From NCBI GenBank assembly GCA_937936785.1, contig CALDDQ010000006.1, forward strand, positions 1 through 64,000: a stretch of DNA of 64,000 bases, in the 5' to 3' direction. Positions within the stretch are counted from its first letter, which is position 1, and every line of letters begins with the position of its first letter. Of the stretch, positions 1-64,000 are shown piece after piece. Made by a program: the position numbers and the translations under genes. Source of the stretch: an uncultured Endomicrobiia bacterium. GTDB taxonomy: Bacteria > Elusimicrobiota > Endomicrobiia > DTEH01. The notes below the pieces were generated by a model. That model did not search any database. It was given only the letters and a program-made list of their open reading frames with translations, and was not told the DNA's origin.

Positions 1-2828
1 CCATCTTTTACGCCAAACATCCATTCAGCGTCAAACCAGTCGGCGGAAGCGTTCTGGTCAAACATGTCAAATTTCGCAATTTTTTCTGATGAGTCAGATG
101 GGAAACCAATTACTTTTAGTTCTTTTGCTAAAAGTCCTCTCAATTCTTTGTCCTTTTTCTGGTAATCAAGTTTTTCTTTACGTGTTTTTGCCTGAAAATA
201 TTTGTGTCTCAAGGATTTTATTTCATCTTCCAGATTTTTTATCTTGTCTGTGTAGAATAAATGTCCGGGCTTTTGGATACCTATCAATGTATTTGCTGAT
301 ACAAATTTTGTTTCAAGGTTAGGCAGAGCTCGGATACCAAAATTATCTTTATTTTTATCAATTTTCTGGTCTAAAATAAGAGAGATAAAAAACCGTAGTT
401 TTGAGATTTGAATTGCTATTGGCTGGATGTCAACTCCGTATATACAGTTTTCTATCAGATAGAGTTTACGGGCATAATCAGGGTAGTTTATACTTTCGTC
501 AAATGTTTCATTTATTTCTTTCAGCCTCTCTTCCCTCTGATTCTTGTCGCCCTGTTTAAAAATCTCTTCTGATTCTTTGAGTGCCTTTTGACATTGCAAT
601 TCTTTCCAGTATTCATTTTCAGGGTCTAATTTTGAAAGGGCAAAAACAAGTTTGTGAAGAACACCCATTGGGAAAGCGCCACTACCACAAGCAGGGTCAA
701 GAATTTTGATTTTGTCTATGCTTGAAATTATCTTTCGTTTTTCTTCATCTGAAAATTCTGGAACATCTTCTGAATAAGAAAGAAGTATTTTAATTTTATC
801 ACCCCCATTCCCCTCTTTTAGAGGGGTGTCCCGAAGGGACGGGGTGTTCCCCTCTTTTAGAGGGGTGTCCCGAAGGGACGGGGTGTTCCCCTCTTTTAGA
901 GGGGTGTCTGCCGAAGGCAGACGGGGTGTGTGTAGAGCGGTGTCTGCAACTACCCCGTCAGGCTTCGCCTGACACCCCTTCAAGGAAGGGGAATTTGCAG
1001 ACGGGGTGTCTGCAATCTCCATCTTTAACCATTCCATCACTTTATTTAGATCATTTTTTATATCAATATCCAATATATGAATAACTTTTAAACCTAAACT
1101 TTTAAAGTATTCTTCTCGCTTATTATCATAATCTACTTTATAATTATGACTTTCACCGTCTATTTCAATGACAAGCCCTAAATTCTTACAATAAAAATCA
1201 ACTATATAATTACCAATAATTTTCTGTCTATCAAAATCTAACCCTAAAAATTGTTTGTTTTTAACTTGATTCCAGAATAAAACTTCAGAAAGATTGCCTG
1301 ATTTTCTTAACTCTTTTGCTTTTTCTTTTAACTTAGGATTAAAAGGTAGTTCGTACCATTTGAGAAACGCCCCTTTATCCCCTCTACCAGAGTGGAATTG
1401 AACACCACTAAACCCTCTATCAGAGGGGAATGTTTGACATCTATTCACAGAAGGGGAATTTTTAAGGTATTCACATAAACTTGCTTCCACCATATAGTCA
1501 ACAATCTCTCTGGGTGTATAATAACTTCCGGTTGCTTTTCTTGCTGTAGTTGCTGTCTCAGGGTTGTATGAAGCAAGAAGATTTTCAAATACTTTTCCAA
1601 GTAGTTCAGGGTCTAATGCAATTTCCTGGTCCACAGGGGTGTTCTCATCAATAGTAAAATTGTAATTATTCAGAATCTCAATCAGCCCTCGGACAGGTTT
1701 ATTTGAACCAAGCCCATAATCTGAAAGATCAACTTTCTCTTCACTTTCTTGAAAAAACAGATAATCAGGTATGAAAGCCTGTTTTGCCGGATTTCTTGAA
1801 AATCCATCAACATAAATAACTTTTCCTGTCTCATCTTCTTTATCAAGACAATCAAACAAACCACCGTTAAGGAAAGGAATATCTTTAAAAAGTTTTAATA
1901 CAGCATCTTCTTTTATTAAAAATTTGTCTCTATAACGATATAAATTTTTAACCCCATACTCTTTTTTATTTGCTGGATAACCTTTTTCATCTACAAATCT
2001 CCTTTCATTCATTTTCTGATTTAAGGTAGCAAAGAATAGATTTTGCAACACAGCATTATAAAAGTTAGAAGCATTTTTGTCTTTTATAAAATTACGTACG
2101 ATTCCTGCCAGTTTTTCCTTTGAGAATAAATCCGATGGAACTAATCCCTTTTCTTTCAAGAACCAGATAAAGATAATCCTTGTAATTAAACGAATAAGAT
2201 TGGTTGCGTTGCGTATTTCTTTATCCTTGGTAGGGTCATTGCTGTGTTTATAGTCATCTGGAAATTTAATTTTATCCATTGCCCAGAAATACCAATTCTG
2301 GATTTCGTTATAAAATTGTTTTGTAACTGGTTCAACAGAGAACGCTTCTTTAATTTTTTCAATGGTTGAGAAATCACCATCACCTATCTGCGAGAGAAAA
2401 GTTTTGTTGGTAATAACCCTGCTTACAAAATAAGTGAACCTTTTGAAATTACTCCAGTCACGGCGCTTTCCTAAATAGTTTGTGTAAATCAAACTGAAAC
2501 GAAAATTACCTGATGAGTCATAAAAAATAAATATCCCGGCATCAGCCTGCTGTTCTTTTAATATTTTTTTACCAAGGATATATTGTGTTTTTTTACCAGA
2601 GCGCTCTGTAAGATTGCACAGAACTTTAAATGAACAGACAATAAATTCTCCATCGTCAAGTTTACCTTCAGCTAATTTATTACCTTCGGTAAAATTATCC
2701 TTGAACTCATAATAGAAAAGATCCTCATCAGGATACTTCAATTTGTTGTTTTTTGAGCGGAAGAATCTTGTAAATTTATTTATATCAAACTCTTCAATTA
2801 TTGAGTGTAAAATCTCTTTTGAATTCAT
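1..2828 (-). CDS. Eco57I-type N6-adenine DNA methyltransferase / type IIG restriction enzyme, 3' part beyond window, with in-frame DUF559 insert
   Basis: The minus-strand frame stays open from ATG 2828-2826 to the window edge, about 942 codons, so the C-terminus is missing. Residues 1-430 resemble the N-terminus of large Eco57I-like restriction-methylases and end in the family motif ATGSYYTPREIVDYM. SAM-binding motif I (ILDPACGSGAFPMG) lies near 670-700, and a GVDIQPIAIQISKLR segment follows near 140 codons before the edge. The NPPY motif is expected just beyond position 1. Between the two conserved blocks sits a foreign insert of about 218 codons (804-1457) with a DUF559 endonuclease domain and 39-bp repeats, and no stop or frameshift. 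The ATG overlaps the stop of the upstream HEPN gene (ATGA), so translation is probably coupled. The role is DNA modification, perhaps with restriction. Whether the protein remains active with the insert is unknown. Confidence 0.9.
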   Translation of the reverse strand, partial: MNSKEILHSIIEEFDINKFTRFFRSKNNKLKYPDEDLFYYEFKDNFTEGNKLAEGKLDDGEFIVCSFKVLCNLTERSGKKTQYILGKKILKEQQADAGIFIFYDSSGNFRFSLIYTNYLGKRRDWSNFKRFTYFVSRVITNKTFLSQIGDGDFSTIEKIKEAFSVEPVTKQFYNEIQNWYFWAMDKIKFPDDYKHSNDPTKDKEIRNATNLIRLITRIIFIWFLKEKGLVPSDLFSKEKLAGIVRNFIKDKNASNFYNAVLQNLFFATLNQKMNERRFVDEKGYPANKKEYGVKNLYRYRDKFLIKEDAVLKLFKDIPFLNGGLFDCLDKEDETGKVIYVDGFSRNPAKQAFIPDYLFFQESEEKVDLSDYGLGSNKPVRGLIEILNNYNFTIDENTPVDQEIALDPELLGKVFENLLASYNPETATTARKATGSYYTPREIVDYMVEASLCEYLKNSPSVNRCQTFPSDRGFSGVQFHSGRGDKGAFLKWYELPFNPKLKEKAKELRKSGNLSEVLFWNQVKNKQFLGLDFDRQKIIGNYIVDFYCKNLGLVIEIDGESHNYKVDYDNKREEYFKSLGLKVIHILDIDIKNDLNKVMEWLKMEIADTPSANSPSLKGCQAKPDGVVADTALHTPRLPSADTPLKEGNTPSLRDTPLKEGNTPSLRDTPLKEGNGGDKIKILLSYSEDVPEFSDEEKRKIISSIDKIKILDPACGSGAFPMGVLHKLVFALSKLDPENEYWKELQCQKALKESEEIFKQGDKNQREERLKEINETFDESINYPDYARKLYLIENCIYGVDIQPIAIQISKLRFFISLILDQKIDKNKDNFGIRALPNLETKFVSANTLIGIQKPGHLFYTDKIKNLEDEIKSLRHKYFQAKTRKEKLDYQKKDKELRGLLAKELKVIGFPSDSSEKIAKFDMFDQNASADWFDAEWMFGVKD
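804..1457 (-). mobile_element. In-frame insert: DUF559 (Vsr-like) endonuclease domain flanked by palindromic repeats
   Basis: The insert splits the methyltransferase between its YTPREIVDYM block and its DPACGSG block. About 1015-1362 encodes a complete DUF559 domain: a leading helix (LKEKAKELRKSGNLSEVLFW), then IIGNYIVDFYCKNLGLVIEI, the acidic-His cluster EIDGESH, then YFKSLGLKVIHI. DUF559 belongs to the PD-(D/E)xK/Vsr-like nucleases. On its left (1376-1457) lie decayed pieces of CCCCTCTgGTAGAGGGG-type palindromes. On its right (804-1012) lie three 39-bp repeat copies and related hairpins. I read every codon across the insert and found no stop, so insert and host form one frame. I infer a mobile or formerly mobile element that tolerates being translated as part of its host. 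Confidence 0.8.
808..928. repeat. Three tandem copies of a 39-bp double-hairpin repeat
   Basis: Copies start at 808, 847 and 886, exactly 39 bp (13 codons) apart, so copy number can change without breaking the frame. Each unit contains two perfect hairpins: CCCCTCTTTTAGAGGGG and then GTCCCGAAGGGAC, closing with GGGGTG. In the third copy the second hairpin is replaced by GTCTGCCGAAGGCAGAC, a compensated change that preserves pairing. The neighbouring 945-1012 stretch carries inverted relatives (GTCAGGCTTCGCCTGAC and CCCCTTCAAGGAAGGGG). The minus-strand frame reads these units as repeated DTPLKEGNTPSLR. The conserved pairing suggests selection on DNA or RNA structure rather than on the peptide. 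Confidence 0.92.
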
Positions 2829-3253
2829 AAGTTTTGAGAAGTTTTTAATTTTCTTTCCAGTAGTTTTTTCACTCTATATATTGCTTTTTCTACATAATTA
2901 TAATAATCTTTACTTTCTTTTTCGGTTATCAATATTCCACCACCATATAGATCGGTGTTTCTTTTCATTCTCATCGCATTGCCAAATTCAAAAATAGAAT
3001 TGTCGTTTAGAATTTTACTCATCAGTTCTAAAATTTTTATATGATGACCAGGCATTGTTCTTACTTTTAAATTTCTGGTAGCAGCTATAAGTGCAATCCC
3101 TGCTTTTAATAAAGCAGTATATGAATAGTTAAATTTTACTTCAGGGACGTTTTGATGTTTGGCAATTTTAAGGTCTTTTAATGCATTATTCAAATAACTT
3201 TTTATCTGTTCGTCAGTAAAAGTTATTTTCCTGAAAAATTTTTCTTCGCTCAT
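2825..3253 (-). CDS. HEPN-domain protein, probable partner of the adjacent nucleotidyltransferase
   Basis: This 142-residue, all-helical protein has the layout of HEPN (UPF0332-like) proteins: an N-terminal helix with NNALKDLKIAKHQ, a second helix with YSYTALLKAGIALIAA, and a late MRMKRNTDLYGGG motif typical of the family. An RTMPGH stretch fits the R-x4-H spacing seen in HEPN RNases, but its placement in the middle loop makes catalysis uncertain. Its ATG overlaps the end of the nucleotidyltransferase gene (3250-3253) and its TGA overlaps the methyltransferase ATG, so the three are a tightly coupled operon. HEPN/MNT pairs are known toxin-antitoxin or RNA-targeting defence modules. Here the pair may instead guard or regulate the restriction gene. 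Confidence 0.75.
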   Translation of the reverse strand: MSEEKFFRKITFTDEQIKSYLNNALKDLKIAKHQNVPEVKFNYSYTALLKAGIALIAATRNLKVRTMPGHHIKILELMSKILNDNSIFEFGNAMRMKRNTDLYGGGILITEKESKDYYNYVEKAIYRVKKLLERKLKTSQNL

Positions 3254-3795
3254 ATTATTTTTATCTTTTTATTTTTGAACACCTCTTGCAAAAAAGGTTC
3301 TTTGGCAGCCATTTTTTTTCTTAATTCTTTTTTGGTTATATTTATCAGATTTATTTCCCGGTTAATGTTTTTTTGTAATTTTGCTATTTCTCTGTTTAGT
3401 TCTATGGTATCCACATTCCCAATTACTAACACATCAATATCGCTTGTAACAGCCATTTGGTTTTTAGCATAAGAACCTATTATGTAGGCTTCGTCTATCC
3501 CAGATACTTTTTTAAGGGAGTTTTTTAATTGTGATTCAATACCATAAGTTTTAAGCACTATTTTTTTTACTTCCTGAAACAATGGATATTTTTTATTTAA
3601 AGAATAGTATGTCTCTTTCCCTTTTTTTTCCGCAACAAAAATTCCTTCTTTTAATAATTTTTTTATTATTTTATAAGCATTTCTTTTATCAAAACCAAAC
3701 TTTTTCACCATCTCATTTAAATAAAGTTCTTCTGTCTCATGGAGGAAAAAATATCCAAGAATGGTTTGGGTTATTTTTGAATTTAAAAAAATCAT
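3250..3795 (-). CDS. Winged-helix plus MNT-type nucleotidyltransferase (antitoxin/regulator)
   Basis: The protein has 181 residues. Residues 1-75 look like a winged helix-turn-helix (helix, LYLNEMVKKFGFDKRNAYKIIKKLLKEG, then a beta hairpin with KKGKETYYSLNKKYP). Residues 95-181 form a minimal nucleotidyltransferase with the signature GSYAKNQMAVTSDIDVLVIG, which matches GS-x10-DxD. MNT enzymes of this type AMPylate and silence HEPN partners, and the added DNA-binding domain suggests autoregulation. A strong promoter with two copies of an imperfect palindrome lies directly upstream (3811-3864). The gene starts the operon with the HEPN and methyltransferase genes. Confidence is high for the domains and moderate for an antitoxin role. 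Confidence 0.85.
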   Translation of the reverse strand: MIFLNSKITQTILGYFFLHETEELYLNEMVKKFGFDKRNAYKIIKKLLKEGIFVAEKKGKETYYSLNKKYPLFQEVKKIVLKTYGIESQLKNSLKKVSGIDEAYIIGSYAKNQMAVTSDIDVLVIGNVDTIELNREIAKLQKNINREINLINITKKELRKKMAAKEPFLQEVFKNKKIKII

Positions 3796-3810
3796 GGTTC
3801 TTTATCCGCA

Positions 3811-3864
3811 TTAAGTGTATAATATTACACCTTAAAGTGTATAATATTACACCGTAGATGTCAA
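3811..3864 (-). promoter_or_regulatory. Promoter with duplicated operator for the nucleotidyltransferase-HEPN-methylase operon
   Basis: On the minus strand a perfect -35 box TTGACA (3859-3864, overlapping the helicase stop region) is followed at 15-17 bp by TATACA/TACACT. Two identical 16-bp near-palindromes GTGTAATATTATACAC lie at 3837-3852 and 3815-3830, 22 bp apart (about two helical turns). The first covers the -10 region and the second the likely transcription start. This is the classic layout for a self-repressing regulator, and the winged-helix nucleotidyltransferase encoded immediately downstream is the obvious candidate. Confidence 0.75.
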
Positions 3865-6800
3865 GGGGTTATTTTCTGGTTCTCAATGGCAACAATTATT
3901 TCTTTGGTTAAATTCATTTGCCTTGTCTTTTCTTTTTCTAAATAATCTTCACCAATTTCTTCTTTTAACGATTTAATTTCTTTTATTGACCTTGTAATTT
4001 TATCATCATCACCGCTTTCCAGATTGGCTATACGGCGCAGAGTATAATCAGGCAATGTCCCGTAGTCAAGAATGTCTTCAAGCAAGGTTTTAAGAAAATT
4101 TTTGTGTTCAAATATTCTGTCATCCTGGACCCTGTTAAGGAATGTTTTTAGATTGTTTATTGCCTGCTGTTCTACCCCCCTTTCACTTATAGGCGCTGAA
4201 TGCGAGTCCCTAAAATTTTTAATTTCTTCATATACACCCCAGAAGTGCTGGCTCAGTTGAAGCGGTTTTTCTTCCGGCAGGCATACAATTTTGCTATACA
4301 CATCATCAAAAGGTATTTGAGAAGATTTTGGAGAATTGCCTTCTGCATATTTAGCACAATGGATATATAGTCTTCCTTTTTTAATAAATACGAGAAGTTC
4401 ATCTTCATTATGTTTTTTTGCTACTTTGACTCTTGGTGGAAATTTATCCAGTGCATTAATAAGTTCAGGATATTCCTCTTTTATTTTTATGAAATCCTGC
4501 AGGACTTTTGTGTAAAAACTTTGCTCTTCTAATTTTTCGGGGTTTTGTTGGAGTCGTTCATATAACTTTGATGGCGTTGGTTCTTCATCAACATCAAATA
4601 TTTTTGCATCTTCTCCCAGCGTGTTATGAATTAGAAACATTTTGTTAGAAGCAATCTCACGGGATTTTACTAGTTCTGTGCCTTTCTCAGTAGGAAAAAA
4701 GTTTACAATATAAAGTTCGTCAAAAACCTTCTTGCTAATACGGTTTATTCTTCCTACCCGCTGAATAACACGCACGGGATTCCATGGTATATCATAGTTT
4801 ATGATCATTCCGGCCCGGTTTAAGTTGAATCCTTCAGATAACTTATCTGAGGTAAGTAAAATATCATAGTCATTTTCCTGTTCCTGGTAAGATGCGTCAA
4901 AATTCCTGTAAATTGCATTTAATTTTTGAGCAATTAAATCGCCGGCAACAGTCAACACTCTACTTTCCCCTCTTTTAGAGGGGTGTCCCGCAGGGACGGG
5001 GTGTTCCCCTCTTGTAGAGGGGTGTCCTGAAAGGTCGGGGTGTTTAAAAACTTTTTCAAGATAGGGATCAAGATATTTTATTGTGTCAACATATTCTGAA
5101 AAAATAACGATTTTTCTTTTTGGTTCTTTTTTTATCTGTGCCTTCAGGTTTTTTATTAAACAATTTGTCTTGGGGTCGTTTTGGACAAGGTTTAATTTAT
5201 GTAAGGACTCAAGAATTTCATCAAACATTTTCAAATCAGAATTAATATCTTCAATAAATTCTTTTCTGTATTTAAAGTCCGACAGTTTATATATCTTGTG
5301 ATTTTTAGGATAAACGCCTTCTGTTATCTTCTTGCTATATTCTTTCAGGTATGCTTCTATTTCATCTAAGTCTTTATCATAGATTCTTTCAAGCAATCCT
5401 CTGTCAAGGATGTATTTCCCTGTTTTTTCAATAAATTCAAGGACAGATTTTGTAATATGTTTAAAGTTTTTTAAACTCTGTTCAAAAGAACCAAATGAAC
5501 TTTCGAACCGTTTTACAAGTAACCGTCGCATAAAATCATAAAGGTTGCGTTGCTGGATAAATTCAAAGTTATCTTTCTCTGACAATTTTTCTTTTTTAAT
5601 TTTTTCTCTCTCTGTCTCATATTCAAAAGGCCTGTAAATTGCCCCTTTAAACCCCGTTAGATGTTTACTATCTAATGGGACACTATCTAACGGGGTGAAT
5701 TTTCCACCTTCATCAGGGTCAGCAAAGTAATATTTGATAATAGCATCATAAAAATCTGACTGCTCTCTTGTTAATTCAAAAAACCATTCTTTGGGATCTG
5801 CTACTTTTGAAAGATTCCGGACTTCAGTTTTGTAAAACGGATTACTCTGTAGGTCCAGTCTGTTCCGGCGAATTGTAACTGGCTCTATAACATCTCGTAT
5901 TTGTTTTGCAAGATATTTTGAACGTTGTTTAACTTTCTCTAATGCTTTAGGCAATATAAATTCTTCACCAAAAAGCGCTTTGTAATAGGCACAAGATTTA
6001 TTTTGTTTATTTTTATCATTTGAATTGTAATACTTTTTTACGTAAGCAAGCCGATCAAAAACACCTTTAAATGCCCTAAATTTATCAACTAAGTTATTTT
6101 CTAAGGTAATAACCGATTTCTTAGGTGTAATGAATAATTTAAGCAGTGATAAAATATCTGCCGGGCGATTATTAAACGGCGTTGCAGTAAGAAGGATAAC
6201 CTTTTTATTCCTACAAATGTTTTTTAGGTATTCATAATTCTTAGTATCCTGATTTCTAAATCTGTGTGCTTCATCAATAATAACAACTTCAAGATCTCTA
6301 GATTTTTTTATAGATTCCTGAAGTTTATCTAAATCACCCAGCGACCATACTTCCCAATCGTAAAGTCCGAACTGTTCTTTATACATATTCCATCCAGCAT
6401 CTTTTTTCCGCACATCACCCATAATACCGGGCGGACATATTATTGCTCCTCGCTTTTTTAGTTCTTTAGCAATTGCACAAGCGATTATTGTTTTTCCCAA
6501 ACCAACAACATCTGCAAGAATCACTCCGTTATTTTTTTCAATTATCGCTAGTGCCTGCTCAATAGCATCCAGTTGATATTTATACAAGGTATAGCCATTG
6601 TCCAGTAATGTTCTAGTAAGCGATTGGCTGGTTTCTTTTTTTTCAAAAGAATCAAGATAAATTTTTGTGGCTAAAGCGTACGCTTCAAAAGGTGTAATCT
6701 TCTTAATTAATGTCTCTTTTTCAAGAAGTTCTATTATCTTTTTTTTACAAGCACTATCTTCTGTGATTTCAACCGCCTCTCCCCATAAATTATCAAAATA

Positions 6801-7358
6801 CTCTTCTGCATCATTAAACCCATAATCAGATATTTCAACATTAAATTCTTCCTGCGTGGTAAGTCCTGAACTTGTAAGATTACTGCTCCCTGTAATAAAT
6901 AGTGTGTTCCGTCCTACCTGTCCACTCTGCAATTTGAAAATATATAACTTCGCATGATTGGGCTTAATAGTTTTTCTTATTATCAACTTGTCTTTCTTAA
7001 TAAGTTCAATAAAATATTTCGCTTGTTCATAAAATTGGATGGTGTCAAATTTTTCCGTATTGATAGATTTCTTTAATGAATCAAAGAATTTATTATATAT
7101 TTCTTCGTTTGATAAACAGCCGCTCTGGTCTTCTGAATCTGCATATTCTATTAATTGATAATTAAGTTTATCCACGTTAAGCCCGACCAGGACTTTTAAG
7201 ATAACATTAGAGTTCTTTGTCAATGAGGTATAAAGTTCTTTTAAGCCGGAGAAATAGAAAAAGCCAACCAGAAATTTTAATTCTTCACTTTTTATTATAA
7301 GATCTGATAAACGTTTTCTCAGATTTTCTGCATCACTGTTTGTTATAAAGTTTTTCAT
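3861..7358 (-). CDS. PLD-nuclease-like / SNF2-type helicase fusion protein
   Basis: The protein has 1165 residues. The N-terminal 200 residues form a phospholipase-D-like domain with HAKLYIF and GSSNLTSSGL, as in PLD nucleases linked to helicases. The SNF2/SF2 ATPase follows: Walker A ADVVGLGKTI, DEAH box (VVIIDEAHRFRN), motif III LLTATPFNN, and helicase C-terminal motifs SEGFNLNRAGMIINYD and IQRVGRINRI. Such PLD-helicases occur in bacterial defence loci, often near large methyltransferases, as here. The XRE gene lies 8 bp upstream and the methylase operon starts just downstream. Two foreign repeat insertions are translated within it (4965-5042 and 5652-5695), both between helicase motifs, so they probably form surface loops. 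Its exact defence system is not recognised. DISARM-like or type-II-R-M-associated function is possible. Confidence 0.88.
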   Translation of the reverse strand: MKNFITNSDAENLRKRLSDLIIKSEELKFLVGFFYFSGLKELYTSLTKNSNVILKVLVGLNVDKLNYQLIEYADSEDQSGCLSNEEIYNKFFDSLKKSINTEKFDTIQFYEQAKYFIELIKKDKLIIRKTIKPNHAKLYIFKLQSGQVGRNTLFITGSSNLTSSGLTTQEEFNVEISDYGFNDAEEYFDNLWGEAVEITEDSACKKKIIELLEKETLIKKITPFEAYALATKIYLDSFEKKETSQSLTRTLLDNGYTLYKYQLDAIEQALAIIEKNNGVILADVVGLGKTIIACAIAKELKKRGAIICPPGIMGDVRKKDAGWNMYKEQFGLYDWEVWSLGDLDKLQESIKKSRDLEVVIIDEAHRFRNQDTKNYEYLKNICRNKKVILLTATPFNNRPADILSLLKLFITPKKSVITLENNLVDKFRAFKGVFDRLAYVKKYYNSNDKNKQNKSCAYYKALFGEEFILPKALEKVKQRSKYLAKQIRDVIEPVTIRRNRLDLQSNPFYKTEVRNLSKVADPKEWFFELTREQSDFYDAIIKYYFADPDEGGKFTPLDSVPLDSKHLTGFKGAIYRPFEYETEREKIKKEKLSEKDNFEFIQQRNLYDFMRRLLVKRFESSFGSFEQSLKNFKHITKSVLEFIEKTGKYILDRGLLERIYDKDLDEIEAYLKEYSKKITEGVYPKNHKIYKLSDFKYRKEFIEDINSDLKMFDEILESLHKLNLVQNDPKTNCLIKNLKAQIKKEPKRKIVIFSEYVDTIKYLDPYLEKVFKHPDLSGHPSTRGEHPVPAGHPSKRGESRVLTVAGDLIAQKLNAIYRNFDASYQEQENDYDILLTSDKLSEGFNLNRAGMIINYDIPWNPVRVIQRVGRINRISKKVFDELYIVNFFPTEKGTELVKSREIASNKMFLIHNTLGEDAKIFDVDEEPTPSKLYERLQQNPEKLEEQSFYTKVLQDFIKIKEEYPELINALDKFPPRVKVAKKHNEDELLVFIKKGRLYIHCAKYAEGNSPKSSQIPFDDVYSKIVCLPEEKPLQLSQHFWGVYEEIKNFRDSHSAPISERGVEQQAINNLKTFLNRVQDDRIFEHKNFLKTLLEDILDYGTLPDYTLRRIANLESGDDDKITRSIKEIKSLKEEIGEDYLEKEKTRQMNLTKEIIVAIENQKITP
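4965..5042. repeat. Two tandem copies of the 39-bp double-hairpin repeat inside the helicase gene
   Basis: Copies lie at 4965-5003 and 5004-5042. The first matches the methylase-gene repeat except for the GTCCCGCAGGGAC loop. The second is more diverged (CTTGTAGAGG, TCCTGAAAGGTC). The helicase frame reads the minus strand as HPVPAGHPSKRGE-like peptide, which is a different codon phase from the one used in the methylase gene (DTPLKEGNTPSLR). Being 78 bp, the pair preserves the host frame. The peptide splits the helicase C-terminal domain between YLEKVF and a VLTVAGDL-type segment, a likely loop. Confidence 0.92.
5652..5695. repeat. Third palindromic insertion in the helicase gene
   Basis: Perfect 11-bp inverted arms CCCCGTTAGAT and ATCTAACGGGG enclose a 22-bp loop that carries a GGGACA core, and ACTATCTAA occurs twice (5667-5675 and 5682-5690). 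The sequence ends in GGGGTG like the 39-bp units but has different arms. It encodes TPLDSVPLDSKHLTGF in the helicase. I infer a relative of the same repeat family with a different stem sequence. Confidence 0.6.
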
Positions 7359-7366
7359 AACGTTAC

Positions 7367-7606
7367 TTAGCCTCGTTTTACCTTCCCAGAACGAACGCCT
7401 TTTACTTCTATAATATTTTTCAATCCAACTTCATCAGCCATTTCCAGGAGCCTTTTAAGAAGGAAAGGATGTGGCTTCCTAGTGCCTCTTTCCCAGTTAT
7501 TTACAGATGGAAAGGTTACACCGACTTTCTGCGCAAATTGTTCCTGTGTAAGTCCGAGTTTACTTCTGAGATTCTTAATCAGTTTTGAGATGTCTTTATT
7601 TTCCAT
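7367..7606 (-). CDS. XRE-family helix-turn-helix regulator
   Basis: This small Cro/C1-type DNA-binding protein (79 residues from the chosen start) has a helix-turn-helix LTQEQFAQKVGVTFPSVNNWERGTRKP. I chose ATG 7606 over the in-frame TTG at 7621 because a GAGG Shine-Dalgarno lies 7-8 bp upstream of it. The gene precedes the PLD-helicase gene by 8 bp and shares its transcript. A strong promoter with a perfect palindrome over the -10 box lies upstream, which suggests autoregulation in the manner of restriction-modification controller (C) proteins. Confidence 0.85.
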   Translation of the reverse strand: MENKDISKLIKNLRSKLGLTQEQFAQKVGVTFPSVNNWERGTRKPHPFLLKRLLEMADEVGLKNIIEVKGVRSGKVKRG

Positions 7607-7642
7607 TATAATGCCTCGCAATAGTATGCCCAGATATATTTC

Positions 7643-7680
7643 ATAAAATATTTTATACCATATTTTGATTAAAAAGTCAA
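7643..7680 (-). promoter_or_regulatory. Promoter and probable operator of the XRE-helicase operon
   Basis: The minus strand shows TTGACT (7675-7680), a 17-bp spacer and TATAAA (7652-7657), a near-consensus sigma70-type promoter. A perfect 14-bp palindrome ATAAAATATTTTAT (7643-7656) covers the -10 element and the region just downstream, a plausible site for the XRE protein. Confidence 0.7.
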
Positions 7681-7711
7681 AAAATATTTTTGTTTATGCG
7701 GGATTATAATG

Positions 7712-7890
7712 TTATTGATTGCATTTACCAAACAGTACATCCGAGATAATCGCATCGTGTTGTGCTCGGATAAATGCCACTTCAAATTCTACTCTGCTGG
7801 TATAGAATCGGTTTTTCAGGATGCCTCTGATAGTAGAGACCCACCAGGGGCCGTCTCGTTTGGTTCTTATTTTATTAGTTGAAGAAAGGA
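7712..7890 (-). pseudogene. Remnant of a large serine recombinase (Recombinase domain)
   Basis: The minus strand reads NKIRTKRDGPWWVSTIRGIL and then KNRFYTSRVEFEVAFIRAQH DAIIS-like sequence, ending at TAA 7714-7712. This is the hallmark of the PF07508 'recombinase' domain of large serine recombinases (IRTK-(x)-GxPW-xxSTIRxILxNxxYxG, then HxAIIS). Only about 55 codons are recognisable. The catalytic N-terminus and the zinc-ribbon C-terminus are absent, so it is a decayed fragment. Its position between the defence genes and tRNA-Ser suggests that it is a relic of the enzyme that inserted the island or an earlier one. Confidence 0.7.
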
Positions 7891-7973
7891 AGGAATTAAT
7901 ACGACTTATGGTAAAGAACGTAACTTTTGACGCAAAGAACGACGAAATACGGCTAAGTTTTTACTCCATACCA

Positions 7974-7999
7974 TCCGCCTACAACTAGGCTTCGGCGGA
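7974..7999. repeat. Isolated GC-rich hairpin
   Basis: TCCGCC (7974-7979) and GGCGGA (7994-7999) form an inverted repeat with a loop containing AGGCTTC. It is GC-rich in an AT-rich intergenic stretch and resembles the GCTTCG/CCGAAGG loops of the repeats inside the methylase gene. It could be a REP-like relic or part of a terminator for the recombinase remnant, but no T-run follows. The remaining sequence from 7622 to 8045 outside the promoter and remnant shows nothing else that I can name. Confidence 0.5.
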
Positions 8000-8044
8000 C
8001 AAATCAGATATTATGTCTTCTGATGGTTTTGAAAGCCGTATCAG

Positions 8045-8139
<95 letters not shown>

Positions 8140-8258
8140 CTATGTCAAAATATTTAGGATAGTTTTGATAAATTTGTAACGTATATTTATTATTTTTATT
8201 TGTGTAATTCAACAATTAATTACTAATTCTAAATAAATATATCATCTAATTTATAATT

Positions 8259-9926
8259 TTATATTTCATTATTATTTATTAAATTTTTTCTAAAAACTTT
8301 CAATGTTTCTATAACTACCGTTGCTGCTAATAAAAATAATATACTGCCGATAATTGTAACAATATTAAAACCATTATTTATAAAATTTTTTACTATTATA
8401 TGACCCAAAGCCCAAAATGTCATTGTCAACATAAAAACTGTTGGACTAATTATTACTAAATTGTTTTTACTGTTATTCTGTTTTGAATTCCAAAGATAAA
8501 TTACTATTAATACCAACGCTGCTAACAGTTGGTTTGTAGCACCAAATAGTGGCCAAACTATTTTCCAGCACGGGACCATTGTCCCATTAGCATCATAAAC
8601 TTTTGTGTTTAACAAAATTATTGGTAGGACTAAAGATGCTAATGTAGATATTATTCGTGATAAATTTGTGTTGTCTTTTAATTCAATAAATTCTTGAAAT
8701 ATATATCTTGTAATACGTGTTGCAGTATCAAGTGTGGTTAAAATAAATGCTGATATTACTAAATAACCTAAAATTTTTCCAACCTCTGCACTAAAACCTA
8801 ATAAAGAGACAAATTTTGCAATTCCGTGAGCATAAATTTCTACTGGCGGTTTAGAAACTAATTTGCTCTCTTTTGACAATATCATCACTGTTGATAGTGC
8901 AATCGTTGCAACTATACCTTCAAGAATCATCCCACCATAACCTACAAATTTAGCATTTTTTGTATTATCTAACTGTTTAGAAGTTGTCCCGGAAGAAACT
9001 AAAGAATGAAATCCTGACACTGCGCCACAAGCAATTGTAATAAACATAAACGGAACCAATGGTCCTATAGATTGAGAAGTAAAACTTTTTATTGCAGGAT
9101 ATGAAATACTATTTCTACCAAAAATTGTTCCAATAAAACCTATTATTACTGAAAAATATAAAATAAAACTTGACATATAATCTCTTGGCTGCAATAATAA
9201 CCACACCGGCAATATTGAAGCAAAAAAACAATATACCAAAAGTAGTTTTATCCAAAAATTTTTATCAAAAAAAATAAATTCATACTTTAAATTAAAATAA
9301 ATTCCTAAAATTATTATTATTAAAGCAAATATTGTTGTTGAAAAAAGTTTAAACTTAAACTTGTAAACTAAAAAACCAAAAATAACTGCTACTACAATAT
9401 ATAAAATACTAACCTGTGCTACTGACGGTTCTTTAGAAAAAGTTTCACCCGCTAAATCTGTAAATACAGTTATTACATAAACCAATGCTAACCATATAAA
9501 AACTAAAAATAATTTATATGTTCGCTTGTTAACATATTTATTAACAATCTCTGCTACAGATTTACCTTTATTGTTAACAGATAATATTAAACTTGCAAAA
9601 TCATGCAATCCTCCAACAAAAACTGTCCCCAAAACTATCCACAAAATTGCTCCTAACCAGCCAAATGATACTCCGGCAATAATTGGTCCAACAATAGGTC
9701 CAGCACCTGCAATTGAAGAAAAATGGTGTCCTAAAAGAACAAATTTGTTCGTTGGGACAAAATCTATTGCGTCATAATTATTTCTTGATGGGACTTCCTG
9801 GTCAGGTGTTATCTGAAAAATTTTTTCTAAAAATTTGCCATATAAAAAGTATGCAAGTAAAAATATGCTTGTTATTAGTAAAACATATAAAATCATTTGT
9901 TTGTATGTTACTAAACTAAAATACAC
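8259..9926 (-). CDS. cstA: CstA-family transporter (carbon starvation protein)
   Basis: This polytopic inner-membrane protein of 555 residues carries CstA hallmarks: FVPTNKFVLLGHHFSSIAGA, GPIIAGVSFGWLGAILWI, FVGGLHDFASLI, SGFHSLVSSGTTSKQL and TLDTATRITRYIFQEF. The family imports peptides or pyruvate under nutrient limitation. The listed start is a GTG, and an ATG ten codons later (9896) would give MILYVLLI. Neither has a clear Shine-Dalgarno, so the start is uncertain. The gene stands alone between tRNA-Ser and the NifX-like pair. At 555 residues it is shorter than E. coli CstA (about 700), in line with the shorter form of the family. Confidence 0.9.
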   Translation of the reverse strand: MYFSLVTYKQMILYVLLITSIFLLAYFLYGKFLEKIFQITPDQEVPSRNNYDAIDFVPTNKFVLLGHHFSSIAGAGPIVGPIIAGVSFGWLGAILWIVLGTVFVGGLHDFASLILSVNNKGKSVAEIVNKYVNKRTYKLFLVFIWLALVYVITVFTDLAGETFSKEPSVAQVSILYIVVAVIFGFLVYKFKFKLFSTTIFALIIIILGIYFNLKYEFIFFDKNFWIKLLLVYCFFASILPVWLLLQPRDYMSSFILYFSVIIGFIGTIFGRNSISYPAIKSFTSQSIGPLVPFMFITIACGAVSGFHSLVSSGTTSKQLDNTKNAKFVGYGGMILEGIVATIALSTVMILSKESKLVSKPPVEIYAHGIAKFVSLLGFSAEVGKILGYLVISAFILTTLDTATRITRYIFQEFIELKDNTNLSRIISTLASLVLPIILLNTKVYDANGTMVPCWKIVWPLFGATNQLLAALVLIVIYLWNSKQNNSKNNLVIISPTVFMLTMTFWALGHIIVKNFINNGFNIVTIIGSILFLLAATVVIETLKVFRKNLINNNEI

Positions 9927-10040
9927 AACTATAATGTGTATATAATTTTACAAAGACTAATTCAACAATATTGTCTTTTTATCTTAAATAATACAAAATA
10001 TTTCTAACACACAAATTGTTTTTTAATTTTATATTATTTT

Positions 10041-10409
10041 TTATCTATGACATCCATGTTGAGCGCAGGCATTGTCAATAGTAATTTCTTCTAACTGGTT
10101 ATTTTTAATTTTTTCTAAAACTTGTTCAACAGTAATACCAGAAGTTTTATAAACTCTTATTCCTGCATTATTTAACATATTTAATGCACGAAAACCTATT
10201 GCACCACTAATAATTATTGAAATATTTTTGTCTTTTAACAGATCCATTGGATGACACATTCCATGAGGATGATGGTTGTTTATGTTGTTAATTACTTCAT
10301 ATAAATTATTTTTATCATCATAAATCAGAAAAAATGGTGCACTACCAAAATGTCCATAAACTTTTGAACCTTTGCCTTTGTTTGTCTCTATTGGAATACA
10401 AATTTTCAT
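10041..10409 (-). CDS. NifX/NifB-type dinitrogenase iron-molybdenum cofactor-binding family protein
   Basis: This protein has 122 residues and a single PF02579 domain: MKICIPIETNKGKGSKVYGHFGSAPFF at the N-terminus, then HPHGMCHPMDLL, IIISGAIGFRALNMLNNAGI and a Cys/His-rich tail (ACAQHGCH). These small proteins bind iron-sulfur or metal clusters. No nitrogenase genes lie nearby, and in many anaerobes such orphans have an unknown Fe-S role. Its ATG overlaps the end of the upstream DUF134 gene (10406-10409), a common pairing. Confidence 0.88.
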   Translation of the reverse strand: MKICIPIETNKGKGSKVYGHFGSAPFFLIYDDKNNLYEVINNINNHHPHGMCHPMDLLKDKNISIIISGAIGFRALNMLNNAGIRVYKTSGITVEQVLEKIKNNQLEEITIDNACAQHGCHR

Positions 10410-10876
10410 ATTTTACCCCCTATACGACCACAACCATTTCTAAAACGGCCTAAACACCTACCATCATTATTTTGTTGTACTCTGTAAACATTTTTGCTAT
10501 CACATTCAGGACATCTTTGCGGTCTCATTGTCCCAAAAGTTACTGACCATTCTTTTTTACATTCCATACACAAAAATTTTCTTCCCATAATTTCCACCTC
10601 ACCCCCTTTTATCCTTAACGATTTCCCTTCTAACAAAAATTTTGCAATTTTTTTATGTGCAGAATCTAAAATGTTACCAAAAGTTTGTCTTGAGATATTC
10701 ATTTTTTTTGCTGCTTCTTCTTGATACAACTCTTCTTTATGAGATAAACGTATTGCTTCTAACTCATCCAATGTCAGGTTAATTTCTTCAATAGATGACA
10801 ATGGAACTCCAGCAGGTTTAAAATAAGTATACTGCGGATTAAAAAATACTTTTCTACATCTAAAAGGTCTCGGCAT
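10406..10876 (-). CDS. DUF134 family HTH and zinc-ribbon protein
   Basis: The DUF134 signature is present: MPRPFRCRKVFFNP at the N-terminus, LTLDELEAIRLSHKEELYQE, and a sigma-like HTH (AAKKMNISRQTFGNILDSAH). A CxxC...CxxC zinc ribbon follows (CMECKKEW ... CPECDSKN), then a CLGRFRNGCGR tail. I chose ATG 10876 because AAGGA lies 6 bp upstream, rather than the TTG 18 bp earlier. DUF134 proteins are putative regulators that accompany NifX-like genes, as here with a 4-bp overlap. Confidence 0.87.
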   Translation of the reverse strand: MPRPFRCRKVFFNPQYTYFKPAGVPLSSIEEINLTLDELEAIRLSHKEELYQEEAAKKMNISRQTFGNILDSAHKKIAKFLLEGKSLRIKGGEVEIMGRKFLCMECKKEWSVTFGTMRPQRCPECDSKNVYRVQQNNDGRCLGRFRNGCGRIGGKI

Positions 10877-10957
10877 AAAAAATCCTTTTAACAAGTTATT
10901 GGCATATGCTAATTATATAATACTAAAAAATTTTTGTCAACAATTAAAATATTTTTT

Positions 10958-11791
10958 TCAAAACAATTTTTTTATTATTGAAAAGACACCAAAAAATAAA
11001 CAGTATATAATAACTATTGTAGGAGATGTTGGAAAATCAAAAAAGTAAGAAATTACTATCCCTAAAACTACACTTAAAACAGACACTAAAAAAGATATTA
11101 TTGCTATTGATTTTATATTTTTAGCAAAAACTAATCCACACATAACCGGCATCACCAACGACGCAAATACAAACAATACTCCAGATATTTTCATTGAAAC
11201 ACTTATTGCCATTCCTAAAGTCAAATACAATAACAAGTCGTAAAAATAAATTTTTATCCCAACTGATGCTGCAGATAATGAATCAAAAGAAATGTAAAAA
11301 AAGTATTTACCAAAAATTATATGTATCAACATTATAATTCCCCCAACTACGCCTATCCACATAACATCCGTCCAGGTTGAATATAACAAATTACCGCTTG
11401 CAAAATCTGTATGTCCTGCTTCTATTGCAGGATTTTTTGAAATCAATATTATAGCCATACTTATACACAAAACATAAATAAATCCAACAACACTTTCTTT
11501 AGAATAATTTTTTAAAAAATTTTCTGTACTTAACAAAAATACCCCTATCATTGTTAAAACGATACTTGCCAGCGTAGGTTCAAAACCAAAAATTATACCT
11601 AATACTATCCCCAAAGCAGCAATTTCAGACAATGCTATTGAAATAAAAATTACCTTTTTTAAGTGAATAAATAAACCCAAATATCCACATAAAACTGCAA
11701 CTAACAACCCACTTAACAATGTAGTTATAAAAAATGGTTCTTTTATTAGTTGTATCATAGTATTTTTATAACACTGCTTTTTTATTTTCAC
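10958..11791 (-). CDS. znuB: Zinc/manganese ABC transporter permease (ZnuB family)
   Basis: This permease of 277 residues has about eight membrane segments and ABC-3 family features (SGLLVAVLCGYLGLFIHLKK near the N-terminus; ISFDSLSAASVGIK; AISVSMKISGVLFVFASLVMP). It overlaps the ATPase gene by 26 bp at its start. A shorter form could start at the M (TMIQLIKEPF) twelve codons in, which lies nearer the end of the ATPase gene. It forms the membrane channel for Zn or Mn uptake with the two upstream genes. Confidence 0.88.
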   Translation of the reverse strand: MKIKKQCYKNTMIQLIKEPFFITTLLSGLLVAVLCGYLGLFIHLKKVIFISIALSEIAALGIVLGIIFGFEPTLASIVLTMIGVFLLSTENFLKNYSKESVVGFIYVLCISMAIILISKNPAIEAGHTDFASGNLLYSTWTDVMWIGVVGGIIMLIHIIFGKYFFYISFDSLSAASVGIKIYFYDLLLYLTLGMAISVSMKISGVLFVFASLVMPVMCGLVFAKNIKSIAIISFLVSVLSVVLGIVISYFFDFPTSPTIVIIYCLFFGVFSIIKKLF

Positions 11792-12500
11792 AAGAGACTA
11801 TTTTTAAATCTGCACCAAAAATTGAATTTAAAACTTTTTCATCAAGGTATTCTTCCAAAATAACTTTTAAAGTTTGTGAATTAAGAAAAAAATATTTTTT
11901 TGCATAGTTTATAATTTCGTTAATTTCATGTGAAACAAGTAACACTGTAATTTTTTTTTCAGAATTCAAACTTTTTATTAATTCTAAAAGTTCTCTTTCA
12001 TATTTTAGGTCTAAATCACTTGTTGGTTCATCAAGTATTAAACAATTTGGTCTATTAACTAAAGCACGCGCAATTAAAACACGTTGTTTTTGTCCGCCGG
12101 ATAATGAAAAAAAATATCTTTCAGACAGATTTTCTGCCTTGACAAGCTTTAGCACGTTATAAACTAATTCTTTGTCAAAAGCAGAAAATCGTGTCCCAAA
12201 TCTTTTGTTACTTACGAGAGGCATTGAAACTATTTCAAAAACAGTGATTGGAAAATTTGTTGTCACAGAATATCTTTGTTGGCAATAACCAAATTTTATG
12301 TTTTTATCTTTTGATACTTGACCTTGTAATTGTTTTTTTATTCCCAAAATTGTATTAAGTAATGTGGTTTTACCAGTACCATTAGCACCTAATATACCAA
12401 CAAAATCTCCTTCGTAAATTTCAAAATTAACATTTTTTAATATAATATTTTTGCCATGCCCAAGAACAACATCTTTAAATTTTATTATACTTTTATTCAT
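11766..12500 (-). CDS. znuC: Zinc/manganese ABC transporter ATPase (ZnuC family)
   Basis: This ABC ATPase has 244 residues. It shows Walker A GANGTGKTTLL, a Q-loop (YCQQRYSV), signature LSGGQKQRVLIARAL, Walker B CLILDEPTSDLDL and the H-loop VSHEINEI. The gene lies 13 bp after the substrate-binding protein gene and overlaps the permease gene. It powers metal import. Confidence 0.9.
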   Translation of the reverse strand: MNKSIIKFKDVVLGHGKNIILKNVNFEIYEGDFVGILGANGTGKTTLLNTILGIKKQLQGQVSKDKNIKFGYCQQRYSVTTNFPITVFEIVSMPLVSNKRFGTRFSAFDKELVYNVLKLVKAENLSERYFFSLSGGQKQRVLIARALVNRPNCLILDEPTSDLDLKYERELLELIKSLNSEKKITVLLVSHEINEIINYAKKYFFLNSQTLKVILEEYLDEKVLNSIFGADLKIVSCENKKAVL

Positions 12501-12513
12501 TTGTCAAAAAGTA

Positions 12514-13404
12514 TCAATTTTGTGTTATTTTATTAATAATTTCATCCATAAGGTTTATGTATGTAGTAGATTCTTTTGTCCAAATAACATCATTTGGGAC
12601 TGAAACTGTTCTTATACCTGTTTGTTTTGAAACATAATCAGATGCTTTGTTAGGATAAAAATATTCTTTTAAAATAAATTTAACATCATTATTTTTTGCT
12701 ATTTTTATAACTTCTGCCAAATGTTTTGCTGAAGGTGCAATGCCAGGTTTCGGTTCTAACTCAATTAAAATGTTTATCCCAAACCGTCTTGCAAAATAAG
12801 TCCAACTTTTATGATAAGTTATAATATTTGCTGCGTTTAATTTTGACATTTTAGATTTCCAATCTAAAATTTTTTTATCTAACAGAGAAATATAATTTTC
12901 TAAGTTTTTAGTAAAAAAATCTTTATCTTTAGGAGCAATCTGAGACAATTTTTTGCTAACAGTTTCAGCAATAATTTTAACATTTTCAGGGTCTAACCAA
13001 TAATGCGGATTTCCTTCTGGATGAATATCACCTAATCTTGCATCTATTTTACCTTGAGGAACTTCTAACTTTTCAATGTTGATAGAAACATCTAAATACC
13101 TATCTTTACCAAAAAATATTTTTTCGTTTCTTGACGATTCAATTAAACTGTCTATCCACATATCCAAAGACATTCCAACAACTACCACCAAATCTGCTTT
13201 TTTTATAAAATTAATCATAGAAGGTCGTGGTTCTACAAAATGTGGATCTTGTCTACCATCAATAAGAGATATTACATTTACTTTATCTTTGCCAATTTGT
13301 TGTACTATATCACCTAAAAAACTCAGCGTAGTAACAACTTTTATTTGAGCAGATAAAAATATTGTGTTTAACAAAAAAATTATAATAAAAAAATTTTTTT
13401 TCAT
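12514..13404 (-). CDS. znuA: Periplasmic metal-binding protein (ZnuA/TroA family)
   Basis: This protein has 296 residues and an N-terminal signal peptide (KKNFFIIIFLLNTIFLSAQ). TroA-fold motifs with metal ligands are visible: DGRQDPHFVEPRPS (His), IHPEGNPHYWLDPENV (His), ITYHKSWTYFARRFG (His) and a C-terminal acidic ligand region (VSVPNDVIW). The His-rich insertion loop of dedicated zinc forms is short here, so Zn versus Mn is not certain, but the His-rich neighbour and the HEH-rich porin favour zinc. A strong AAAGGAG Shine-Dalgarno precedes the ATG. Confidence 0.88.
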   Translation of the reverse strand: MKKNFFIIIFLLNTIFLSAQIKVVTTLSFLGDIVQQIGKDKVNVISLIDGRQDPHFVEPRPSMINFIKKADLVVVVGMSLDMWIDSLIESSRNEKIFFGKDRYLDVSINIEKLEVPQGKIDARLGDIHPEGNPHYWLDPENVKIIAETVSKKLSQIAPKDKDFFTKNLENYISLLDKKILDWKSKMSKLNAANIITYHKSWTYFARRFGINILIELEPKPGIAPSAKHLAEVIKIAKNNDVKFILKEYFYPNKASDYVSKQTGIRTVSVPNDVIWTKESTTYINLMDEIINKITQN

Positions 13405-13432
13405 ATATTAAAATCTCCTTTTTTTTTAACCT

Positions 13433-14584
13433 TTATTGTAAAACATGCGAGTGCGGACCTAAACCAAATACTATTTGCAAATATCCTTCAGAAATTTCTT
13501 GTTCTTCTAAAAATCTATTATATTGTAAACGCAATTTTGTAGTTTCAGTTAAATTTCGTGTAATAATAGCAGATATTGAAGATCTTGTTTCTTTAGTTGG
13601 AAAAATATTTTCTGTCCAATCATATCTCAACCCTAAAACCCAAAATTTTGATACTTGATACCCCAAATAATTATACATACCATACCGTTCTAAAATTCCT
13701 ATAGGAACTTCTCGTATTGCTTTTAAAACTTCTGTTTGAAATATTATCTTTTTAAATGCTAAAGGAAATAGTTTATATGTTAAATCAAAACCAAAAATTT
13801 GTGTTTCATCTTTATGATGTAAATAATGTGACCCCATCCCACGAACAAACGAAAATCCTATCTCTAACTCAGAATCTTTTGTAATACCAAAAGATGACCA
13901 TAACCTATTTGAATAAACCTTGTCTGCTAACGAAAATTCTCCAGCATTTTCTTTTGGAACTAATATTTCTTCTATATTTTCACCATTGATATCTATCAAT
14001 GGTGCTGTTTGTAACTTTTTTTCTTCATAACCATGCTCGTGTAAAGCAACCCACCAATATCCAGCATCTATTTGCAAAAAAATTGGTATTGGAAACAAAT
14101 AACTTAAATTAAAACCTTCACCTGATAATCCATGCTCACCTAAAAAAGTTGTTATAGCCATAGGTTGGTCAACATACGGTCGTTCATGTTGATGCACTTT
14201 GTTAATTTTTCCAAAATCAATAAGACTTTTACCTACTTTTAAACTAAAATTATCCCACAATTTAAGAAATGTCACATTTGCTTCTTCAAGGTCAACTTTA
14301 AATTCATTCTCATGTCTATGTAACGAAAAAAATATATCTGACCGAACTGACGGATACAAATATCCCTGAAAAGCGACCTCTATTTCCTTAGGTAAAATTT
14401 TATCTTTTGAAGAATCATTCTCATATGAAGAAATTTTTCCTACAATATTTCCTAAAATACTTATATCAGGTAACAATGCAGTTCTATTTTTTATTGTTGG
14501 AGATGGGTTTAACAAAATGTTTTGTGAATAACTTTGTACTGTTACCAATAATACCAATATACCTAATTTTATAGTTTTATTCAT
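13433..14584 (-). CDS. Outer-membrane beta-barrel protein of the metal-uptake operon
   Basis: This 383-residue protein has a signal peptide (LGILVLLVTVQSYSQ), alternating amphipathic strands and a barrel-like end. It lacks a TonB box or plug domain, so it looks like a porin-type barrel rather than a TonB receptor. It is notably His-rich (LHRHENEF, HQHERPYV, WVALHEHGYEEK, GSHYLHHKDE, GPHSHVLQ), as expected of a protein handling zinc at the surface. It lies 28 bp upstream of the znuA-like gene in the same direction. The family is not named with confidence. I infer metal passage across the outer membrane. Confidence 0.7.
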   Translation of the reverse strand: MNKTIKLGILVLLVTVQSYSQNILLNPSPTIKNRTALLPDISILGNIVGKISSYENDSSKDKILPKEIEVAFQGYLYPSVRSDIFFSLHRHENEFKVDLEEANVTFLKLWDNFSLKVGKSLIDFGKINKVHQHERPYVDQPMAITTFLGEHGLSGEGFNLSYLFPIPIFLQIDAGYWWVALHEHGYEEKKLQTAPLIDINGENIEEILVPKENAGEFSLADKVYSNRLWSSFGITKDSELEIGFSFVRGMGSHYLHHKDETQIFGFDLTYKLFPLAFKKIIFQTEVLKAIREVPIGILERYGMYNYLGYQVSKFWVLGLRYDWTENIFPTKETRSSISAIITRNLTETTKLRLQYNRFLEEQEISEGYLQIVFGLGPHSHVLQ

Positions 14585-14637
14585 ATTACCTCCTTAATTT
14601 AACTAATATAAAAATTATTGGTTATAACTTTATTTAG

Positions 14638-14964
14638 TTAAATTTTAGGAGGTGCACGGTTAAGGAAAGGAATCTTTTGCAGAACAATTTGTTTAAAAGA
14701 AATCAGAATAAGAACTGTTAAAAAATTTCTCAAACTAAAAAATATTGTTTTTTCTACCAGTGCTACATTGGATAAATAATTAATTATTATACAAATTACA
14801 CAATTATTTTTATGTTCAGTTTTTTGGTGATGTTGTTTTTTTTCATAATGTTGTTCTACAAATTTATCATTTTCGTAATGTTTATGCAATAATAAAACTG
14901 CATTCAAAAACAAAGTTGTTAATACAAGAATAAAACTAATATATTGTTTTAATAACTTTTTCAT
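14638..14964 (-). CDS. Small His-rich membrane protein heading the metal-uptake operon
   Basis: This 108-residue protein has a signal or membrane segment (YISFILVLTTLFLNAVLLL), then a loop dense in His (LHKHYE, EQHYEKKQHHQKTEHKN), a CVICII pair of cysteines, a second hydrophobic segment and a C-terminal NRAPP motif. This layout resembles small metal-related proteins of the DUF2946 type, but I do not assign it firmly. It is the first gene of the collinear set 14964-10958. A weak promoter (TTGAAA-15 bp-TATACT on the minus strand) lies just upstream, around 14979-15005. It may buffer or sense zinc in the periplasm. Confidence 0.6.
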   Translation of the reverse strand: MKKLLKQYISFILVLTTLFLNAVLLLHKHYENDKFVEQHYEKKQHHQKTEHKNNCVICIIINYLSNVALVEKTIFFSLRNFLTVLILISFKQIVLQKIPFLNRAPPKI

Positions 14965-15058
14965 AAATTTTTAAAAAAGTATAATATTTTGTTTATCTTT
15001 TCAATATTAATATAAAAAAATTAAACCTTGTTCTGCCAATTGCAATGTTTCAAACTTA

Positions 15059-15131
15059 TGGAGACGAGGGGATTTGAACCCCCGACCTCTCGGTTGCGAA
15101 CCGAACGTTCTCCCAACTGAACTACGTCCCC
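15059..15131 (-). tRNA. tRNA-Ala (CGC)
   Basis: This is a 73-nt cloverleaf with acceptor GGGGACG/CGTCTCC and discriminator A. The G3-U70 wobble pair, the alanine identity element, is visible. The anticodon stem is TTCGG/CCGAG and the loop TTCGCAA gives anticodon CGC, reading GCG. CCA is not encoded, unlike in the tRNA-Ser gene. Confidence 0.93.
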
Positions 15132-15216
15132 ACTTTTGGATAAAATTTAGAAATTTTTTACTTTTAATTTTTTATTAAATGCTTATATCCATTTTTTAAT
15201 TTAAAACTTTACATAT

Positions 15217-16299
15217 CTAATCAACATTTAATATCATACCTTCAAAAATTTCTTTTACAATTTTTACTAAACTCGGATCAAAAAAAGTTCCTGATAATAA
15301 TTCTAATTGTTTTAAAACTTTTTCATCATCACTGCCTGCACAACGTAGATTTTCTACTGTTTCACAAATGTTTATAATCCTTGAACCTAACGGGATGTTT
15401 TCTCCTTTTAACCCATCTGGATACCCTGTTCCATCATAATTTTCGTGATGATGTTTTACTATTAGAGATATTGATTTTAACAAATGAATTTTTTCTAACA
15501 TCTCATATGCTTCAATTACATGTGTACGTTCTATTTCTGCTTGTTTTATAATATCTGTTGCATTTTCCATTGCAGTACGTAATTTTGAAGATAAATAGCC
15601 AATATCATGTAGTAGAGTTCCAAAATAAATGTCTTTATAACTATCACTTCTAGAATCCATCCCTAACGATTTTGCAATTAAAGTTGCCAATTGTGTCATT
15701 TTCCAGTATCTACCTTTAAACTTCGGTCTTACTGTTTCTATTGCAGAAACCAAAATTTCTGTGATGTGAACAAAAAAATTTCTTTGATTTTCGTTAAATT
15801 TTGCATTCATTATAGAAACTGCAGCTAAACCGGATAAACTTTCTAACAACTTTTGATCTTCCAAAGTATATTCTGCATTATCTTTTTTGTTTAAAACTTC
15901 TGCTACACCTACAAGTTCTTGATTTTCGCCAACAACCATCGGCGCTGCTAAAATATTTCTCGTTTTAAATCCGCTCTGCTGATCAAACCGTCCAGCAAAC
16001 CGTGGATCTTTTGCTACATCATTGATAATTTCAGATTTTTTTGTTAATGCAACATTACCCGCAATACCTTCTCCAATTTTTACTTTCATCTTTTTTAATA
16101 TTGCAACTTTTTCACCTGAAGCTACCCTAAAATATAGATGTTGTTTATCATCATCTACTACCATTATAGAACTCGCCTGAGAATTTGTTAACAGTTCAGC
16201 TGCATCTCCAATACGTTTTAACACTGCATCAAGTTCAAGTGTAGAAGATAAACTTTTTACAATTTCAAAAATTTCTTCTAATTTACTAATATTGCTCAT
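15217..16299 (-). CDS. GAF domain plus degenerate HD-GYP domain signalling protein
   Basis: The protein has 360 residues. Residues 1-165 form a GAF domain (ELDAVLKRIGDAAELLTNSQ, IGEGIAGNVALTKKSEIIND). Residues 180-355 form an HD-GYP-like domain, normally a cyclic-di-GMP phosphodiesterase. LLHDIG, ERTHVIEAYEML and HHHENYDGTGYPDGL are present. The first metal-binding His (usually HSxRV) is replaced (YWKMTQLA), HDIGK is HDIGY, and the usual DAxDAL is ETVENL. It may therefore bind but not hydrolyse the nucleotide. It follows pilB by 42 bp with a good GGAGATAACAG Shine-Dalgarno, so a role in pilus control is plausible. Confidence 0.85.
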   Translation of the reverse strand: MSNISKLEEIFEIVKSLSSTLELDAVLKRIGDAAELLTNSQASSIMVVDDDKQHLYFRVASGEKVAILKKMKVKIGEGIAGNVALTKKSEIINDVAKDPRFAGRFDQQSGFKTRNILAAPMVVGENQELVGVAEVLNKKDNAEYTLEDQKLLESLSGLAAVSIMNAKFNENQRNFFVHITEILVSAIETVRPKFKGRYWKMTQLATLIAKSLGMDSRSDSYKDIYFGTLLHDIGYLSSKLRTAMENATDIIKQAEIERTHVIEAYEMLEKIHLLKSISLIVKHHHENYDGTGYPDGLKGENIPLGSRIINICETVENLRCAGSDDEKVLKQLELLSGTFFDPSLVKIVKEIFEGMILNVD

Positions 16300-16341
16300 C
16301 TGTTATCTCCTATAAAATCTGTAAATTTATAAAAATTTAAA

Positions 16342-18138
16342 TTATTCTTTCTGACAAGTAGCTAAAATTTCTTCAAATGTCGTTATTCCCATTGTAACTT
16401 TTATTAAACCATCTTGTAAAAGAGTTCTCATTCCTGTCTCAATTGCCATTTTTTTTATAGGACCCACGGAAACTTCTTTTACACATAAATGTTTTAATTC
16501 TTCTGTCATTATTAATAGTTCATGAATAGCAGTTCGTCCTTTCATACCTGTATTATTACATTTTCTACATCCAACAGGTTTCATAAAAGTTGCTTTTGAA
16601 TAATCGATACCTTGTTCTTTCAACATTTTTAACATTTCTTCTGACGGATTTGTATCCGGTTGTTTGCATTCTTTACAAAGTGTTCTTAACAATCTCTGTG
16701 CCAAAACTACTTCCAAAGTGTTTGCAATCAAATATGATGGTGCACCCATCTCATACAACCTTGAAACTGCAGATGGAGCATCGTTTGTATGTATTGTTGA
16801 CAAGACCAAATGTCCGGTTAACGCAGCTTCCATAGCTACCTGTGCAGTTTCTTGATCACGGATTTCGCCTACCATTATTATGTCTGGGTCCTGTCTTAAA
16901 AATGCCCGCAGTGCCATTGCAAAATCAAACTTTTTATCTCCCATTTTTAGGTCTGGATTTACCGGTACTTGAACTACTCCGTCAAGTTCGTACTCTACTG
17001 GATTTTCAGCAGTTAAAACTTTTTCTGCTGGATCCTTAACTTTTTGTAAGGCAGCAGTTAATGTAAATGATTTCCCAGAACCTGTTGGACCACAAACCAA
17101 AATTAAACCATAAGGCCGTTTCAGTCCTTCAACAAACTTTTCCAGCGTATCCGGTAAAAAACCTAACGCTTCTAATGGCAAACCTGCACCGGACCTGTCC
17201 AAAACACGCATTACTACACTTTCACCATATATAGTTGGCACAATGTTTACACGAAATTCTATCGGAACACCTTTAGCACGAACTTGTATCCTACCATCTT
17301 GCGGAATTCGTCTTTCTACAAGGTTCATTGAACCAGTCATAATTTTAATTTTTGATATTAACGCATTTTTGTAAGTAAGTGGTATCTTAAACGATGCACG
17401 ACGTAATTGACCATCAACACGATATCTAACCAAAAGTTTTTTTTCAAAAGGTTCTATGTGTATATCAGACGCTTTTATCCTAACTGCTTCAATAATTATT
17501 GCATTGACTAATTTTTCTACTTCTGGTGCACTGGCATCTACCTGCATAATATCTGTCGTTTCTTCTTTTTGTTCTTTTTCTATAGAAACTTCTCCAGAAG
17601 TATCTAAACTTGCTAAAAGTTCGTCTGTTAACTCTTTTGCATCTTCAACTAATTCTTCTCTTGAAATTTTTGGTTGATCAACTTTTTCTTCCGAAAATTC
17701 TTCATACTTTTCTGTACCATATAACTCATCAAGTTTATCTCTAATATCTTCCGGCAAAGCAAGGTATGGTATAACTTTTAATCCTGTCCTAAAACTTATA
17801 TCTTCTACAGCAAAAAGGTTTCTCGGATCAACCATCGCAATAAACAATATATCTTCTTCTTTATTAAACGGTATTAACTTGTTTCTTTTACAAGTTTCTT
17901 CAGGAACTATTTTTGCAATATCTTGTTCAATCTCTAAATCTTTTAAATCAACAACTTTAACTCCCCATTCTACCGAAATTGTTTTTAACAACTTGTGTTT
18001 ATCAACTTTTTTAATGTTAACTACATACTGGTGTAATGGCGAACCAGCAGATGATGCTTCTAAAGACAACTTTTCTACTTCATCTTTTGAAATCTTTAAG
18101 TCTTCAACCAAAATTTCTTCAATACTTTTTTTTCTCAT
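16342..18138 (-). CDS. pilB: Type IV pilus extension / type II secretion ATPase PilB/GspE
   Basis: This protein of 598 residues has an N-terminal MshEN-like domain (residues 1-150: DLKISKDEVEKLSLEASSAG, LIPFNKEEDILFIAMVDPRN). The secretion ATPase follows: ASDIHIEPFEKKLLVRYRVD, Walker A GPTGSGKS, Asp and His boxes, Walker B-like IIMVGEIRDQETAQVAMEAA and the HLVLSTIHTND loop. A zinc-binding CxxC pair (CKECKQ ... CRKCNN) is intact. With PilT at 61960-63027 this supports retractile type IV pili. The usual GPTGSGKST is GPTGSGKSF here, a mild variant. Confidence 0.93.
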   Translation of the reverse strand: MRKKSIEEILVEDLKISKDEVEKLSLEASSAGSPLHQYVVNIKKVDKHKLLKTISVEWGVKVVDLKDLEIEQDIAKIVPEETCKRNKLIPFNKEEDILFIAMVDPRNLFAVEDISFRTGLKVIPYLALPEDIRDKLDELYGTEKYEEFSEEKVDQPKISREELVEDAKELTDELLASLDTSGEVSIEKEQKEETTDIMQVDASAPEVEKLVNAIIIEAVRIKASDIHIEPFEKKLLVRYRVDGQLRRASFKIPLTYKNALISKIKIMTGSMNLVERRIPQDGRIQVRAKGVPIEFRVNIVPTIYGESVVMRVLDRSGAGLPLEALGFLPDTLEKFVEGLKRPYGLILVCGPTGSGKSFTLTAALQKVKDPAEKVLTAENPVEYELDGVVQVPVNPDLKMGDKKFDFAMALRAFLRQDPDIIMVGEIRDQETAQVAMEAALTGHLVLSTIHTNDAPSAVSRLYEMGAPSYLIANTLEVVLAQRLLRTLCKECKQPDTNPSEEMLKMLKEQGIDYSKATFMKPVGCRKCNNTGMKGRTAIHELLIMTEELKHLCVKEVSVGPIKKMAIETGMRTLLQDGLIKVTMGITTFEEILATCQKE

Positions 18139-18223
18139 ATTTTTTTCTTAAAAAATTTTTTTTCTAAATATCAACTTTATATTAGTTGTCTTGTATTTTT
18201 CTTTAAAAATTTACTTCACTAAA

Positions 18224-19474
18224 TTAACTTGATAAATTTTTATATGAAGCCATAATTGTTTTTACATCTTTTAAACCATGTCCTGTAATTAGTACAACAA
18301 CTGTTTTATTTTTTATTTCATCAGAATATTTTACAACTTCCATCATACCAGCAAAACTTGTTGCAGCAGCTGGTTCACAAAACAATCCTTCTTTTGAAGC
18401 TAAAGTTTTTATTGAATTTATAATTTTTGTATCATCTACTTCTATAACATACCCTCCAGATTCTATTATAGATTTCAAAGCAGCATATGCATCTCTTGGG
18501 AAATTAACCGAAATAGAATCCGCAACTGTTTTCGCTTCTACTTTTTGAATTTTTGTATTTTGTAGAATTTCTTTAATTGATTTTGAATATTTTTTATTTT
18601 TATTACTATAAAATTTTTGTTCAATTTTTTTTAATGTTAAAAAAATAGCGTTGCTTAATTTAGATTGTACCCCGATAAGTATTGGTAATTTTTCTATTAA
18701 CCCAAGTTCGTATAAATCTTTAAACCCTTTCCACACGCCACTAATTATATTCCCATCGCCAATAGAAACAAAAATTATGTCCGGGACAGTATAACTCATC
18801 TGTTCCCAGATTTCTAACGAGACAGTTTTTTTTCCTTCTCTAGTGAAAGGATTTATTCCTGTAGAACGATTAAAATATTTTTTATCTTCCAAACATAGAT
18901 TCAAAACTTTATCATAACAATCATCGTAACTACCTTCAACTTTATATATCTTTGCTCCATAAACTGTCATTTGAATCAGTTTGTTTAGTGGAGCTGTGTG
19001 AGGAACATATATCTCTGGTCTTATTCCTACCATAGCTGATATACAAGCCAATGCACAACCTGCATTACCCGTTGACGCAGTTACAATTTTTTCTTTATTA
19101 TTCTGTAACCCGTAAGCAACAACTATAGCAGAAGCTCTGTCTTTTAACGAACCTGAAGCAAGTTTTGTGTCATCTTTGAAAAATAAATTTTTTATTCCTA
19201 CAATTTGTGACACATTGATAGATCTTATTAAAGGAGAATTGTATAATTGAATTTTTGTTAAAACATTATTATCCTCAACTGGTAATAAATCAATATATCT
19301 CCAGATAGTTTTATTGTTGTTTTTAGATAAATTTTTTTTTGAAAAATTTTTTTTTATCTTTTTATACTCATACATTACTTCTAAATTTTCACCACATAAC
19401 GGACATGTATATTCAACATCTTTTTTTTCAAACTCATGCTCACAAACTATACATTTAAAATAAAATTCTTTCAT
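18224..19474 (-). CDS. thrC: Threonine synthase
   Basis: This fold-type-II PLP enzyme of 416 residues would convert O-phosphohomoserine to threonine. It has an N-terminal zinc ribbon (CIVCEHEF ... CPLCGENL), as found in one class of threonine synthases. The PLP lysine motif is SGSLKDRASAI, the phosphate-binding loop is ASTGNAGCALA, and a late GLFCEPAAATSFAGM supports the family. The gene precedes the pilB operon and follows carbamate kinase by 67 bp. Diaminopropionate ammonia-lyase or another PLP relative is less likely given the zinc ribbon. Confidence 0.87.
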   Translation of the reverse strand: MKEFYFKCIVCEHEFEKKDVEYTCPLCGENLEVMYEYKKIKKNFSKKNLSKNNNKTIWRYIDLLPVEDNNVLTKIQLYNSPLIRSINVSQIVGIKNLFFKDDTKLASGSLKDRASAIVVAYGLQNNKEKIVTASTGNAGCALACISAMVGIRPEIYVPHTAPLNKLIQMTVYGAKIYKVEGSYDDCYDKVLNLCLEDKKYFNRSTGINPFTREGKKTVSLEIWEQMSYTVPDIIFVSIGDGNIISGVWKGFKDLYELGLIEKLPILIGVQSKLSNAIFLTLKKIEQKFYSNKNKKYSKSIKEILQNTKIQKVEAKTVADSISVNFPRDAYAALKSIIESGGYVIEVDDTKIINSIKTLASKEGLFCEPAAATSFAGMMEVVKYSDEIKNKTVVVLITGHGLKDVKTIMASYKNLSS

Positions 19475-19541
19475 TTCTTTTTTTTACAAATTTTATCAAG
19501 ATTAAACTTACATTTTATCTACAACTTATAACCCACATACT

Positions 19542-20486
19542 TTATTCACTAACAATCCAAGTTCCAGCTTTACCTTGTAAAGATAATGGAATACTTTTAG
19601 GGTCAGTAATTATACCAACTTTTTTTGTGTTATAAACAAAATCTTCCATTGCAAGAATTTTGGGTAACATACTACCGGGTTTAAAATGTCCTTCAGAAAC
19701 ATATTTTTTTATATCTTTTAAATTAACCTTGTCTAACGATTTTTGTTGTGGTGTATTAAAATTTATATAAACTTTTTCAACTGCAGTTGAAATTAAAAAT
19801 ATATCAGCACCTAAATTTTTTGCTAACAACGCCGAAGCTAAATCTTTGTCAATTACAGCTTCTACACCTTTCAATCCATCGTCTGTTTTTATAACTGGAA
19901 TACCACCACCACCAACTGCTATAACTATAACATCATTATCTACAAGTTTTTTTATCACATTAAGTTCCACAATTTCTAACGGTTTAGGAGAAGCAACTAC
20001 TCTGCGATACCCACGCCCTGCATCTTCTTTCATTACCCAACCATCTTTAAACTCTCGTTCCTGAGCTTGTTCTTTAGTATAAAAAGGTCCTATAGGCTTT
20101 GATGGAATTTTAAAACCAGGATCTTCCTTATCAACAACAACTTGTGTTATAATAGATACAACATCTTTTTTTAATCCTCTTTTTTGAAATTCATTCCCAA
20201 GTGCCATTTGAAAATTGTATCCTATAGCACCTTGAGTATCAGCATCAATAGAATCTATTGGAACTTCATGCAATATCCCACGAGAATATTCAGACCGCAT
20301 CAAAATAAATCCTACCTGCGGACCATTACCATGAGTAATAACTACGCGAAACCCTTGCTCTACTATATCTGCAACATTTTTCATTGTTTCACATGCTGCT
20401 AAATATTGGTCTGAAACTGTCATATGATGTTCATCCGTAATTAAAGCATTACCACCTACTGCTATTACAACTAAAGGTTTTGTCAT
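19542..20486 (-). CDS. arcC: Carbamate kinase
   Basis: This protein of 314 residues is full length for the family and transfers phosphate between carbamoyl phosphate and ADP to make ATP. The amino-acid kinase motifs are intact: VIAVGGNALI, ITHGNGPQVGFILMRSE, PFYTKEQA, VVASPKPLEI, IVIAVGGGGIPV and VIDKDLASALLA. AAGGAG precedes the ATG. It lies downstream of the YgeW-like carbamoyltransferase, so the pair can form a catabolic ATP-yielding step. Confidence 0.95.
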   Translation of the reverse strand: MTKPLVVIAVGGNALITDEHHMTVSDQYLAACETMKNVADIVEQGFRVVITHGNGPQVGFILMRSEYSRGILHEVPIDSIDADTQGAIGYNFQMALGNEFQKRGLKKDVVSIITQVVVDKEDPGFKIPSKPIGPFYTKEQAQEREFKDGWVMKEDAGRGYRRVVASPKPLEIVELNVIKKLVDNDVIVIAVGGGGIPVIKTDDGLKGVEAVIDKDLASALLAKNLGADIFLISTAVEKVYINFNTPQQKSLDKVNLKDIKKYVSEGHFKPGSMLPKILAMEDFVYNTKKVGIITDPKSIPLSLQGKAGTWIVSE

Positions 20487-20616
20487 AATAGTTTTTCTCC
20501 TTGGTATTTATCTTTTACCAAAAATTGATAAATAATATAAATAACACACAATTTTGAACTTAATGTATTTTTTGTACTACACAAATTTTGTATTTTTGAC
20601 TTATTTATTTTATATC

Positions 20617-21630
20617 TTACGGACGACCACCCATTATTAATGATAATATAGCTTTAACTGTATGTAACCGATTTTCTGCCTGGTCAAAAACTACAGATTG
20701 TGGTCCATCAATAACTGAATCTTCCACTTCAGCACCACGATCCGCAGGTAACGGATGCATATAAATTGCATGTTTTTTTGCTAACTTCATTCTTTTTTCT
20801 GTGCAAACCCAACTTTTGTATTTGTTCAACAATTCCATCCCTTGTTTTTTCTTTTCTTCTTCAGGAACTTTTTGGTCAGATAAAAACTGGTGACAGCCCC
20901 AGGATTTTGGATATACAACATCTGCATCTTTAAACGCTTCGTCCATGTCATTTACTATTTCAAACTTTACATTTGCATCTTTTGCGAACTGTTTTGCATA
21001 ATCTACTGTATGCGGCATTAGATAAAATTCTTTTGGAAAAGCTAAAGTAACATCAAACCCAAATCTTGGCATTAGCCAAATTAGTCCCTGTGGTACAGAT
21101 AACGGTCTTGCATATGCCGGCGCATATGTCCACGAAATTACAAACTTTAATCCACGAGTATTTTCACCAAACTTTTCTTTTATAGTCATTAAATCTGCTA
21201 TTGACTGACACGGATGATCTACGTCACATTGTAAATTTACTACAGGGACTGAAGCATTTTCTGCGACTTCTTTTATATATTTGTTCCCTACACCATAAAA
21301 ACAGTTTCTTATTGCAATACCGTGCCCATATCTTGACAATACCTGTCCTGTATCTTTTGGAGTTTCACCATGGGATATCTGCATTTTATCCGGAGTTAGA
21401 TCATGTGCATGACCACCTAATTGTGTCATTGCTGCTTCAGTAGAATTTCTGGTTCTTGTTGATTGTTCAAAAAACATCATAAATAACGTTTTGTCTTGTA
21501 GTATACGATGTTCTTCTCCTAAAGCAAATTTTATCTTTAAATATTTTGACACCTCTAATACAGTTTCCAACTCTTCTTTTGACCAATCCTTTGTTTCTAT
21601 CCAATCTTTACCTCTAAGTAATGTCTTCAT
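20617..21630 (-). CDS. ygeW: YgeW-like carbamoyltransferase (aspartate/ornithine carbamoyltransferase superfamily)
   Basis: This protein has 337 residues. The carbamoyl-phosphate site is FFEQSTRTRNS, followed by QISHGETPKDT, NLQCDVDHPCQSIADL, SWTYAPAYARPLSVPQG, DADVVYPKSW and MHPLPADRG. The YAPAYARPLSVPQG and VVYPKSW segments match what I recall of YgeW (an unassigned transcarbamylase) rather than ordinary ornithine carbamoyltransferase. YgeW has HCLP where this has HPLP. The true amino substrate is unknown. The gene sits 130 bp upstream of carbamate kinase, a pairing that also exists in the E. coli ygeW-yqeA locus. A GGGGGAT Shine-Dalgarno precedes the ATG. Confidence 0.8.
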   Translation of the reverse strand: MKTLLRGKDWIETKDWSKEELETVLEVSKYLKIKFALGEEHRILQDKTLFMMFFEQSTRTRNSTEAAMTQLGGHAHDLTPDKMQISHGETPKDTGQVLSRYGHGIAIRNCFYGVGNKYIKEVAENASVPVVNLQCDVDHPCQSIADLMTIKEKFGENTRGLKFVISWTYAPAYARPLSVPQGLIWLMPRFGFDVTLAFPKEFYLMPHTVDYAKQFAKDANVKFEIVNDMDEAFKDADVVYPKSWGCHQFLSDQKVPEEEKKKQGMELLNKYKSWVCTEKRMKLAKKHAIYMHPLPADRGAEVEDSVIDGPQSVVFDQAENRLHTVKAILSLIMGGRP

Positions 21631-21651
21631 TTTTTCAACATCCCCCTTTTT

Positions 21652-22824
21652 TTATTTTAAAATTCTTTTTGTATATCTAAAAAGTTTTGCTTCTCCTTCT
21701 TCTGTCAACCACAAATATTTTTTGTTTATAAAAAATGACGATAAAGTTTTGTCAGTTAAAACGTCTACTTTATAAGAATTTTTTATTTCAGAATAATCTT
21801 TTAGTTGGTGCAAAAAATTGTTTTTATCATAAACCCAAATTTGATTTTCCTTAGAACTCATCAAAGACATATTTTTTACTACAAAAGGTATTGCAACTAT
21901 TTCGTTAAAATTTTGGTCATACAAAATTATTTTTTGTTCACCACTGTCTACTATTAAAATATTCTTTTTATATCCGACAATAGCTGTTGGGACTGAAGTT
22001 TTTACATCAAACATTTTTATCAAACTCAAATTGGACTTAGACATAGAATATTTATAAACCTTCTTATTCCAACCATCTAATACCCACAACTTTTTGTCTG
22101 AAACAACAATTGATGTGGGAACAACATTGTCTTGAGAAAGTTTTTCAGAATTAATTTTTTCTAACTGATTTTTGTTAATTTTATAAAAAATAATTTCTTG
22201 TGTTGCCCAGTCACTCAATATTAGTTGGTTTTCATGCTCTGTTATACTTGATATAGAATAATTTTCTATCTCAAAAACTTTTTGTTCCTCATTTTTTTCA
22301 AACAAAGTAGTCTTTGTTACCATAAAAAACAATCCTATTAAAAATACAATACCTGCTATAATATATAAAACTATATTTTTATTAGAGACACAGATTAATT
22401 GTGAATCTGTTTTTTGTTGTGCCAATAAACTGTCATTCACCGATTGTGTAACAATTGTTTGTGAAACATTTGTGTCTTTTACATATTGTTTTTTATCTTC
22501 TTGTTCACTGTTTTGTTTTACAAAATTTTTTGTTGGTATTATCATACTAATTTTTGCCAACAACTCATCCAAATTACGTCGTGCATCCAAGTATCTCGGA
22601 TTTAATCTTAACGCATATTCAAATTCTATCCGTGCTTCTTCATAATAACCACATTTCATTAATACTCTTCCTAACGAATTATGTACATCAGCATATCCAC
22701 AACCAGAACTAATAGCTTTTCTGTATTCTTCAATAGCATTTTCAAACTCATTTGTAGCCTCATACACCCGACCGCGATAATAATGTCTTATAGCATCAAT
22801 TGGAGTTTGAATTTTTTGCATCAA
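21652..22824 (-). CDS. Cassette copy B: TPR, transmembrane and periplasmic beta-propeller protein
   Basis: The protein has 390 residues. Residues 1-85 hold two to three TPR units (YYRGRVYEATNEFENAIEEYR, ADVHNSLGRVLMKCGYYEEA, EYALRLNPRYLDARRNLDEL). A linker leads to one membrane helix near 150-170 (IVLYIIAGIVFLIGLFFMV). A repeated strand-rich region (SDWATQEIIFYKIN, VLDGWNKKVYKYS, IVDSGEQKIILYDQN, VYDKNNFLHQL) reads as a propeller facing the periplasm. It matches the architecture of 31472-32638, which has a receiver-like domain in place of the TPRs. It is the last gene of the eight-gene run. Its start is 8 bp after the kinase-like gene. I infer an envelope-spanning sensor or scaffold. Confidence 0.65.
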   Translation of the reverse strand: MMQKIQTPIDAIRHYYRGRVYEATNEFENAIEEYRKAISSGCGYADVHNSLGRVLMKCGYYEEARIEFEYALRLNPRYLDARRNLDELLAKISMIIPTKNFVKQNSEQEDKKQYVKDTNVSQTIVTQSVNDSLLAQQKTDSQLICVSNKNIVLYIIAGIVFLIGLFFMVTKTTLFEKNEEQKVFEIENYSISSITEHENQLILSDWATQEIIFYKINKNQLEKINSEKLSQDNVVPTSIVVSDKKLWVLDGWNKKVYKYSMSKSNLSLIKMFDVKTSVPTAIVGYKKNILIVDSGEQKIILYDQNFNEIVAIPFVVKNMSLMSSKENQIWVYDKNNFLHQLKDYSEIKNSYKVDVLTDKTLSSFFINKKYLWLTEEGEAKLFRYTKRILK

Positions 22825-22832
22825 TATTACCC

Positions 22833-23972
22833 TTAAATTTTTTTAGTATTAAAACTTATCTCTACATCTGTTCCTTGGTCAAATATTGAATTTACCAAAA
22901 TACTAGCATTAAACATTTTTAAAATCCAGTATGTTCTAAACAATCCTATACCAAAATGTTTTGTTTCTACTTTTGTAGTAAAAAAAAGATTAAATATTTT
23001 AGGTAACAAATGTTCTGGAATACCACAACCATTATCTGTTATCTTAAGTTTAACAACTTCTTTTTCTTTTAAAATTTTTATTATTATTTTATTATTGTTA
23101 TCCCTGACAAAAGATTCTATAGAATTTTGTAATATTTCGCTCAAAACATTTTCTATCAAATTTTTATCTGCATATATAAAAATTTCTTCCTGGCTTAAGT
23201 GTTTTATTATAGAAACATTTTTATTTTCAATATTACTATGCATCTTAGTTAAAACATCATCTATAAGTGTATTCAAATTAATACTTTGTATATAAACCTC
23301 AGGAATATACAAAGATTCTTTTAACTTAAGCATAATCTCTGATATTTTATTAATTTCATCACTTACAAAAATAACTTTGTTATTAGTTGTAGAAGCACCT
23401 ATTTCATCTTTTATAATTTTTAACGCTTCTTCAATAACTCCTCGTCTTGTTCTTATAAATCTTAAAATTTCATTAGCTATTGAATATAAAAAATCAAAGT
23501 TGGTTTTTACACTTAAATCTTCTTTTTTTTCGATTACATTTTTTTCTAAGTTTGACTTAACACTATTTTGTTCATTAGTTACCTGAACAGTTTTTTTTAA
23601 CAAATCTATCTCTGTTTTATCTTTTTCTGCAGATAAAATTGAAACTCGAGCAATTTGTTCTTTTAAGATCGTATCTAAATTGGCATATTTTAAAGATACT
23701 TCTTCTATATCTTTTTGTAGTTGTTGAATAACTTTTTCTTTTTCTTTAACTATAGCATCATAACCTTTAGCAATTTCTTCCAACAACATATTTTGTATTT
23801 CTGAAAAAACTGTTGGAGAAAATTCTGACAATTTATCTTTTGTTGCAGAAAATAAATCTGCTGAAATACCACTTTTACGAACATGTATCTCTTCTGTCAA
23901 CTGCTGGACACGATCTCTAATTTTTTTTAACCGCAGCTTTTGTTCTTCTACTATCCTGTCTAAATCAGACAT
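22833..23972 (-). CDS. Cassette copy B: coiled-coil protein with histidine-kinase-type ATPase domain
   Basis: This protein of 379 residues has no membrane segment. Residues 1-160 form a long coiled coil (VEEQKLRLKKIRDRVQQLTE). A helical pair follows at 165-245, then a GHKL ATPase at 250-379: N box ENVLSEILQNSIESF, G1 ITDNGCGIPEHLL, F box IFNLFFTTK, G2 HFGIGLFRTYWIL. In the helical pair I see no phosphoaccepting His (LYSIANEILRFIRTRRGV), so it may be a non-canonical kinase or an ATP-driven switch. The matching gene in copy A (32645-33601) has the coiled coil but no ATPase. A cytoplasmic location is inferred. Confidence 0.75.
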   Translation of the reverse strand: MSDLDRIVEEQKLRLKKIRDRVQQLTEEIHVRKSGISADLFSATKDKLSEFSPTVFSEIQNMLLEEIAKGYDAIVKEKEKVIQQLQKDIEEVSLKYANLDTILKEQIARVSILSAEKDKTEIDLLKKTVQVTNEQNSVKSNLEKNVIEKKEDLSVKTNFDFLYSIANEILRFIRTRRGVIEEALKIIKDEIGASTTNNKVIFVSDEINKISEIMLKLKESLYIPEVYIQSINLNTLIDDVLTKMHSNIENKNVSIIKHLSQEEIFIYADKNLIENVLSEILQNSIESFVRDNNNKIIIKILKEKEVVKLKITDNGCGIPEHLLPKIFNLFFTTKVETKHFGIGLFRTYWILKMFNASILVNSIFDQGTDVEISFNTKKI

Positions 23973-24070
23973 TTTAGCACCTTTAAATTATTAGTTTTTT
24001 TTAAAATCCTGTTGATATGTTTTATTTATATTTTTCACTTTAAACTTTCAACTTTTTATGTTTTTTATTT

Positions 24071-25642
24071 TTATGGAATCTCTAAAACTGTCCCGGGCAA
24101 AATCTGTCCTCGGATAATTTTGTCCTTGTTAGCATCATAGATCAATTTCCATTTTGAACTATCTCCATAATATTTTTGTGCAAGATTTGGTAGTGTATCT
24201 CCAGCAACAACTGTATGTATTCGTTTTTTAGGTGTAGTAGTAGAAGGTTGAACTGGTTGAGAAATAACTTTAGGAGGTGTCGTAGTAGGTGGTGATACTG
24301 GTGTTAAAGTCTGTGTTGGTGTAGGTGTAGGGACAGGAGCAGATTTTTGTTGTTTTATTTCTGGTCTTTGTTCTGTTTCTTTCAACTTTTCTTCTAACAA
24401 CTTTAACCTTTCTAACAACAATTGTTCAGTTGTTTTTTGTGGTTCAGGTTTTTGGTCCAGTTCTGCTGATTTTGGTTCAACTATAATCGCAGGAAAACTT
24501 TCTTGTTCATCAGCAATTTTTTGAACTTTATCTTGTTTAACCCTTTTTTGTTCTTCTACAAGTTTTTTTTCTGAAATTTTTTGTTGTTTAACATTTTCTA
24601 TATTTTCTTGTTTAATCTTTTGTATTTCTGATTTTAAATCAGTTATTTGTTTCAAAAGTTCTTCTCTTTCTAAAGACAACTCATCATAATATGTTTTTGC
24701 AACAGTTTGTTTATCTAACAAAACAGGAATAAATTTATATGAAAAACTTATTCTATGTTGCGATATAAAATCTATTTTTTGTAGTGGATCTATTTGCACA
24801 CTATAACTAAATCCTAATTTTTGTGTCTGCAAAGTAAATCCTGTATAAGTAACAAAATAATTTCTACTACCAAAGTTTATCCCTAAAGATGGGACAAATT
24901 TTAATGTGTTAAACAATACAAAATCATGCTCTGCAGCAAAACCTATCTCATTATCCGTTTTTGTATTAGTTTCTATCCCAACAGAAGTATATAATTTTAG
25001 TTTATCAAAAGAATATTTATATCCTAACTTTATTTCCATGGGCAAAACTTCTGAAATATAAAATCCTATATCAGGTTGGTTAATATTTTCAATTAACAAT
25101 CCTAATATATCATTATTTCTAATATACTGAATGCCAACAGACGCAGAGAAATATATTTTAGAACTAAAATTTGCAAAAACTGGATTTATAATCATATATT
25201 CATCTAAAATATAACCCTCATTTATTAATTTTAATTTTATCCCAGCAACAATTTTTGGTATAACCTTTTTAATATATGTCCCATAGCTTATTACCACAGT
25301 ATCTTTAGTATACCAATCCTTTAGCCCAAACTGGTTAATTCCTATTCCAAACCCATGTTTTTTTAGTTTCATAGAATAACCAAGCGTATTGTTTATAAAT
25401 TTACTTCCATCAGTTAAATTGTTAAACAAAATATTGTAATCAAAAAAAATTTCAGGCACCAAAACACTTTCTAACCCAGCCGGATTATAAAATAACTGGT
25501 ATGCTTTCTCTGTTTCACAAACTACATTTTTCCCTATTCGGTCAACTTCTGCAGAAAAACCTGTATCAATACTGTATAGCGAAATGTTTAAAATCAACAA
25601 CAAGTGCAATATTAAAAATTTTTTTAATCTAAAATATTTCAT
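24071..25642 (-). CDS. Cassette copy B: outer-membrane barrel, coiled coil and LysM protein
   Basis: From ATG 25642 the protein has 523 residues and a signal peptide (FLILHLLLILNISLYS). The ATG nine codons upstream would give a poor leader. Residues about 20-300 resemble PorV/UPF0164-type barrels (YQLFYNPAGLESV, repeated LGYSMKLKKHGFGIGINQFG-like strands). A coiled coil (about 320-380) and a Pro/Thr-rich linker follow. The C-terminus is a LysM domain (HTVVAGDTLPNLAQKYYGDS), which binds peptidoglycan. The protein could therefore anchor an outer-membrane barrel to the cell wall. The paralogue at 33624-34961 has the same domain order. Confidence 0.75.
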   Translation of the reverse strand: MKYFRLKKFLILHLLLILNISLYSIDTGFSAEVDRIGKNVVCETEKAYQLFYNPAGLESVLVPEIFFDYNILFNNLTDGSKFINNTLGYSMKLKKHGFGIGINQFGLKDWYTKDTVVISYGTYIKKVIPKIVAGIKLKLINEGYILDEYMIINPVFANFSSKIYFSASVGIQYIRNNDILGLLIENINQPDIGFYISEVLPMEIKLGYKYSFDKLKLYTSVGIETNTKTDNEIGFAAEHDFVLFNTLKFVPSLGINFGSRNYFVTYTGFTLQTQKLGFSYSVQIDPLQKIDFISQHRISFSYKFIPVLLDKQTVAKTYYDELSLEREELLKQITDLKSEIQKIKQENIENVKQQKISEKKLVEEQKRVKQDKVQKIADEQESFPAIIVEPKSAELDQKPEPQKTTEQLLLERLKLLEEKLKETEQRPEIKQQKSAPVPTPTPTQTLTPVSPPTTTPPKVISQPVQPSTTTPKKRIHTVVAGDTLPNLAQKYYGDSSKWKLIYDANKDKIIRGQILPGTVLEIP

Positions 25643-25721
25643 TTCTCTAATTTTTTGACAACAATTCATTCTATAAATTTGTGTCTGTTTTTTTTATTCC
25701 AATTTTTACTACAAGAATCTA

Positions 25722-28700
25722 TTATTTGGCAACAATTATTGTCCCTGTAAAAACAGAATCTCCAATTTTTATTTTGTACAAATAAATTCCTTTTGGCACT
25801 ATCTCGCCAGAATCATATTTTCCATCCCAAACAAGTTCATAATTTTCATACTTCATTTTTGATACATATCTTAAACTAATATCATAAATTTCGCCTTCAG
25901 GTTGAGAAACAGAAATATTGTTTAGCACAAAATGTATGACATTGTCCACTGGTGCAGAAGGAGTAAAAATTTTTTTTGGATATATATTAACTATTTCATT
26001 TTTATTAGCAAACGATACTGCCCTAATAACAAAATTTCCTATGTTTTTCGTTTTCGTTGTCAACTTTGATGTTGTAGCATTATACCCACTGTTTATAAAA
26101 ATATATTCTATACCATTGTGCCAAAAAAGTTTTGGTGTAAGAGTTTCGTTTTTAACCGATTTTGAAATTGTGGCAAAGTTATTTTTTGAAATACCAATCT
26201 CTAACTCTAAAGGTGCATCTAATTTTATATCCACAGGTTGAGAATTTTTGGTAATAAACAAATTATATTTGTTTATCATATTCATCCTTTCAATTTCTGA
26301 CAAACTTATAGTTTCTGAAGATATGTCTAAAACTAACCCATAATTTTCCATTTGAGATTCAACTTTTGATGGTATCACAACTTTTACTTCTATCTCAGGT
26401 CTGTACAAAACTCTACTTCCTCTGTTATAACTTGAAACAATATCCGATGATTCACTTTCTACACCAGTTAAAGTTACTACTTTAACTAAATAGTAGAATG
26501 TTCCACCTTGAATTTTATCTAAAAATATTGTTACTGTTGAAGGTAAAAAATCATACCTCGGTTGCCAATCGGATGTTAACAAAGAAACATCTGTGTTCCT
26601 ATAAATGTTATATCCTAAAATATCATCAGCTTCTGTGCCATCATCATATTGTGTAACTTTTTGCCATGCAATTACAAAATTGTTCTGTAAATTATAGCCA
26701 TAGGTTAACTTTTGAATTTTTTTAGGTATGTTAATTTTGTTAATAAAAAAATTATAAGAAACAGTATCACTCCTAACACCAAAATTGTCTATTGCAACTA
26801 TATTCAAATAATAAGTCGTGTTCTGAAACAAATTTTTTTCTACCATAAAATTTGTCCCAGCAACAAAAGTTGTCGTTTTGAACAAAAAATTTTCCATAGT
26901 AGAAATGTTTAATTCGTAATTTATCACATAACTGTTTTCTTCTAAATGGTTTGAATTTGTCCACGAAATGGTTGGTTTTTTTGTAAAAACACTTTTTGTT
27001 GGAGATGTTACAACAAACGTTGATGGTTTAAATGATGGAACATAGAAACTTCCTGTACTATTAGAAGTAGTAAAACTTGAAGATTTATCATAAACAATAA
27101 TTTTCCAATAATATGTTGTCTCCATTGACAAAATGTTACCTAAAGACAACTTGTGTGTTGTTGCAGTAGATATATTAATTAATACTGAAGTAGTTTTGTG
27201 TGATTCAAAATTTGTATTATCACAATATTGTAATTTATAGTGTGAGATACCATCATCAATATCTATAACTTTTCCCCACTTAAATTCTGGGGTTCGTGTG
27301 TTAACAGTTATTGTACCTGTAGGATATAATAAGTCAAAACTTTCTGGTGGATCATTTATACTATCAACAAAAAAATAAAATGTTGTAGAACTTTTTATTT
27401 TACTATTGTCAGTTGAAACAGCAACCACCCACCAAAAATATGTTGTGTTTTCTTGTAAACCGTAAAATGTGTATGATGTTGTTGCTTTAAATAATGACGA
27501 TTCTATATTCTGTCTATAAACATCGGAAAATATTTGTGCAGAAGATATTTGAACAGAATTAGATGTGTAGTATAAACTATAATTAACCTGTTTCCACCAT
27601 TCGGCCCTATTTGCTGCTGACCAAATAAATGTTGACGGTTGAACTATACTGTTAAACCCTAACTCAGAACCGGGAAAAACTAAATTAAAATCGTTCAAAC
27701 CATCATCTATGGTATCACATACAAAATAATAACTTGTGTTACTTATTTTATGTAACCCAGTTGTATCATAAGCCTCAACCCACCAATTGTATATCACATT
27801 TTCAGTTAACGGAAATTGCATTGTGTAATTAACATTATTGCTTCCAACAATTATTATATATGTGCTACTACTAACGACATATGATGATATTGTTGAAATG
27901 CAAAGTTTATAATAAACAACATAATCTTTAGGATCAGGATCTGAAGTTGGAGACCAAGAAAAAATTGGTTGTAAAGTTGACAAAAAACCTGAAGTTATGT
28001 TTATATCAAAACTTAACGGTTTTTCTTCAACATAATTTGTCCAAAAAGTTGTTATGTTTGAGGTTGTTAAATCAACTGTAAATGTAGGAGTATCTTTTGC
28101 AACTACACGCCAAAAAATTTGTTTGTTTTCTTCAAAAGTCCATGGAGAACTTATCTGCACAGTAGTGCCTTTCTGAGAAGGGCTTATAAAATATCCAGAA
28201 CTTAAAAATATTGAAAAATTAGAATATGAAGAGTATTGTATCGTATAATATATATCATCGCCATCGGGATCACCATTGTTTTGCCATTTAAACACAGGAG
28301 TTAAAGTTTGAATTACAACATTATCAACAGGTTCAACTAACAAAAATTCTGAAGGAGAAAAATTGTCCACACTAAAAACAAATGTAGAATACGGTGTCTG
28401 ATAATTACCTACCTTGTCATATGCAATAACTGTCCACCAATAAGTTGTTTTTGACTGCAAACCACTACCAAAAAAATAATAGTTTGTTGATACCCAAACT
28501 TCAGTTACAAAAGAAAAGTTTGAATAACTACTAATCCGAACCACATAACTTGATACATATGGTTCATAATTATCATTATCAGTTGCAACTTCCCAGTAAA
28601 ATGTTGGTTTAAATAATTTTATACTACTGTATAATTCAGAAGTTGTACTTGTCCCGGGATAAACTAAACTAAATTTGTTCGGAACATTATTTGATACCAC

Positions 28701-31463
28701 AAAAGATGCAGTAGAATTTAAAAAACCATATGGTAACGCTGTAAACGGATTTGAAGTTGAAGTTTCTATATTCCACTCGCGTTCTCCCCAAGATAATACC
28801 TGCCAAAAAAATGTGTTTCCGGGAGCCAATTCTTTTAACAAAGTTATGTTATAAAACGTTGTTTCTCCTGAAAGTGTTGTTATTGTTGTAATAGTTGCGT
28901 TAAACCAACCTTCTGATGTAGAAGGAATGTATGTTGACACAAATAAATACAAATATTTTGTCCTATCAAGAGGGTCCGGATCTACAACTTGTGTCCAACT
29001 AAAATTTATTTCTGCAGATAACGATGTTGGATTATAAACATTAACAGGGGCAACTGCATCATAATTATTTGGTGCATCAGAAGTAAAATCTATTATAAAC
29101 ATCATTGGGGAAACGGACGTATTAGGAGAAAAAGTTGCCGTACTGTTCCAAATCCAGAACGGATTTGTCACAGGATGATATGCTTTATCTATTGCACGAA
29201 CGCGCCAATAATATGTTAGATTTTCTATCAGGTAAAGATCTGTATCTGGAGCAGTTCCAGCAGCAGGATTGGAATTTATCACTGTAGAGGAAAAATATAC
29301 TTCGTTCTGAAATGTATCATTATCTTCAACATATCGCCAACCGCCTTCAAAAATTCCTAATTGAGGATCTTTCGCTAAAGATGTTCCTATAAAAATTGTG
29401 TATCCAATAACAACATCTTGAGGGTCGGGATCTGTTGTTAAATCCCAGTTTAAATATATCGGCAAATTTTTTACTATATAAAAAGTTGTATTTTGTCCTA
29501 AATCATAATATTTAACAATTCCTGGTCCTGATGCTGGATATACATTAAATTCATATGGAGATTCATCTTTTTGGTTAATATAAAAATACGTTGCCTGTGT
29601 TGGTAAAGATTCTAATCTTTGATACCCAAACGGTGCGCCTGAATCGTATGCTATAACATACCAATAAATTTTTTTATTATCATATGGCAATAAAATCGTA
29701 GATGCTGGTGTAGAAACTTGTGTCATTAAAAAATATGAAGTTGCTGGGTTTGTTACAGAAACTGTAGTAATTATAACATTAAAATCTGATACTGTGGATA
29801 AAATTATTTCGTACTTGGAAATGAAATCACCGGGATCTTTATCAAAAGCATTTTTCCAGTCAAATTCTATACTAAAATTTTTTGTATGCCAATAAGTTGT
29901 CGGTTTTAATAATGGATTTGATGTAAATTCTGGTGCAAAAGAATTCTGCGAGTTTATAATAAACCTAAATATTGTAGAAGAAAAAACTACGTTTGACAAA
30001 CTTTCTGAATCATAAACTGTCAAATTCCACCAATATGTCGTATCTTCAATTAAATTATGAATAGTATAAGAAGTAAACTCTATAATTCCAGAAATTGTTA
30101 AAGTGGATTCACCTAAACTTGTTCCGATTACAAAAGTTGAAATTTTTAATGTATAAGAAGAAATATAATCGCCATAAACACTGTCAGAACTACCCCCAAC
30201 AGTCCATCCTGCATTCCAACCAACTTCGCCCCAGTCAAGAACTATTGTAGTTGATGAAATTATTAAACTATTAACAAAATTACGAAGTGGATCTTTTGCG
30301 TAATGTTTTGAAATGTTTGTGCTGGGATAGTATGATGGAATATTATTTTTTGGTAATGCATATGGCGAGCTTGAACCTACAACTGTTGACCAATTATTTT
30401 TTTCATCGGCAACTTTTATTGCAAAAAAATATGTAGTATTGTTTGTTAAAGGAAATAAAACTGTCGTAGTTGTAACATTAGGAACAAGATCAACTCCTGT
30501 AATAAAAAAAATTGTTGTTGCACTGTTCCACAAATTTTCTGTATTAATCTGTGTGCTACTATATCTAACTTCATAACTGCCAGAATAGATAGATGAATTA
30601 TACGGTTCTAAAGTATCATCTTCAACAGGAATTGTCCAAGTTAGTTGAATATGTTTATACCCTGATTTTACTAAAATATTAGTTACACTTTTTGGTGCTG
30701 AAATGTCAACTTGTGCCCAGGTTGTTGCACCATTAGAAATTTCAGAAATGTTTCCAACATCATCTTTTGTCCATAATCTAAAATAATATGTAACACCTGA
30801 CAATAAACCACTTATTACATATTGCACTGTAGTTGCAGAATTTATACCAGAAGTGCTTATCACTACTTTAGGTGTATCGTAATTCCAAAAATGATTTGCA
30901 TCAGTACTATAATCTATTATCCACTGAGACCCAACATCTAACGGGTTATATTTACCATCATCTCCAACTCCACTCCAAAACAAACTTATTTTTCCTTCAG
31001 AATCTCCTTGTGTAGCATCAACAAAATTTGCCGATGACGGTGGGTATGCTGTTATCCAACCGGTTGCAACGTTTGATATTGAAGAAAAAATTTGTTCTGT
31101 CCCAGAAGATGACCATAAAACGAAATAGTATTTAACATCTTTATAAAATCCAGTTAAATGTTGTATTGTATACTCCTGTTGTTCATTAACTGTAACCGGT
31201 CCTGTAGAAAATATTACCTGAGCAGACATCGTTGACCAAAAAACTGTTGAAAAAGTTGTATATTGCACATAATATTTACTTTCCGCAGGTAAATTACCCG
31301 GTCCGGGAAATGTCCATTTAAGTTTGATACTTCCCTCAGATAATTCTGATAATCCAGAAACTGCTATTAAATCTACCACAGAATTAGGTGTGGAAAATAT
31401 ATAATTATTTACACTTATAAATAATGTAAATATTAGAGTTAATTTTATATACCGAAAATTCAT
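25722..31463 (-). CDS. Cassette copy B: giant secreted fibronectin-III-repeat protein
   Basis: The protein has 1913 residues with a signal peptide (KLTLIFTLFISVNNYIFS). The body consists of many FN3-like units of about 100 residues, each with a W-x-x-x-x-DPD (or DD) turn and a [TV]-x-YYW-x-V-x-A-x-D strand (for example TYYWRVRAIDKAY, TYWWTVIAYDKVG). It is very rich in Ser, Thr, Tyr and Trp. The C-terminus is a FlgD-like Ig domain (YELVWDGKYDSGEIVPKGIYLYKIKIG), which in other didermal bacteria marks cell-surface or secreted proteins. It has the same layout as 34974-39185. Its start is 8 bp after the propeller gene of copy A, so the two cassettes are probably co-transcribed. Likely role: adhesin, sheath or cell-surface fibre. 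Exact function is unknown. Confidence 0.8.
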   Translation of the reverse strand: MNFRYIKLTLIFTLFISVNNYIFSTPNSVVDLIAVSGLSELSEGSIKLKWTFPGPGNLPAESKYYVQYTTFSTVFWSTMSAQVIFSTGPVTVNEQQEYTIQHLTGFYKDVKYYFVLWSSSGTEQIFSSISNVATGWITAYPPSSANFVDATQGDSEGKISLFWSGVGDDGKYNPLDVGSQWIIDYSTDANHFWNYDTPKVVISTSGINSATTVQYVISGLLSGVTYYFRLWTKDDVGNISEISNGATTWAQVDISAPKSVTNILVKSGYKHIQLTWTIPVEDDTLEPYNSSIYSGSYEVRYSSTQINTENLWNSATTIFFITGVDLVPNVTTTTVLFPLTNNTTYFFAIKVADEKNNWSTVVGSSSPYALPKNNIPSYYPSTNISKHYAKDPLRNFVNSLIISSTTIVLDWGEVGWNAGWTVGGSSDSVYGDYISSYTLKISTFVIGTSLGESTLTISGIIEFTSYTIHNLIEDTTYWWNLTVYDSESLSNVVFSSTIFRFIINSQNSFAPEFTSNPLLKPTTYWHTKNFSIEFDWKNAFDKDPGDFISKYEIILSTVSDFNVIITTVSVTNPATSYFLMTQVSTPASTILLPYDNKKIYWYVIAYDSGAPFGYQRLESLPTQATYFYINQKDESPYEFNVYPASGPGIVKYYDLGQNTTFYIVKNLPIYLNWDLTTDPDPQDVVIGYTIFIGTSLAKDPQLGIFEGGWRYVEDNDTFQNEVYFSSTVINSNPAAGTAPDTDLYLIENLTYYWRVRAIDKAYHPVTNPFWIWNSTATFSPNTSVSPMMFIIDFTSDAPNNYDAVAPVNVYNPTSLSAEINFSWTQVVDPDPLDRTKYLYLFVSTYIPSTSEGWFNATITTITTLSGETTFYNITLLKELAPGNTFFWQVLSWGEREWNIETSTSNPFTALPYGFLNSTASFVVSNNVPNKFSLVYPGTSTTSELYSSIKLFKPTFYWEVATDNDNYEPYVSSYVVRISSYSNFSFVTEVWVSTNYYFFGSGLQSKTTYWWTVIAYDKVGNYQTPYSTFVFSVDNFSPSEFLLVEPVDNVVIQTLTPVFKWQNNGDPDGDDIYYTIQYSSYSNFSIFLSSGYFISPSQKGTTVQISSPWTFEENKQIFWRVVAKDTPTFTVDLTTSNITTFWTNYVEEKPLSFDINITSGFLSTLQPIFSWSPTSDPDPKDYVVYYKLCISTISSYVVSSSTYIIIVGSNNVNYTMQFPLTENVIYNWWVEAYDTTGLHKISNTSYYFVCDTIDDGLNDFNLVFPGSELGFNSIVQPSTFIWSAANRAEWWKQVNYSLYYTSNSVQISSAQIFSDVYRQNIESSLFKATTSYTFYGLQENTTYFWWVVAVSTDNSKIKSSTTFYFFVDSINDPPESFDLLYPTGTITVNTRTPEFKWGKVIDIDDGISHYKLQYCDNTNFESHKTTSVLINISTATTHKLSLGNILSMETTYYWKIIVYDKSSSFTTSNSTGSFYVPSFKPSTFVVTSPTKSVFTKKPTISWTNSNHLEENSYVINYELNISTMENFLFKTTTFVAGTNFMVEKNLFQNTTYYLNIVAIDNFGVRSDTVSYNFFINKINIPKKIQKLTYGYNLQNNFVIAWQKVTQYDDGTEADDILGYNIYRNTDVSLLTSDWQPRYDFLPSTVTIFLDKIQGGTFYYLVKVVTLTGVESESSDIVSSYNRGSRVLYRPEIEVKVVIPSKVESQMENYGLVLDISSETISLSEIERMNMINKYNLFITKNSQPVDIKLDAPLELEIGISKNNFATISKSVKNETLTPKLFWHNGIEYIFINSGYNATTSKLTTKTKNIGNFVIRAVSFANKNEIVNIYPKKIFTPSAPVDNVIHFVLNNISVSQPEGEIYDISLRYVSKMKYENYELVWDGKYDSGEIVPKGIYLYKIKIGDSVFTGTIIVAK

Positions 31464-31471
31464 TTTTTAGT

Positions 31472-32638
31472 TTATAACAATATTTTGTTAGAAATTTTAT
31501 ATATCTTTTTATCACGATCGTTTAATAAATAAAACCAGATATCATTCATCGCTAATGAAACAAAATGTTTGTCTTCACCAAAATATTGGCTTAACCTTAT
31601 AATTGATACTGTTTTTAAATCAGGATAAGAAAGCTTGTATACCAAATTTTTATTGTCTAAGAAATAAATGTGATTGTTATAAAAAAAAGTGTCTATTGGA
31701 AAAAATTCTTTTAATGTAAAAGATGCATTTAATACCGTATCAAAATTTTCTTGAATTTTAAAACTATAAAGTTTTTTTTCATTATCTAATATAAAAAGTG
31801 TGTTATTGTAAACATTCATTGCCAATATTGCAACATCTTTTAGTGGTAAAATTTCTTTTACTGGACTATCAAAATCAGGATATTTATAAACATATATTTT
31901 ATCAACAAAATTAGAACTTGTAAAAATATAATTCTCTTTATCATAGACATATGATGTAATAGTCCCAAACTTGTGTTCAGGGACATACATCTGTAAAATT
32001 TCATCCGTACTAACATCATGCTTAAAAATATTTTTTATACTCCAGTCGCTTACCATATATGTGTTATCTAAAAATGTTATATCAGAAGGTGTAACATAAG
32101 GCAAACTTATCTCAAAAAACATTTTTGACTCAACCTTTTTGGCTAAACTAATATTGTAAATATTAGTTATAAAAACTACTAATATTGTAGCAAAAAGAAT
32201 TGTTGTAATTATTTTTATCCCTAAAAAAAATTTTTTGTTTCTTTTTTCTAAACCTGCTAATTCAACCTCTTGTTGCCACAAATTTGGTTTAGAAAGTGAA
32301 AACCACATTATGTTGGAAAAAATTGTTTCTATTTCTTTTTCTGTAGCAGGTATTTTAATCGTGTTTAATCCTAAATCTAAAATTTTTTCTAATTTTACAG
32401 GATCGTTTAATTCTCCTATTATACTTAATGGAATGAAAGGATATTTATTAACAATTTTTTTTATTATCTTTATTGGAACATTTTCTTCAAAAAGTATTGT
32501 TTGTGGCTGAAAATCTAATACAATCTTTTCAACATCTTTTACAGGAAGAGTTATTACTTTTGTTTGATATTTATTAAATAATCCTTGTAATATGGTAAAT
32601 TCTGTTTTTGTAGAATTTATAAAAAGTATTTTTTCCAT
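31472..32638 (-). CDS. Cassette copy A: receiver-like, transmembrane and beta-propeller protein
   Basis: The protein has 388 residues. Residues 1-110 have a receiver-like alpha/beta pattern (KILFINSTKTEFTILQGLFN, PFIPLSIIGELND, TIKIPATEKEIETIF). The acidic pair is INS and the phospho-Asp position reads TILFEEN, so phosphorylation is doubtful. One membrane helix lies at about 140-165 (IITTILFATILVVFITNIYN). The periplasmic part is propeller-like (DITFLDNTYMVSDWSIKNIF, LDNEKKLYSFKIQ, FLDNKNLVYKLSYPD). It corresponds to 21652-22824, whose N-terminal domain is TPR. I infer signal transmission across the inner membrane. Confidence 0.65.
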   Translation of the reverse strand: MEKILFINSTKTEFTILQGLFNKYQTKVITLPVKDVEKIVLDFQPQTILFEENVPIKIIKKIVNKYPFIPLSIIGELNDPVKLEKILDLGLNTIKIPATEKEIETIFSNIMWFSLSKPNLWQQEVELAGLEKRNKKFFLGIKIITTILFATILVVFITNIYNISLAKKVESKMFFEISLPYVTPSDITFLDNTYMVSDWSIKNIFKHDVSTDEILQMYVPEHKFGTITSYVYDKENYIFTSSNFVDKIYVYKYPDFDSPVKEILPLKDVAILAMNVYNNTLFILDNEKKLYSFKIQENFDTVLNASFTLKEFFPIDTFFYNNHIYFLDNKNLVYKLSYPDLKTVSIIRLSQYFGEDKHFVSLAMNDIWFYLLNDRDKKIYKISNKILL

Positions 32639-32644
32639 TAAAAG

Positions 32645-33601
32645 TTAAATCTCAAACTCTAAAATTGATTTTGCGATATCGTCTAAAACAGATAACATCC
32701 TCTGCACTGTAGCAAGAATTAGTTCATGATGAAATTTTACTGACCTTTTTGAATTGGAAAATTTTTCACAAAAGTTTGTTGCTCCTATTATTATCCCAGA
32801 TAAACTTCTAATTTCATTTATATAACTATTCACCATCTGAACAATAACATTTTTTAATTCTTTTTTATCTGAAACATTTTGTTGTTTAAGTTTTTCTATT
32901 GTTTCAGTTAACTTTTGTTTTTCTAAAACAATATTTTGTTTCTCTGACCTTACATTCTCTAAAATTTTTTTTGTTTCTTCAAGTTCAGATACTACTGTAT
33001 CAACCTTAGATTTTGCAAAATCTATCTCTGTTTTGGCTGTGTTAACTATATTTTCTAAATCTTTCTCTAACTTGTTTGTTTCACTAATTAATTCTTTCTG
33101 AACTTCTAACAAATCGTTAAACTGGCGATTATAATATACCAACAACTCTTGTTTTTCTCGTTCATAATATTTTTTTGCACGTTCAATTTCTTGTTCTATA
33201 ACTTTTTTGTCATTTTCTAACCCTTGAATTTGTTGTTGCCAAATCAATTTTTCTTTTTCTTTAACAAGTTCTAACTCTTTTAATTTTAACTCTTCCTGTT
33301 TCTGACGTAACTTTTCAGACTCGCCTTGTTCTAACTTAGCAATTTGGTCCTGTAAATCAGTAATAATTTGTTGTTGTTGGGCAATTTTTAGTTCTATTTG
33401 TTTTTTTTCTTCTTCTTTTGTTTGCAAAATTTTTTGGTGTAAATTTTTTTCTTCTTCAATTTTACGCCGCCAATATGAAGATACTGACGGGGTAATTAAA
33501 TTTTTTACAATGTCGTCACTGTCACCATATTGTAACTCAAGTTCTGAGAGATCTTTTTCTATTTCATCCCATGTATAAAAATCTTTGTTATCTTTGTTCA
33601 T
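32645..33601 (-). CDS. Cassette copy A: long coiled-coil protein
   Basis: The protein has 318 residues. Residues 60-250 are a nearly continuous coiled coil rich in K, E and Q (for example KIAQQQQIITDLQDQIAKL). The last 60 residues (SLSGIIIGATNFCEKFSNSK, then HHELILATVQRMLSVLDDIA) resemble the four-helix bundle preceding the ATPase in the kinase-like protein of copy B, but the protein ends there without an ATPase. There is no signal peptide, so it is probably cytoplasmic. It is separated from the propeller gene by 6 bp. I read it as the truncated or ancestral counterpart of 22833-23972. Confidence 0.65.
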   Translation of the reverse strand: MNKDNKDFYTWDEIEKDLSELELQYGDSDDIVKNLITPSVSSYWRRKIEEEKNLHQKILQTKEEEKKQIELKIAQQQQIITDLQDQIAKLEQGESEKLRQKQEELKLKELELVKEKEKLIWQQQIQGLENDKKVIEQEIERAKKYYEREKQELLVYYNRQFNDLLEVQKELISETNKLEKDLENIVNTAKTEIDFAKSKVDTVVSELEETKKILENVRSEKQNIVLEKQKLTETIEKLKQQNVSDKKELKNVIVQMVNSYINEIRSLSGIIIGATNFCEKFSNSKRSVKFHHELILATVQRMLSVLDDIAKSILEFEI

Positions 33602-33623
33602 TAGTTATTTGTTCTACAAAAAA

Positions 33624-34961
33624 TTATGGTTCTGGAATAATTATTGTTTCTCCTACAACAGGCACACCTTTGATTATCTTATCTTTGTTTGCATTATAAA
33701 TTTTAGTCCAATAATCTTTATTATTATAATATTTTTCCGCTATAGAAATCAAGGTTTCACCAGAAGTAACTGTATGTGCTAAAGGAAATTTTGGTTTTAC
33801 AAAAATTGTTTCTGGTTTCAAAAATTTTTCTATTTTTTGTTTTTGAATTACAGGTTGGACAGGTTGGGATATTACTACCGTACTGATTAAAACTTTCTGT
33901 TCTTGTTTTATTTGTTCTATTTTTTGTTTTAGTTCTATAATTTGTTGTTCTTGAGAAACTACAGTTTGTTTTAACTTATTTTTTTCAGTATCAATTTTTA
34001 TTTGCTGGTCTTCGTATAAACCAAAAGTTTTTTGTTCCTTAAAGTGTTTTTTACCAAGACTACATTTTAATGTTACAAAGTGGTTGCCAAAATAATCCTT
34101 TATGTTCGTTACAGGATAAGACCATAAATATTGTATTTCTAAACCAAATTTAGACAGTATCAACGACGGTGATAAAAAAAAGTTAGTAAAATCTGTTCCT
34201 TTGTCTACACCCAGAATTATCAGTGTACTAAATTGTTTCATATCAAAAACTGTTTGTTGAATACCAAATCTATAAATGTTGTAATTATAATTTTTTGTAC
34301 TAATTTCATATGCTTTGTTAACTAATTCCAAATTTATTTTTGTATCTAAATAATTATATCCTAAACCAAAAATTATTTCTTGTGGTATTGTATACTTTAT
34401 AACATTTCCTGACACTTGTTTTAAAATATTTCTATAACTTAATGCAGTAAAAAAATTTTTTGCAATTTTGTATCTAAATCCTAAGTCTAAATTTATACTC
34501 GGTTCTGTATTATTAGCTACAAAATCATTTAAATAATAATCATCTAAAATGTATTTATAAATATAACTTTTAAAATTTATCCCTGTATGTAATTTTTCGT
34601 TTAACAATTTTGTGTTAAAATTTAACATCAGCAATTCTTCAGAATATATCTGAGAAACAAAAATTCCTCTATATCCAAACCCCAGGTTTAGGTTATTTAA
34701 AGAATAACTAAACACCATATCTGTGTTATCAATTTGATTTTCTGTTATTGCGGAAAAAATGTTCCCATAACGACAAACAAAATTTATTTTTGAAAATACC
34801 GGTTCACCAGCAGGATTAATAAAAATAACAAAACCATCTTCAAAATATCCACTAAACACAGGTACCAAAGGAAATTGTTCAACTGAAAATAAATTATTAT
34901 AAAAACTAAACAAAAAAATATTTAACACAATTGTTACACCAAATATTTTTCTAAATTTCAT
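33624..34961 (-). CDS. Cassette copy A: outer-membrane barrel, coiled coil and LysM protein
   Basis: I chose ATG 34961, and a TTG start at 34973 would touch the preceding stop. The protein has about 445 residues with a signal peptide (GVTIVLNIFLFSFYNNLFS). A strand-rich barrel region (FVIFINPAGEPVFSKINFVC, YSLNNLNLGFGYRG, FFTALSYRNIL) extends to about 315. A coiled coil (VVSQEQQIIELKQKIEQIKQ), a short Pro/Lys linker and a C-terminal LysM (HTVTSGETLISIAEKYYNNK) follow. The LysM end (IYNANKDKIIKG) is almost the same as that of copy B (IYDANKDKIIRG). It is probably a cell-wall-tethered outer-membrane protein partnering the adjacent FN3 giant. Confidence 0.75.
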   Translation of the reverse strand: MKFRKIFGVTIVLNIFLFSFYNNLFSVEQFPLVPVFSGYFEDGFVIFINPAGEPVFSKINFVCRYGNIFSAITENQIDNTDMVFSYSLNNLNLGFGYRGIFVSQIYSEELLMLNFNTKLLNEKLHTGINFKSYIYKYILDDYYLNDFVANNTEPSINLDLGFRYKIAKNFFTALSYRNILKQVSGNVIKYTIPQEIIFGLGYNYLDTKINLELVNKAYEISTKNYNYNIYRFGIQQTVFDMKQFSTLIILGVDKGTDFTNFFLSPSLILSKFGLEIQYLWSYPVTNIKDYFGNHFVTLKCSLGKKHFKEQKTFGLYEDQQIKIDTEKNKLKQTVVSQEQQIIELKQKIEQIKQEQKVLISTVVISQPVQPVIQKQKIEKFLKPETIFVKPKFPLAHTVTSGETLISIAEKYYNNKDYWTKIYNANKDKIIKGVPVVGETIIIPEP

Positions 34962-34973
34962 ATTTTTTTTCAA

Positions 34974-37900
34974 CTAATATTTTACAACAATAGTACCTCT
35001 AAAACTCTTTTCCTTAAAACTATCTCCTTGTGGTTTGGCTGTTATATTATAAACATAAACACCAGGTAAAACATAATCTCCATTATTATCTTTACCATCA
35101 AAAAATAAAATATTTGTCTGTTTGCTTTTCAAATCACAAACTTTTTGTCCTGATAAATTATATAATTCACCAATTAAAAACGAATCTGTCCTGTAAACAA
35201 AATTTATTTCATCATTTATTCCATCACCATTTGGTGTAATTATTCTTTTATACGGAGAACAACCTAATATTGTTAACTTATCTTCATATTCTTCTGTTTT
35301 TAAAAACAATCTATAACTACCTAAATACTGTGTCTTAAAAACTAACCTGTTTGATTCTTTTGATATTTTATTATAAAAAACAGGTTGCCAGTTTATCCCA
35401 TCAAAAAATTGTAATTCATAATTATTTGTCGTTTCAGGCAACATAATAGTTATTTCAACAAAAGTGTCAAGTTTAGTTTTTTCTGAAGAAACAATATAAT
35501 ATCTCGGATAACTTTGTGTTTCCAAATCTGTTCTACGAACTACTGTTATCATTGTTTCACCAATATCTTTTTTTGATGTTGTAACTATTAAAGTTTTATC
35601 GTTAGAAGTGAACAAAATCGCTGGTTCAAAATTGTATAACCTTGCAATATTGTTTCCTGAACTTTCAATATTCCACAAATTTTGTGTTTTGATAATATAA
35701 TAGTATTCTATATTACCTGCAGTTTCGTCAATAAAAAATGTTGATGTTGTTATTGACAACAATGTTTTTTGAGTTGAAGTAAAATCTATTGTGCGGTAAA
35801 TTTTATAACTATGAAAATCTATAAAATCGCTCTCATCTTCATTTTTACTAACATTTAACCATTTTAGTAAAATACCTTTTGCATCTGAAGATATCGTTAT
35901 ACCAGAAGGGTCTAACGGTCTTGTGTTCGGAGTAAAAAATTTGTTCACCTGGCTTATACTGTTTCGCCCATATGAATCATATCCTTCAACCAACCAATAA
36001 TAAGTTGTAAATCCTGAAAATAATAAAGTTGTAACTTTATATTTTGGTTCAAAAGTTAATATTTCTGTTTTTATATTAAACGAAGCTGAAGATGAAATTA
36101 TAAGTTTATAAGTAAATGTATCTATTGAAACTACGGGATTTACTGGTGACCAGGTAAATTCTGGTAAAGAAGTTATAGATAAATTGTTTAGTGGGTAAGA
36201 TAATGTAATACCATATTCTGGTAAAATAAATGTTTTTGTTGAAGAAATTGTTTCTAAAAAATCTGTATCGTAAGAAATTATCCGCCAGTAATATGTTCCT
36301 GCAGAAATTAAATAATCTGTCAAATTATATTGTGGAACATTTATAGAACTTACAATTGTTAAAAAACTAAAATTTGATATTGAAGAAATTTCTATTCTAT
36401 ACCTAACTATATCAAAAATGTCAGTGTCTGTAGCAGTACTGAAATAAAATGTATATGGTAAAGAAATTATTTTATCTATCGGATCTAAAAGTATAACTTG
36501 TGTAGGTGGTTTAATGTCATACCTCGCCCAAAAACGTCTTGTAATAGATTGTGTTTTGTTGTTAAAAGTATCTATAGCAACTACGTACCAATAATATGTA
36601 GTATCATCTTGAAGTGATAACTCTAAAGTTGTTGAAGTTTGTGATATATGATATATTGTGCTATTTAACCATTGGTTAGTTGTAACATTAACTTCATAAT
36701 AAAAATTGTCATTTTCATAATCGGAAGAAGGTTTCCATTGTAAAACTATATTTGACGATATAGATATATAATCATCCGTTGGAAAAAACAGTTCTGGAAC
36801 AAGTGGAGCTAAATTTTTTATTACAAAAGTAAAAGTAGAGTTTGATACAGTATTCCCTGTCCTGGTAGAAATTGCGTTAACATACCAATAATATGTGTTG
36901 TTAATTTTTAAAATTTCATCTCCAAGAATATATTCTGACATAACTAATCCTGCAGATGAATGGTAGATAAAAGAAAAATCTGCTTTTGTAGAAATTATTA
37001 TGTTATATCTTACAAAATCAAACGGGTCAGGATCGTAAGTTTGTTGCCAAGAAAAAGTTGTTTTTGGTAAAGAAAATGTTGAACCATTTGAAGGTGAGAT
37101 TAAATTAAATGGCACCGGCGATTGAGCAATATAATCTAAAACAAAAACAAATGTAGAACTACAAATTCTATAATTTAATTCTTCATCAAAAGATATCACT
37201 CGCCAATAAAATGTTGTATTGTCTTGAACAACTGGAAGAATTATATTATTATTTGTTGTTTCAGAAGAAATATAAAAATTAAATGTTGAATAAGAAGAAA
37301 AATCTATCTTATAAGTTATCAAAGTTCCTTCAGGATCTGAAGAACTTTGCCATGAAAAACTTACCTCGGAACTTATTACAATCTCGTTATTATTAGGTGA
37401 CAACAACTGAAATTCAGTAGGATAGTTGTTTAATATTAAAAAAGTTCTTACTACAGTTTCACTGGAAAGTACTGGAGGTGGGTTGCCATTATCATAGATA
37501 ATAATTTTCCAAAAATATGTAGTAAAATTTAACAATGGTACCGAAGGAATATAAAATGAAGTTCCCGGTAATAAATTTACTGTTGTTGTATCGAAATTAT
37601 TCCAATAAACAAGTGTTTGTGTAGAAATTCCTCCTTTAATATCTGTATCAAATCCTTCCTCCCAATCAAATCTTGGCATAAAGTATCTTGTAGTTAAATT
37701 GTTTAACGGATTTAATAATTTTGCAGTGGCTGGGGGTAAGTTTATTGCATCTGTAAAAAACCAATATGTGGTTGTAGAATATGAAAACTCACCATAAATT
37801 TCATCCCAAACTTTTATCCGCCAAAAGTATGTTGTTTCTTCCTCCAAAGTAAAATCTGTTAAATGATAAAATGTTGCATATTTAAGTTTGTCTGTTGTGG

Positions 37901-39185
37901 TATAGTAAATACTATTTAATATTTCTGGTTCATCAGAAAAAGTAGAAATTATCAGTTGATAATAAACTTTACTATACGGATCAGGATCGTAAGTAGAAGT
38001 CCAGGAAAATATTGGATTTAGTGTATTTACAAATGGTACTGGATCTATGTAAGAACCTGTCCCAGGAAAAATTAGATAGTTATTTATTGGAGAATCATTT
38101 ATGTTGTTAACAAAAAAATAGTTCGTTGTAGATTGTGAGGTTAACATAGCAACATCTGTTGCAATAATATACCACCAATATGTTGTATTTTCAGTCCAAC
38201 CACCAAAAATACTTGGTAATGTAAATGAAGAATAATTTATTCCTAAAACCGCAACGGCAAAACCTTCTAAATTGCTTATGGATGAAACATACAATTTGTA
38301 AGTTATATAATCATTCGGGTCAGGGTCAAACGCATCGGTCCAGTCAAAAAATACTCCATCTGGAATACTTGTCGTAGTAGAGTTCATCACAGGATGTATC
38401 AAACTTACCGCAAAAGGTGGTTCAGAAGTATGGTTTATAACAAATTTTCCTTGATTCTCATTTTGCACCGACCAGGAAGATAACCATTCCAAATCAATAC
38501 ATTTTATCCGCCAATAATAGGTTGTGTTATCAAATAAAGATAACGCATCAAAATTTAGTTCGCTTGAAGTAATGTTACTAACAACATTTGCACCAGTAAT
38601 ATCAGGTGGCGTAGAACTGAAAAGTTTATTTGGGAAAGTTGAATAATAAAGTTCATATTTTAAGGTATCGCCATAAGGAACATCTATATCACTAACATCT
38701 GGCCAATCAAAAACTATATTTTGTGAAACAACAACTGTCCCGTTTGTTGGATAAATCAAATTAAATGATGGAGGAGAATTGTTTGTTGGTGTTCCAAAAG
38801 GTCGTGAACTGTTAGAATCTATTGTTGACATAACTTCACCAGAAGTTGAAGTAGAAGATTTTATTGCAAAAAAGTAGGTTTTATTATTTTCTAAATTATA
38901 GAATGTATAAGAAGTAACTTCACCTTGTAGAGGTGATGTCGATATAACAACACGATACGGATATATATTCTCTGAAGAATTGTTTACCCAATCTAACTCT
39001 GTGGACAAAATTTTATACGTAGAAACACGAATTTCATACATTGCAATAGGTTCTGCAGAAACTGGCACTGTCCATTGTAATTTTATTTGTCTCCAATTAA
39101 CATTTGTAACAGATAAATCTGTAATAGCTTCAGGTGCTGAAAATAACGAGTTTATTAAAACAAATAAAATTATTATAATACTCAT
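34974..39185 (-). CDS. Cassette copy A: giant secreted fibronectin-III-repeat protein
   Basis: The protein has 1403 residues with a short hydrophobic leader (IIIILFVLINSLFSAPEA). An FN3 domain starts at about residue 20 (ITDLSVTNVNWRQIKLQW), and about ten further FN3-like units follow with the TTYYW-x-V-x-A-x-D signature. The C-terminus combines a CHU_C-like motif (ITPNGDGINDEINF) with a FlgD-like end (LPGVYVYNITA ... RGTIVVKY), typical of surface-exported proteins. It is the first gene of the eight-gene run, and a TATAAT -10 (39219-39224, minus strand) lies upstream without a good -35. Its stop abuts the LysM-barrel gene. A paralogue of 25722-31463, shorter by about 500 residues. Confidence 0.8.
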   Translation of the reverse strand: MSIIIILFVLINSLFSAPEAITDLSVTNVNWRQIKLQWTVPVSAEPIAMYEIRVSTYKILSTELDWVNNSSENIYPYRVVISTSPLQGEVTSYTFYNLENNKTYFFAIKSSTSTSGEVMSTIDSNSSRPFGTPTNNSPPSFNLIYPTNGTVVVSQNIVFDWPDVSDIDVPYGDTLKYELYYSTFPNKLFSSTPPDITGANVVSNITSSELNFDALSLFDNTTYYWRIKCIDLEWLSSWSVQNENQGKFVINHTSEPPFAVSLIHPVMNSTTTSIPDGVFFDWTDAFDPDPNDYITYKLYVSSISNLEGFAVAVLGINYSSFTLPSIFGGWTENTTYWWYIIATDVAMLTSQSTTNYFFVNNINDSPINNYLIFPGTGSYIDPVPFVNTLNPIFSWTSTYDPDPYSKVYYQLIISTFSDEPEILNSIYYTTTDKLKYATFYHLTDFTLEEETTYFWRIKVWDEIYGEFSYSTTTYWFFTDAINLPPATAKLLNPLNNLTTRYFMPRFDWEEGFDTDIKGGISTQTLVYWNNFDTTTVNLLPGTSFYIPSVPLLNFTTYFWKIIIYDNGNPPPVLSSETVVRTFLILNNYPTEFQLLSPNNNEIVISSEVSFSWQSSSDPEGTLITYKIDFSSYSTFNFYISSETTNNNIILPVVQDNTTFYWRVISFDEELNYRICSSTFVFVLDYIAQSPVPFNLISPSNGSTFSLPKTTFSWQQTYDPDPFDFVRYNIIISTKADFSFIYHSSAGLVMSEYILGDEILKINNTYYWYVNAISTRTGNTVSNSTFTFVIKNLAPLVPELFFPTDDYISISSNIVLQWKPSSDYENDNFYYEVNVTTNQWLNSTIYHISQTSTTLELSLQDDTTYYWYVVAIDTFNNKTQSITRRFWARYDIKPPTQVILLDPIDKIISLPYTFYFSTATDTDIFDIVRYRIEISSISNFSFLTIVSSINVPQYNLTDYLISAGTYYWRIISYDTDFLETISSTKTFILPEYGITLSYPLNNLSITSLPEFTWSPVNPVVSIDTFTYKLIISSSASFNIKTEILTFEPKYKVTTLLFSGFTTYYWLVEGYDSYGRNSISQVNKFFTPNTRPLDPSGITISSDAKGILLKWLNVSKNEDESDFIDFHSYKIYRTIDFTSTQKTLLSITTSTFFIDETAGNIEYYYIIKTQNLWNIESSGNNIARLYNFEPAILFTSNDKTLIVTTSKKDIGETMITVVRRTDLETQSYPRYYIVSSEKTKLDTFVEITIMLPETTNNYELQFFDGINWQPVFYNKISKESNRLVFKTQYLGSYRLFLKTEEYEDKLTILGCSPYKRIITPNGDGINDEINFVYRTDSFLIGELYNLSGQKVCDLKSKQTNILFFDGKDNNGDYVLPGVYVYNITAKPQGDSFKEKSFRGTIVVKY

Positions 39186-39236
39186 AGAAATTTTTATTTA
39201 GTACCGAACAACCACTATATTATACTATTTTTTTTG

Positions 39237-39470
39237 TTATATTGAAGTTGTAATCAATGTTTCAGTTGACTCTACACCGACTACTTTTCGTATTCTTGAA
39301 ATTACCAACCAACTAAGTTCTGATAGATCTTTAGTTTCTACATCTAACACTAAATCCCATCGGCCAAATACAGCTGTTATGTGACTTATCCCTTCTATAA
39401 CTCTAAATTTCTCCAACACATGTTTATCTTTTCCAGCTTTTAGTTTTACCAAAATTAAAGCTGTGGTCAT
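39237..39470 (-). CDS. Stand-alone Lrp/AsnC ligand-binding (RAM) domain protein
   Basis: This protein of 77 residues has only the alpha/beta RAM domain of Lrp-family regulators (ALILVKLKAGKDKHVLEKF, ITAVFGRWDLVLDVETKD, VGVESTETLITTS). There is no helix-turn-helix. Such orphans form oligomers that bind amino acids and may act on other proteins. It follows nnrE in the same direction with an AAGGAG-like site 7-8 bp upstream of its ATG. Confidence 0.85.
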   Translation of the reverse strand: MTTALILVKLKAGKDKHVLEKFRVIEGISHITAVFGRWDLVLDVETKDLSELSWLVISRIRKVVGVESTETLITTSI

Positions 39471-39505
39471 AATTTTTTTCTCCTTTGGTTAAGTTTTATT
39501 TTAAA

Positions 39506-40147
39506 TTATCCAGGATACCCAATATCTGCAATTATTACTTTCCCTAAAAACTTTTTTGTAATATTGTTTCTAAAACCTTTTTTCAAAAAACCCATTGTTA
39601 TTGTATAATCAGATTTTATTGCAATACCCATTACATCTCCAGTATCACCATTTATTCCTGAAGGTATGTCTATTGAAACAACTTTTTTTCCTGAATTGTT
39701 AATTTTCTCTATTATCCTTAAATATTTTCCAGAAATGTTTCTGTTAAGCCCAATTCCAAACAATGCATCAATTATTAAGTTATATCTATTTAAATTTTTT
39801 ACTTCTTCGAATTTTAAACAATTAACTTCTAACTTTTTTATTATTTTCAAATTAAGTTTTGTATCACCGGAATAACTATTCTCTTTTTCACAAAGAACAA
39901 CATCAATATCGTAATCCTTAAGTTTCAAATATCTTGCAACAACAAAACCATCTCCAGCATTTTTTCCCGGACCACAAAATATTATTATCCTACTTTTTTT
40001 GTTAAATCTTGAGATAACAAATTCTGCTACACTTTTGCCTGCGTTCTCCATTAATACAAAAGATGGAATAAAATATTTTTCATTTGCATCTTTATCTAAT
40101 TTATAAATTTGTTTTATACTAAGATATTTTTTACGACTAACTTTCAT
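39506..40147 (-). CDS. nnrE: NAD(P)H-hydrate epimerase
   Basis: This protein of 213 residues is a stand-alone YjeF_N domain: an N-terminal ENAGKSVAEFVI, the Rossmann loop FCGPGKNAGDGFVVARYLK, LIIDALFGIGLNRNISG and the late VSIDIPSGINGDTGDVMG. It repairs damaged NADH/NADPH hydrates by interconverting epimers. The usual fused dehydratase (YjeF_C/NnrD) is absent from the gene. Its ATG overlaps the end of polX by 4 bp. Confidence 0.92.
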   Translation of the reverse strand: MKVSRKKYLSIKQIYKLDKDANEKYFIPSFVLMENAGKSVAEFVISRFNKKSRIIIFCGPGKNAGDGFVVARYLKLKDYDIDVVLCEKENSYSGDTKLNLKIIKKLEVNCLKFEEVKNLNRYNLIIDALFGIGLNRNISGKYLRIIEKINNSGKKVVSIDIPSGINGDTGDVMGIAIKSDYTITMGFLKKGFRNNITKKFLGKVIIADIGYPG

Positions 40148-41871
40148 TTTTTAAAATTTAAATACTTTTCAATTTCTTTGGCTGACATTGTATTAACCAC
40201 ATCTTTTCTCTCTAACCATCCACGACGTGCAACATTTATCCCGTAAGAAATATAATTTAAATGTTTTATACTATGAGCATCTGTCCCGATACAAAACTTT
40301 ACTCCATTTTCTTTCCCATATTTCGTATTTATATCATTTAAATCAAGCCGATCTGGGTATGCATTTATTTCCATTAAAACATTATATCTTTTCGCTGCTT
40401 CTATAATTTTTGATATATTAACTTTATATGAATCACGTTTTAACAAAATTCTTCCTGTTGGATGCGATATTGCATGAACATATCTGTTTTCCATTGCTCG
40501 TAAAATACGGTCAGTAATCTGTTCTTCTGATTGTTTAAATCCTGTGTGTATTGCAGCAATAACAAAATCTATCTGTGCTAAAATTTCATCTGAATAATCT
40601 AAACTTCCATCTGATAAAATATCAACTTCTGTACCACAAAATATTTTTAGTTTTGTTCTATTACTAACTTTTTTTATTTCAGAAATTTTTTTTTGTAATT
40701 CTTTTTCATCCAAACCATGTGCTACTTTTAAACTTTTAGAATGATCACATATTATTATCCATTCATAGCCTAATTCTTCTGATGAATGAACAATTTCTTC
40801 AATTGTATTCATCCCATCACTGAAAGTCGAGTGTATATGTGTATCCCCTTTTATATCTTTTAAACTTAAAAGTTTTGGTAGTTTATTTTGTTTTGCAAAC
40901 AATATTTCTCCTTGTCCTTCTCTTAATTCTGGTTCTACATATTGTAAACCTAATATATTATACACTTCATCTTCTGTCTTGCCACAAACATATTTTTTTG
41001 TATCAACTTCAAATACTCCATATTCAGAAATACTATATCCTTTTTCTAAAGCATACTCTCGTAGTTGAATATTATGTTCCTTTGAACCAGTAAAGTATTG
41101 CAATGCAGAACCGTAAGAACTTTTTTTTATCAATCTTAAATCTACTTGAACATTTTTGTTTATAACAATACTCGCTTTTGTTTCTCCCTGAGACAAAACT
41201 TTTTTTACTCCGGGATATTTAGTAAACTTTTCTATCACAGAAAAATCGTTTTCTTTTTTTGGACAACATAAAATATCAATATCTCCTACAGTTTCTTTCT
41301 TTCTCCTAAAAGAACCACAAACATCTATTTTAGATATTGTTTCATCTTCGGTTAAAAAAGATGTTATATCTTTTGACAAACTTTCTGCTTCGTTATATAA
41401 TAACCTAAGACCCGATTCTGATTTGAAATTTATACCGTCTAAAATATTTTGAACAACTTTTTTTCCAAAACCTTCCAAATTTTCTAACACACCACGCTGG
41501 GCATATTCTTTCAACATCTTAACATTTTCTATTCCAAATTTCTGGTATAAAAGTTTTGTTCTTTTTGGTCCCATACCAGGAACTGACATTATTTCTATTA
41601 AACTCTCAGGGAACTGTTTTTTTAAATCTTCATAATAAACAATTTTTCCTGTGAATAAATATTCTAAAATTTTTTCACCAATACCTTTCCCAATACCGTC
41701 TAATGTATAAAGTTTTTCAGGATTATTTTTAAACTCTTCAATAGGTTTAGGCAAATTCTCTATAGTTTTTATAGCTTTTTCATAAGCACGAATTTTAAAT
41801 ATATTCTCATCAATTAAATAAAGATATTGAACAATTTTTGTCAACAAATCTATAAGTTCTTGATTTTTCAT
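40144..41871 (-). CDS. polX: Family X DNA polymerase with PHP domain
   Basis: This protein of 575 residues has the standard bacterial PolX layout. N-terminal helix-hairpin-helix region (LYTLDGIGKGIGEKILEYL, IMSVPGMGPKRTKLLYQKFG). Nucleotidyltransferase palm with CGSFRRKKETVGDIDILCCP and the third acidic strand VQVDLRLI. C-terminal PHP phosphoesterase (GDTHIHSTFSDGMN, EWIIICDHSKSLKVAHGL, CGTEVDILSDGSLDY, AISHPTGRILLKRD, CIGTDAHS). The PHP part gives 3'-5' exonuclease and AP-site activities in studied homologues. It acts in base-excision-type repair and is the first gene before nnrE and the RAM gene. Confidence 0.95.
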   Translation of the reverse strand: MKNQELIDLLTKIVQYLYLIDENIFKIRAYEKAIKTIENLPKPIEEFKNNPEKLYTLDGIGKGIGEKILEYLFTGKIVYYEDLKKQFPESLIEIMSVPGMGPKRTKLLYQKFGIENVKMLKEYAQRGVLENLEGFGKKVVQNILDGINFKSESGLRLLYNEAESLSKDITSFLTEDETISKIDVCGSFRRKKETVGDIDILCCPKKENDFSVIEKFTKYPGVKKVLSQGETKASIVINKNVQVDLRLIKKSSYGSALQYFTGSKEHNIQLREYALEKGYSISEYGVFEVDTKKYVCGKTEDEVYNILGLQYVEPELREGQGEILFAKQNKLPKLLSLKDIKGDTHIHSTFSDGMNTIEEIVHSSEELGYEWIIICDHSKSLKVAHGLDEKELQKKISEIKKVSNRTKLKIFCGTEVDILSDGSLDYSDEILAQIDFVIAAIHTGFKQSEEQITDRILRAMENRYVHAISHPTGRILLKRDSYKVNISKIIEAAKRYNVLMEINAYPDRLDLNDINTKYGKENGVKFCIGTDAHSIKHLNYISYGINVARRGWLERKDVVNTMSAKEIEKYLNFKK

Positions 41872-41956
41872 AATATTTAGTTATAAGAAAAGTTCTCTTA
41901 AGTGACAAGAATTAAATATCATAATTATTATTTTTTTTGTAATTTTTGTTACATTA

Positions 41957-41984
41957 TTGTATTTTACTACAAAATTTTTATACT
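41957..41984 (+). promoter_or_regulatory. Promoter of the lone plus-strand gene, possibly giving a leaderless mRNA
   Basis: TTGTAT (41957-41962), a 16-bp spacer and TATACT (41979-41984) form a fair sigma70-type promoter. Transcription would begin near 41991, only a few bases before the ATG at 41993 or the ATG at 41999. No Shine-Dalgarno is visible, so the mRNA could be leaderless. Confidence 0.45.
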
Positions 41985-41992
41985 AAAATTCA

Positions 41993-42814
41993 ATGAGAAT
42001 GAAAAAGATACTTTTAGTTTTATTATTTATCTTAAGTTTTACTACTAACACTATTTTCGGGTTTGATTTTCTTATAAACTTATTTTTTGGAATGTTACCC
42101 CAACCAGTCCGTAGTGCATTTAAAGGCGAAGGATTAGAAAATAAACAATTTCAATATGGTTTTGGCAACTGCGCATTCACTTCTTTAAGTTATCTTAATT
42201 CTGAACTAAAAATTAGTCATGGAAGTTTTTTTGATGAATACAAGTTTGAAAAACCTACATTTACTACTTTTGCAGCATATATTTCACATGTTTCTACACC
42301 TGTTTTTTTAACTGTTTATCCCGGCTGGCAATTAGAACTTGAAGTTGGTTTTGGAGGAACTGTTTATGATTCTGCTGCAAGACAATTAACTGAAAAATTT
42401 TATTTTTCTGGATTGTCAGGATTTAATTGGCAGATATATCGTTCCGCTGAAATTAAAAAATATTCCTGGACATTAAATCTTGGGTTCGGATATAAACTTC
42501 ACTCTTTTCTAAATGAACAGATTTATTATAATCTGCAGACAGGAGTTATCCTAATTCCTAACATATTAAGTTCTTCTTTAGAATATCTCTCAACATTACA
42601 AGGAGGAAAATTTTTTATTTTAAGATCTACTGCAGAAAAATTTCAGTCCAAAGAACACACAGCATCTTTTAGTTTAAACTGGTTCATTAATGAAAAATAT
42701 ATCCTAAAACTTGGTACAACAATAAAAAATTATTCCACTGTAGAAATTTTAAACCCAAGTAGAGAAATAAAAATTAACTTTTATGGTATCTTTATCTCTT
42801 TGTTAACTAAATAA
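41993..42814 (+). CDS. Predicted outer-membrane barrel protein of unknown family
   Basis: The only confident gene on the plus strand. The protein has 273 residues with a signal peptide (ILLVLLFILSFTTNTIFG) and then strand-rich sequence with aromatic girdles (LELEVGFGGTVYDSAARQL, WTLNLGFGYKLHSFLNEQIY, HTASFSLNWFINEKYILKLG, IKINFYGIFISLL) ending in a barrel-like terminal strand. I do not recognise the family. Two near-adjacent ATGs (41993, 41999) are possible starts. It converges with the PorV gene (104 bp gap), where a weak inverted repeat GAACAAAA/TTTTGTTC might terminate both. Confidence 0.6.
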   Translation: MRMKKILLVLLFILSFTTNTIFGFDFLINLFFGMLPQPVRSAFKGEGLENKQFQYGFGNCAFTSLSYLNSELKISHGSFFDEYKFEKPTFTTFAAYISHVSTPVFLTVYPGWQLELEVGFGGTVYDSAARQLTEKFYFSGLSGFNWQIYRSAEIKKYSWTLNLGFGYKLHSFLNEQIYYNLQTGVILIPNILSSSLEYLSTLQGGKFFILRSTAEKFQSKEHTASFSLNWFINEKYILKLGTTIKNYSTVEILNPSREIKINFYGIFISLLTK

Positions 42815-42918
42815 ATCTTTTATTTCGCTTAATTATTAAATGAACAAAAATATATTTTAGGGATTATATAAAAATTTTGTTCAAATAATAACCACCATTT
42901 TATTTTTTAAGAAAAGTG

Positions 42919-43836
42919 TTAAAACTTTATTCCAAATGAAACCCGGTTAGTAATACCTAAATCACCATAAGGAACAAAAGCATAGTCAAGTTTATAGTTT
43001 TTGTAGTTTCCACCGAGACCTAAAGTTATACCTTTTAGTCCACCTTCTACATCTTTGGTTATTGTTGTGTATCCGAACCGACCAGATACACTAATATCTT
43101 TGCTTACTCTATAGTTGTATTCTCCACCAACCCCTATTATCATTTCATTGTCTGACGGCAGGGTTATATCAAGTGCTGTTGTAAGATTGCTAATTATCTT
43201 ATATCCTGCACCTATTTTTATATTCATTGGCAGTGGGGCTTCTTCTGAGATATATTTTAGTCCTGTGCCGAGATTTTGTAAGACAACTCCAACTGATAAT
43301 TTTTCATCACTGAACTTTTTCATTGCTCCTATATCAACTGCAAATGCAGTCGCTGTTTCTTTGATTTTACTTGAAATGTATTTTGCACTCGCTCCAAGTG
43401 CTATACCTGAGATTTCTCTTGCATAAGATATTGTTATTGCTAAATCATTAGGGTTAAAATCTTCTGCTGGATTTCCGTCTTCATCTGCTCCTTTTAATGT
43501 CCCATAATTGACATACTGAATACCTGCTCCAAAATTTCCTACCTCTGTTGGATGAACATAAAATAAATTGTTGTAACTTATTTCTTCAAACCAAACTGCA
43601 TGCATAAGTGATACTTCTTTTTGTGAGATGTTATTAAGCCCGGATGGGTTCCAGTATATCGCTGTTGCATCATCTGATATTCCTACAAATGCACAACCCA
43701 TCGCAGTTGCTCTTGCACCAGCACCGAGTTTTAAAAACTGTCCCCCTGTTGTCCCGACTTTGTCCTTGTTGATGAACGCACTCAAATGACTAACTACAAA
43801 TAAAATACTCATCAAAGAAATAATTGTTTTTTTCAT
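42919..43836 (-). CDS. PorV/PorQ-family outer-membrane protein
   Basis: This protein of 305 residues has a signal peptide and the PorV/UPF0164 signature GGQFLKLGAGARATAMGCAF followed by SDDATAIYWNPSGLNNI and ISYNNLFYVHPTEVGNFGAG. PorV proteins act in type IX secretion in Bacteroidota, but relatives occur widely in other didermal lineages, so a T9SS cannot be claimed from this alone. Its AGGAGG Shine-Dalgarno lies inside the last codons of hepT, and its ATG overlaps hepT's TGA. It is the last gene of the operon with NHL, mntA and hepT. Confidence 0.88.
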   Translation of the reverse strand: MKKTIISLMSILFVVSHLSAFINKDKVGTTGGQFLKLGAGARATAMGCAFVGISDDATAIYWNPSGLNNISQKEVSLMHAVWFEEISYNNLFYVHPTEVGNFGAGIQYVNYGTLKGADEDGNPAEDFNPNDLAITISYAREISGIALGASAKYISSKIKETATAFAVDIGAMKKFSDEKLSVGVVLQNLGTGLKYISEEAPLPMNIKIGAGYKIISNLTTALDITLPSDNEMIIGVGGEYNYRVSKDISVSGRFGYTTITKDVEGGLKGITLGLGGNYKNYKLDYAFVPYGDLGITNRVSFGIKF

Positions 43837-44180
43837 TTCTGCCTCCTGTTTTTCAAATTTTCCATTTGCTCTTTTAATTTTGGTAGTTCATGCTGAATAA
43901 TTTCCCATACAATTCTTAAACTGATGCCAAAATTTACATTAGCAATTCTATTCCTCAGTCCGAACATTCCTTGCCAGTCAATTTTAGGATATTTATTTCT
44001 TATCTCCTGCGGTATATATTTGGTTGCTTCACCTATTATTTCAAGATTTCTTACTACTGCATCTATGGTTTTTCTATCTTTCTCAAAATCACCAAATCCC
44101 ATATCCTTTACATAACTTTCAATCAATTTAATAGATTTCAGAATATCTTCCAAAAACAGTTTCCACTCCCTTTTAGACAT
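43833..44180 (-). CDS. hepT: HepT-like HEPN toxin with lost catalytic residues
   Basis: This protein of 115 residues belongs to the HepT (DUF86) family: RKTIDAVVRNLEIIGEATKYIP, EIRNKYPKIDWQGMFGLRNRIA and VWEIIQHELPKLKEQM. HepT RNases carry R-x4-H-x-Y, normally read as RNR(I/L)AHGYF. Here the DNA reads RNRIANVNFGI, so the catalytic His is Asn and the Tyr that MntA AMPylates is also Asn. The toxin is probably inactive. The start overlaps the end of mntA by 8 bp and the stop overlaps the porV start. Confidence 0.9.
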   Translation of the reverse strand: MSKREWKLFLEDILKSIKLIESYVKDMGFGDFEKDRKTIDAVVRNLEIIGEATKYIPQEIRNKYPKIDWQGMFGLRNRIANVNFGISLRIVWEIIQHELPKLKEQMENLKNRRQK

Positions 44181-44490
44181 AGACCAATTTCTTTGTTATG
44201 TAAGGACGCCGATTTGGTTTTATTGCATCCGGTGTTGTTAAATCCACCCTTACTTTCAAAATTTTTTCTAAATAATCAGCAAGATGAATGAAAAGAAAAC
44301 CAACAGGTTTTTTAAATTCTACTAATATATCAATGTCACTTTCTTTTTTTTCTTCTCCACGAGCATAAGAACCAAATATGGCAATATTTTTTACTTTATA
44401 TCTCTGCTCTAAAATTTCTCTGTGCTGGTTAATTATTTTCTTAAACTCATCAATTTTTTTCATTCTATCATTGTATCTCAGTTTTTTCAT
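44173..44490 (-). CDS. mntA: MntA-like nucleotidyltransferase antitoxin
   Basis: This protein of 105 residues has the minimal nucleotidyltransferase signature IAIFGSYARGEEKKESDIDILVEF (GS-x10-DxD) and the third acidic site KVRVDLTTPDAI. MntA AMPylates HepT to neutralise it. Here the catalytic motif appears intact although the partner has lost the modified Tyr. An ATG nine codons later (44463) gives the more typical start MKKIDEFKKII. Neither has a clear Shine-Dalgarno. It lies 18 bp after the NHL gene. Confidence 0.88.
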   Translation of the reverse strand: MKKLRYNDRMKKIDEFKKIINQHREILEQRYKVKNIAIFGSYARGEEKKESDIDILVEFKKPVGFLFIHLADYLEKILKVRVDLTTPDAIKPNRRPYITKKLVYV

Positions 44491-44508
44491 GGGTATTTAT
44501 AGAAAAAT

Positions 44509-46128
44509 TTATTTCTCAACTGCTATTTTTAGTTTCTTTTTTTCATTTCCGCTGTCCACATATATTATATAAATCCCACTTGCAACTTTTTCTCCTGAAT
44601 CATTTTTACCGTCCCAGAAGGTCCTGCCATTTGCACTATCATAGCCAACTTTACAAACCATCTCGCCTGTTATTGTGTATATTTTTATCTCTGCTGTGTC
44701 TGTTAGCCCTTCTATTGTCAACCCTTTTGTGTGTTTGTTTGGATTATAAGGATTTGGATATGCTCTTAATTCACTTAAATTACTTGCTGATGCTAACTGC
44801 ACAATCGCAAATTTTGATAAATGAGCGGTCTTCGCTGTTACTTTGTTGTTTGCAGGGTCAACTTCTGATGACAGGGGAATCCATCTTTTGTGTTCTTCAT
44901 CATATCTCGCTATTACTAACTTTGATTCATCAAGTCCTTGAACATCACTATCACTATAATTTATTGTTATTGTTATTTCCTTTGTCGGTTGAAGTCCTTT
45001 GTCTGTGGTAATTTCTATTCCAATATTTGTTTTCTTTATTGTTTGTCTGTCTGAGGATGGAACTGATGTCGTTGAAACTTTCATTTTTACCTGTTCAAAA
45101 AATGTGTTTGCTGGAATGTTTATTTCTATATCTCCTGTTGGCGGTTTTATGGTTATTTTTTGCTCTACTGATGGGTCTATTGTTACTTCTTTGGTTTCTT
45201 CTTTTTTCACGAATTTCTGTATCCTGTGGTTTGAAGTATCAGCAACATAAACATTACCTGAACCATCTACACTAACACCACTAGGATAACTAAACTGTCC
45301 ATTGCCACTGCCCCGACTACCCCATTTTGTAATAAACCCACCTGTTGATGTGAATACCTGTATCCTGTGGTTATCAGTATCAGCAACATAGACATTACCT
45401 GAACTATCTACACTAACACCAGAAGGACCATTAAACTCTCCATCGCCACTGCCATAACTACCCCATTTCATTATATACCCGCCTGTTGAGGTAAATACCT
45501 GTATCCTGTGGTTATCAGTATCAGCAACATAGACATTACCTGAACTATCTACACTAACACCATAAGGCCCATAAAACTGTCCATCGCCACTGCCATAACT
45601 ACCCCATTGTGTAATATACTCGCCAGTTGAACTGAATTTCTGTATCCTGTCGTTTCCATAATCAGCAACATAGACATTACCTGAACCATCTACACTAACA
45701 CCATAAGGCCCATAAAACTCTCCATTGCCACTGCCCCGACTACCCCATTTTGTAATAAACCCACCTGTTGATGTGAATACCTGTATCCTGTTGTTTGAAG
45801 TATCAGCAACATAGACATTACCAGAACCATCTACACTAACACCACTAGGATAACTAAACTGTCCATTGCCACTGCCATAACTACCCCATTTCATTATATA
45901 CCCGCCTGTTGAGGTAAATACCTGTATCCTGTGGTTATCAGTATCAGCAACATAAACATTACCTGTTTTTGTATCCACAGCAATACCATACGGGAAAGAG
46001 AAATACCACGGCTGGTCCAGGACAGACCACATCCGTTCAAACTCCCATTGTTGCGAATAGAGAGACACAGAAAAAATAATTACGCCAATTGTTAGTAAAA
46101 AAAATCTAAATAAAACTTTTTTTAACAT
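44509..46128 (-). CDS. Secreted NHL-repeat beta-propeller protein with FlgD-like C-terminus
   Basis: I chose ATG 46128 because GGGAGGTG lies upstream of it and a signal peptide follows (VLFRFFLLTIGVIIFSVSLY). The frame is open for 62 further codons upstream, but those overlap the promoter. The protein has 539 residues. Residues about 35-310 hold six NHL units (PSGVSVDGSGNVYVADT, NRIQVFTSTGGFITKWG), which fit one six-bladed propeller. A ZU5-like segment follows (ITIKPPTGDIEINIPANTF ... LSKFAIVQLA), then a FlgD-like Ig end (RAYPNPYNPNKHTKGL ... FWDGKNDSGEKVASGIYIIY). Probably exported to the surface. It is the first gene of the mntA-hepT-porV operon. Confidence 0.85.
   Translation of the reverse strand: MLKKVLFRFFLLTIGVIIFSVSLYSQQWEFERMWSVLDQPWYFSFPYGIAVDTKTGNVYVADTDNHRIQVFTSTGGYIMKWGSYGSGNGQFSYPSGVSVDGSGNVYVADTSNNRIQVFTSTGGFITKWGSRGSGNGEFYGPYGVSVDGSGNVYVADYGNDRIQKFSSTGEYITQWGSYGSGDGQFYGPYGVSVDSSGNVYVADTDNHRIQVFTSTGGYIMKWGSYGSGDGEFNGPSGVSVDSSGNVYVADTDNHRIQVFTSTGGFITKWGSRGSGNGQFSYPSGVSVDGSGNVYVADTSNHRIQKFVKKEETKEVTIDPSVEQKITIKPPTGDIEINIPANTFFEQVKMKVSTTSVPSSDRQTIKKTNIGIEITTDKGLQPTKEITITINYSDSDVQGLDESKLVIARYDEEHKRWIPLSSEVDPANNKVTAKTAHLSKFAIVQLASASNLSELRAYPNPYNPNKHTKGLTIEGLTDTAEIKIYTITGEMVCKVGYDSANGRTFWDGKNDSGEKVASGIYIIYVDSGNEKKKLKIAVEK
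45217..46062. repeat. Six 141-bp tandem repeats encoding NHL blades
   Basis: The plus-strand word CTGTATCCTGT recurs at 45217, 45358, 45499, 45640, 45781 and 45922, exactly 141 bp (47 codons) apart. Long blocks between the copies are nearly identical at the DNA level, including synonymous positions, which points to recent amplification or gene conversion rather than ancient repeats. The outermost copy (from 45922) is the most diverged. Confidence 0.9.
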
Positions 46129-46200
46129 AAAAACACCTCCCAAACTTTCTTTGCGTTTTATTATAAGTGTCATTTCGTCAACAACCTTAAACTCTGCAAA

Positions 46201-46229
46201 GTTATACAAATTAAAAATTAAATTGTCAA
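46201..46229 (-). promoter_or_regulatory. Promoter of the NHL-mntA-hepT-porV operon
   Basis: The minus strand shows TTGACA (46224-46229), a 17-bp spacer and TATAAC (46201-46206), close to the sigma70 consensus. It would start transcription near 46194 and give a leader of about 65 nt before the GGGAGGTG site and ATG 46128. This supports the short start chosen for the NHL gene. Confidence 0.7.
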
Positions 46230-46303
46230 ATTTTCTTAGTAAATGAACCAGACAAAAGTAAAAATGTCTATTTTTGAGTTTCATTTTATATTCTGTTGTA
46301 AAG

Positions 46304-46411
46304 TTATTTCTCAACTGCTATTTTTAGTTTCTTCTTTTCATTTCCGCTGTCCACATATATTATATAAATCCCACTTGCAACTTTTTCTCCTGAATCATTT
46401 TTACCGTCCCA
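46304..46411 (-). pseudogene. Detached duplicate of the NHL protein's last 36 codons
   Basis: These 108 bp copy 44509-44616, the 3' end of the NHL gene including its stop, with a single visible difference that is synonymous (AAA/AAG). It encodes WDGKNDSGEKVASGIYIIY and the end of the FlgD-like domain, but no upstream coding sequence remains. It lies just upstream of the NHL promoter, so a second gene copy probably once stood here and was deleted, or a partial duplication occurred recently. The rest of 46412-46609 is AT-rich and shows nothing else. Confidence 0.88.
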
Positions 46412-46609
46412 AACTAAAATGATCATCTAACATCACTAAAAACAAAACTAATAAAACAACATAAAAACATTCCAAATCAAAAAATCTTTTTTAACATAAC
46501 TAACACACTCTTAATATTATAACATTATAAAATAACTTCATAAAAAATATATTCTACCCAAAAATTAAATAAAACATAACAAATTTAATAAATTTTAATC
46601 ATATTTATC

Positions 46610-47425
46610 CTAACTAATAATTATCCCAGCATAACCTACTACTTGAGCATAATCACCATTAACATCACCGCTGGTTTGATATTTTATAAGTTTTGCACTT
46701 TTTGCACCTAAAATTTTGCTTGCTATAATGACACATACCGTTGGTATAACACCACACATACTTATACCGTAAGTTAATACTGTGTCATACAACCCTTTTG
46801 CAGATAGTTTTATAATCTGTTCTATTGCCATTGTATCAAGTTTAACTGCATAATCTTTTGGTTCATAATGTGTCATATCAGTAGAAGCGATCAAAACTAC
46901 TTTTTTTTCTGGAAATTTTTCTTTATATTTTTTTATTGCAGAGGCAATACTGTTACCTATATCGTTACAAATCTGATATTCTTGTGAACGAATTATTATT
47001 GGTACAATATTAAAATTTTTTTGTGTTATAAATTGTAAAAATGGAATTTGAACTTCTAAAGAATGTTCTCTATAATGTGCTAAAACATCTTTTTCTAAAA
47101 ACTCGGAATTTTTTAGTAACAATTGTACAAAATCTGTATCAATATTTATTTTACCCAAAGGACCTTCCCAAAAACCACTATCAAATAATGAAACTTCTTT
47201 CCCAAGACCAGTATGATTAGGCCCTAACAAAACATATAAATCTGCAGGATTTATTAATGAATAAACTTCTCCTGCTACATAACCGGAATAAATCCATCCT
47301 GCATGAGGACAAATACAACTTATCGCATCAATTTTTTCTAACTTATTAACTTGAGGTAAAAACTTTTTTATTTCTTCTTTTTTTGTTGGATACCAAACAT
47401 TATTAAATTGTAATTTTCGTTCCAT
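46610..47425 (-). CDS. MEMO1 family protein (AmmeMemoRadiSam system protein B)
   Basis: This protein of 271 residues has the MEMO signature ISCICPHAGWIYSGYVAGEVY, LLGPNHTGLGKEVSLF, AHYREHSLEVQIPFLQFI, VLIASTDMTHYEP and MCGVIPTVCVII. The conserved His residues and Cys suggest a metal site related to extradiol dioxygenases. Bacterial homologues occur with AMMECR1 and radical SAM genes, which are absent nearby. Full length for the family. Confidence 0.92.
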   Translation of the reverse strand: MERKLQFNNVWYPTKKEEIKKFLPQVNKLEKIDAISCICPHAGWIYSGYVAGEVYSLINPADLYVLLGPNHTGLGKEVSLFDSGFWEGPLGKINIDTDFVQLLLKNSEFLEKDVLAHYREHSLEVQIPFLQFITQKNFNIVPIIIRSQEYQICNDIGNSIASAIKKYKEKFPEKKVVLIASTDMTHYEPKDYAVKLDTMAIEQIIKLSAKGLYDTVLTYGISMCGVIPTVCVIIASKILGAKSAKLIKYQTSGDVNGDYAQVVGYAGIIIS

Positions 47426-47465
47426 TGTTTGTTATAAAAAATCTTAAATCTTTAATCAATATAAT

Positions 47466-47900
47466 TTATTTTTCTAATACAAATGTAACAGGACCATCGT
47501 TACAAATGTTAACCTGCATATAACTTTTAAATTTACCTTTTTCAACTTTTAGTCCTGATTTTTTTAATTCTTCAACAAAACTGTTGAACAACTTTTCTGC
47601 CAAATCAGGCCTTTCTGCTAACGTAAAATCTGGCCTATTTCCGGAAAAACAATCTCCGTACAAAGTAAATTCTGATACTATTAAAATATCTCCTTTTATT
47701 TCTAAAATAGATTTGTCCATTTTATTATCTTTATTTTCAAAAATACGTAAGTTCAATATTTTATTAGAAAAAAATTTAACCTTGTCTTCTGTATCCCCTT
47801 TAGCAATACCTAAAAAAATTACCATACCTTCACCAATATTATTTTCGTTGTTGTCAAAAATTACAGAAGCTCTTTTTACTCTCTGAATTACAACTTTCAT
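47466..47900 (-). CDS. dtd: D-aminoacyl-tRNA deacylase
   Basis: This protein of 144 residues has the DTD hallmarks MKVVIQRVKRASVIFDN at the start, ILIVSEFTLYGDCFSGNRPDF (active-site SQFTLYG-type motif with E for Q) and VNICNDGPVTFVLE (normally NDGPVT) at the end. It removes D-amino acids from mischarged tRNAs. It sits between the MEMO gene and a small exported protein gene. Confidence 0.94.
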   Translation of the reverse strand: MKVVIQRVKRASVIFDNNENNIGEGMVIFLGIAKGDTEDKVKFFSNKILNLRIFENKDNKMDKSILEIKGDILIVSEFTLYGDCFSGNRPDFTLAERPDLAEKLFNSFVEELKKSGLKVEKGKFKSYMQVNICNDGPVTFVLEK

Positions 47901-47903
47901 AAA

Positions 47904-48377
47904 TTAATATTCTTCTTGTAAAAGTTTTTCATAAATACGATTGCTTTCTAACCAAATATTTGTCTCATAATTTAGCCTAAACTTTTCTGCAACCGTTTTT
48001 ATTGATTTATTCTTTAAACATAATTCAGCAATAGGACGAATTTTTTTGTTTGTAATTGGAACTTTTTTGTATATCAAAATTATTCTAATTATCTCTCTAG
48101 TCCCAAAACCTAACTTTGACATTAACATAACTTCTTCAAAAAATTCTTTTTTACGAATAGATTGTTCATCAGAAACTGTCTGAGAATCAAAATTATAAAA
48201 ATAATCTACAATTTTTTCTAAAAAAATATTTTTTGATACTGTGATTATATTTGTACTACTAACAACTTCTGCAGGTGAAAAATTTAGTCCAAAACCATAA
48301 TCAAATTCTTGAGAAAAACTGTTTTTATAAAATATTGTTAGTACTAAGAATAGTATAAACCATCTACTTTTGTCCAT
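47904..48377 (-). CDS. Exported protein of unknown function
   Basis: This protein of 157 residues starts with a signal peptide (WFILFLVLTIFYKNSFSQ), then a low-complexity stretch (FSPAEVVSSTNIITVSKNIF) and a helical C-terminal half (EFFEEVMLMSKLGFGTREII). The C-terminal half ends in a possible helix-turn-helix-like pattern that would be out of place in an exported protein. It lies 3 bp from dtd and 10 bp from the upstream unknown gene, so all three are likely co-transcribed. I do not recognise the family. Confidence 0.55.
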   Translation of the reverse strand: MDKSRWFILFLVLTIFYKNSFSQEFDYGFGLNFSPAEVVSSTNIITVSKNIFLEKIVDYFYNFDSQTVSDEQSIRKKEFFEEVMLMSKLGFGTREIIRIILIYKKVPITNKKIRPIAELCLKNKSIKTVAEKFRLNYETNIWLESNRIYEKLLQEEY

Positions 48378-48387
48378 AGTATAAATA

Positions 48388-48915
48388 TTAATCTAATTCG
48401 TTAAAGATATTTCTTATATCACTATCAAAAGATTTTGCAATAATTGTGCCTATATATATTAATAACGAAAACTGCCAAACTTCTGGTATACCTAAAATTA
48501 TCCCTGTATCTAAATCTTCCTTTCTTGAAAGTTTTTCTTGGTATTCTTTTATAACTTCATCAACCGTTTTTTCTGACAAATCTAATTTAATTTCATCATT
48601 AGAATATTTTAACGAAGGAAGTTTTACTCCGCGAACAAGTAAAAATGTTTTTATAGTTTCATCGTGATATTGGGTTGTATCATAAAAATTAAACCCGTCA
48701 AACATAGGAAACCCTTCTGGTAAATGAACCATTGCAGGTGCAACTTCTACTTTTCCTTCACGGATAACCGTAGTGTTATTGTTTATAGAAGATTTGCTAA
48801 TTAAAACATATGGTAAAAAAGTTTTATTAAAAGTATTAAGTTTTGTATATCTTAAACGAATAATTTTTGTTTTTTTTAACGCTTCATTCCATTTTTTTGT
48901 TAAATCTATTTTCAT
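48388..48915 (-). CDS. Conserved-looking cytoplasmic protein of unknown function
   Basis: This protein of 175 residues has no signal peptide. The middle contains VEVAPAMVHLPEGFPMFDGF and FLLVRGVKLPSLKYS, and a C-terminal helical part contains IPEVWQFSLLIYIGTIIAKSF. The overall look is a folded alpha/beta protein. No catalytic motif is obvious. It is the first gene of the run towards dtd and starts just downstream of tRNA-Arg. I cannot name it. Confidence 0.55.
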   Translation of the reverse strand: MKIDLTKKWNEALKKTKIIRLRYTKLNTFNKTFLPYVLISKSSINNNTTVIREGKVEVAPAMVHLPEGFPMFDGFNFYDTTQYHDETIKTFLLVRGVKLPSLKYSNDEIKLDLSEKTVDEVIKEYQEKLSRKEDLDTGIILGIPEVWQFSLLIYIGTIIAKSFDSDIRNIFNELD

Positions 48916-48941
48916 TTTATTACTAACTCCACAAAAAATTT

Positions 48942-49015
48942 TGCCCCCGACAGGACTCGAACCTGTAACCTACTGGTTCGTAGCCAGGCGCTCTATCCAA
49001 TTGAGCTACGGGGGC
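48942..49015 (-). tRNA. tRNA-Arg (ACG)
   Basis: This is a 74-nt cloverleaf with acceptor GCCCCCG/CGGGGGC, discriminator A, anticodon stem CTGG/CCAG and loop CTACGAA giving anticodon ACG. The A at position 34 would be edited to inosine by TadA to read CGU, CGC and CGA. CCA is not encoded. Confidence 0.95.
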
Positions 49016-49045
49016 TAATGTTTTTAAGTTTTATTAAATTCAACT

Positions 49046-49405
49046 TCAAATTTCAACTTTTATTTTATTACCTGTTTTTATAATTTTAACACCTTCTTTC
49101 TTTAATAAAAAAATTTTTTGTTTTAATCCACAACTAAAACCGCCTAAAGTATTATCTGTTTTTATTACACGATGGCATGGTATAATTGGTGAAAACGGAT
49201 TTTTGTTTAATGCGTTTCCAACAGATCTATAAGAATCTGGCACACCTATTTTTTTTGCAACCCACTTATAACTTCGCACTTCACCCTTGGGTATTTTCAT
49301 TACTGTTAACCAAACTTTTTGATAAAATTTAGGATATTTTTTTATTAAAAGTTTTATTTTGAACAAACTTTTTGAATTTAATTTTTTTATACCTAAACAT
49401 TTCAT
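49046..49405 (-). CDS. ogt: Methylated-DNA-[protein]-cysteine S-methyltransferase
   Basis: This protein of 119 residues carries the methyltransferase domain only. The active site is IIPCHRVI (acceptor Cys), preceded by MKIPKGEVRSYKWVAKKIG and SYRSVGNALNKNP and followed by LGGFSCGL. It repairs O6-methylguanine by suicide transfer. It lacks the ribonuclease-like N-terminal domain of longer Ogt proteins and is near the length of compact forms. Its ATG is 2 bp from the end of mnmA. Confidence 0.93.
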   Translation of the reverse strand: MKCLGIKKLNSKSLFKIKLLIKKYPKFYQKVWLTVMKIPKGEVRSYKWVAKKIGVPDSYRSVGNALNKNPFSPIIPCHRVIKTDNTLGGFSCGLKQKIFLLKKEGVKIIKTGNKIKVEI

Positions 49406-49407
49406 AT

Positions 49408-50520
49408 TTAATTATCTACTTTTATATCTACTTTTGTAGTAAATATTTTTCCTGCACAGATTATTTGTTTTTGTTTGTTATATATTACAACATATTGACC
49501 GGGAGTTATTGCTCGCTGTGGTTCTATAAAATTCACATACAACACATCTTTTAAAAGTTTTACATTACATTGTTCTACCTGTGATTTAAACCGTATTTTT
49601 CCATAAAGTTTTTCTTTTAATTTACTCTTGTCATAAACGACAATATCTTTTGCAATCAATGTTTTTTTATACAAATCTTTTTCATCTCCTATATACACTA
49701 TATTGTTAACCACATCCATATCAACCACATATTTTTTTGTATATATTCCTTTAAGTTGTAACCCTGTCCTTTGTCCAATAGTATAATTGAAATATCCTAA
49801 ATGTTTTCCTAAAACAGTTTTGGTGTGTATGTCAACAATTTTACCTTCAGAAGTTTTTACAAGATTTTTTTGTATCAAATATTGACGATAATCATTCTGT
49901 GGAATAAAACAAATTTCAAAACTATCTTTTTTATCTGCTACTTTTAAACCGTTATTTTGAGCAATAGTTCTAACAACATCTTTTTTAAGATTACCTAATG
50001 GAAATCTTATATGTTTTAAAACATCTTTACCTATTAAAGATAAAAAATATGATTGATCTTTAGACTTATCTTTTGCAGCAGAGATAAAATATTTATTTCC
50101 TTGTTTAACAATTCTTGCATAATGTCCAGTTACAACTGTGTCTATATCAAACATTTTTCTAAGTTTCTCATATGTGAACCCAAATTTTATTTCTTTATTA
50201 CATATTATACACGGATTTGGAGTAAAACCCATTAGATACTCTTTACAAAAAGGTTCTATGACTTTTTTGTTAAAAACTTCCTTTAATTCTATTACATAAT
50301 GCTTTATACCAAGTTGTGCAGCAACATTTTTTGCATCATATACATCTTTCGCTGAACAACACAACTGTTTTTGTGATTGTGGTAAATCATTACATTCCCA
50401 AAATTTTAATGTTATACCAATAACTTTACTTTTTTTTTGTTTACTTAATTTTTTTACTATTAAATATGCTGCGACGGAAGAATCTACTCCTCCAGACATT
50501 AATACTGCTACAGGTTTCAT
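49408..50520 (-). CDS. mnmA: tRNA-specific 2-thiouridylase MnmA
   Basis: This protein of 370 residues has the PP-loop VLMSGGVDSSVAAYL, catalytic cysteines in the FTPNPCIICNKEIKF and FEICFIPQNDYR segments, VVTGHYARIV, KDQSYFLSL and the C-terminal RAITPGQYVVIYN. It thiolates U34 of tRNA Lys, Glu and Gln. The family's usual length is about 360-370, so it is intact. Confidence 0.96.
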   Translation of the reverse strand: MKPVAVLMSGGVDSSVAAYLIVKKLSKQKKSKVIGITLKFWECNDLPQSQKQLCCSAKDVYDAKNVAAQLGIKHYVIELKEVFNKKVIEPFCKEYLMGFTPNPCIICNKEIKFGFTYEKLRKMFDIDTVVTGHYARIVKQGNKYFISAAKDKSKDQSYFLSLIGKDVLKHIRFPLGNLKKDVVRTIAQNNGLKVADKKDSFEICFIPQNDYRQYLIQKNLVKTSEGKIVDIHTKTVLGKHLGYFNYTIGQRTGLQLKGIYTKKYVVDMDVVNNIVYIGDEKDLYKKTLIAKDIVVYDKSKLKEKLYGKIRFKSQVEQCNVKLLKDVLYVNFIEPQRAITPGQYVVIYNKQKQIICAGKIFTTKVDIKVDN

Positions 50521-50527
50521 CTTTAGA

Positions 50528-51394
50528 TTAGTTTGTTTTGTAAGTTTTTATTTTATAATCTTTCCCATCAATAATAAACTCTATAGTACCATCTAAATCA
50601 GTTCTAAAAATTTCAATTCCAAGACGTTTATACCTTGTTAAAGTACTTTGTCGCGGATGTCCAAACCTGTTATTTTTGCCACACATTATTATACCAACTT
50701 CAGGTTTAACTAACGCTAAAAAAGATAATGTAGACGATGTGCCTGAACCGTGGTGTGGAACTTTTAATATGTTAGACTCTATTTTTTCTGGCATCTTATT
50801 ACCATATGTTTTTACAATCTCTTCTTCTGCAGCGCGTTCAATGTCGCCAGTAACTAAAACTGATATATCTTTATACCTTATCCTTATCACCATACTATTG
50901 TCGTTTGGATTGTCAAAAATAAAATTAGTTGGTGGATATAAAATTGATACTTCAAAATTAGGTTCAATTATAACATTTTCTTTTTTTCTACCTAAAATAT
51001 ATTTTATTTTTTTTTCCTTAACAAGTTCTAAGATTTCCATATAATATACAGTAGGATACACAAACCCTGTATCATAAAAATTTTTTACTTTTAAATTTTC
51101 AATAACATATTTTAACCCTGCAACATGATCCCTGTGTGCATGTGTTAAAAATATATTGTCAATACTGTTATACCCTAACTTTTTTATAAGTTTAACAACT
51201 CGTTCTCCATAATCTTGGTAATCATCTCTATCGCCGCCATCAATTAAAATAGTAGTTTCTTTTGGTGTAACAATAAATGTTGCATCGCCCTGACCAACAT
51301 CTATGAAATATACCTTTAAAGTTTGTGCAATTAAATAGTTACAACAAATCAATAAAAATATAACAAAAAAATATTTTTTTATTGAAAGTTTCAT
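50528..51394 (-). CDS. Exported ComEC-like metallo-beta-lactamase hydrolase
   Basis: This protein of 288 residues has an N-terminal signal (YFFVIFLLICCNYLIAQ) and a metallo-beta-lactamase fold: VYFIDVGQGDATFIV, ILIDGGDRDDYQDYG, FLTHAHRDHVAGLKY (HxHxDH), VLVTGDIERAAEEEI and LKVPHHGSGTSS. It corresponds to the stand-alone C-terminal domain of ComEC, probably an extracytoplasmic nuclease. It pairs with the DUF3006 gene 22 bp upstream, which is a common combination. Confidence 0.9.
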   Translation of the reverse strand: MKLSIKKYFFVIFLLICCNYLIAQTLKVYFIDVGQGDATFIVTPKETTILIDGGDRDDYQDYGERVVKLIKKLGYNSIDNIFLTHAHRDHVAGLKYVIENLKVKNFYDTGFVYPTVYYMEILELVKEKKIKYILGRKKENVIIEPNFEVSILYPPTNFIFDNPNDNSMVIRIRYKDISVLVTGDIERAAEEEIVKTYGNKMPEKIESNILKVPHHGSGTSSTLSFLALVKPEVGIIMCGKNNRFGHPRQSTLTRYKRLGIEIFRTDLDGTIEFIIDGKDYKIKTYKTN

Positions 51395-51416
51395 TTGTTG
51401 GAAAAGAATTTAATTT

Positions 51417-51659
51417 TTATTTTTTTGAACGTTTTAAAAGTTCTTCTTGTAACTTTTTTATTTTTAACCTTGTTCCGTTTTCTTTTTCAGGTTCTGGATA
51501 AAACTCTATTCTTAACCACATACCTTCATATACTTTAAAATTAAAGCTGGACTTATCAATATATGCAGAACCCTTTCTATCATTAAAATTTAATACAACA
51601 ACTTTACCGTCTTCTATTCTATCAATAACACCTAACAGTTTTGTAACTTTATTTTTCAT
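51417..51659 (-). CDS. DUF3006 family small protein
   Basis: This protein of 80 residues shows the DUF3006 pattern: LGVIDRIEDGKVVVLNF and a compact beta-barrel-like run ending with LRIEFYPEPEKENGTRLKIK. Genes of this family are habitually next to ComEC-like hydrolase genes, as here. Function is unknown. Confidence 0.85.
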   Translation of the reverse strand: MKNKVTKLLGVIDRIEDGKVVVLNFNDRKGSAYIDKSSFNFKVYEGMWLRIEFYPEPEKENGTRLKIKKLQEELLKRSKK

Positions 51660-51740
51660 TTTTATTTTGTTAATTTAAATTATTTTTATTAAATATTGAA
51701 CAAACTAGTTTAATTTCATTACAAGAATTTCTAAACATTT

Positions 51741-53393
51741 TTATAACTTACCTTTAATTGCATATGCAATACTTGCTATGTGCGAATTAATTCTTTTATA
51801 TTGATCAATTAAATCTAAATGCATAGAAGATGTCTCTATAGATTCTTTTCTACCTTTATGTAACCTTTCAATATGTTTCATCCTTAGTTCACTTTCATAT
51901 TTTCCTACAACTTGTTTATTTTGGGCAACTTTTTCTGCTAACTCTAAATCGTTATTTGCAAAAGCAACCAATACATCTTTTAAATTAATTAGTACCATTT
52001 CATGAAAATCGCATATCTCATACCAACCTTCACTTGAAAATAATACATCTAATTCAGTTACTTTTTTTGAGATGGGCATAATGTTTTTGTCAATAATATC
52101 GCCAATATTTTCTATATCGTTAACTATATATAAATATTTAATCTCTTGTAAACTTTCTTCTTCTGTAAGATTTTTTGATGCAATTTTTCTTAAATAATCA
52201 ACTATTGCATGTCTTAATTTGTCAACTTTAATATCTGTCAAACTTACCTGATCGCATAACATTAAGTTTCGTTCATATTTGTTGATACAACTTTTTACTT
52301 TTTCAAACATTTCTTTTACAATTTCACCTTCACGAATTATTTCTTTTTTTGCCTGTTCTAATGCTATTCCAGGTGTATCTAATAATGTATCACTTATATA
52401 TATAGGACCAAAAGGTCTTTCTTCCTCTTTTGCTGGAAAAAGTTTTAACATTAATTTATAAAAAATGTCTATTAAAGGAAATAAAATTACACATTTTAAT
52501 AACGCACTCAATGTATGTGCCATAGCTATCTGTCGTGAAAGATCTGTTGTAAAAAATAATGTTCTTGTTATCCATTTACAAAACCAGTACCAAATATTGC
52601 TGTCTTTGAAAGGGATTTGAATTAAAATAAACACTAACAAAACACCAAAAGTTTGTGAAATAGAGTGCGAATAAGAAACACGTTTCGCTTCCCTGTTTAA
52701 AGTTAAACTACCTAAAAATGCTGTTATTGAAGTGCCAATTGTAGCACCTAAATTTAACGGTACTGCCTGTTCAAATGTTATAGTTCCGGCTAATGCCATC
52801 GCTATTACTATACCACTTGTTGCACCGGAAGATTGTATCAACAAAGTAAAAAAAAGGCCTACTAAAATTCCTACAATTGGTGTTTCAACACTTGTCATCA
52901 TATTTAAAAATGGTTGAAATTTTTTTAATGGTTCTAAAGATTTTGACATAACGTCCATTCCTAAAAACAATAATCCAAAACCTAATATCGCATTTCCCAT
53001 ACTTTTAATCTGTTTTGATTTTACAAATATAGAAACAAAAAAACCTACCGCAACAAAGATTAATGCATATTTTGTAATTTTAAATGAAACAAGTTGTGCT
53101 GTAACAGTAGAACCCAATTCTGCTCCCATAGTTACTGCTATTGTCTGATAAAATGTCATTAGTCCAGCACCTACAAACCCTACCTCCATAACTGTTGTTG
53201 CAGAAGATGATTGATTTATTGCTGTTATTCCTAATCCGGTTAAAAACCCTTTTATTTTATTTCCTGTCAAAGAAAGTAGTATCTGACGAAACTTTTTACC
53301 CGCAGATTCGGTAATATTTTCGTTCATTACAAACATCCCATACAAAAATATTGCTAATCCACCTGTTAAACCTATCAGTAGCCATACTATCAT
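51741..53393 (-). CDS. Na+/phosphate cotransporter family protein with PhoU-like tail
   Basis: This protein of 550 residues has two Na/Pi (PF02690) repeats with the QSSSATT motif (GITAINQSSSATTVMEVGFV and LLIQSSGATSGIVIAMALAG) and about nine membrane helices. A C-terminal PhoU-like helical domain covers about 345-550. Such proteins take up or export phosphate at the inner membrane. No other phosphate genes are adjacent. Confidence 0.92.
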   Translation of the reverse strand: MIVWLLIGLTGGLAIFLYGMFVMNENITESAGKKFRQILLSLTGNKIKGFLTGLGITAINQSSSATTVMEVGFVGAGLMTFYQTIAVTMGAELGSTVTAQLVSFKITKYALIFVAVGFFVSIFVKSKQIKSMGNAILGFGLLFLGMDVMSKSLEPLKKFQPFLNMMTSVETPIVGILVGLFFTLLIQSSGATSGIVIAMALAGTITFEQAVPLNLGATIGTSITAFLGSLTLNREAKRVSYSHSISQTFGVLLVFILIQIPFKDSNIWYWFCKWITRTLFFTTDLSRQIAMAHTLSALLKCVILFPLIDIFYKLMLKLFPAKEEERPFGPIYISDTLLDTPGIALEQAKKEIIREGEIVKEMFEKVKSCINKYERNLMLCDQVSLTDIKVDKLRHAIVDYLRKIASKNLTEEESLQEIKYLYIVNDIENIGDIIDKNIMPISKKVTELDVLFSSEGWYEICDFHEMVLINLKDVLVAFANNDLELAEKVAQNKQVVGKYESELRMKHIERLHKGRKESIETSSMHLDLIDQYKRINSHIASIAYAIKGKL

Positions 53394-53439
53394 TTTTAAT
53401 TAGTCCTCCATATTACTTTTTCTTTCTAACTTATGTTAT

Positions 53440-54705
53440 TTATACAGTTCCCGGTTCAACAAAACCATTTTCTTGTCCTAAAAATGTTACTTTTATTGAA
53501 CCAAATTGTATTCCTTTAATACATTCTTTTTTATTATAAATTGGTGTCCGTAAAAAAATTTTTTTATTATCAAAATCTACCTTTTCAATAATAGCAAAAC
53601 CTATCACTTCATGATTTTCATCTAACAATGCACTGACCATGCCAACATAATTATTTTCTGTTGTGGTTATAATTCTTTTAACATTTAATTTTTTCTTTAT
53701 TTTCTCAATCTCCAAACTTGTTAACTCTTTTCTTGCTATAACAAACAACCCTTCCCAATTAGATAATCTTTCTATCCACAAAACTTTTTTATCTAAAACT
53801 TTTTGATTAACTTCTTCCCCGGATAAAAAATATCCTCTGTCAGTAAATATGTTCTCAAAATCATATTCTACTGTATGCGCATTTTTAAAATATTTCGTAT
53901 ACATAAATTCTCTTAACTTTTTACGTTCATCAACAGATGTCAAAGAAGCTTTTTTTGAAACTGTTAATCTAATAATTTGACTTTTCTTCAACCCTTTTAC
54001 CAAATGTTCAAGTTCTCTTTCTCGTTGTAACAAAATTATACAGTAATTTGTCCCTAAACCTTGCAATAATTCTATCTCCGTTTTGCGTAATGCTCTGCCT
54101 CCATCTGTTTGCACCCAACCAGGAGTATCAATTATTACAATATCAGAATTTTTTAATCCATAATTTACCATCTTTACAAAACCACTTGCATAATGAAGAA
54201 AATGTTCCGAAGGCGAGTGCGAACCCAAAAATGCCAACGCATCCGGTTTAGTATCTGACATAAACAAAACTTGTTCTTTAAATACTGCCAGACCCAAACT
54301 TCCCGGCAAACCTATATCTGATTGTCCAGTGTCACAATCTAATACTGAGACTTTTAATTTATTTTCTAAAAACCTATTTGTTAGATAAGTTGAAAAAAAA
54401 GTTTTTCCAGTATCAACTTCACCAAAAACTAACAATGAATTTATCTTATTATTTACAACGTAATCAACAACTTTGTCCCAATCATCAGGTATTGTTCTTG
54501 TAGTAATCTGTTCAACTTTTGTTTCTCGGTTTAGTTCAATCTGAGATTCTGTATAAACTTCTAATGGGATCCGTTTCCCTTCTGGAACAAATATTTTTTC
54601 TCCAACTAAAATTTTTTTACCAATACTTATAACTTCTCCTTGTTTTAACTCAAACTCTACCGGACCAGAAATTATATAAACTGACTTTTCTAACTTTTTG
54701 TTCAT
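53440..54705 (-). CDS. Polynucleotide 5'-hydroxyl kinase, Clp1/Grc3 family
   Basis: This protein of 421 residues has an N-terminal beta domain (YIISGPVEFELKQGEVISIG), Walker A VFGEVDTGKTFFSTYL, a CLP1_P lid region with SVLDCDTGQSDIGLPGSLGL, Walker B-like IVIIDTPGWVQTDGG and a C-terminal extension. Clp1/Grc3 enzymes phosphorylate RNA 5'-OH ends in eukaryotes and archaea. Bacterial homologues exist but are far less common, so its role here (RNA repair or processing) is inference. There is a 39-bp gap to the upstream gene. Confidence 0.88.
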   Translation of the reverse strand: MNKKLEKSVYIISGPVEFELKQGEVISIGKKILVGEKIFVPEGKRIPLEVYTESQIELNRETKVEQITTRTIPDDWDKVVDYVVNNKINSLLVFGEVDTGKTFFSTYLTNRFLENKLKVSVLDCDTGQSDIGLPGSLGLAVFKEQVLFMSDTKPDALAFLGSHSPSEHFLHYASGFVKMVNYGLKNSDIVIIDTPGWVQTDGGRALRKTEIELLQGLGTNYCIILLQRERELEHLVKGLKKSQIIRLTVSKKASLTSVDERKKLREFMYTKYFKNAHTVEYDFENIFTDRGYFLSGEEVNQKVLDKKVLWIERLSNWEGLFVIARKELTSLEIEKIKKKLNVKRIITTTENNYVGMVSALLDENHEVIGFAIIEKVDFDNKKIFLRTPIYNKKECIKGIQFGSIKVTFLGQENGFVEPGTV

Positions 54706-54744
54706 AAAAACTCCATTTTTATATTATATTTAACTACGTATATT

Positions 54745-55137
54745 TTATTTTTTTTCAAAATTTAACGATGGCCATAATTGTCCCAAAGTTGAAAAGTTGT
54801 ATTTTAAGACCTTATTCTTTCCTAACTTTATTTTTGCAACCTTTTTTTCTTGTAAAACTTTTACATCTGTTAATTCAACAGTACCATCTTTAATACTTGT
54901 TATTTTACCTTCATAAAATAATCCTTTGCATTTAACAATTATTTTATCACCTTTTTTTATATCTTGAGTTTCTTTTAACACATTATCAACACACATACCA
55001 ACAATACCGGGATATATAGGAACTTTTTTATATAATCTATATGCTTCTTTTACTAACTCGTTCATAAAAACATATCTATCAGAACTTTCACTTAACTTTT
55101 TTAAAATTTCTGTAACTTCTGTTTGTTTAAAAGTCAT
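54745..55137 (-). CDS. Protein of unknown function next to adenosine deaminase
   Basis: This protein of 130 residues has a helical N-terminal half (VTEILKKLSESSDRYVFMNE) and a beta-rich half (VGMCVDNVLKETQDIKKGDK, GLFYEGKITSIKDGTVELTD, VAKIKLGKNKVLKYNF) that reads like a small SH3-like or RNA-binding fold. Its ATG lies 11 bp inside the end of add. Given the kinase downstream it could belong to RNA metabolism, but I cannot assign a family. Confidence 0.55.
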   Translation of the reverse strand: MTFKQTEVTEILKKLSESSDRYVFMNELVKEAYRLYKKVPIYPGIVGMCVDNVLKETQDIKKGDKIIVKCKGLFYEGKITSIKDGTVELTDVKVLQEKKVAKIKLGKNKVLKYNFSTLGQLWPSLNFEKK

Positions 55138-56191
55138 TTTTTTCTCCTAATCTTTTACTTTGTTTATTATATTCAATTTCATTTTTAATTTTTTTATAAA
55201 GAACTTTTTTTTCTTCCTTCTGCATAAATGCAGCATCAACACTGTTTAAAATTATTTTTTCCAAATCAGATATTTTTAATCCAAAAATTTTTTCTGCTAA
55301 TACAAACTCGTGATTAATATCAATCCCTGAAACAGATGGATCATCAGTGTTTAATGTAACCTTGATCCCAAAATCATAATATTTTTTAAACGGATGTTCT
55401 TTGATTGAATGCACAACCTGTGTCTGTTTGTTTGAAGTAAGACATATTTCTAACGGTATCTGCAGATCTCTAACTTCTTTCATCAAATCTTCATTTTCGT
55501 ATAACCTTGTCCCATGACCAATACGGTTTGCACCAAGAGATATTGCATCTTTTATACTCTTATAACCGGCAGCTTCTCCTGCATGACAAGTAATAGGAAT
55601 TTTTGCGTCTTTAGCATAGTCAAAAAATTTTTTATAAAGCCCAACTTCAAACCGAGACTCGTCCCCAGCAAGGTCTATCCCGACAACTCCTCGCCCAAAA
55701 TATTTTTCGGCAAGTTTTGCTGTAACCCAATTTTGTTCTTCTGACAACGATCGATATATGCACAAAATTAAGCCCGCTTTTATACCAAACTGTTTCATTC
55801 CTGATTTGATACCGCTAATTGCACACTTTACAACTTCTTCTTCAGAAAACTTTTGTGTTGCTTGCAACGGTGGAGCAAATCTTAACTCAACATATTCTAT
55901 ATTTTCATTTTTTGCATCACCACAATTTTCAAACGATATACGTTCCACAACATCAGGAAATTTTAAAAAATCATAAAAAAATTCAAACGCTTTCAAAAAC
56001 TCTGTCAATGAAGAACAATCTGGGCTAACCTGTGTTAACTTTTTTAATTTTTTTAAATCTGTAGTGGGAAGTTTAAACCCGTGTTTTATTGCCGCATCAC
56101 GTAATGTTTCTACACGGACTGAACCATCTAAATGTCTATGAAGTTCTACTTTTGGAATTCGTTTAATGTGTTCTAAAACTGTCATGTTCAT
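55127..56191 (-). CDS. add: Adenosine deaminase
   Basis: This protein of 354 residues has the amidohydrolase motifs VELHRHLDGSVRVETL (zinc-binding HxH), ITCHAGEAAG, ISLGANRIGHGTRLYE, LEICLTSNKQT and KVTLNTDDPSVSG. It deaminates adenosine or deoxyadenosine to inosine. Two ATGs at the 5' end (codons 1 and 3) are possible starts. It overlaps the downstream unknown gene by 11 bp. Confidence 0.94.
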   Translation of the reverse strand: MNMTVLEHIKRIPKVELHRHLDGSVRVETLRDAAIKHGFKLPTTDLKKLKKLTQVSPDCSSLTEFLKAFEFFYDFLKFPDVVERISFENCGDAKNENIEYVELRFAPPLQATQKFSEEEVVKCAISGIKSGMKQFGIKAGLILCIYRSLSEEQNWVTAKLAEKYFGRGVVGIDLAGDESRFEVGLYKKFFDYAKDAKIPITCHAGEAAGYKSIKDAISLGANRIGHGTRLYENEDLMKEVRDLQIPLEICLTSNKQTQVVHSIKEHPFKKYYDFGIKVTLNTDDPSVSGIDINHEFVLAEKIFGLKISDLEKIILNSVDAAFMQKEEKKVLYKKIKNEIEYNKQSKRLGEKNDF

Positions 56192-56279
56192 TTTTGTGGG
56201 ATAGAATTATATAATAAAAAGTTTAGTTTTGCAATGGTTTTTTGAAAAATAGTAAAGTTATTGTGGTAAAAATATATTG

Positions 56280-57233
56280 TTAATAACCTAACTGAGTTAT
56301 AAAATCTCTTCTATCTCTCCAATGTTCTTTTAATTTAACCTTTAATGATAAAAAAATTGGTTTCTTTAACATTACTTCCAATTCACACCTGGCTAAACTT
56401 CCTATAGACTTTAATTTTTTTCCATCCTCACCTATGATTATACTTTTGTGTCTTTCTTTTTCTACAATAATTAATGCTTCTATAACAAGCATATTTTTAT
56501 TAATATCACCGGATTTTATATTTTCTACTATAACACAAGTGCTTTGCGGAATTTCTTCATAAATCTCTTTAAACAACTTTTCTCTAATAATCTCTCCAAT
56601 CTGTAACCTCAATGGTAATTTAAAATATTCTTCCGAATCAAAAATTTTTTTTCTTTCTGGCAAATATTCTATTATCGTTTTTTCTAAACTGTCAAGATTA
56701 GTTTTTTCCTTGGCACTAATATAAATAGTTTCGTCAAAATTAAAATGTTTTCTACTTACTTCGACAATTTTTAAAATATCGTCTTTATTGTTTAATAAAT
56801 CAATTTTGTTAATTACTAAAAATATACTTGTTCTATTATACATTTCTTTAAATTTATTATTTTCATCTCTGAGTTCAAATTTATTTTTTCCCACAATTTG
56901 GGTTAATTTATTTAAAATATCCAAATCTGATTTCAACAATCCATCTTTTGCATTTATTAAAAATAAAATTATATCTGCATCAACAATTGAATTATAAGAA
57001 TGATTATACATAAATTGTTCCAATTCGTTTTTTGGTTTGTAAATTCCTGGTGTGTCAAAAAAAATTATTTGTGCAGAAGAAAAATTTTTTATCCCACAGA
57101 TAGAAAATCGTGTTGTTCCAGCAGATCCTGATACAATTGAAACTTTTTTTCCTACAACAGCGTTTATCAATGTTGATTTACCAACATTAGGTTTTCCAAT
57201 TATTGTTACATAACCAGATTTAAATTTCTGCAT
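56280..57233 (-). CDS. era: GTPase Era
   Basis: This protein of 317 residues has the GTPase motifs GKPNVGKSTLINAV (G1), FFDTPGIYKP (G3) and FLVINKIDLL (G4), then SAKEKTNLDSLEKTI. A C-terminal KH domain (IIIGEDGKKLKSIGSLARCE) binds 16S rRNA near its 3' end. The G2 stretch AGTTRFSICG is slightly unusual (TTRxxIxGI is typical), but the enzyme looks intact. It overlaps the PAP2 gene by 14 bp. Confidence 0.96.
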   Translation of the reverse strand: MQKFKSGYVTIIGKPNVGKSTLINAVVGKKVSIVSGSAGTTRFSICGIKNFSSAQIIFFDTPGIYKPKNELEQFMYNHSYNSIVDADIILFLINAKDGLLKSDLDILNKLTQIVGKNKFELRDENNKFKEMYNRTSIFLVINKIDLLNNKDDILKIVEVSRKHFNFDETIYISAKEKTNLDSLEKTIIEYLPERKKIFDSEEYFKLPLRLQIGEIIREKLFKEIYEEIPQSTCVIVENIKSGDINKNMLVIEALIIVEKERHKSIIIGEDGKKLKSIGSLARCELEVMLKKPIFLSLKVKLKEHWRDRRDFITQLGY

Positions 57234-57819
57234 TTTTTATTATATACTTAACTGTAATTATGTAAACCACATAACCTAGCATAATACCTAAAATCGCTCC
57301 AACAAAAATATCTGCTGGATAATGAACCCCAACATATACCCTTGAATATGCACTTAAAAATGCAAAAAAATATGTTATAAACCCTATCCAATACAATTTT
57401 ATTGTTTGTAAAATTGTTTTTTTTTCACTAACATTTTTTTTTCTAAAAAATAAAAAAACCATCGTCGCTACAGTAAACGAATTCATTGCGTGAGAAGATG
57501 GCATTGATGGTCCTGCTGCAGAAACCATTTTTATAACTCCGTCCATTACCATAAACGGGCGAGGACGGTTGATTAAATGTTTTAATATCCTGCTACACAA
57601 AATGTCTGAAATTATTGTTCCAGAAACAATACTTACACCTGCAACTCTACCTTTGGTTTTACCCCAAAACATTAAACTTATAAAAATTAAAAAAAATATT
57701 AAGTTAAAATTTTTGTTATTTGTAATAAATGGCATCAGAATATCAAAAACAGAATTTTTTAACGTGCTATTGATTAAAAAAAATATTTCTATGTCTACTA
57801 ATCTCAAAAAATTTAACAT
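57220..57819 (-). CDS. PAP2-family membrane phosphatase
   Basis: This protein of 199 residues has about five membrane segments. The three PAP2 motifs are present: KHLINRPRP (KxxxxxxRP-like), PSMPSSHAMNSF (PSGH type) and YSRVYVGVHYPADIFVG (SRxxxxxHxxxD). It may act on undecaprenyl pyrophosphate or phospholipids. It precedes era by overlap. Confidence 0.93.
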   Translation of the reverse strand: MLNFLRLVDIEIFFLINSTLKNSVFDILMPFITNNKNFNLIFFLIFISLMFWGKTKGRVAGVSIVSGTIISDILCSRILKHLINRPRPFMVMDGVIKMVSAAGPSMPSSHAMNSFTVATMVFLFFRKKNVSEKKTILQTIKLYWIGFITYFFAFLSAYSRVYVGVHYPADIFVGAILGIMLGYVVYIITVKYIIKNAEI

Positions 57820-57893
57820 AATATTTTAATTCTCTATATATTCTTAGTGAATTCTTTTACTTCATAGTTTATATTCAATAACTTACTATTTTT

Positions 57894-58895
57894 TTAAAAT
57901 TTATTATCTAACTCTTCTATAATATATCTTATAACCTCATCAGGTTTTATTCCTTCAGACTCTGCTTGAAAATTTAATATTAACCTATGCCTTAATGCAG
58001 GATAAACTATTTTTTTTACATCTTCAACACTCACTGCAAAATGACCATTTATTAACGCGTTAACCTTTGCTGCTAAAACTATTGTCTGTTCTGCTCGTGG
58101 ACCACAACCCCATAAAATATATTTGTTCACAAACTCGTTTTTAAGATTTTCTTTAGGACGAGTCATTCGTACTAATTTTATTATATAATCTATTACATTG
58201 TCGCTAATAGGAACTTTGCGAATAAAATTTTGTAGTTCTAAAATTTCATCTCTATGAACAACTTTTTTTGTTTCTTGATTTAATATACCAGTGGTTCGGG
58301 TTAAAATTTCTTTTTCTTCTATCTCAGTTGGATAACTAATATTTATTTGGAAAAAAAATCTGTCTAACTGTGCTTCGGGTAATGGATATGTTCCTTCCTG
58401 CTCAATTGGATTTTGAGTTGCAAGAACAAAAAATGGTTGTGGTAAATTATAAGTTACACCATTAACTGTTACTTTATTTTCCTGCATAGATTGTAATAAT
58501 GCAGATTGTGTTTTTGGCGGAGTTCGGTTAATTTCGTCAGCTAAAACTATATTAGCAAAAACAGGTCCTTCTATAAACCTATATCCACGCTTTTTGTTAA
58601 TTGGATCTTCTTCTATAATCTCTGTTCCGGTAATATCTGAAGGCATAAGATCAGGAGTAAATTGAACACGGTTAAATTTTAAGTCTAATACATCTGCTAA
58701 CGTGTGCACAATCATAGTTTTTGCTAACCCAGGAACCCCTACTATTAAACAGTGACCTTTACATAAAAGTGAAATTATTAGTTCTTCAATAACTTTATCT
58801 TGACCAACTATTTTTTTTCCAACTTCATTTTTTATTAACTTAATTTTTTCTTGCAAATCTTTAACTATACTTAAATCATCTTTTATTTCTTTCAT
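57894..58895 (-). CDS. MoxR-family AAA+ ATPase
   Basis: This protein of 333 residues shows Walker A LIVGVPGLAKTMIV, Walker B VLADEINRTPPKTQSALLQS, sensor 1 FFVLATQNPIEQEGTYPL, PEAQLDRFFF and a lid with GPRAEQTIVLAAK. MoxR ATPases act as chaperones with VWA-domain partners or in envelope maturation. No VWA gene follows in the window, so its client is unknown. Confidence 0.94.
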   Translation of the reverse strand: MKEIKDDLSIVKDLQEKIKLIKNEVGKKIVGQDKVIEELIISLLCKGHCLIVGVPGLAKTMIVHTLADVLDLKFNRVQFTPDLMPSDITGTEIIEEDPINKKRGYRFIEGPVFANIVLADEINRTPPKTQSALLQSMQENKVTVNGVTYNLPQPFFVLATQNPIEQEGTYPLPEAQLDRFFFQINISYPTEIEEKEILTRTTGILNQETKKVVHRDEILELQNFIRKVPISDNVIDYIIKLVRMTRPKENLKNEFVNKYILWGCGPRAEQTIVLAAKVNALINGHFAVSVEDVKKIVYPALRHRLILNFQAESEGIKPDEVIRYIIEELDNKF

Positions 58896-58949
58896 AATAA
58901 AATAACCTACCCCGTTTTAACTTAAAATTATTTTTGTATATTTTAACCA

Positions 58950-60617
58950 TTACATTTTTTCTGGTGATGATAATCCTAATAACCTAAGCCCATTGTTTAA
59001 AATTATTTTTGTCACATAGACCAATCCTGCACGCGAATAATTTATCTTACCAGTAGTTTCTATTATCCTACAAGATTCATAAAATTTGTGAAAAGTTTTA
59101 GATAATTCTAATAAATAAATACAAAGTGGATGTGCAGATAATGTCTCTAAACAAGAATCTAAAATATCTTCATAAAAACATATCTTTTTAATTAGTTCAA
59201 GTTCATCTTTGTTTTTTAAATCTACAATTTTTTCTGTTATACGTTTTTCAAATATTTCTTTTTCATCAACTTTTGCTTCTCTTAAAATACCACAACAACG
59301 TGTGTGCGCGTATTGTATGTAATAAACTGGATTTTTCAACGAATGTTCTTTTGCTAAATTAAAATCAAAATCTAAATGTGTATTAGGTGTTTTAGTTAGC
59401 AAAAAATATCTTGTAACATCAACCCCTACCTCGTTAATAACATCTGTTAAAGTTATAAATTTACCCTCTCTGGTAGACATTGAAATCCTTGCCCCATCTT
59501 TCAATAATGATACTAACTGGTATAATATTATGTCCAATTTAAACTCTTTATCAACAACACTCTTTAATGCTGATCTTAATCTCTGAACATACCCATGATG
59601 ATCTGTACCCCAAATATTTATTAACCAATTATATCCTCGTTCAAGTTTAGTAATATGATATGCAATATCACTTAAAAAGTATGTTGGTTCACCATTACTT
59701 CGTTTTATAACTCTATCCTTATCATCACCAATATCTTTTGATTTAAACCACAATGCACCTTCATTGTTTTCTATCAACCCAATTTTTTCTAAAAGTTCTA
59801 ATATTTCGTCAACCTTACTTTTTTTATCTAAAGAATTATACAGAGAGTTTTCAGAATAATAATTATCAAACTTTACATTAAACTTTTCTAACGAATCTTT
59901 AATTTCTTCCATAATAGTTTCTACAATTTTATCACGTAAATAATCCAGATCTTCTAAACCAAATTTCATTTTACCACAACATAAAATTTTTTTACCAACC
60001 TCGTTAATATACGTTCCCTTATATTCTCCATCTTTTAATATTTTTTCTATCCATAAAGTTAACTCTGATGAAAACTCTATTTTTTGTTTTATAGAATTAA
60101 TCACAGATGCTGTTAAAATGTTAATTTGTCTTCCTCTATCGTTAACATAGTATTCTCTAAAAACCTCATATCCTTGTTTTGATAAAATATTTGCTAAAAC
60201 ATCACCAATAACTGCACATCTACCATGACCTATATGTAATGGTCCTGTTGGATTTGAAGATACAAATTCTATTAACACTCTTTGTTGTTTTTTAGATTTA
60301 ACAGGATACAGTTCTTTTTCATTAACAATTCGTAAAAGTTCAGCATAAAAAATATCTTTTTTAAGATTAAAATTTATAAATCCAGGTTTTGTAAATGTTA
60401 CATTGTAAAAAATATCTCCATGTTCTTTAAGAATCTTTTTTATCACCAACTCTGAAATTTCTGTAAGATCTTTTTTAAATATTTTATTAATTCTTAATGG
60501 TATATTTGTTGACAAATCAAAATTTAATCCTTGTGGTGGTTCTCTAAGGTCAAACTCTGTCTCAAGATTTAATGATTTTAAAATATCATTTAGAACGTTT
60601 TTTATGTTTTGTTTCAT
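58950..60617 (-). CDS. argS: Arginyl-tRNA synthetase
   Basis: This protein of 555 residues shows the class I signature HIGH (NPTGPLHIGHGRCAVIGD) and the KMSKS-equivalent ARISMSTREGKFITL, as usual for bacterial ArgRS. The C-terminal anticodon-binding region ends with NNGLRLLGLSSPEKM, the typical ArgRS end. The start ATG lies 32 bp inside the end of rsfS. Confidence 0.96.
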   Translation of the reverse strand: MKQNIKNVLNDILKSLNLETEFDLREPPQGLNFDLSTNIPLRINKIFKKDLTEISELVIKKILKEHGDIFYNVTFTKPGFINFNLKKDIFYAELLRIVNEKELYPVKSKKQQRVLIEFVSSNPTGPLHIGHGRCAVIGDVLANILSKQGYEVFREYYVNDRGRQINILTASVINSIKQKIEFSSELTLWIEKILKDGEYKGTYINEVGKKILCCGKMKFGLEDLDYLRDKIVETIMEEIKDSLEKFNVKFDNYYSENSLYNSLDKKSKVDEILELLEKIGLIENNEGALWFKSKDIGDDKDRVIKRSNGEPTYFLSDIAYHITKLERGYNWLINIWGTDHHGYVQRLRSALKSVVDKEFKLDIILYQLVSLLKDGARISMSTREGKFITLTDVINEVGVDVTRYFLLTKTPNTHLDFDFNLAKEHSLKNPVYYIQYAHTRCCGILREAKVDEKEIFEKRITEKIVDLKNKDELELIKKICFYEDILDSCLETLSAHPLCIYLLELSKTFHKFYESCRIIETTGKINYSRAGLVYVTKIILNNGLRLLGLSSPEKM

Positions 60618-60957
60618 AATTTATAACTTTTCCTTTTGACCAAATCTTCTCCAAAGCATAAAATTCGCGCAGGGCTGGATTCATTATGTGAACTATAACA
60701 TTACCATAATCAATAACTATCCAACGTAAATATTCTTTACCTTCTATGTGTAATGGTTTTAGTCCATAAGAATCTTTTATTTGTGACACTATATATTCTG
60801 CTAAACTATTTATATGTTGCTCAACATTTCCAGTAACAATTACAAAAAAATCACAGAAATTAGATATTTTTGTAACATCTAAAATTTTAATATTTTCACC
60901 CTTTTTTGATTCGCAAAGTTTTACAACATTTTTTGCTAAAGTCAAAGGTTTTATCAT
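60586..60957 (-). CDS. rsfS: Ribosome silencing factor RsfS
   Basis: This protein of 123 residues is a typical RsfS/Iojap domain: IKILDVTKISNFCDFFVIVT, HINSLAEYIVSQI, WIVIDYGNVIVHIMNPALRE and YALEKIW. It binds L14 of the large subunit and blocks subunit joining under starvation. It overlaps argS by 32 bp. Confidence 0.95.
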   Translation of the reverse strand: MIKPLTLAKNVVKLCESKKGENIKILDVTKISNFCDFFVIVTGNVEQHINSLAEYIVSQIKDSYGLKPLHIEGKEYLRWIVIDYGNVIVHIMNPALREFYALEKIWSKGKVINYETKHKKRSK

Positions 60958-61012
60958 ATAATTTTATGTTCTCCTTTTATACCTTTGTTTAAAAAATAAT
61001 TTATATCTTATA

Positions 61013-61939
61013 TTATAATACCAACCTTGATTTCATATCTTTAAATTTTTGTTTTTCACGTTCTTCCTGAATTTGTTGCAAACTAACAGTTGAAACTGAT
61101 AAAAGATTTGTTATAGAACTTACCATATCTTTCATTCTCTGCGAAAATAAAAAGTTTTTATTTGTTATAACAACAAAACCTATAAAATTTTGTAAATTTA
61201 TCATTGGAAATAATATACAATTTCTTCCACATTCAGAAATCATACCACAATTTTCGTTATTAAATAAAAGTTTAGAAATAAATTCGTCGTTTTTGTCATA
61301 ACTTTTTTTTAAAAAATTATTATCTTCCCCACAGATGCTTATTAACTCAAACTCTTCTAAAAAAATGTTATATACATAAATAGCAACTGTAGAACCTACT
61401 TCTATAATATTATATATCTCAGAACAAACTTTTGTTAAAAATCTTTTTAATCCATCCTCTTCGTTTAAAGAATTTATTATTAAATATGAAATTGTATTTA
61501 TAGCTGCTAATTCTTTTGAAGTTTGTTCTAATCGTGAACCCATATTATACAATAACCATTCTATAATTTTTATTCCATCCTCTGGATATTTTATAAAAAC
61601 TTTTTTAAACTCTTGTGAGTTTATGCTTAATAACTTACTTTCCGTTTTTGAAATTGCAGTCGCACTACGTTTTATTGCAGAAAATAATCCCATCTCACCA
61701 AAAATTTCTCCTTCACTTAAAATACTTAGTAATTTTTGGTTTGATTTACCATAATTTTTTATTATAGCTATTTTGCCTGAATATATTATGTAAATATTTT
61801 CTCCTACAGAATTTTCTTCAAAAACCAAAGTTTCTTCTTTATATTCATCTTCTCTAAACAATGGCACTAATTCAGCAATAATCTTTTCTGAACAATTTTT
61901 GAACATTTCTAACGATTTAATAAATGGTTTAAAATTCAT
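61013..61939 (-). CDS. Cyclic-nucleotide-binding domain plus GAF-like protein
   Basis: This protein of 308 residues has an N-terminal cNMP-binding fold (about 10-130: LVFEENSVGENIYIIYSGKI, ILSEGEIFGEMGLFSAIKRS). The FGE and R(S/A)AT pocket residues are present. A GAF-like module follows (about 150-290: FVVITNKNFLFSQRMKD). There is no helix-turn-helix, so it is not a Crp-type transcription factor. It lies 20 bp after pilT, suggesting a link between second messengers and pilus retraction. Confidence 0.82.
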   Translation of the reverse strand: MNFKPFIKSLEMFKNCSEKIIAELVPLFREDEYKEETLVFEENSVGENIYIIYSGKIAIIKNYGKSNQKLLSILSEGEIFGEMGLFSAIKRSATAISKTESKLLSINSQEFKKVFIKYPEDGIKIIEWLLYNMGSRLEQTSKELAAINTISYLIINSLNEEDGLKRFLTKVCSEIYNIIEVGSTVAIYVYNIFLEEFELISICGEDNNFLKKSYDKNDEFISKLLFNNENCGMISECGRNCILFPMINLQNFIGFVVITNKNFLFSQRMKDMVSSITNLLSVSTVSLQQIQEEREKQKFKDMKSRLVL

Positions 61940-61959
61940 ATTAAATCTCCCTAAAAAAT

Positions 61960-63027
61960 TTATATTGTTGAATATTTTCCTCCCATTCGGACAAACTCAG
62001 GATTTTGAGCTTTAGCAACAGCTTCTTCAGTACTAATCCATCCTTTTTTAACAAATTCTAACAAACATTTGTCTAAATTTATCATTCCAAATTTTGCCCC
62101 GGTTTCAATTGCAGTATAAATCTGATGTGTTTTACCTTCTCTGATTAAGTTTCCTATTGCAGGTGTAACAAACATAATTTCTCTTGCTGCAACACGTCCT
62201 ATTCCATCTTTTCTCGGGATTAATACCTGAGACACAACTGCCTTTAATGTAGCTGCAAGTTGTATCCTAATCTGTTGTTGTTGTCCTGACGGAAATACAT
62301 CAATTATTCTATCGACAGTCTGTGCTGCATCTTGAGTATGTAATGTTGCAAATACTAAATGTCCTGTCTCTGCCATGGTTAAAGCTGCAGCAATAGTTTC
62401 TAAATCGCGCATCTCTCCAATCAATACTACATCCGGATCTTGTCTTAAAGCATGTTTTAATCCAGCAGAAAATGATTTTGTATGCATACCAACTTCTCTT
62501 TGTCTAATAATTGACATCTTTGTTTCATATGAAAATTCTATTGGATCTTCTATGGTTAATATATGCTTCTTATACCTTTGATTAATAAGTTCTATTAAAC
62601 AAGCTAATGTGGTTGATTTTCCTGAACCTGTAGGTCCTGTGACCAAAACTAATCCTCTTGGCAAATCGGCTAATTTTACAATCTCAGGTTGAAGCATAAT
62701 TTCTTCCGGAGCAGGTATTTTGTTCGGTATCACTCTTAAAACTGCCTCTACACCAAGTTTTTGCATTAAAACGTTTACACGAAACCGTGCTACACCATGA
62801 ATATTTATTGAACAATCAAGTTCATAATTTTCTTCATAACGACTTTTTTGTTCATCGTACAAAATTGAATAAATCAATCTTTTACTTTCTTCAGGAGTTA
62901 TAATATCAAATGTAGATAATGTTTCTATTTCTCCACGAATTCTTGCCATTGGCGGTTTGCCTATTACTATGTGTATATCAGACGCTTTTTGTGCTACAGC
63001 TGCTGTTAAAATCTCTATCATTTCCAT
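61960..63027 (-). CDS. pilT: Type IV pilus retraction ATPase PilT
   Basis: This protein of 355 residues shows ASDIHIVIGKPPMARIRGEI, Walker A GPTGSGKSTTLACLIE, Asp box HILTIEDPIEFSYE, Walker B VVLIGEMRDLETIAAALTMA, His box HLVFATLHTQDAAQTVDRII and a C-terminal AIGNLIREGKTHQIYTAIET. Full length for PilT. With PilB at 16342-18138 it supports twitching motility or DNA uptake. Confidence 0.95.
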   Translation of the reverse strand: MEMIEILTAAVAQKASDIHIVIGKPPMARIRGEIETLSTFDIITPEESKRLIYSILYDEQKSRYEENYELDCSINIHGVARFRVNVLMQKLGVEAVLRVIPNKIPAPEEIMLQPEIVKLADLPRGLVLVTGPTGSGKSTTLACLIELINQRYKKHILTIEDPIEFSYETKMSIIRQREVGMHTKSFSAGLKHALRQDPDVVLIGEMRDLETIAAALTMAETGHLVFATLHTQDAAQTVDRIIDVFPSGQQQQIRIQLAATLKAVVSQVLIPRKDGIGRVAAREIMFVTPAIGNLIREGKTHQIYTAIETGAKFGMINLDKCLLEFVKKGWISTEEAVAKAQNPEFVRMGGKYSTI

Positions 63028-63082
63028 CTTAAATAATTTCCTCCTTATATCACAAAATAAATTAATACTTTTTTACTTGCTC

Positions 63083-64000
63083 TTATAAATCAATATTAAA
63101 ATCATTACCTAAAATTATTATCAGGTCCGCTCCTTCACTCAAATATTCGTTACATTTATAATATGTAGTAACATCCTCAATATTTAACATGTTAGACAAA
63201 TTTGAAACAAAATTCTGGTCACCACTGTAATCTATAATTTTACTTCTTGGTAACACATAAGACCAATTTCCCCAGTCCAAAACATCATATCCTTTGAACC
63301 TTAAATATTTTGTAACTTTAAGTGCAAGTTTTGTAATATTTGATGCATTAAATATTTTTATTCTTTTATAAACTTTTTTAATTTGTTCTTCGTCAGCAAA
63401 TAAATATCTTGTCAAATTTAATATGTATTCTTTGTCAATTTCCCAATATCTTCCTTTTGGACGACCTTGAGAATAAGTAAATCTAAATCCGGTAACTTTT
63501 ATTTTACGAAGTTCTATTATCATATTTAACAATTCCCAAAAATTTATGTTAGTATGTATAGATTTTTTTATTTTTGATATTATCCAAGGAAATTTTATAA
63601 ATGTCCTTAAATCTATAAAATTTTTAACAAAACTACTTATAAACTGGTGCTGACGAGCAATCCTTCCTATGTCCCCTTTTGAATCTCTATAACGAACAAA
63701 CTTTAATGCATCATAACCATCCATAAAATATTCACCAGGATCAAAATGTATATGCAAATTTCCTGCGTTATCATCATAATGCATGGGTTCTGAAACATAA
63801 ATTTTAATTTTTCCTATTGTATCTATTAAATCTTTAAACCCCTGGTAATCTACTACTACATAATATGGAATTTCTAATGTTCCTTCTTCTGAAACAAAAA
63901 CTTTTTCTTCTAATATTTTAGCAAGTTTCTCTGCAGCAACTTTTTTGTCTTTTCCAGTGGTTTTGTATAAATATGCATATACCTCAGTGAGTTTTTTAAA
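63083..64000 (-). CDS. LytR-CpsA-Psr family protein with LytR_C domain, N-terminus beyond window
   Basis: The minus-strand frame is open from the stop at 63083 to the right edge, so the start lies outside. The visible part reads IPYYVVVDYQGFKDLIDTIG, FDPGEYFMDGYDALKFVRYR, RIARQHQFISSFV (all LCP-domain motifs) and then a LytR_C domain (KIFNASNITKLALKVTKYLR). LCP enzymes attach anionic polymers or glycans to peptidoglycan. The ATG inside the frame at 63784 is not the true start because homology continues upstream. Confidence 0.9.
   Translation of the reverse strand, partial: FKKLTEVYAYLYKTTGKDKKVAAEKLAKILEEKVFVSEEGTLEIPYYVVVDYQGFKDLIDTIGKIKIYVSEPMHYDDNAGNLHIHFDPGEYFMDGYDALKFVRYRDSKGDIGRIARQHQFISSFVKNFIDLRTFIKFPWIISKIKKSIHTNINFWELLNMIIELRKIKVTGFRFTYSQGRPKGRYWEIDKEYILNLTRYLFADEEQIKKVYKRIKIFNASNITKLALKVTKYLRFKGYDVLDWGNWSYVLPRSKIIDYSGDQNFVSNLSNMLNIEDVTTYYKCNEYLSEGADLIIILGNDFNIDL

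Follow-up and report, generated by a model that had tools for sequence, protein, structure and literature searches.

Two divergent copies of a four-gene cassette lie side by side in the window, as we call the whole 64,000-nucleotide stretch of Endomicrobiia (Elusimicrobiota) DNA analyzed here. Judging from the domain content of these copies and of their relatives, we think it somewhat probable that the cassette specifies an adhesin displayed on a carrier anchored to the cell wall, and that control comes from inside the cell, through a two-component relay with a receiver that crosses the inner membrane. The initial annotation of this DNA had proposed a conserved, self-contained surface system spanning the envelope, and this proposal was borne out. 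It had also treated the system as one without a name; genes 1 and 2 can now be matched to a known arrangement, a type B cargo of the type IX secretion system (T9SS) and its cognate carrier, and genes 3 and 4 to a two-component origin.

Two diverged copies of one gene order

The eight genes are co-directional on the minus strand, running from position 39185 down to 21652, and all open reading frames are present. The window's genome comprises 1.56 Mb in 25 contigs. We refer to the first-transcribed cassette (39185-31472) as copy B and to the second (31463-21652) as copy A. In transcription order from b1 to a4 the intergenic gaps are 0, 22, 6, 8, 52, 98 and 8 bp, in agreement with the initial description of two closely spaced four-gene copies in the same order. 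Terminator-like sites in the region were as frequent as in shuffled sequence and promoter-like sites modestly more frequent, so that these counts are uninformative on the limits of the operon.

The copies had also been described as homologous and diverged, and both statements hold. Using blastp with SEG masking and composition correction, we found homology between a1 and b1 (2e-44), a2 and b2 (3e-12), and a4 and b4 (7e-5), with identity between copies A and B of only ~21-26%. The third genes gave no significant blastp match to one another after coiled-coil masking; in profile alignments, one set of intact kinases had a DHp domain matching the C-terminal parts of both a3 (E = 3e-5) and b3 (E = 6e-5). 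Nor are homologues of the four genes scattered and never adjacent in related genomes, the outcome that would have counted against the initial proposal: the full order of FN3 protein, barrel-LysM protein, kinase-like protein and propeller recurs in many genomes of several families, and the order of the cassette is conserved far beyond chance.

The first two genes resemble a type B cargo and its carrier

Gene b1 (34974..39185, minus strand) encodes a 1403-aa predicted secreted protein with FN3/Ig repeats, a hydrophobic N-terminal signal, and a C-terminal CHU_C domain of the type B T9SS kind; it is the candidate adhesin-like cargo of copy B. Pfam matches included fn3 (5e-7), Ig_Rha78A_N (2e-13) and CHU_C (1.4e-6; 28.8 bits, over the 27-bit cut-off), and in the genome scan the CHU_C domain (PF13585; 35025..35246, minus strand) reached 35.4 bits, again over the cut-off. 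Its counterpart in copy A, a1 (25722..31463, minus strand), is a 1913-aa FN3/Ig-repeat protein (Ig_Rha78A_N, 9e-16; fn3, 1.5e-4) and candidate cargo whose C-terminus is weakly CHU_C-like, with a match (0.027, 15 bits) below the cut-off.

Each cargo gene is followed by a gene for a putative outer-membrane carrier. The product of a2 (24071..25669, minus strand; 532 aa) is predicted to form a PorP/SprF-PorV-like barrel of 14 strands, followed by a coiled coil, a proline-rich linker and a LysM domain (PF01476, over cut-off; 24074..24217, minus strand). The homologous b2 (33624..34973, minus strand; 449 aa) likewise combines an outer-membrane barrel, a coiled coil and a LysM domain (PF01476; 33633..33776, minus strand; 23.6 bits, over cut-off), and also matches the A3 barrel profile. 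Although a2 matches TIGR03519 (2e-8) and NF033709 (9e-4), these matches stay below the curated cut-offs (33.9 versus 90.55 bits). Barrels from other families score higher, L042 reaching 74.9 against 90 for the PorV family, and some barrels of relatives pass Pfam PorP_SprF, with 49 bits against a cut-off of 22.3. An AlphaFold2 (AF2) model of a2 (mean pLDDT 77) contains the 14 strands, a helical stretch and the LysM domain.

Fold comparison of this model with the PDB returned FadL-type barrels, with FadL/TodX at the top by E-value, and could therefore be read as pointing to a FadL-like uptake channel that merely shares an operon with an unrelated FN3 surface protein or enzyme. T9SS carriers share the FadL fold, however, and the lowest rmsd among the FadL-like matches listed (5.1, with TMt 0.57) belonged to chain F of 8gl6, a T9SS complex. 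Since the profiles name PorV and PorP-SprF and an FN3 cargo gene lies upstream of the barrel in most loci, we regard an uptake channel as improbable.

This gene order has a precedent. Type B cargo genes commonly precede the gene for their own PorP/SprF-type carrier and depend on it (PMC12618676), and the cargo binds that carrier (PMC9143113). Here, a PorP/SprF-type gene stands directly 3' of the cargo gene in both window copies (b2 and a2) and in most relatives, just as SprB-SprF and other type B pairs place a giant CHU_C-type repeat protein directly 5' of its own 14-strand barrel. By these features b1 with b2, and a1 with a2, resemble type B T9SS cargo/carrier pairs, in which the cargo would bind the adjacent carrier. 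Such a pair is already known in kind; the anchor here is different, and we found no report of one in Elusimicrobiota in the literature searched.

A T9SS-like export system without detectable GldK and GldM

A further likeness to SprB-SprF and similar pairs may lie in a SprA homologue elsewhere in the window's genome. With open reading frames called on the whole genome, a 1736-aa SprA-like protein was found at C3:64983-70193 (TIGR04189, E = 2e-20), scoring 71.6, below the equivalog cut-off of 200. SprA homologues were present in 45 of 60 relatives, and the window's genome holds three further PorV-type barrels adjoining proteins with T9SS-like C-termini. By homology, then, the export system is T9SS-like.

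The initial annotation had listed a gliding machine among its suggestions, and a type B cargo on a SprF-like carrier is indeed the arrangement of SprB and SprF (PMC9143113, PMC12635249), in which the adhesin would ride on a moving track. In the window's genome and four relatives (G000, G001, G024, G038 and G058), GldM had no match at E up to 1 and GldK a single chance-level match (0.09), whereas the same searches, which covered these two proteins of the GldK/PorK and GldM/PorM energy chain, gave 1e-102 or better in three Bacteroidota genomes used as positive controls. The carriers also differ. SprF has a cysteine tail, which a disulfide bond joins to GldK, the protein of the moving track (PMC12635249); in the window carriers a coiled coil and LysM take the place of this track-binding tail, and neither a2 nor b2 has a cysteine downstream of the barrel. 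Unlike SprB-SprF, moreover, the window cassettes lie outside Bacteroidota and continue with signaling-derived genes. Because GldK and GldM were not detected, we rejected a Bacteroidota-style gliding motor and consider a SprB/SprF-like adhesin on a moving track very improbable.

Of two recent papers, one calls the T9SS exclusive to Bacteroidota (PMC12618676) and the other gives it as present in the Fibrobacteres-Bacteroidetes-Chlorobi group (PMC11205867). Against this published range, SprA-like translocons and type B cargo/carrier pairs appear to be widespread in Elusimicrobiota, with no detectable GldK or GldM in the five genomes searched for them.

Genes 3 and 4 seem to derive from a two-component system with an inverted layout

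The origin of genes 3 and 4 is most legible in relatives. In the distant families f4, f8, f10, f14, f16 and f27, gene 3 encodes a histidine kinase (HisKA/HATPase_c) with a normal H-box and ATPase domain and no transmembrane (TM) helix. Gene 4, visible in nine of ten such loci (all but L051 of f4), encodes a normal receiver followed by a TM helix and a propeller, with Response_reg matches in relatives of up to 6.5e-34 and an intact acidic pocket and acceptor Asp in L042, L046, L048, L050, L201 and others. A hydropathy scan found the TM helix in every gene-4 protein tested except L197.

The window genes are derived versions of this pair. The product of a3 (22833..23972, minus strand) is a soluble histidine-kinase homologue with no TM helix and an intact HATPase_c domain (1e-14; both N and G boxes present), in which the phospho-acceptor histidine is replaced by Arg171; its matches to kinase families reach 1e-24. 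That of b3 (32645..33601, minus strand) is a coiled coil, predicted to be cytoplasmic, whose C-terminus retains a DHp remnant; it has neither HATPase nor TM helix, and Asn occupies the kinase histidine position, at residue 262. The coiled coil that had been assigned to gene 3 stands; for a3, the description as a coiled coil with an ATPase domain is widened to that of a histidine-kinase homologue.

Similarly, the membrane-anchored propeller proposed for gene 4 was upheld, with the correction that b4 carries a degenerate receiver at its N-terminus. The b4 protein (31472..32638, minus strand) comprises this receiver (aa 1-112), a TM helix (~aa 139-157) and a predicted periplasmic propeller (aa 174-383). 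In its AF2 model (mean pLDDT 90), five beta-alpha units, as in a receiver, precede a long helix that includes the TM segment, and the 20 strands that follow form five four-stranded blades. Fold searches of b4 returned mostly propellers, such as glutaminyl cyclase (3mbr; TMt 0.70), and no receiver among the PDB matches; the receiver call therefore rests on the secondary structure of the AF2 model and on the profile alignment of the b4 N-terminus to intact receivers (E = 8e-6). In a4 (21652..22824, minus strand), TPRs (TPR_2, 2e-13), predicted to be cytoplasmic, occupy the position of the receiver of intact relatives in our alignments, followed by a TM helix (~aa 151-169) and a predicted periplasmic propeller. 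A Pfam search of a4 gave no OmpA_C match.

Genes 3 and 4 thus seem, from their sequences, to derive from a two-component system whose layout has been inverted, with a soluble kinase and a membrane-spanning receiver. Intact relatives resemble classical two-component systems in having HisKA, HATPase_c and Response_reg domains with the expected residues, and differ from them in that the kinase of the cassette is soluble and the receiver crosses the membrane, with a periplasmic propeller as its output. We know of no precedent for a membrane-spanning receiver with a periplasmic propeller, and found none in a literature search that covered few subscription papers. If correct, this would turn the common arrangement of bacterial signaling around, with the response regulator spanning the membrane and its output in the periplasm.

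In function, the closest parallel that we found is the PorE-PorP-PG1035 complex of P. gingivalis. PorE combines a TPR region with a peptidoglycan-binding domain and a propeller predicted to have five blades (PMC5053529), and sits in a complex with the PorP barrel and the type B cargo PG1035 (PMC9143113). Parts of these kinds, from the TPR, five-bladed propeller and peptidoglycan-binding domain to a PorP barrel and a type B cargo, occur in the window cassettes as well. PorE, however, unites its domains (TPR, propeller, CRD and OmpA_C) in a single outer-membrane-associated periplasmic protein, whereas in the window the TPR or receiver and the propeller belong to an inner-membrane protein and the wall-binding part to the barrel. 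Since the window propellers have no PD40 match, we do not claim homology with PorE; the propellers of the two systems showed no relation in sequence.

Phosphotransfer residues are lost together on both sides

Comparison of the two genes across cassettes revealed that the states of the kinase and the receiver change together. The phospho-acceptor column holds histidine in ten cassettes, nine of which have a visible, intact receiver. All seven copy-A cassettes (f1 and f2) have arginine, and TPRs replace the receiver in the six with an adjacent gene 4. In the four copy-B cassettes, where the receivers are degenerate, the residue is Asn, Leu, Asn or Gly. In three fused proteins the column holds Arg, Ser or Glu, and the receiver-like segment (profile E = 1.7e-5) is degenerate. 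Histidine and receiver states agree in 22 of 22 readable cassettes (9/9 intact receivers with His; 13/13 missing or degenerate receivers without it), although these cassettes are not independent, and the losses behind them may number two or three.

In four genomes (L041, L045, L155 and L156), moreover, the kinase-derived coiled coil and the propeller form one polypeptide, with a dead receiver and a TM helix between them. This fusion, along with the joint loss on both sides, argues for a functional interaction between the products of genes 3 and 4. From the residues at both sites, His-Asp transfer is predicted to be beyond copies A and B of the window alike. The series from intact to fused to kinase-dead forms would amount to a natural experiment, in which a phosphorelay turns into a structural link.

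Secretion operons often carry regulators, and genes 3 and 4 might on that account be no more than an ordinary local regulator that is co-transcribed with the carrier. We find this hardly credible: the pair has no DNA-binding output, its output being a propeller across the membrane, and it has been retained after the loss of phosphotransfer in an order conserved across families.

Propeller genes accompany LysM-tailed carriers

Gene neighborhoods link the control unit to a particular kind of carrier. Downstream context could be read for 49 barrel genes, from relatives that are not independent; a propeller gene lay within four genes downstream of 21 of 26 LysM barrels, as against 2 of 23 other barrels (Fisher p = 4e-7). 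The association of the LysM tail with the kinase alone was weak (p = 0.04), compared with its strong association with the propeller. Elsewhere, many barrel-kinase cassettes have a stand-alone receiver and neither LysM nor propeller, which shows that the wider family can do without the propeller.

Among 341 genomes of the phylum, 211 had matches to the barrel profile and 144 to the propeller profile. We compared the 107 best propeller matches with the list of barrel matches: 59 (in 48 genomes) lay no more than 12 kb from a listed barrel match, and 53 of these were on the same strand and downstream of the barrel; the lists lean towards cassettes because both profiles were built from cassette members, and assembly fragmentation works against such linkage counts. 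Tentatively, and with slightly less than an even chance of being right, we propose that such two-component systems form a class found across the phylum: their receiver would cross the inner membrane, its periplasmic propeller output would be wired to a T9SS-type adhesin carrier, and some lineages would have moved to a phosphate-free mechanical or ATP-driven link.

A proposed route from the cytoplasm to the adhesin

In the arrangement that we favor, the FN3 protein would enter the periplasm and then cross the outer membrane through the SprA-like translocon, recognized by its CHU_C-like C-terminus. The adjacent PorP/SprF-PorV-type barrel would take this C-terminus and hold the adhesin on the surface, and the periplasmic coiled coil and LysM domain would fix the carrier to peptidoglycan. 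In the intact form, a soluble cytoplasmic kinase would be paired with an inner-membrane-spanning receiver bearing a five-bladed periplasmic propeller; phosphorylation inside would then change the propeller outside, beside the carrier tail, and so alter the loading, position or release of the adhesin. For the window, we envisage copy A as an ATP-binding switch paired with a TPR-TM-propeller protein, and copy B, left with only a coiled coil, a DHp remnant, a dead receiver and a propeller, as a fixed tether. We infer the binding of cargo to carrier, of LysM to peptidoglycan and of propeller to carrier, as well as the direction of signaling. The reading as a control unit follows from domain architecture, since kinase and receiver are predicted to be cytoplasmic and the propeller shares a compartment with the carrier tail.

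The same parts and topology would also fit a surface sensor working from the outside in. The adhesin would bind a surface, the barrel with its coiled coil and LysM would pass the strain on to the propeller, and the receiver, or the TPR protein and kinase, would report it inside. Of the pair's domains only the propeller lies in the periplasm, where it could do the sensing. In intact forms, however, it is fused to the receiver and not to the kinase, which has no TM or periplasmic domain, and this points to the classical flow from kinase to receiver; the window copies, moreover, have no His-Asp route by which to report. We therefore regard a sensor as unlikely, if plausible. For control from within, the simplest signal flow in the intact form would run from inside to outside.

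The duplication is old

Adjacency of the copies could suggest a recent tandem duplication, a candidate that we rejected on the low identity between them, on their being unlinked in G001, and on a motif shared by b4 and fused forms of other families. Copies B and A are adjacent in the window's genome, in G005 (L043) and, in all probability, in G002, but are found on separate contigs (L036 and L055) in G001. Relatives of both subtypes exist in other families. A barrel tree gave full support to a group of four copy-B barrels and to a group of five copy-A barrels, all from f1, which places the duplication before the genera of f1 arose; neither this tree nor the FN3 tree resolves the deep branches, and all A forms, like all B forms, may have had one origin or several. 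The motif, of the type S-x-A-x-x-x-x-W (SLSKPNLW in b4), is common to b4, its f1 relatives and the fused forms of other families, and its distribution suggests that subtype B is older than the split of f1, f4, f8 and f10.

Cassette variants and assembly in relatives

Relatives carry a sister type of cassette, in which a PorP_SprF-like barrel without LysM is followed by a kinase and then by a stand-alone receiver (loci L210, 3470-5521; L213, 8576-10564; L158, 5917-7752), and some of these LysM-less barrels bear a TPR tail. Cassettes of the family f16 have as their kinase a coiled-coil protein of 1020-1340 aa (L202, 3645-6911; L207, 2486-5554; L212, 15071-19090); at L207 and L212 an additional gene of 1000-1170 aa separates the barrel from this kinase.

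Extra receiver-TM-propeller genes adjoin the cassette at L046 (5515-8037, on the strand opposite to the cassette) and L048 (17324-18571), and therefore more than one propeller per kinase is possible.

Within the cassette gaps of the relative genome G002, short dispersed repeats lie at contig break sites (L037, 1334-1724 and 11115-11402; L054, 10273-10452, 10802-10973 and 15540-15934). In L054, b2 is apparently joined to a4, which may stem from the assembly.

Genes surrounding the window cassettes

Immediately upstream of b1 lies a 77-aa ORF (39237-39470, minus strand), which from its sequence reads like a putative stand-alone Lrp/AsnC ligand-binding (RAM) domain. Also on the minus strand, the cassettes are immediately followed by a carbamate kinase, a carbamoyltransferase that falls between the ornithine and the YgeW type, and an enzyme resembling threonine synthase (18224-21630). 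Close by, a PilB/GspE-type ATPase is encoded with a GAF/HD-GYP-like protein (15217-18138, minus strand); type IV pili may be present in this organism. A 1165-aa SNF2-type helicase (3861-7358, minus strand) resembles DISARM DrmD, with likeness scores far under the DrmD family cut-off.

Away from the cassettes, the same genome (G000) holds three more loci at which a PorV-type barrel is paired with a T9SS-like cargo, all lacking propeller genes beside them (C3, 72491-75587; C12, 17228-20790; C23, 2-3049), and a SprA-like translocon (C3, 64983-70193).
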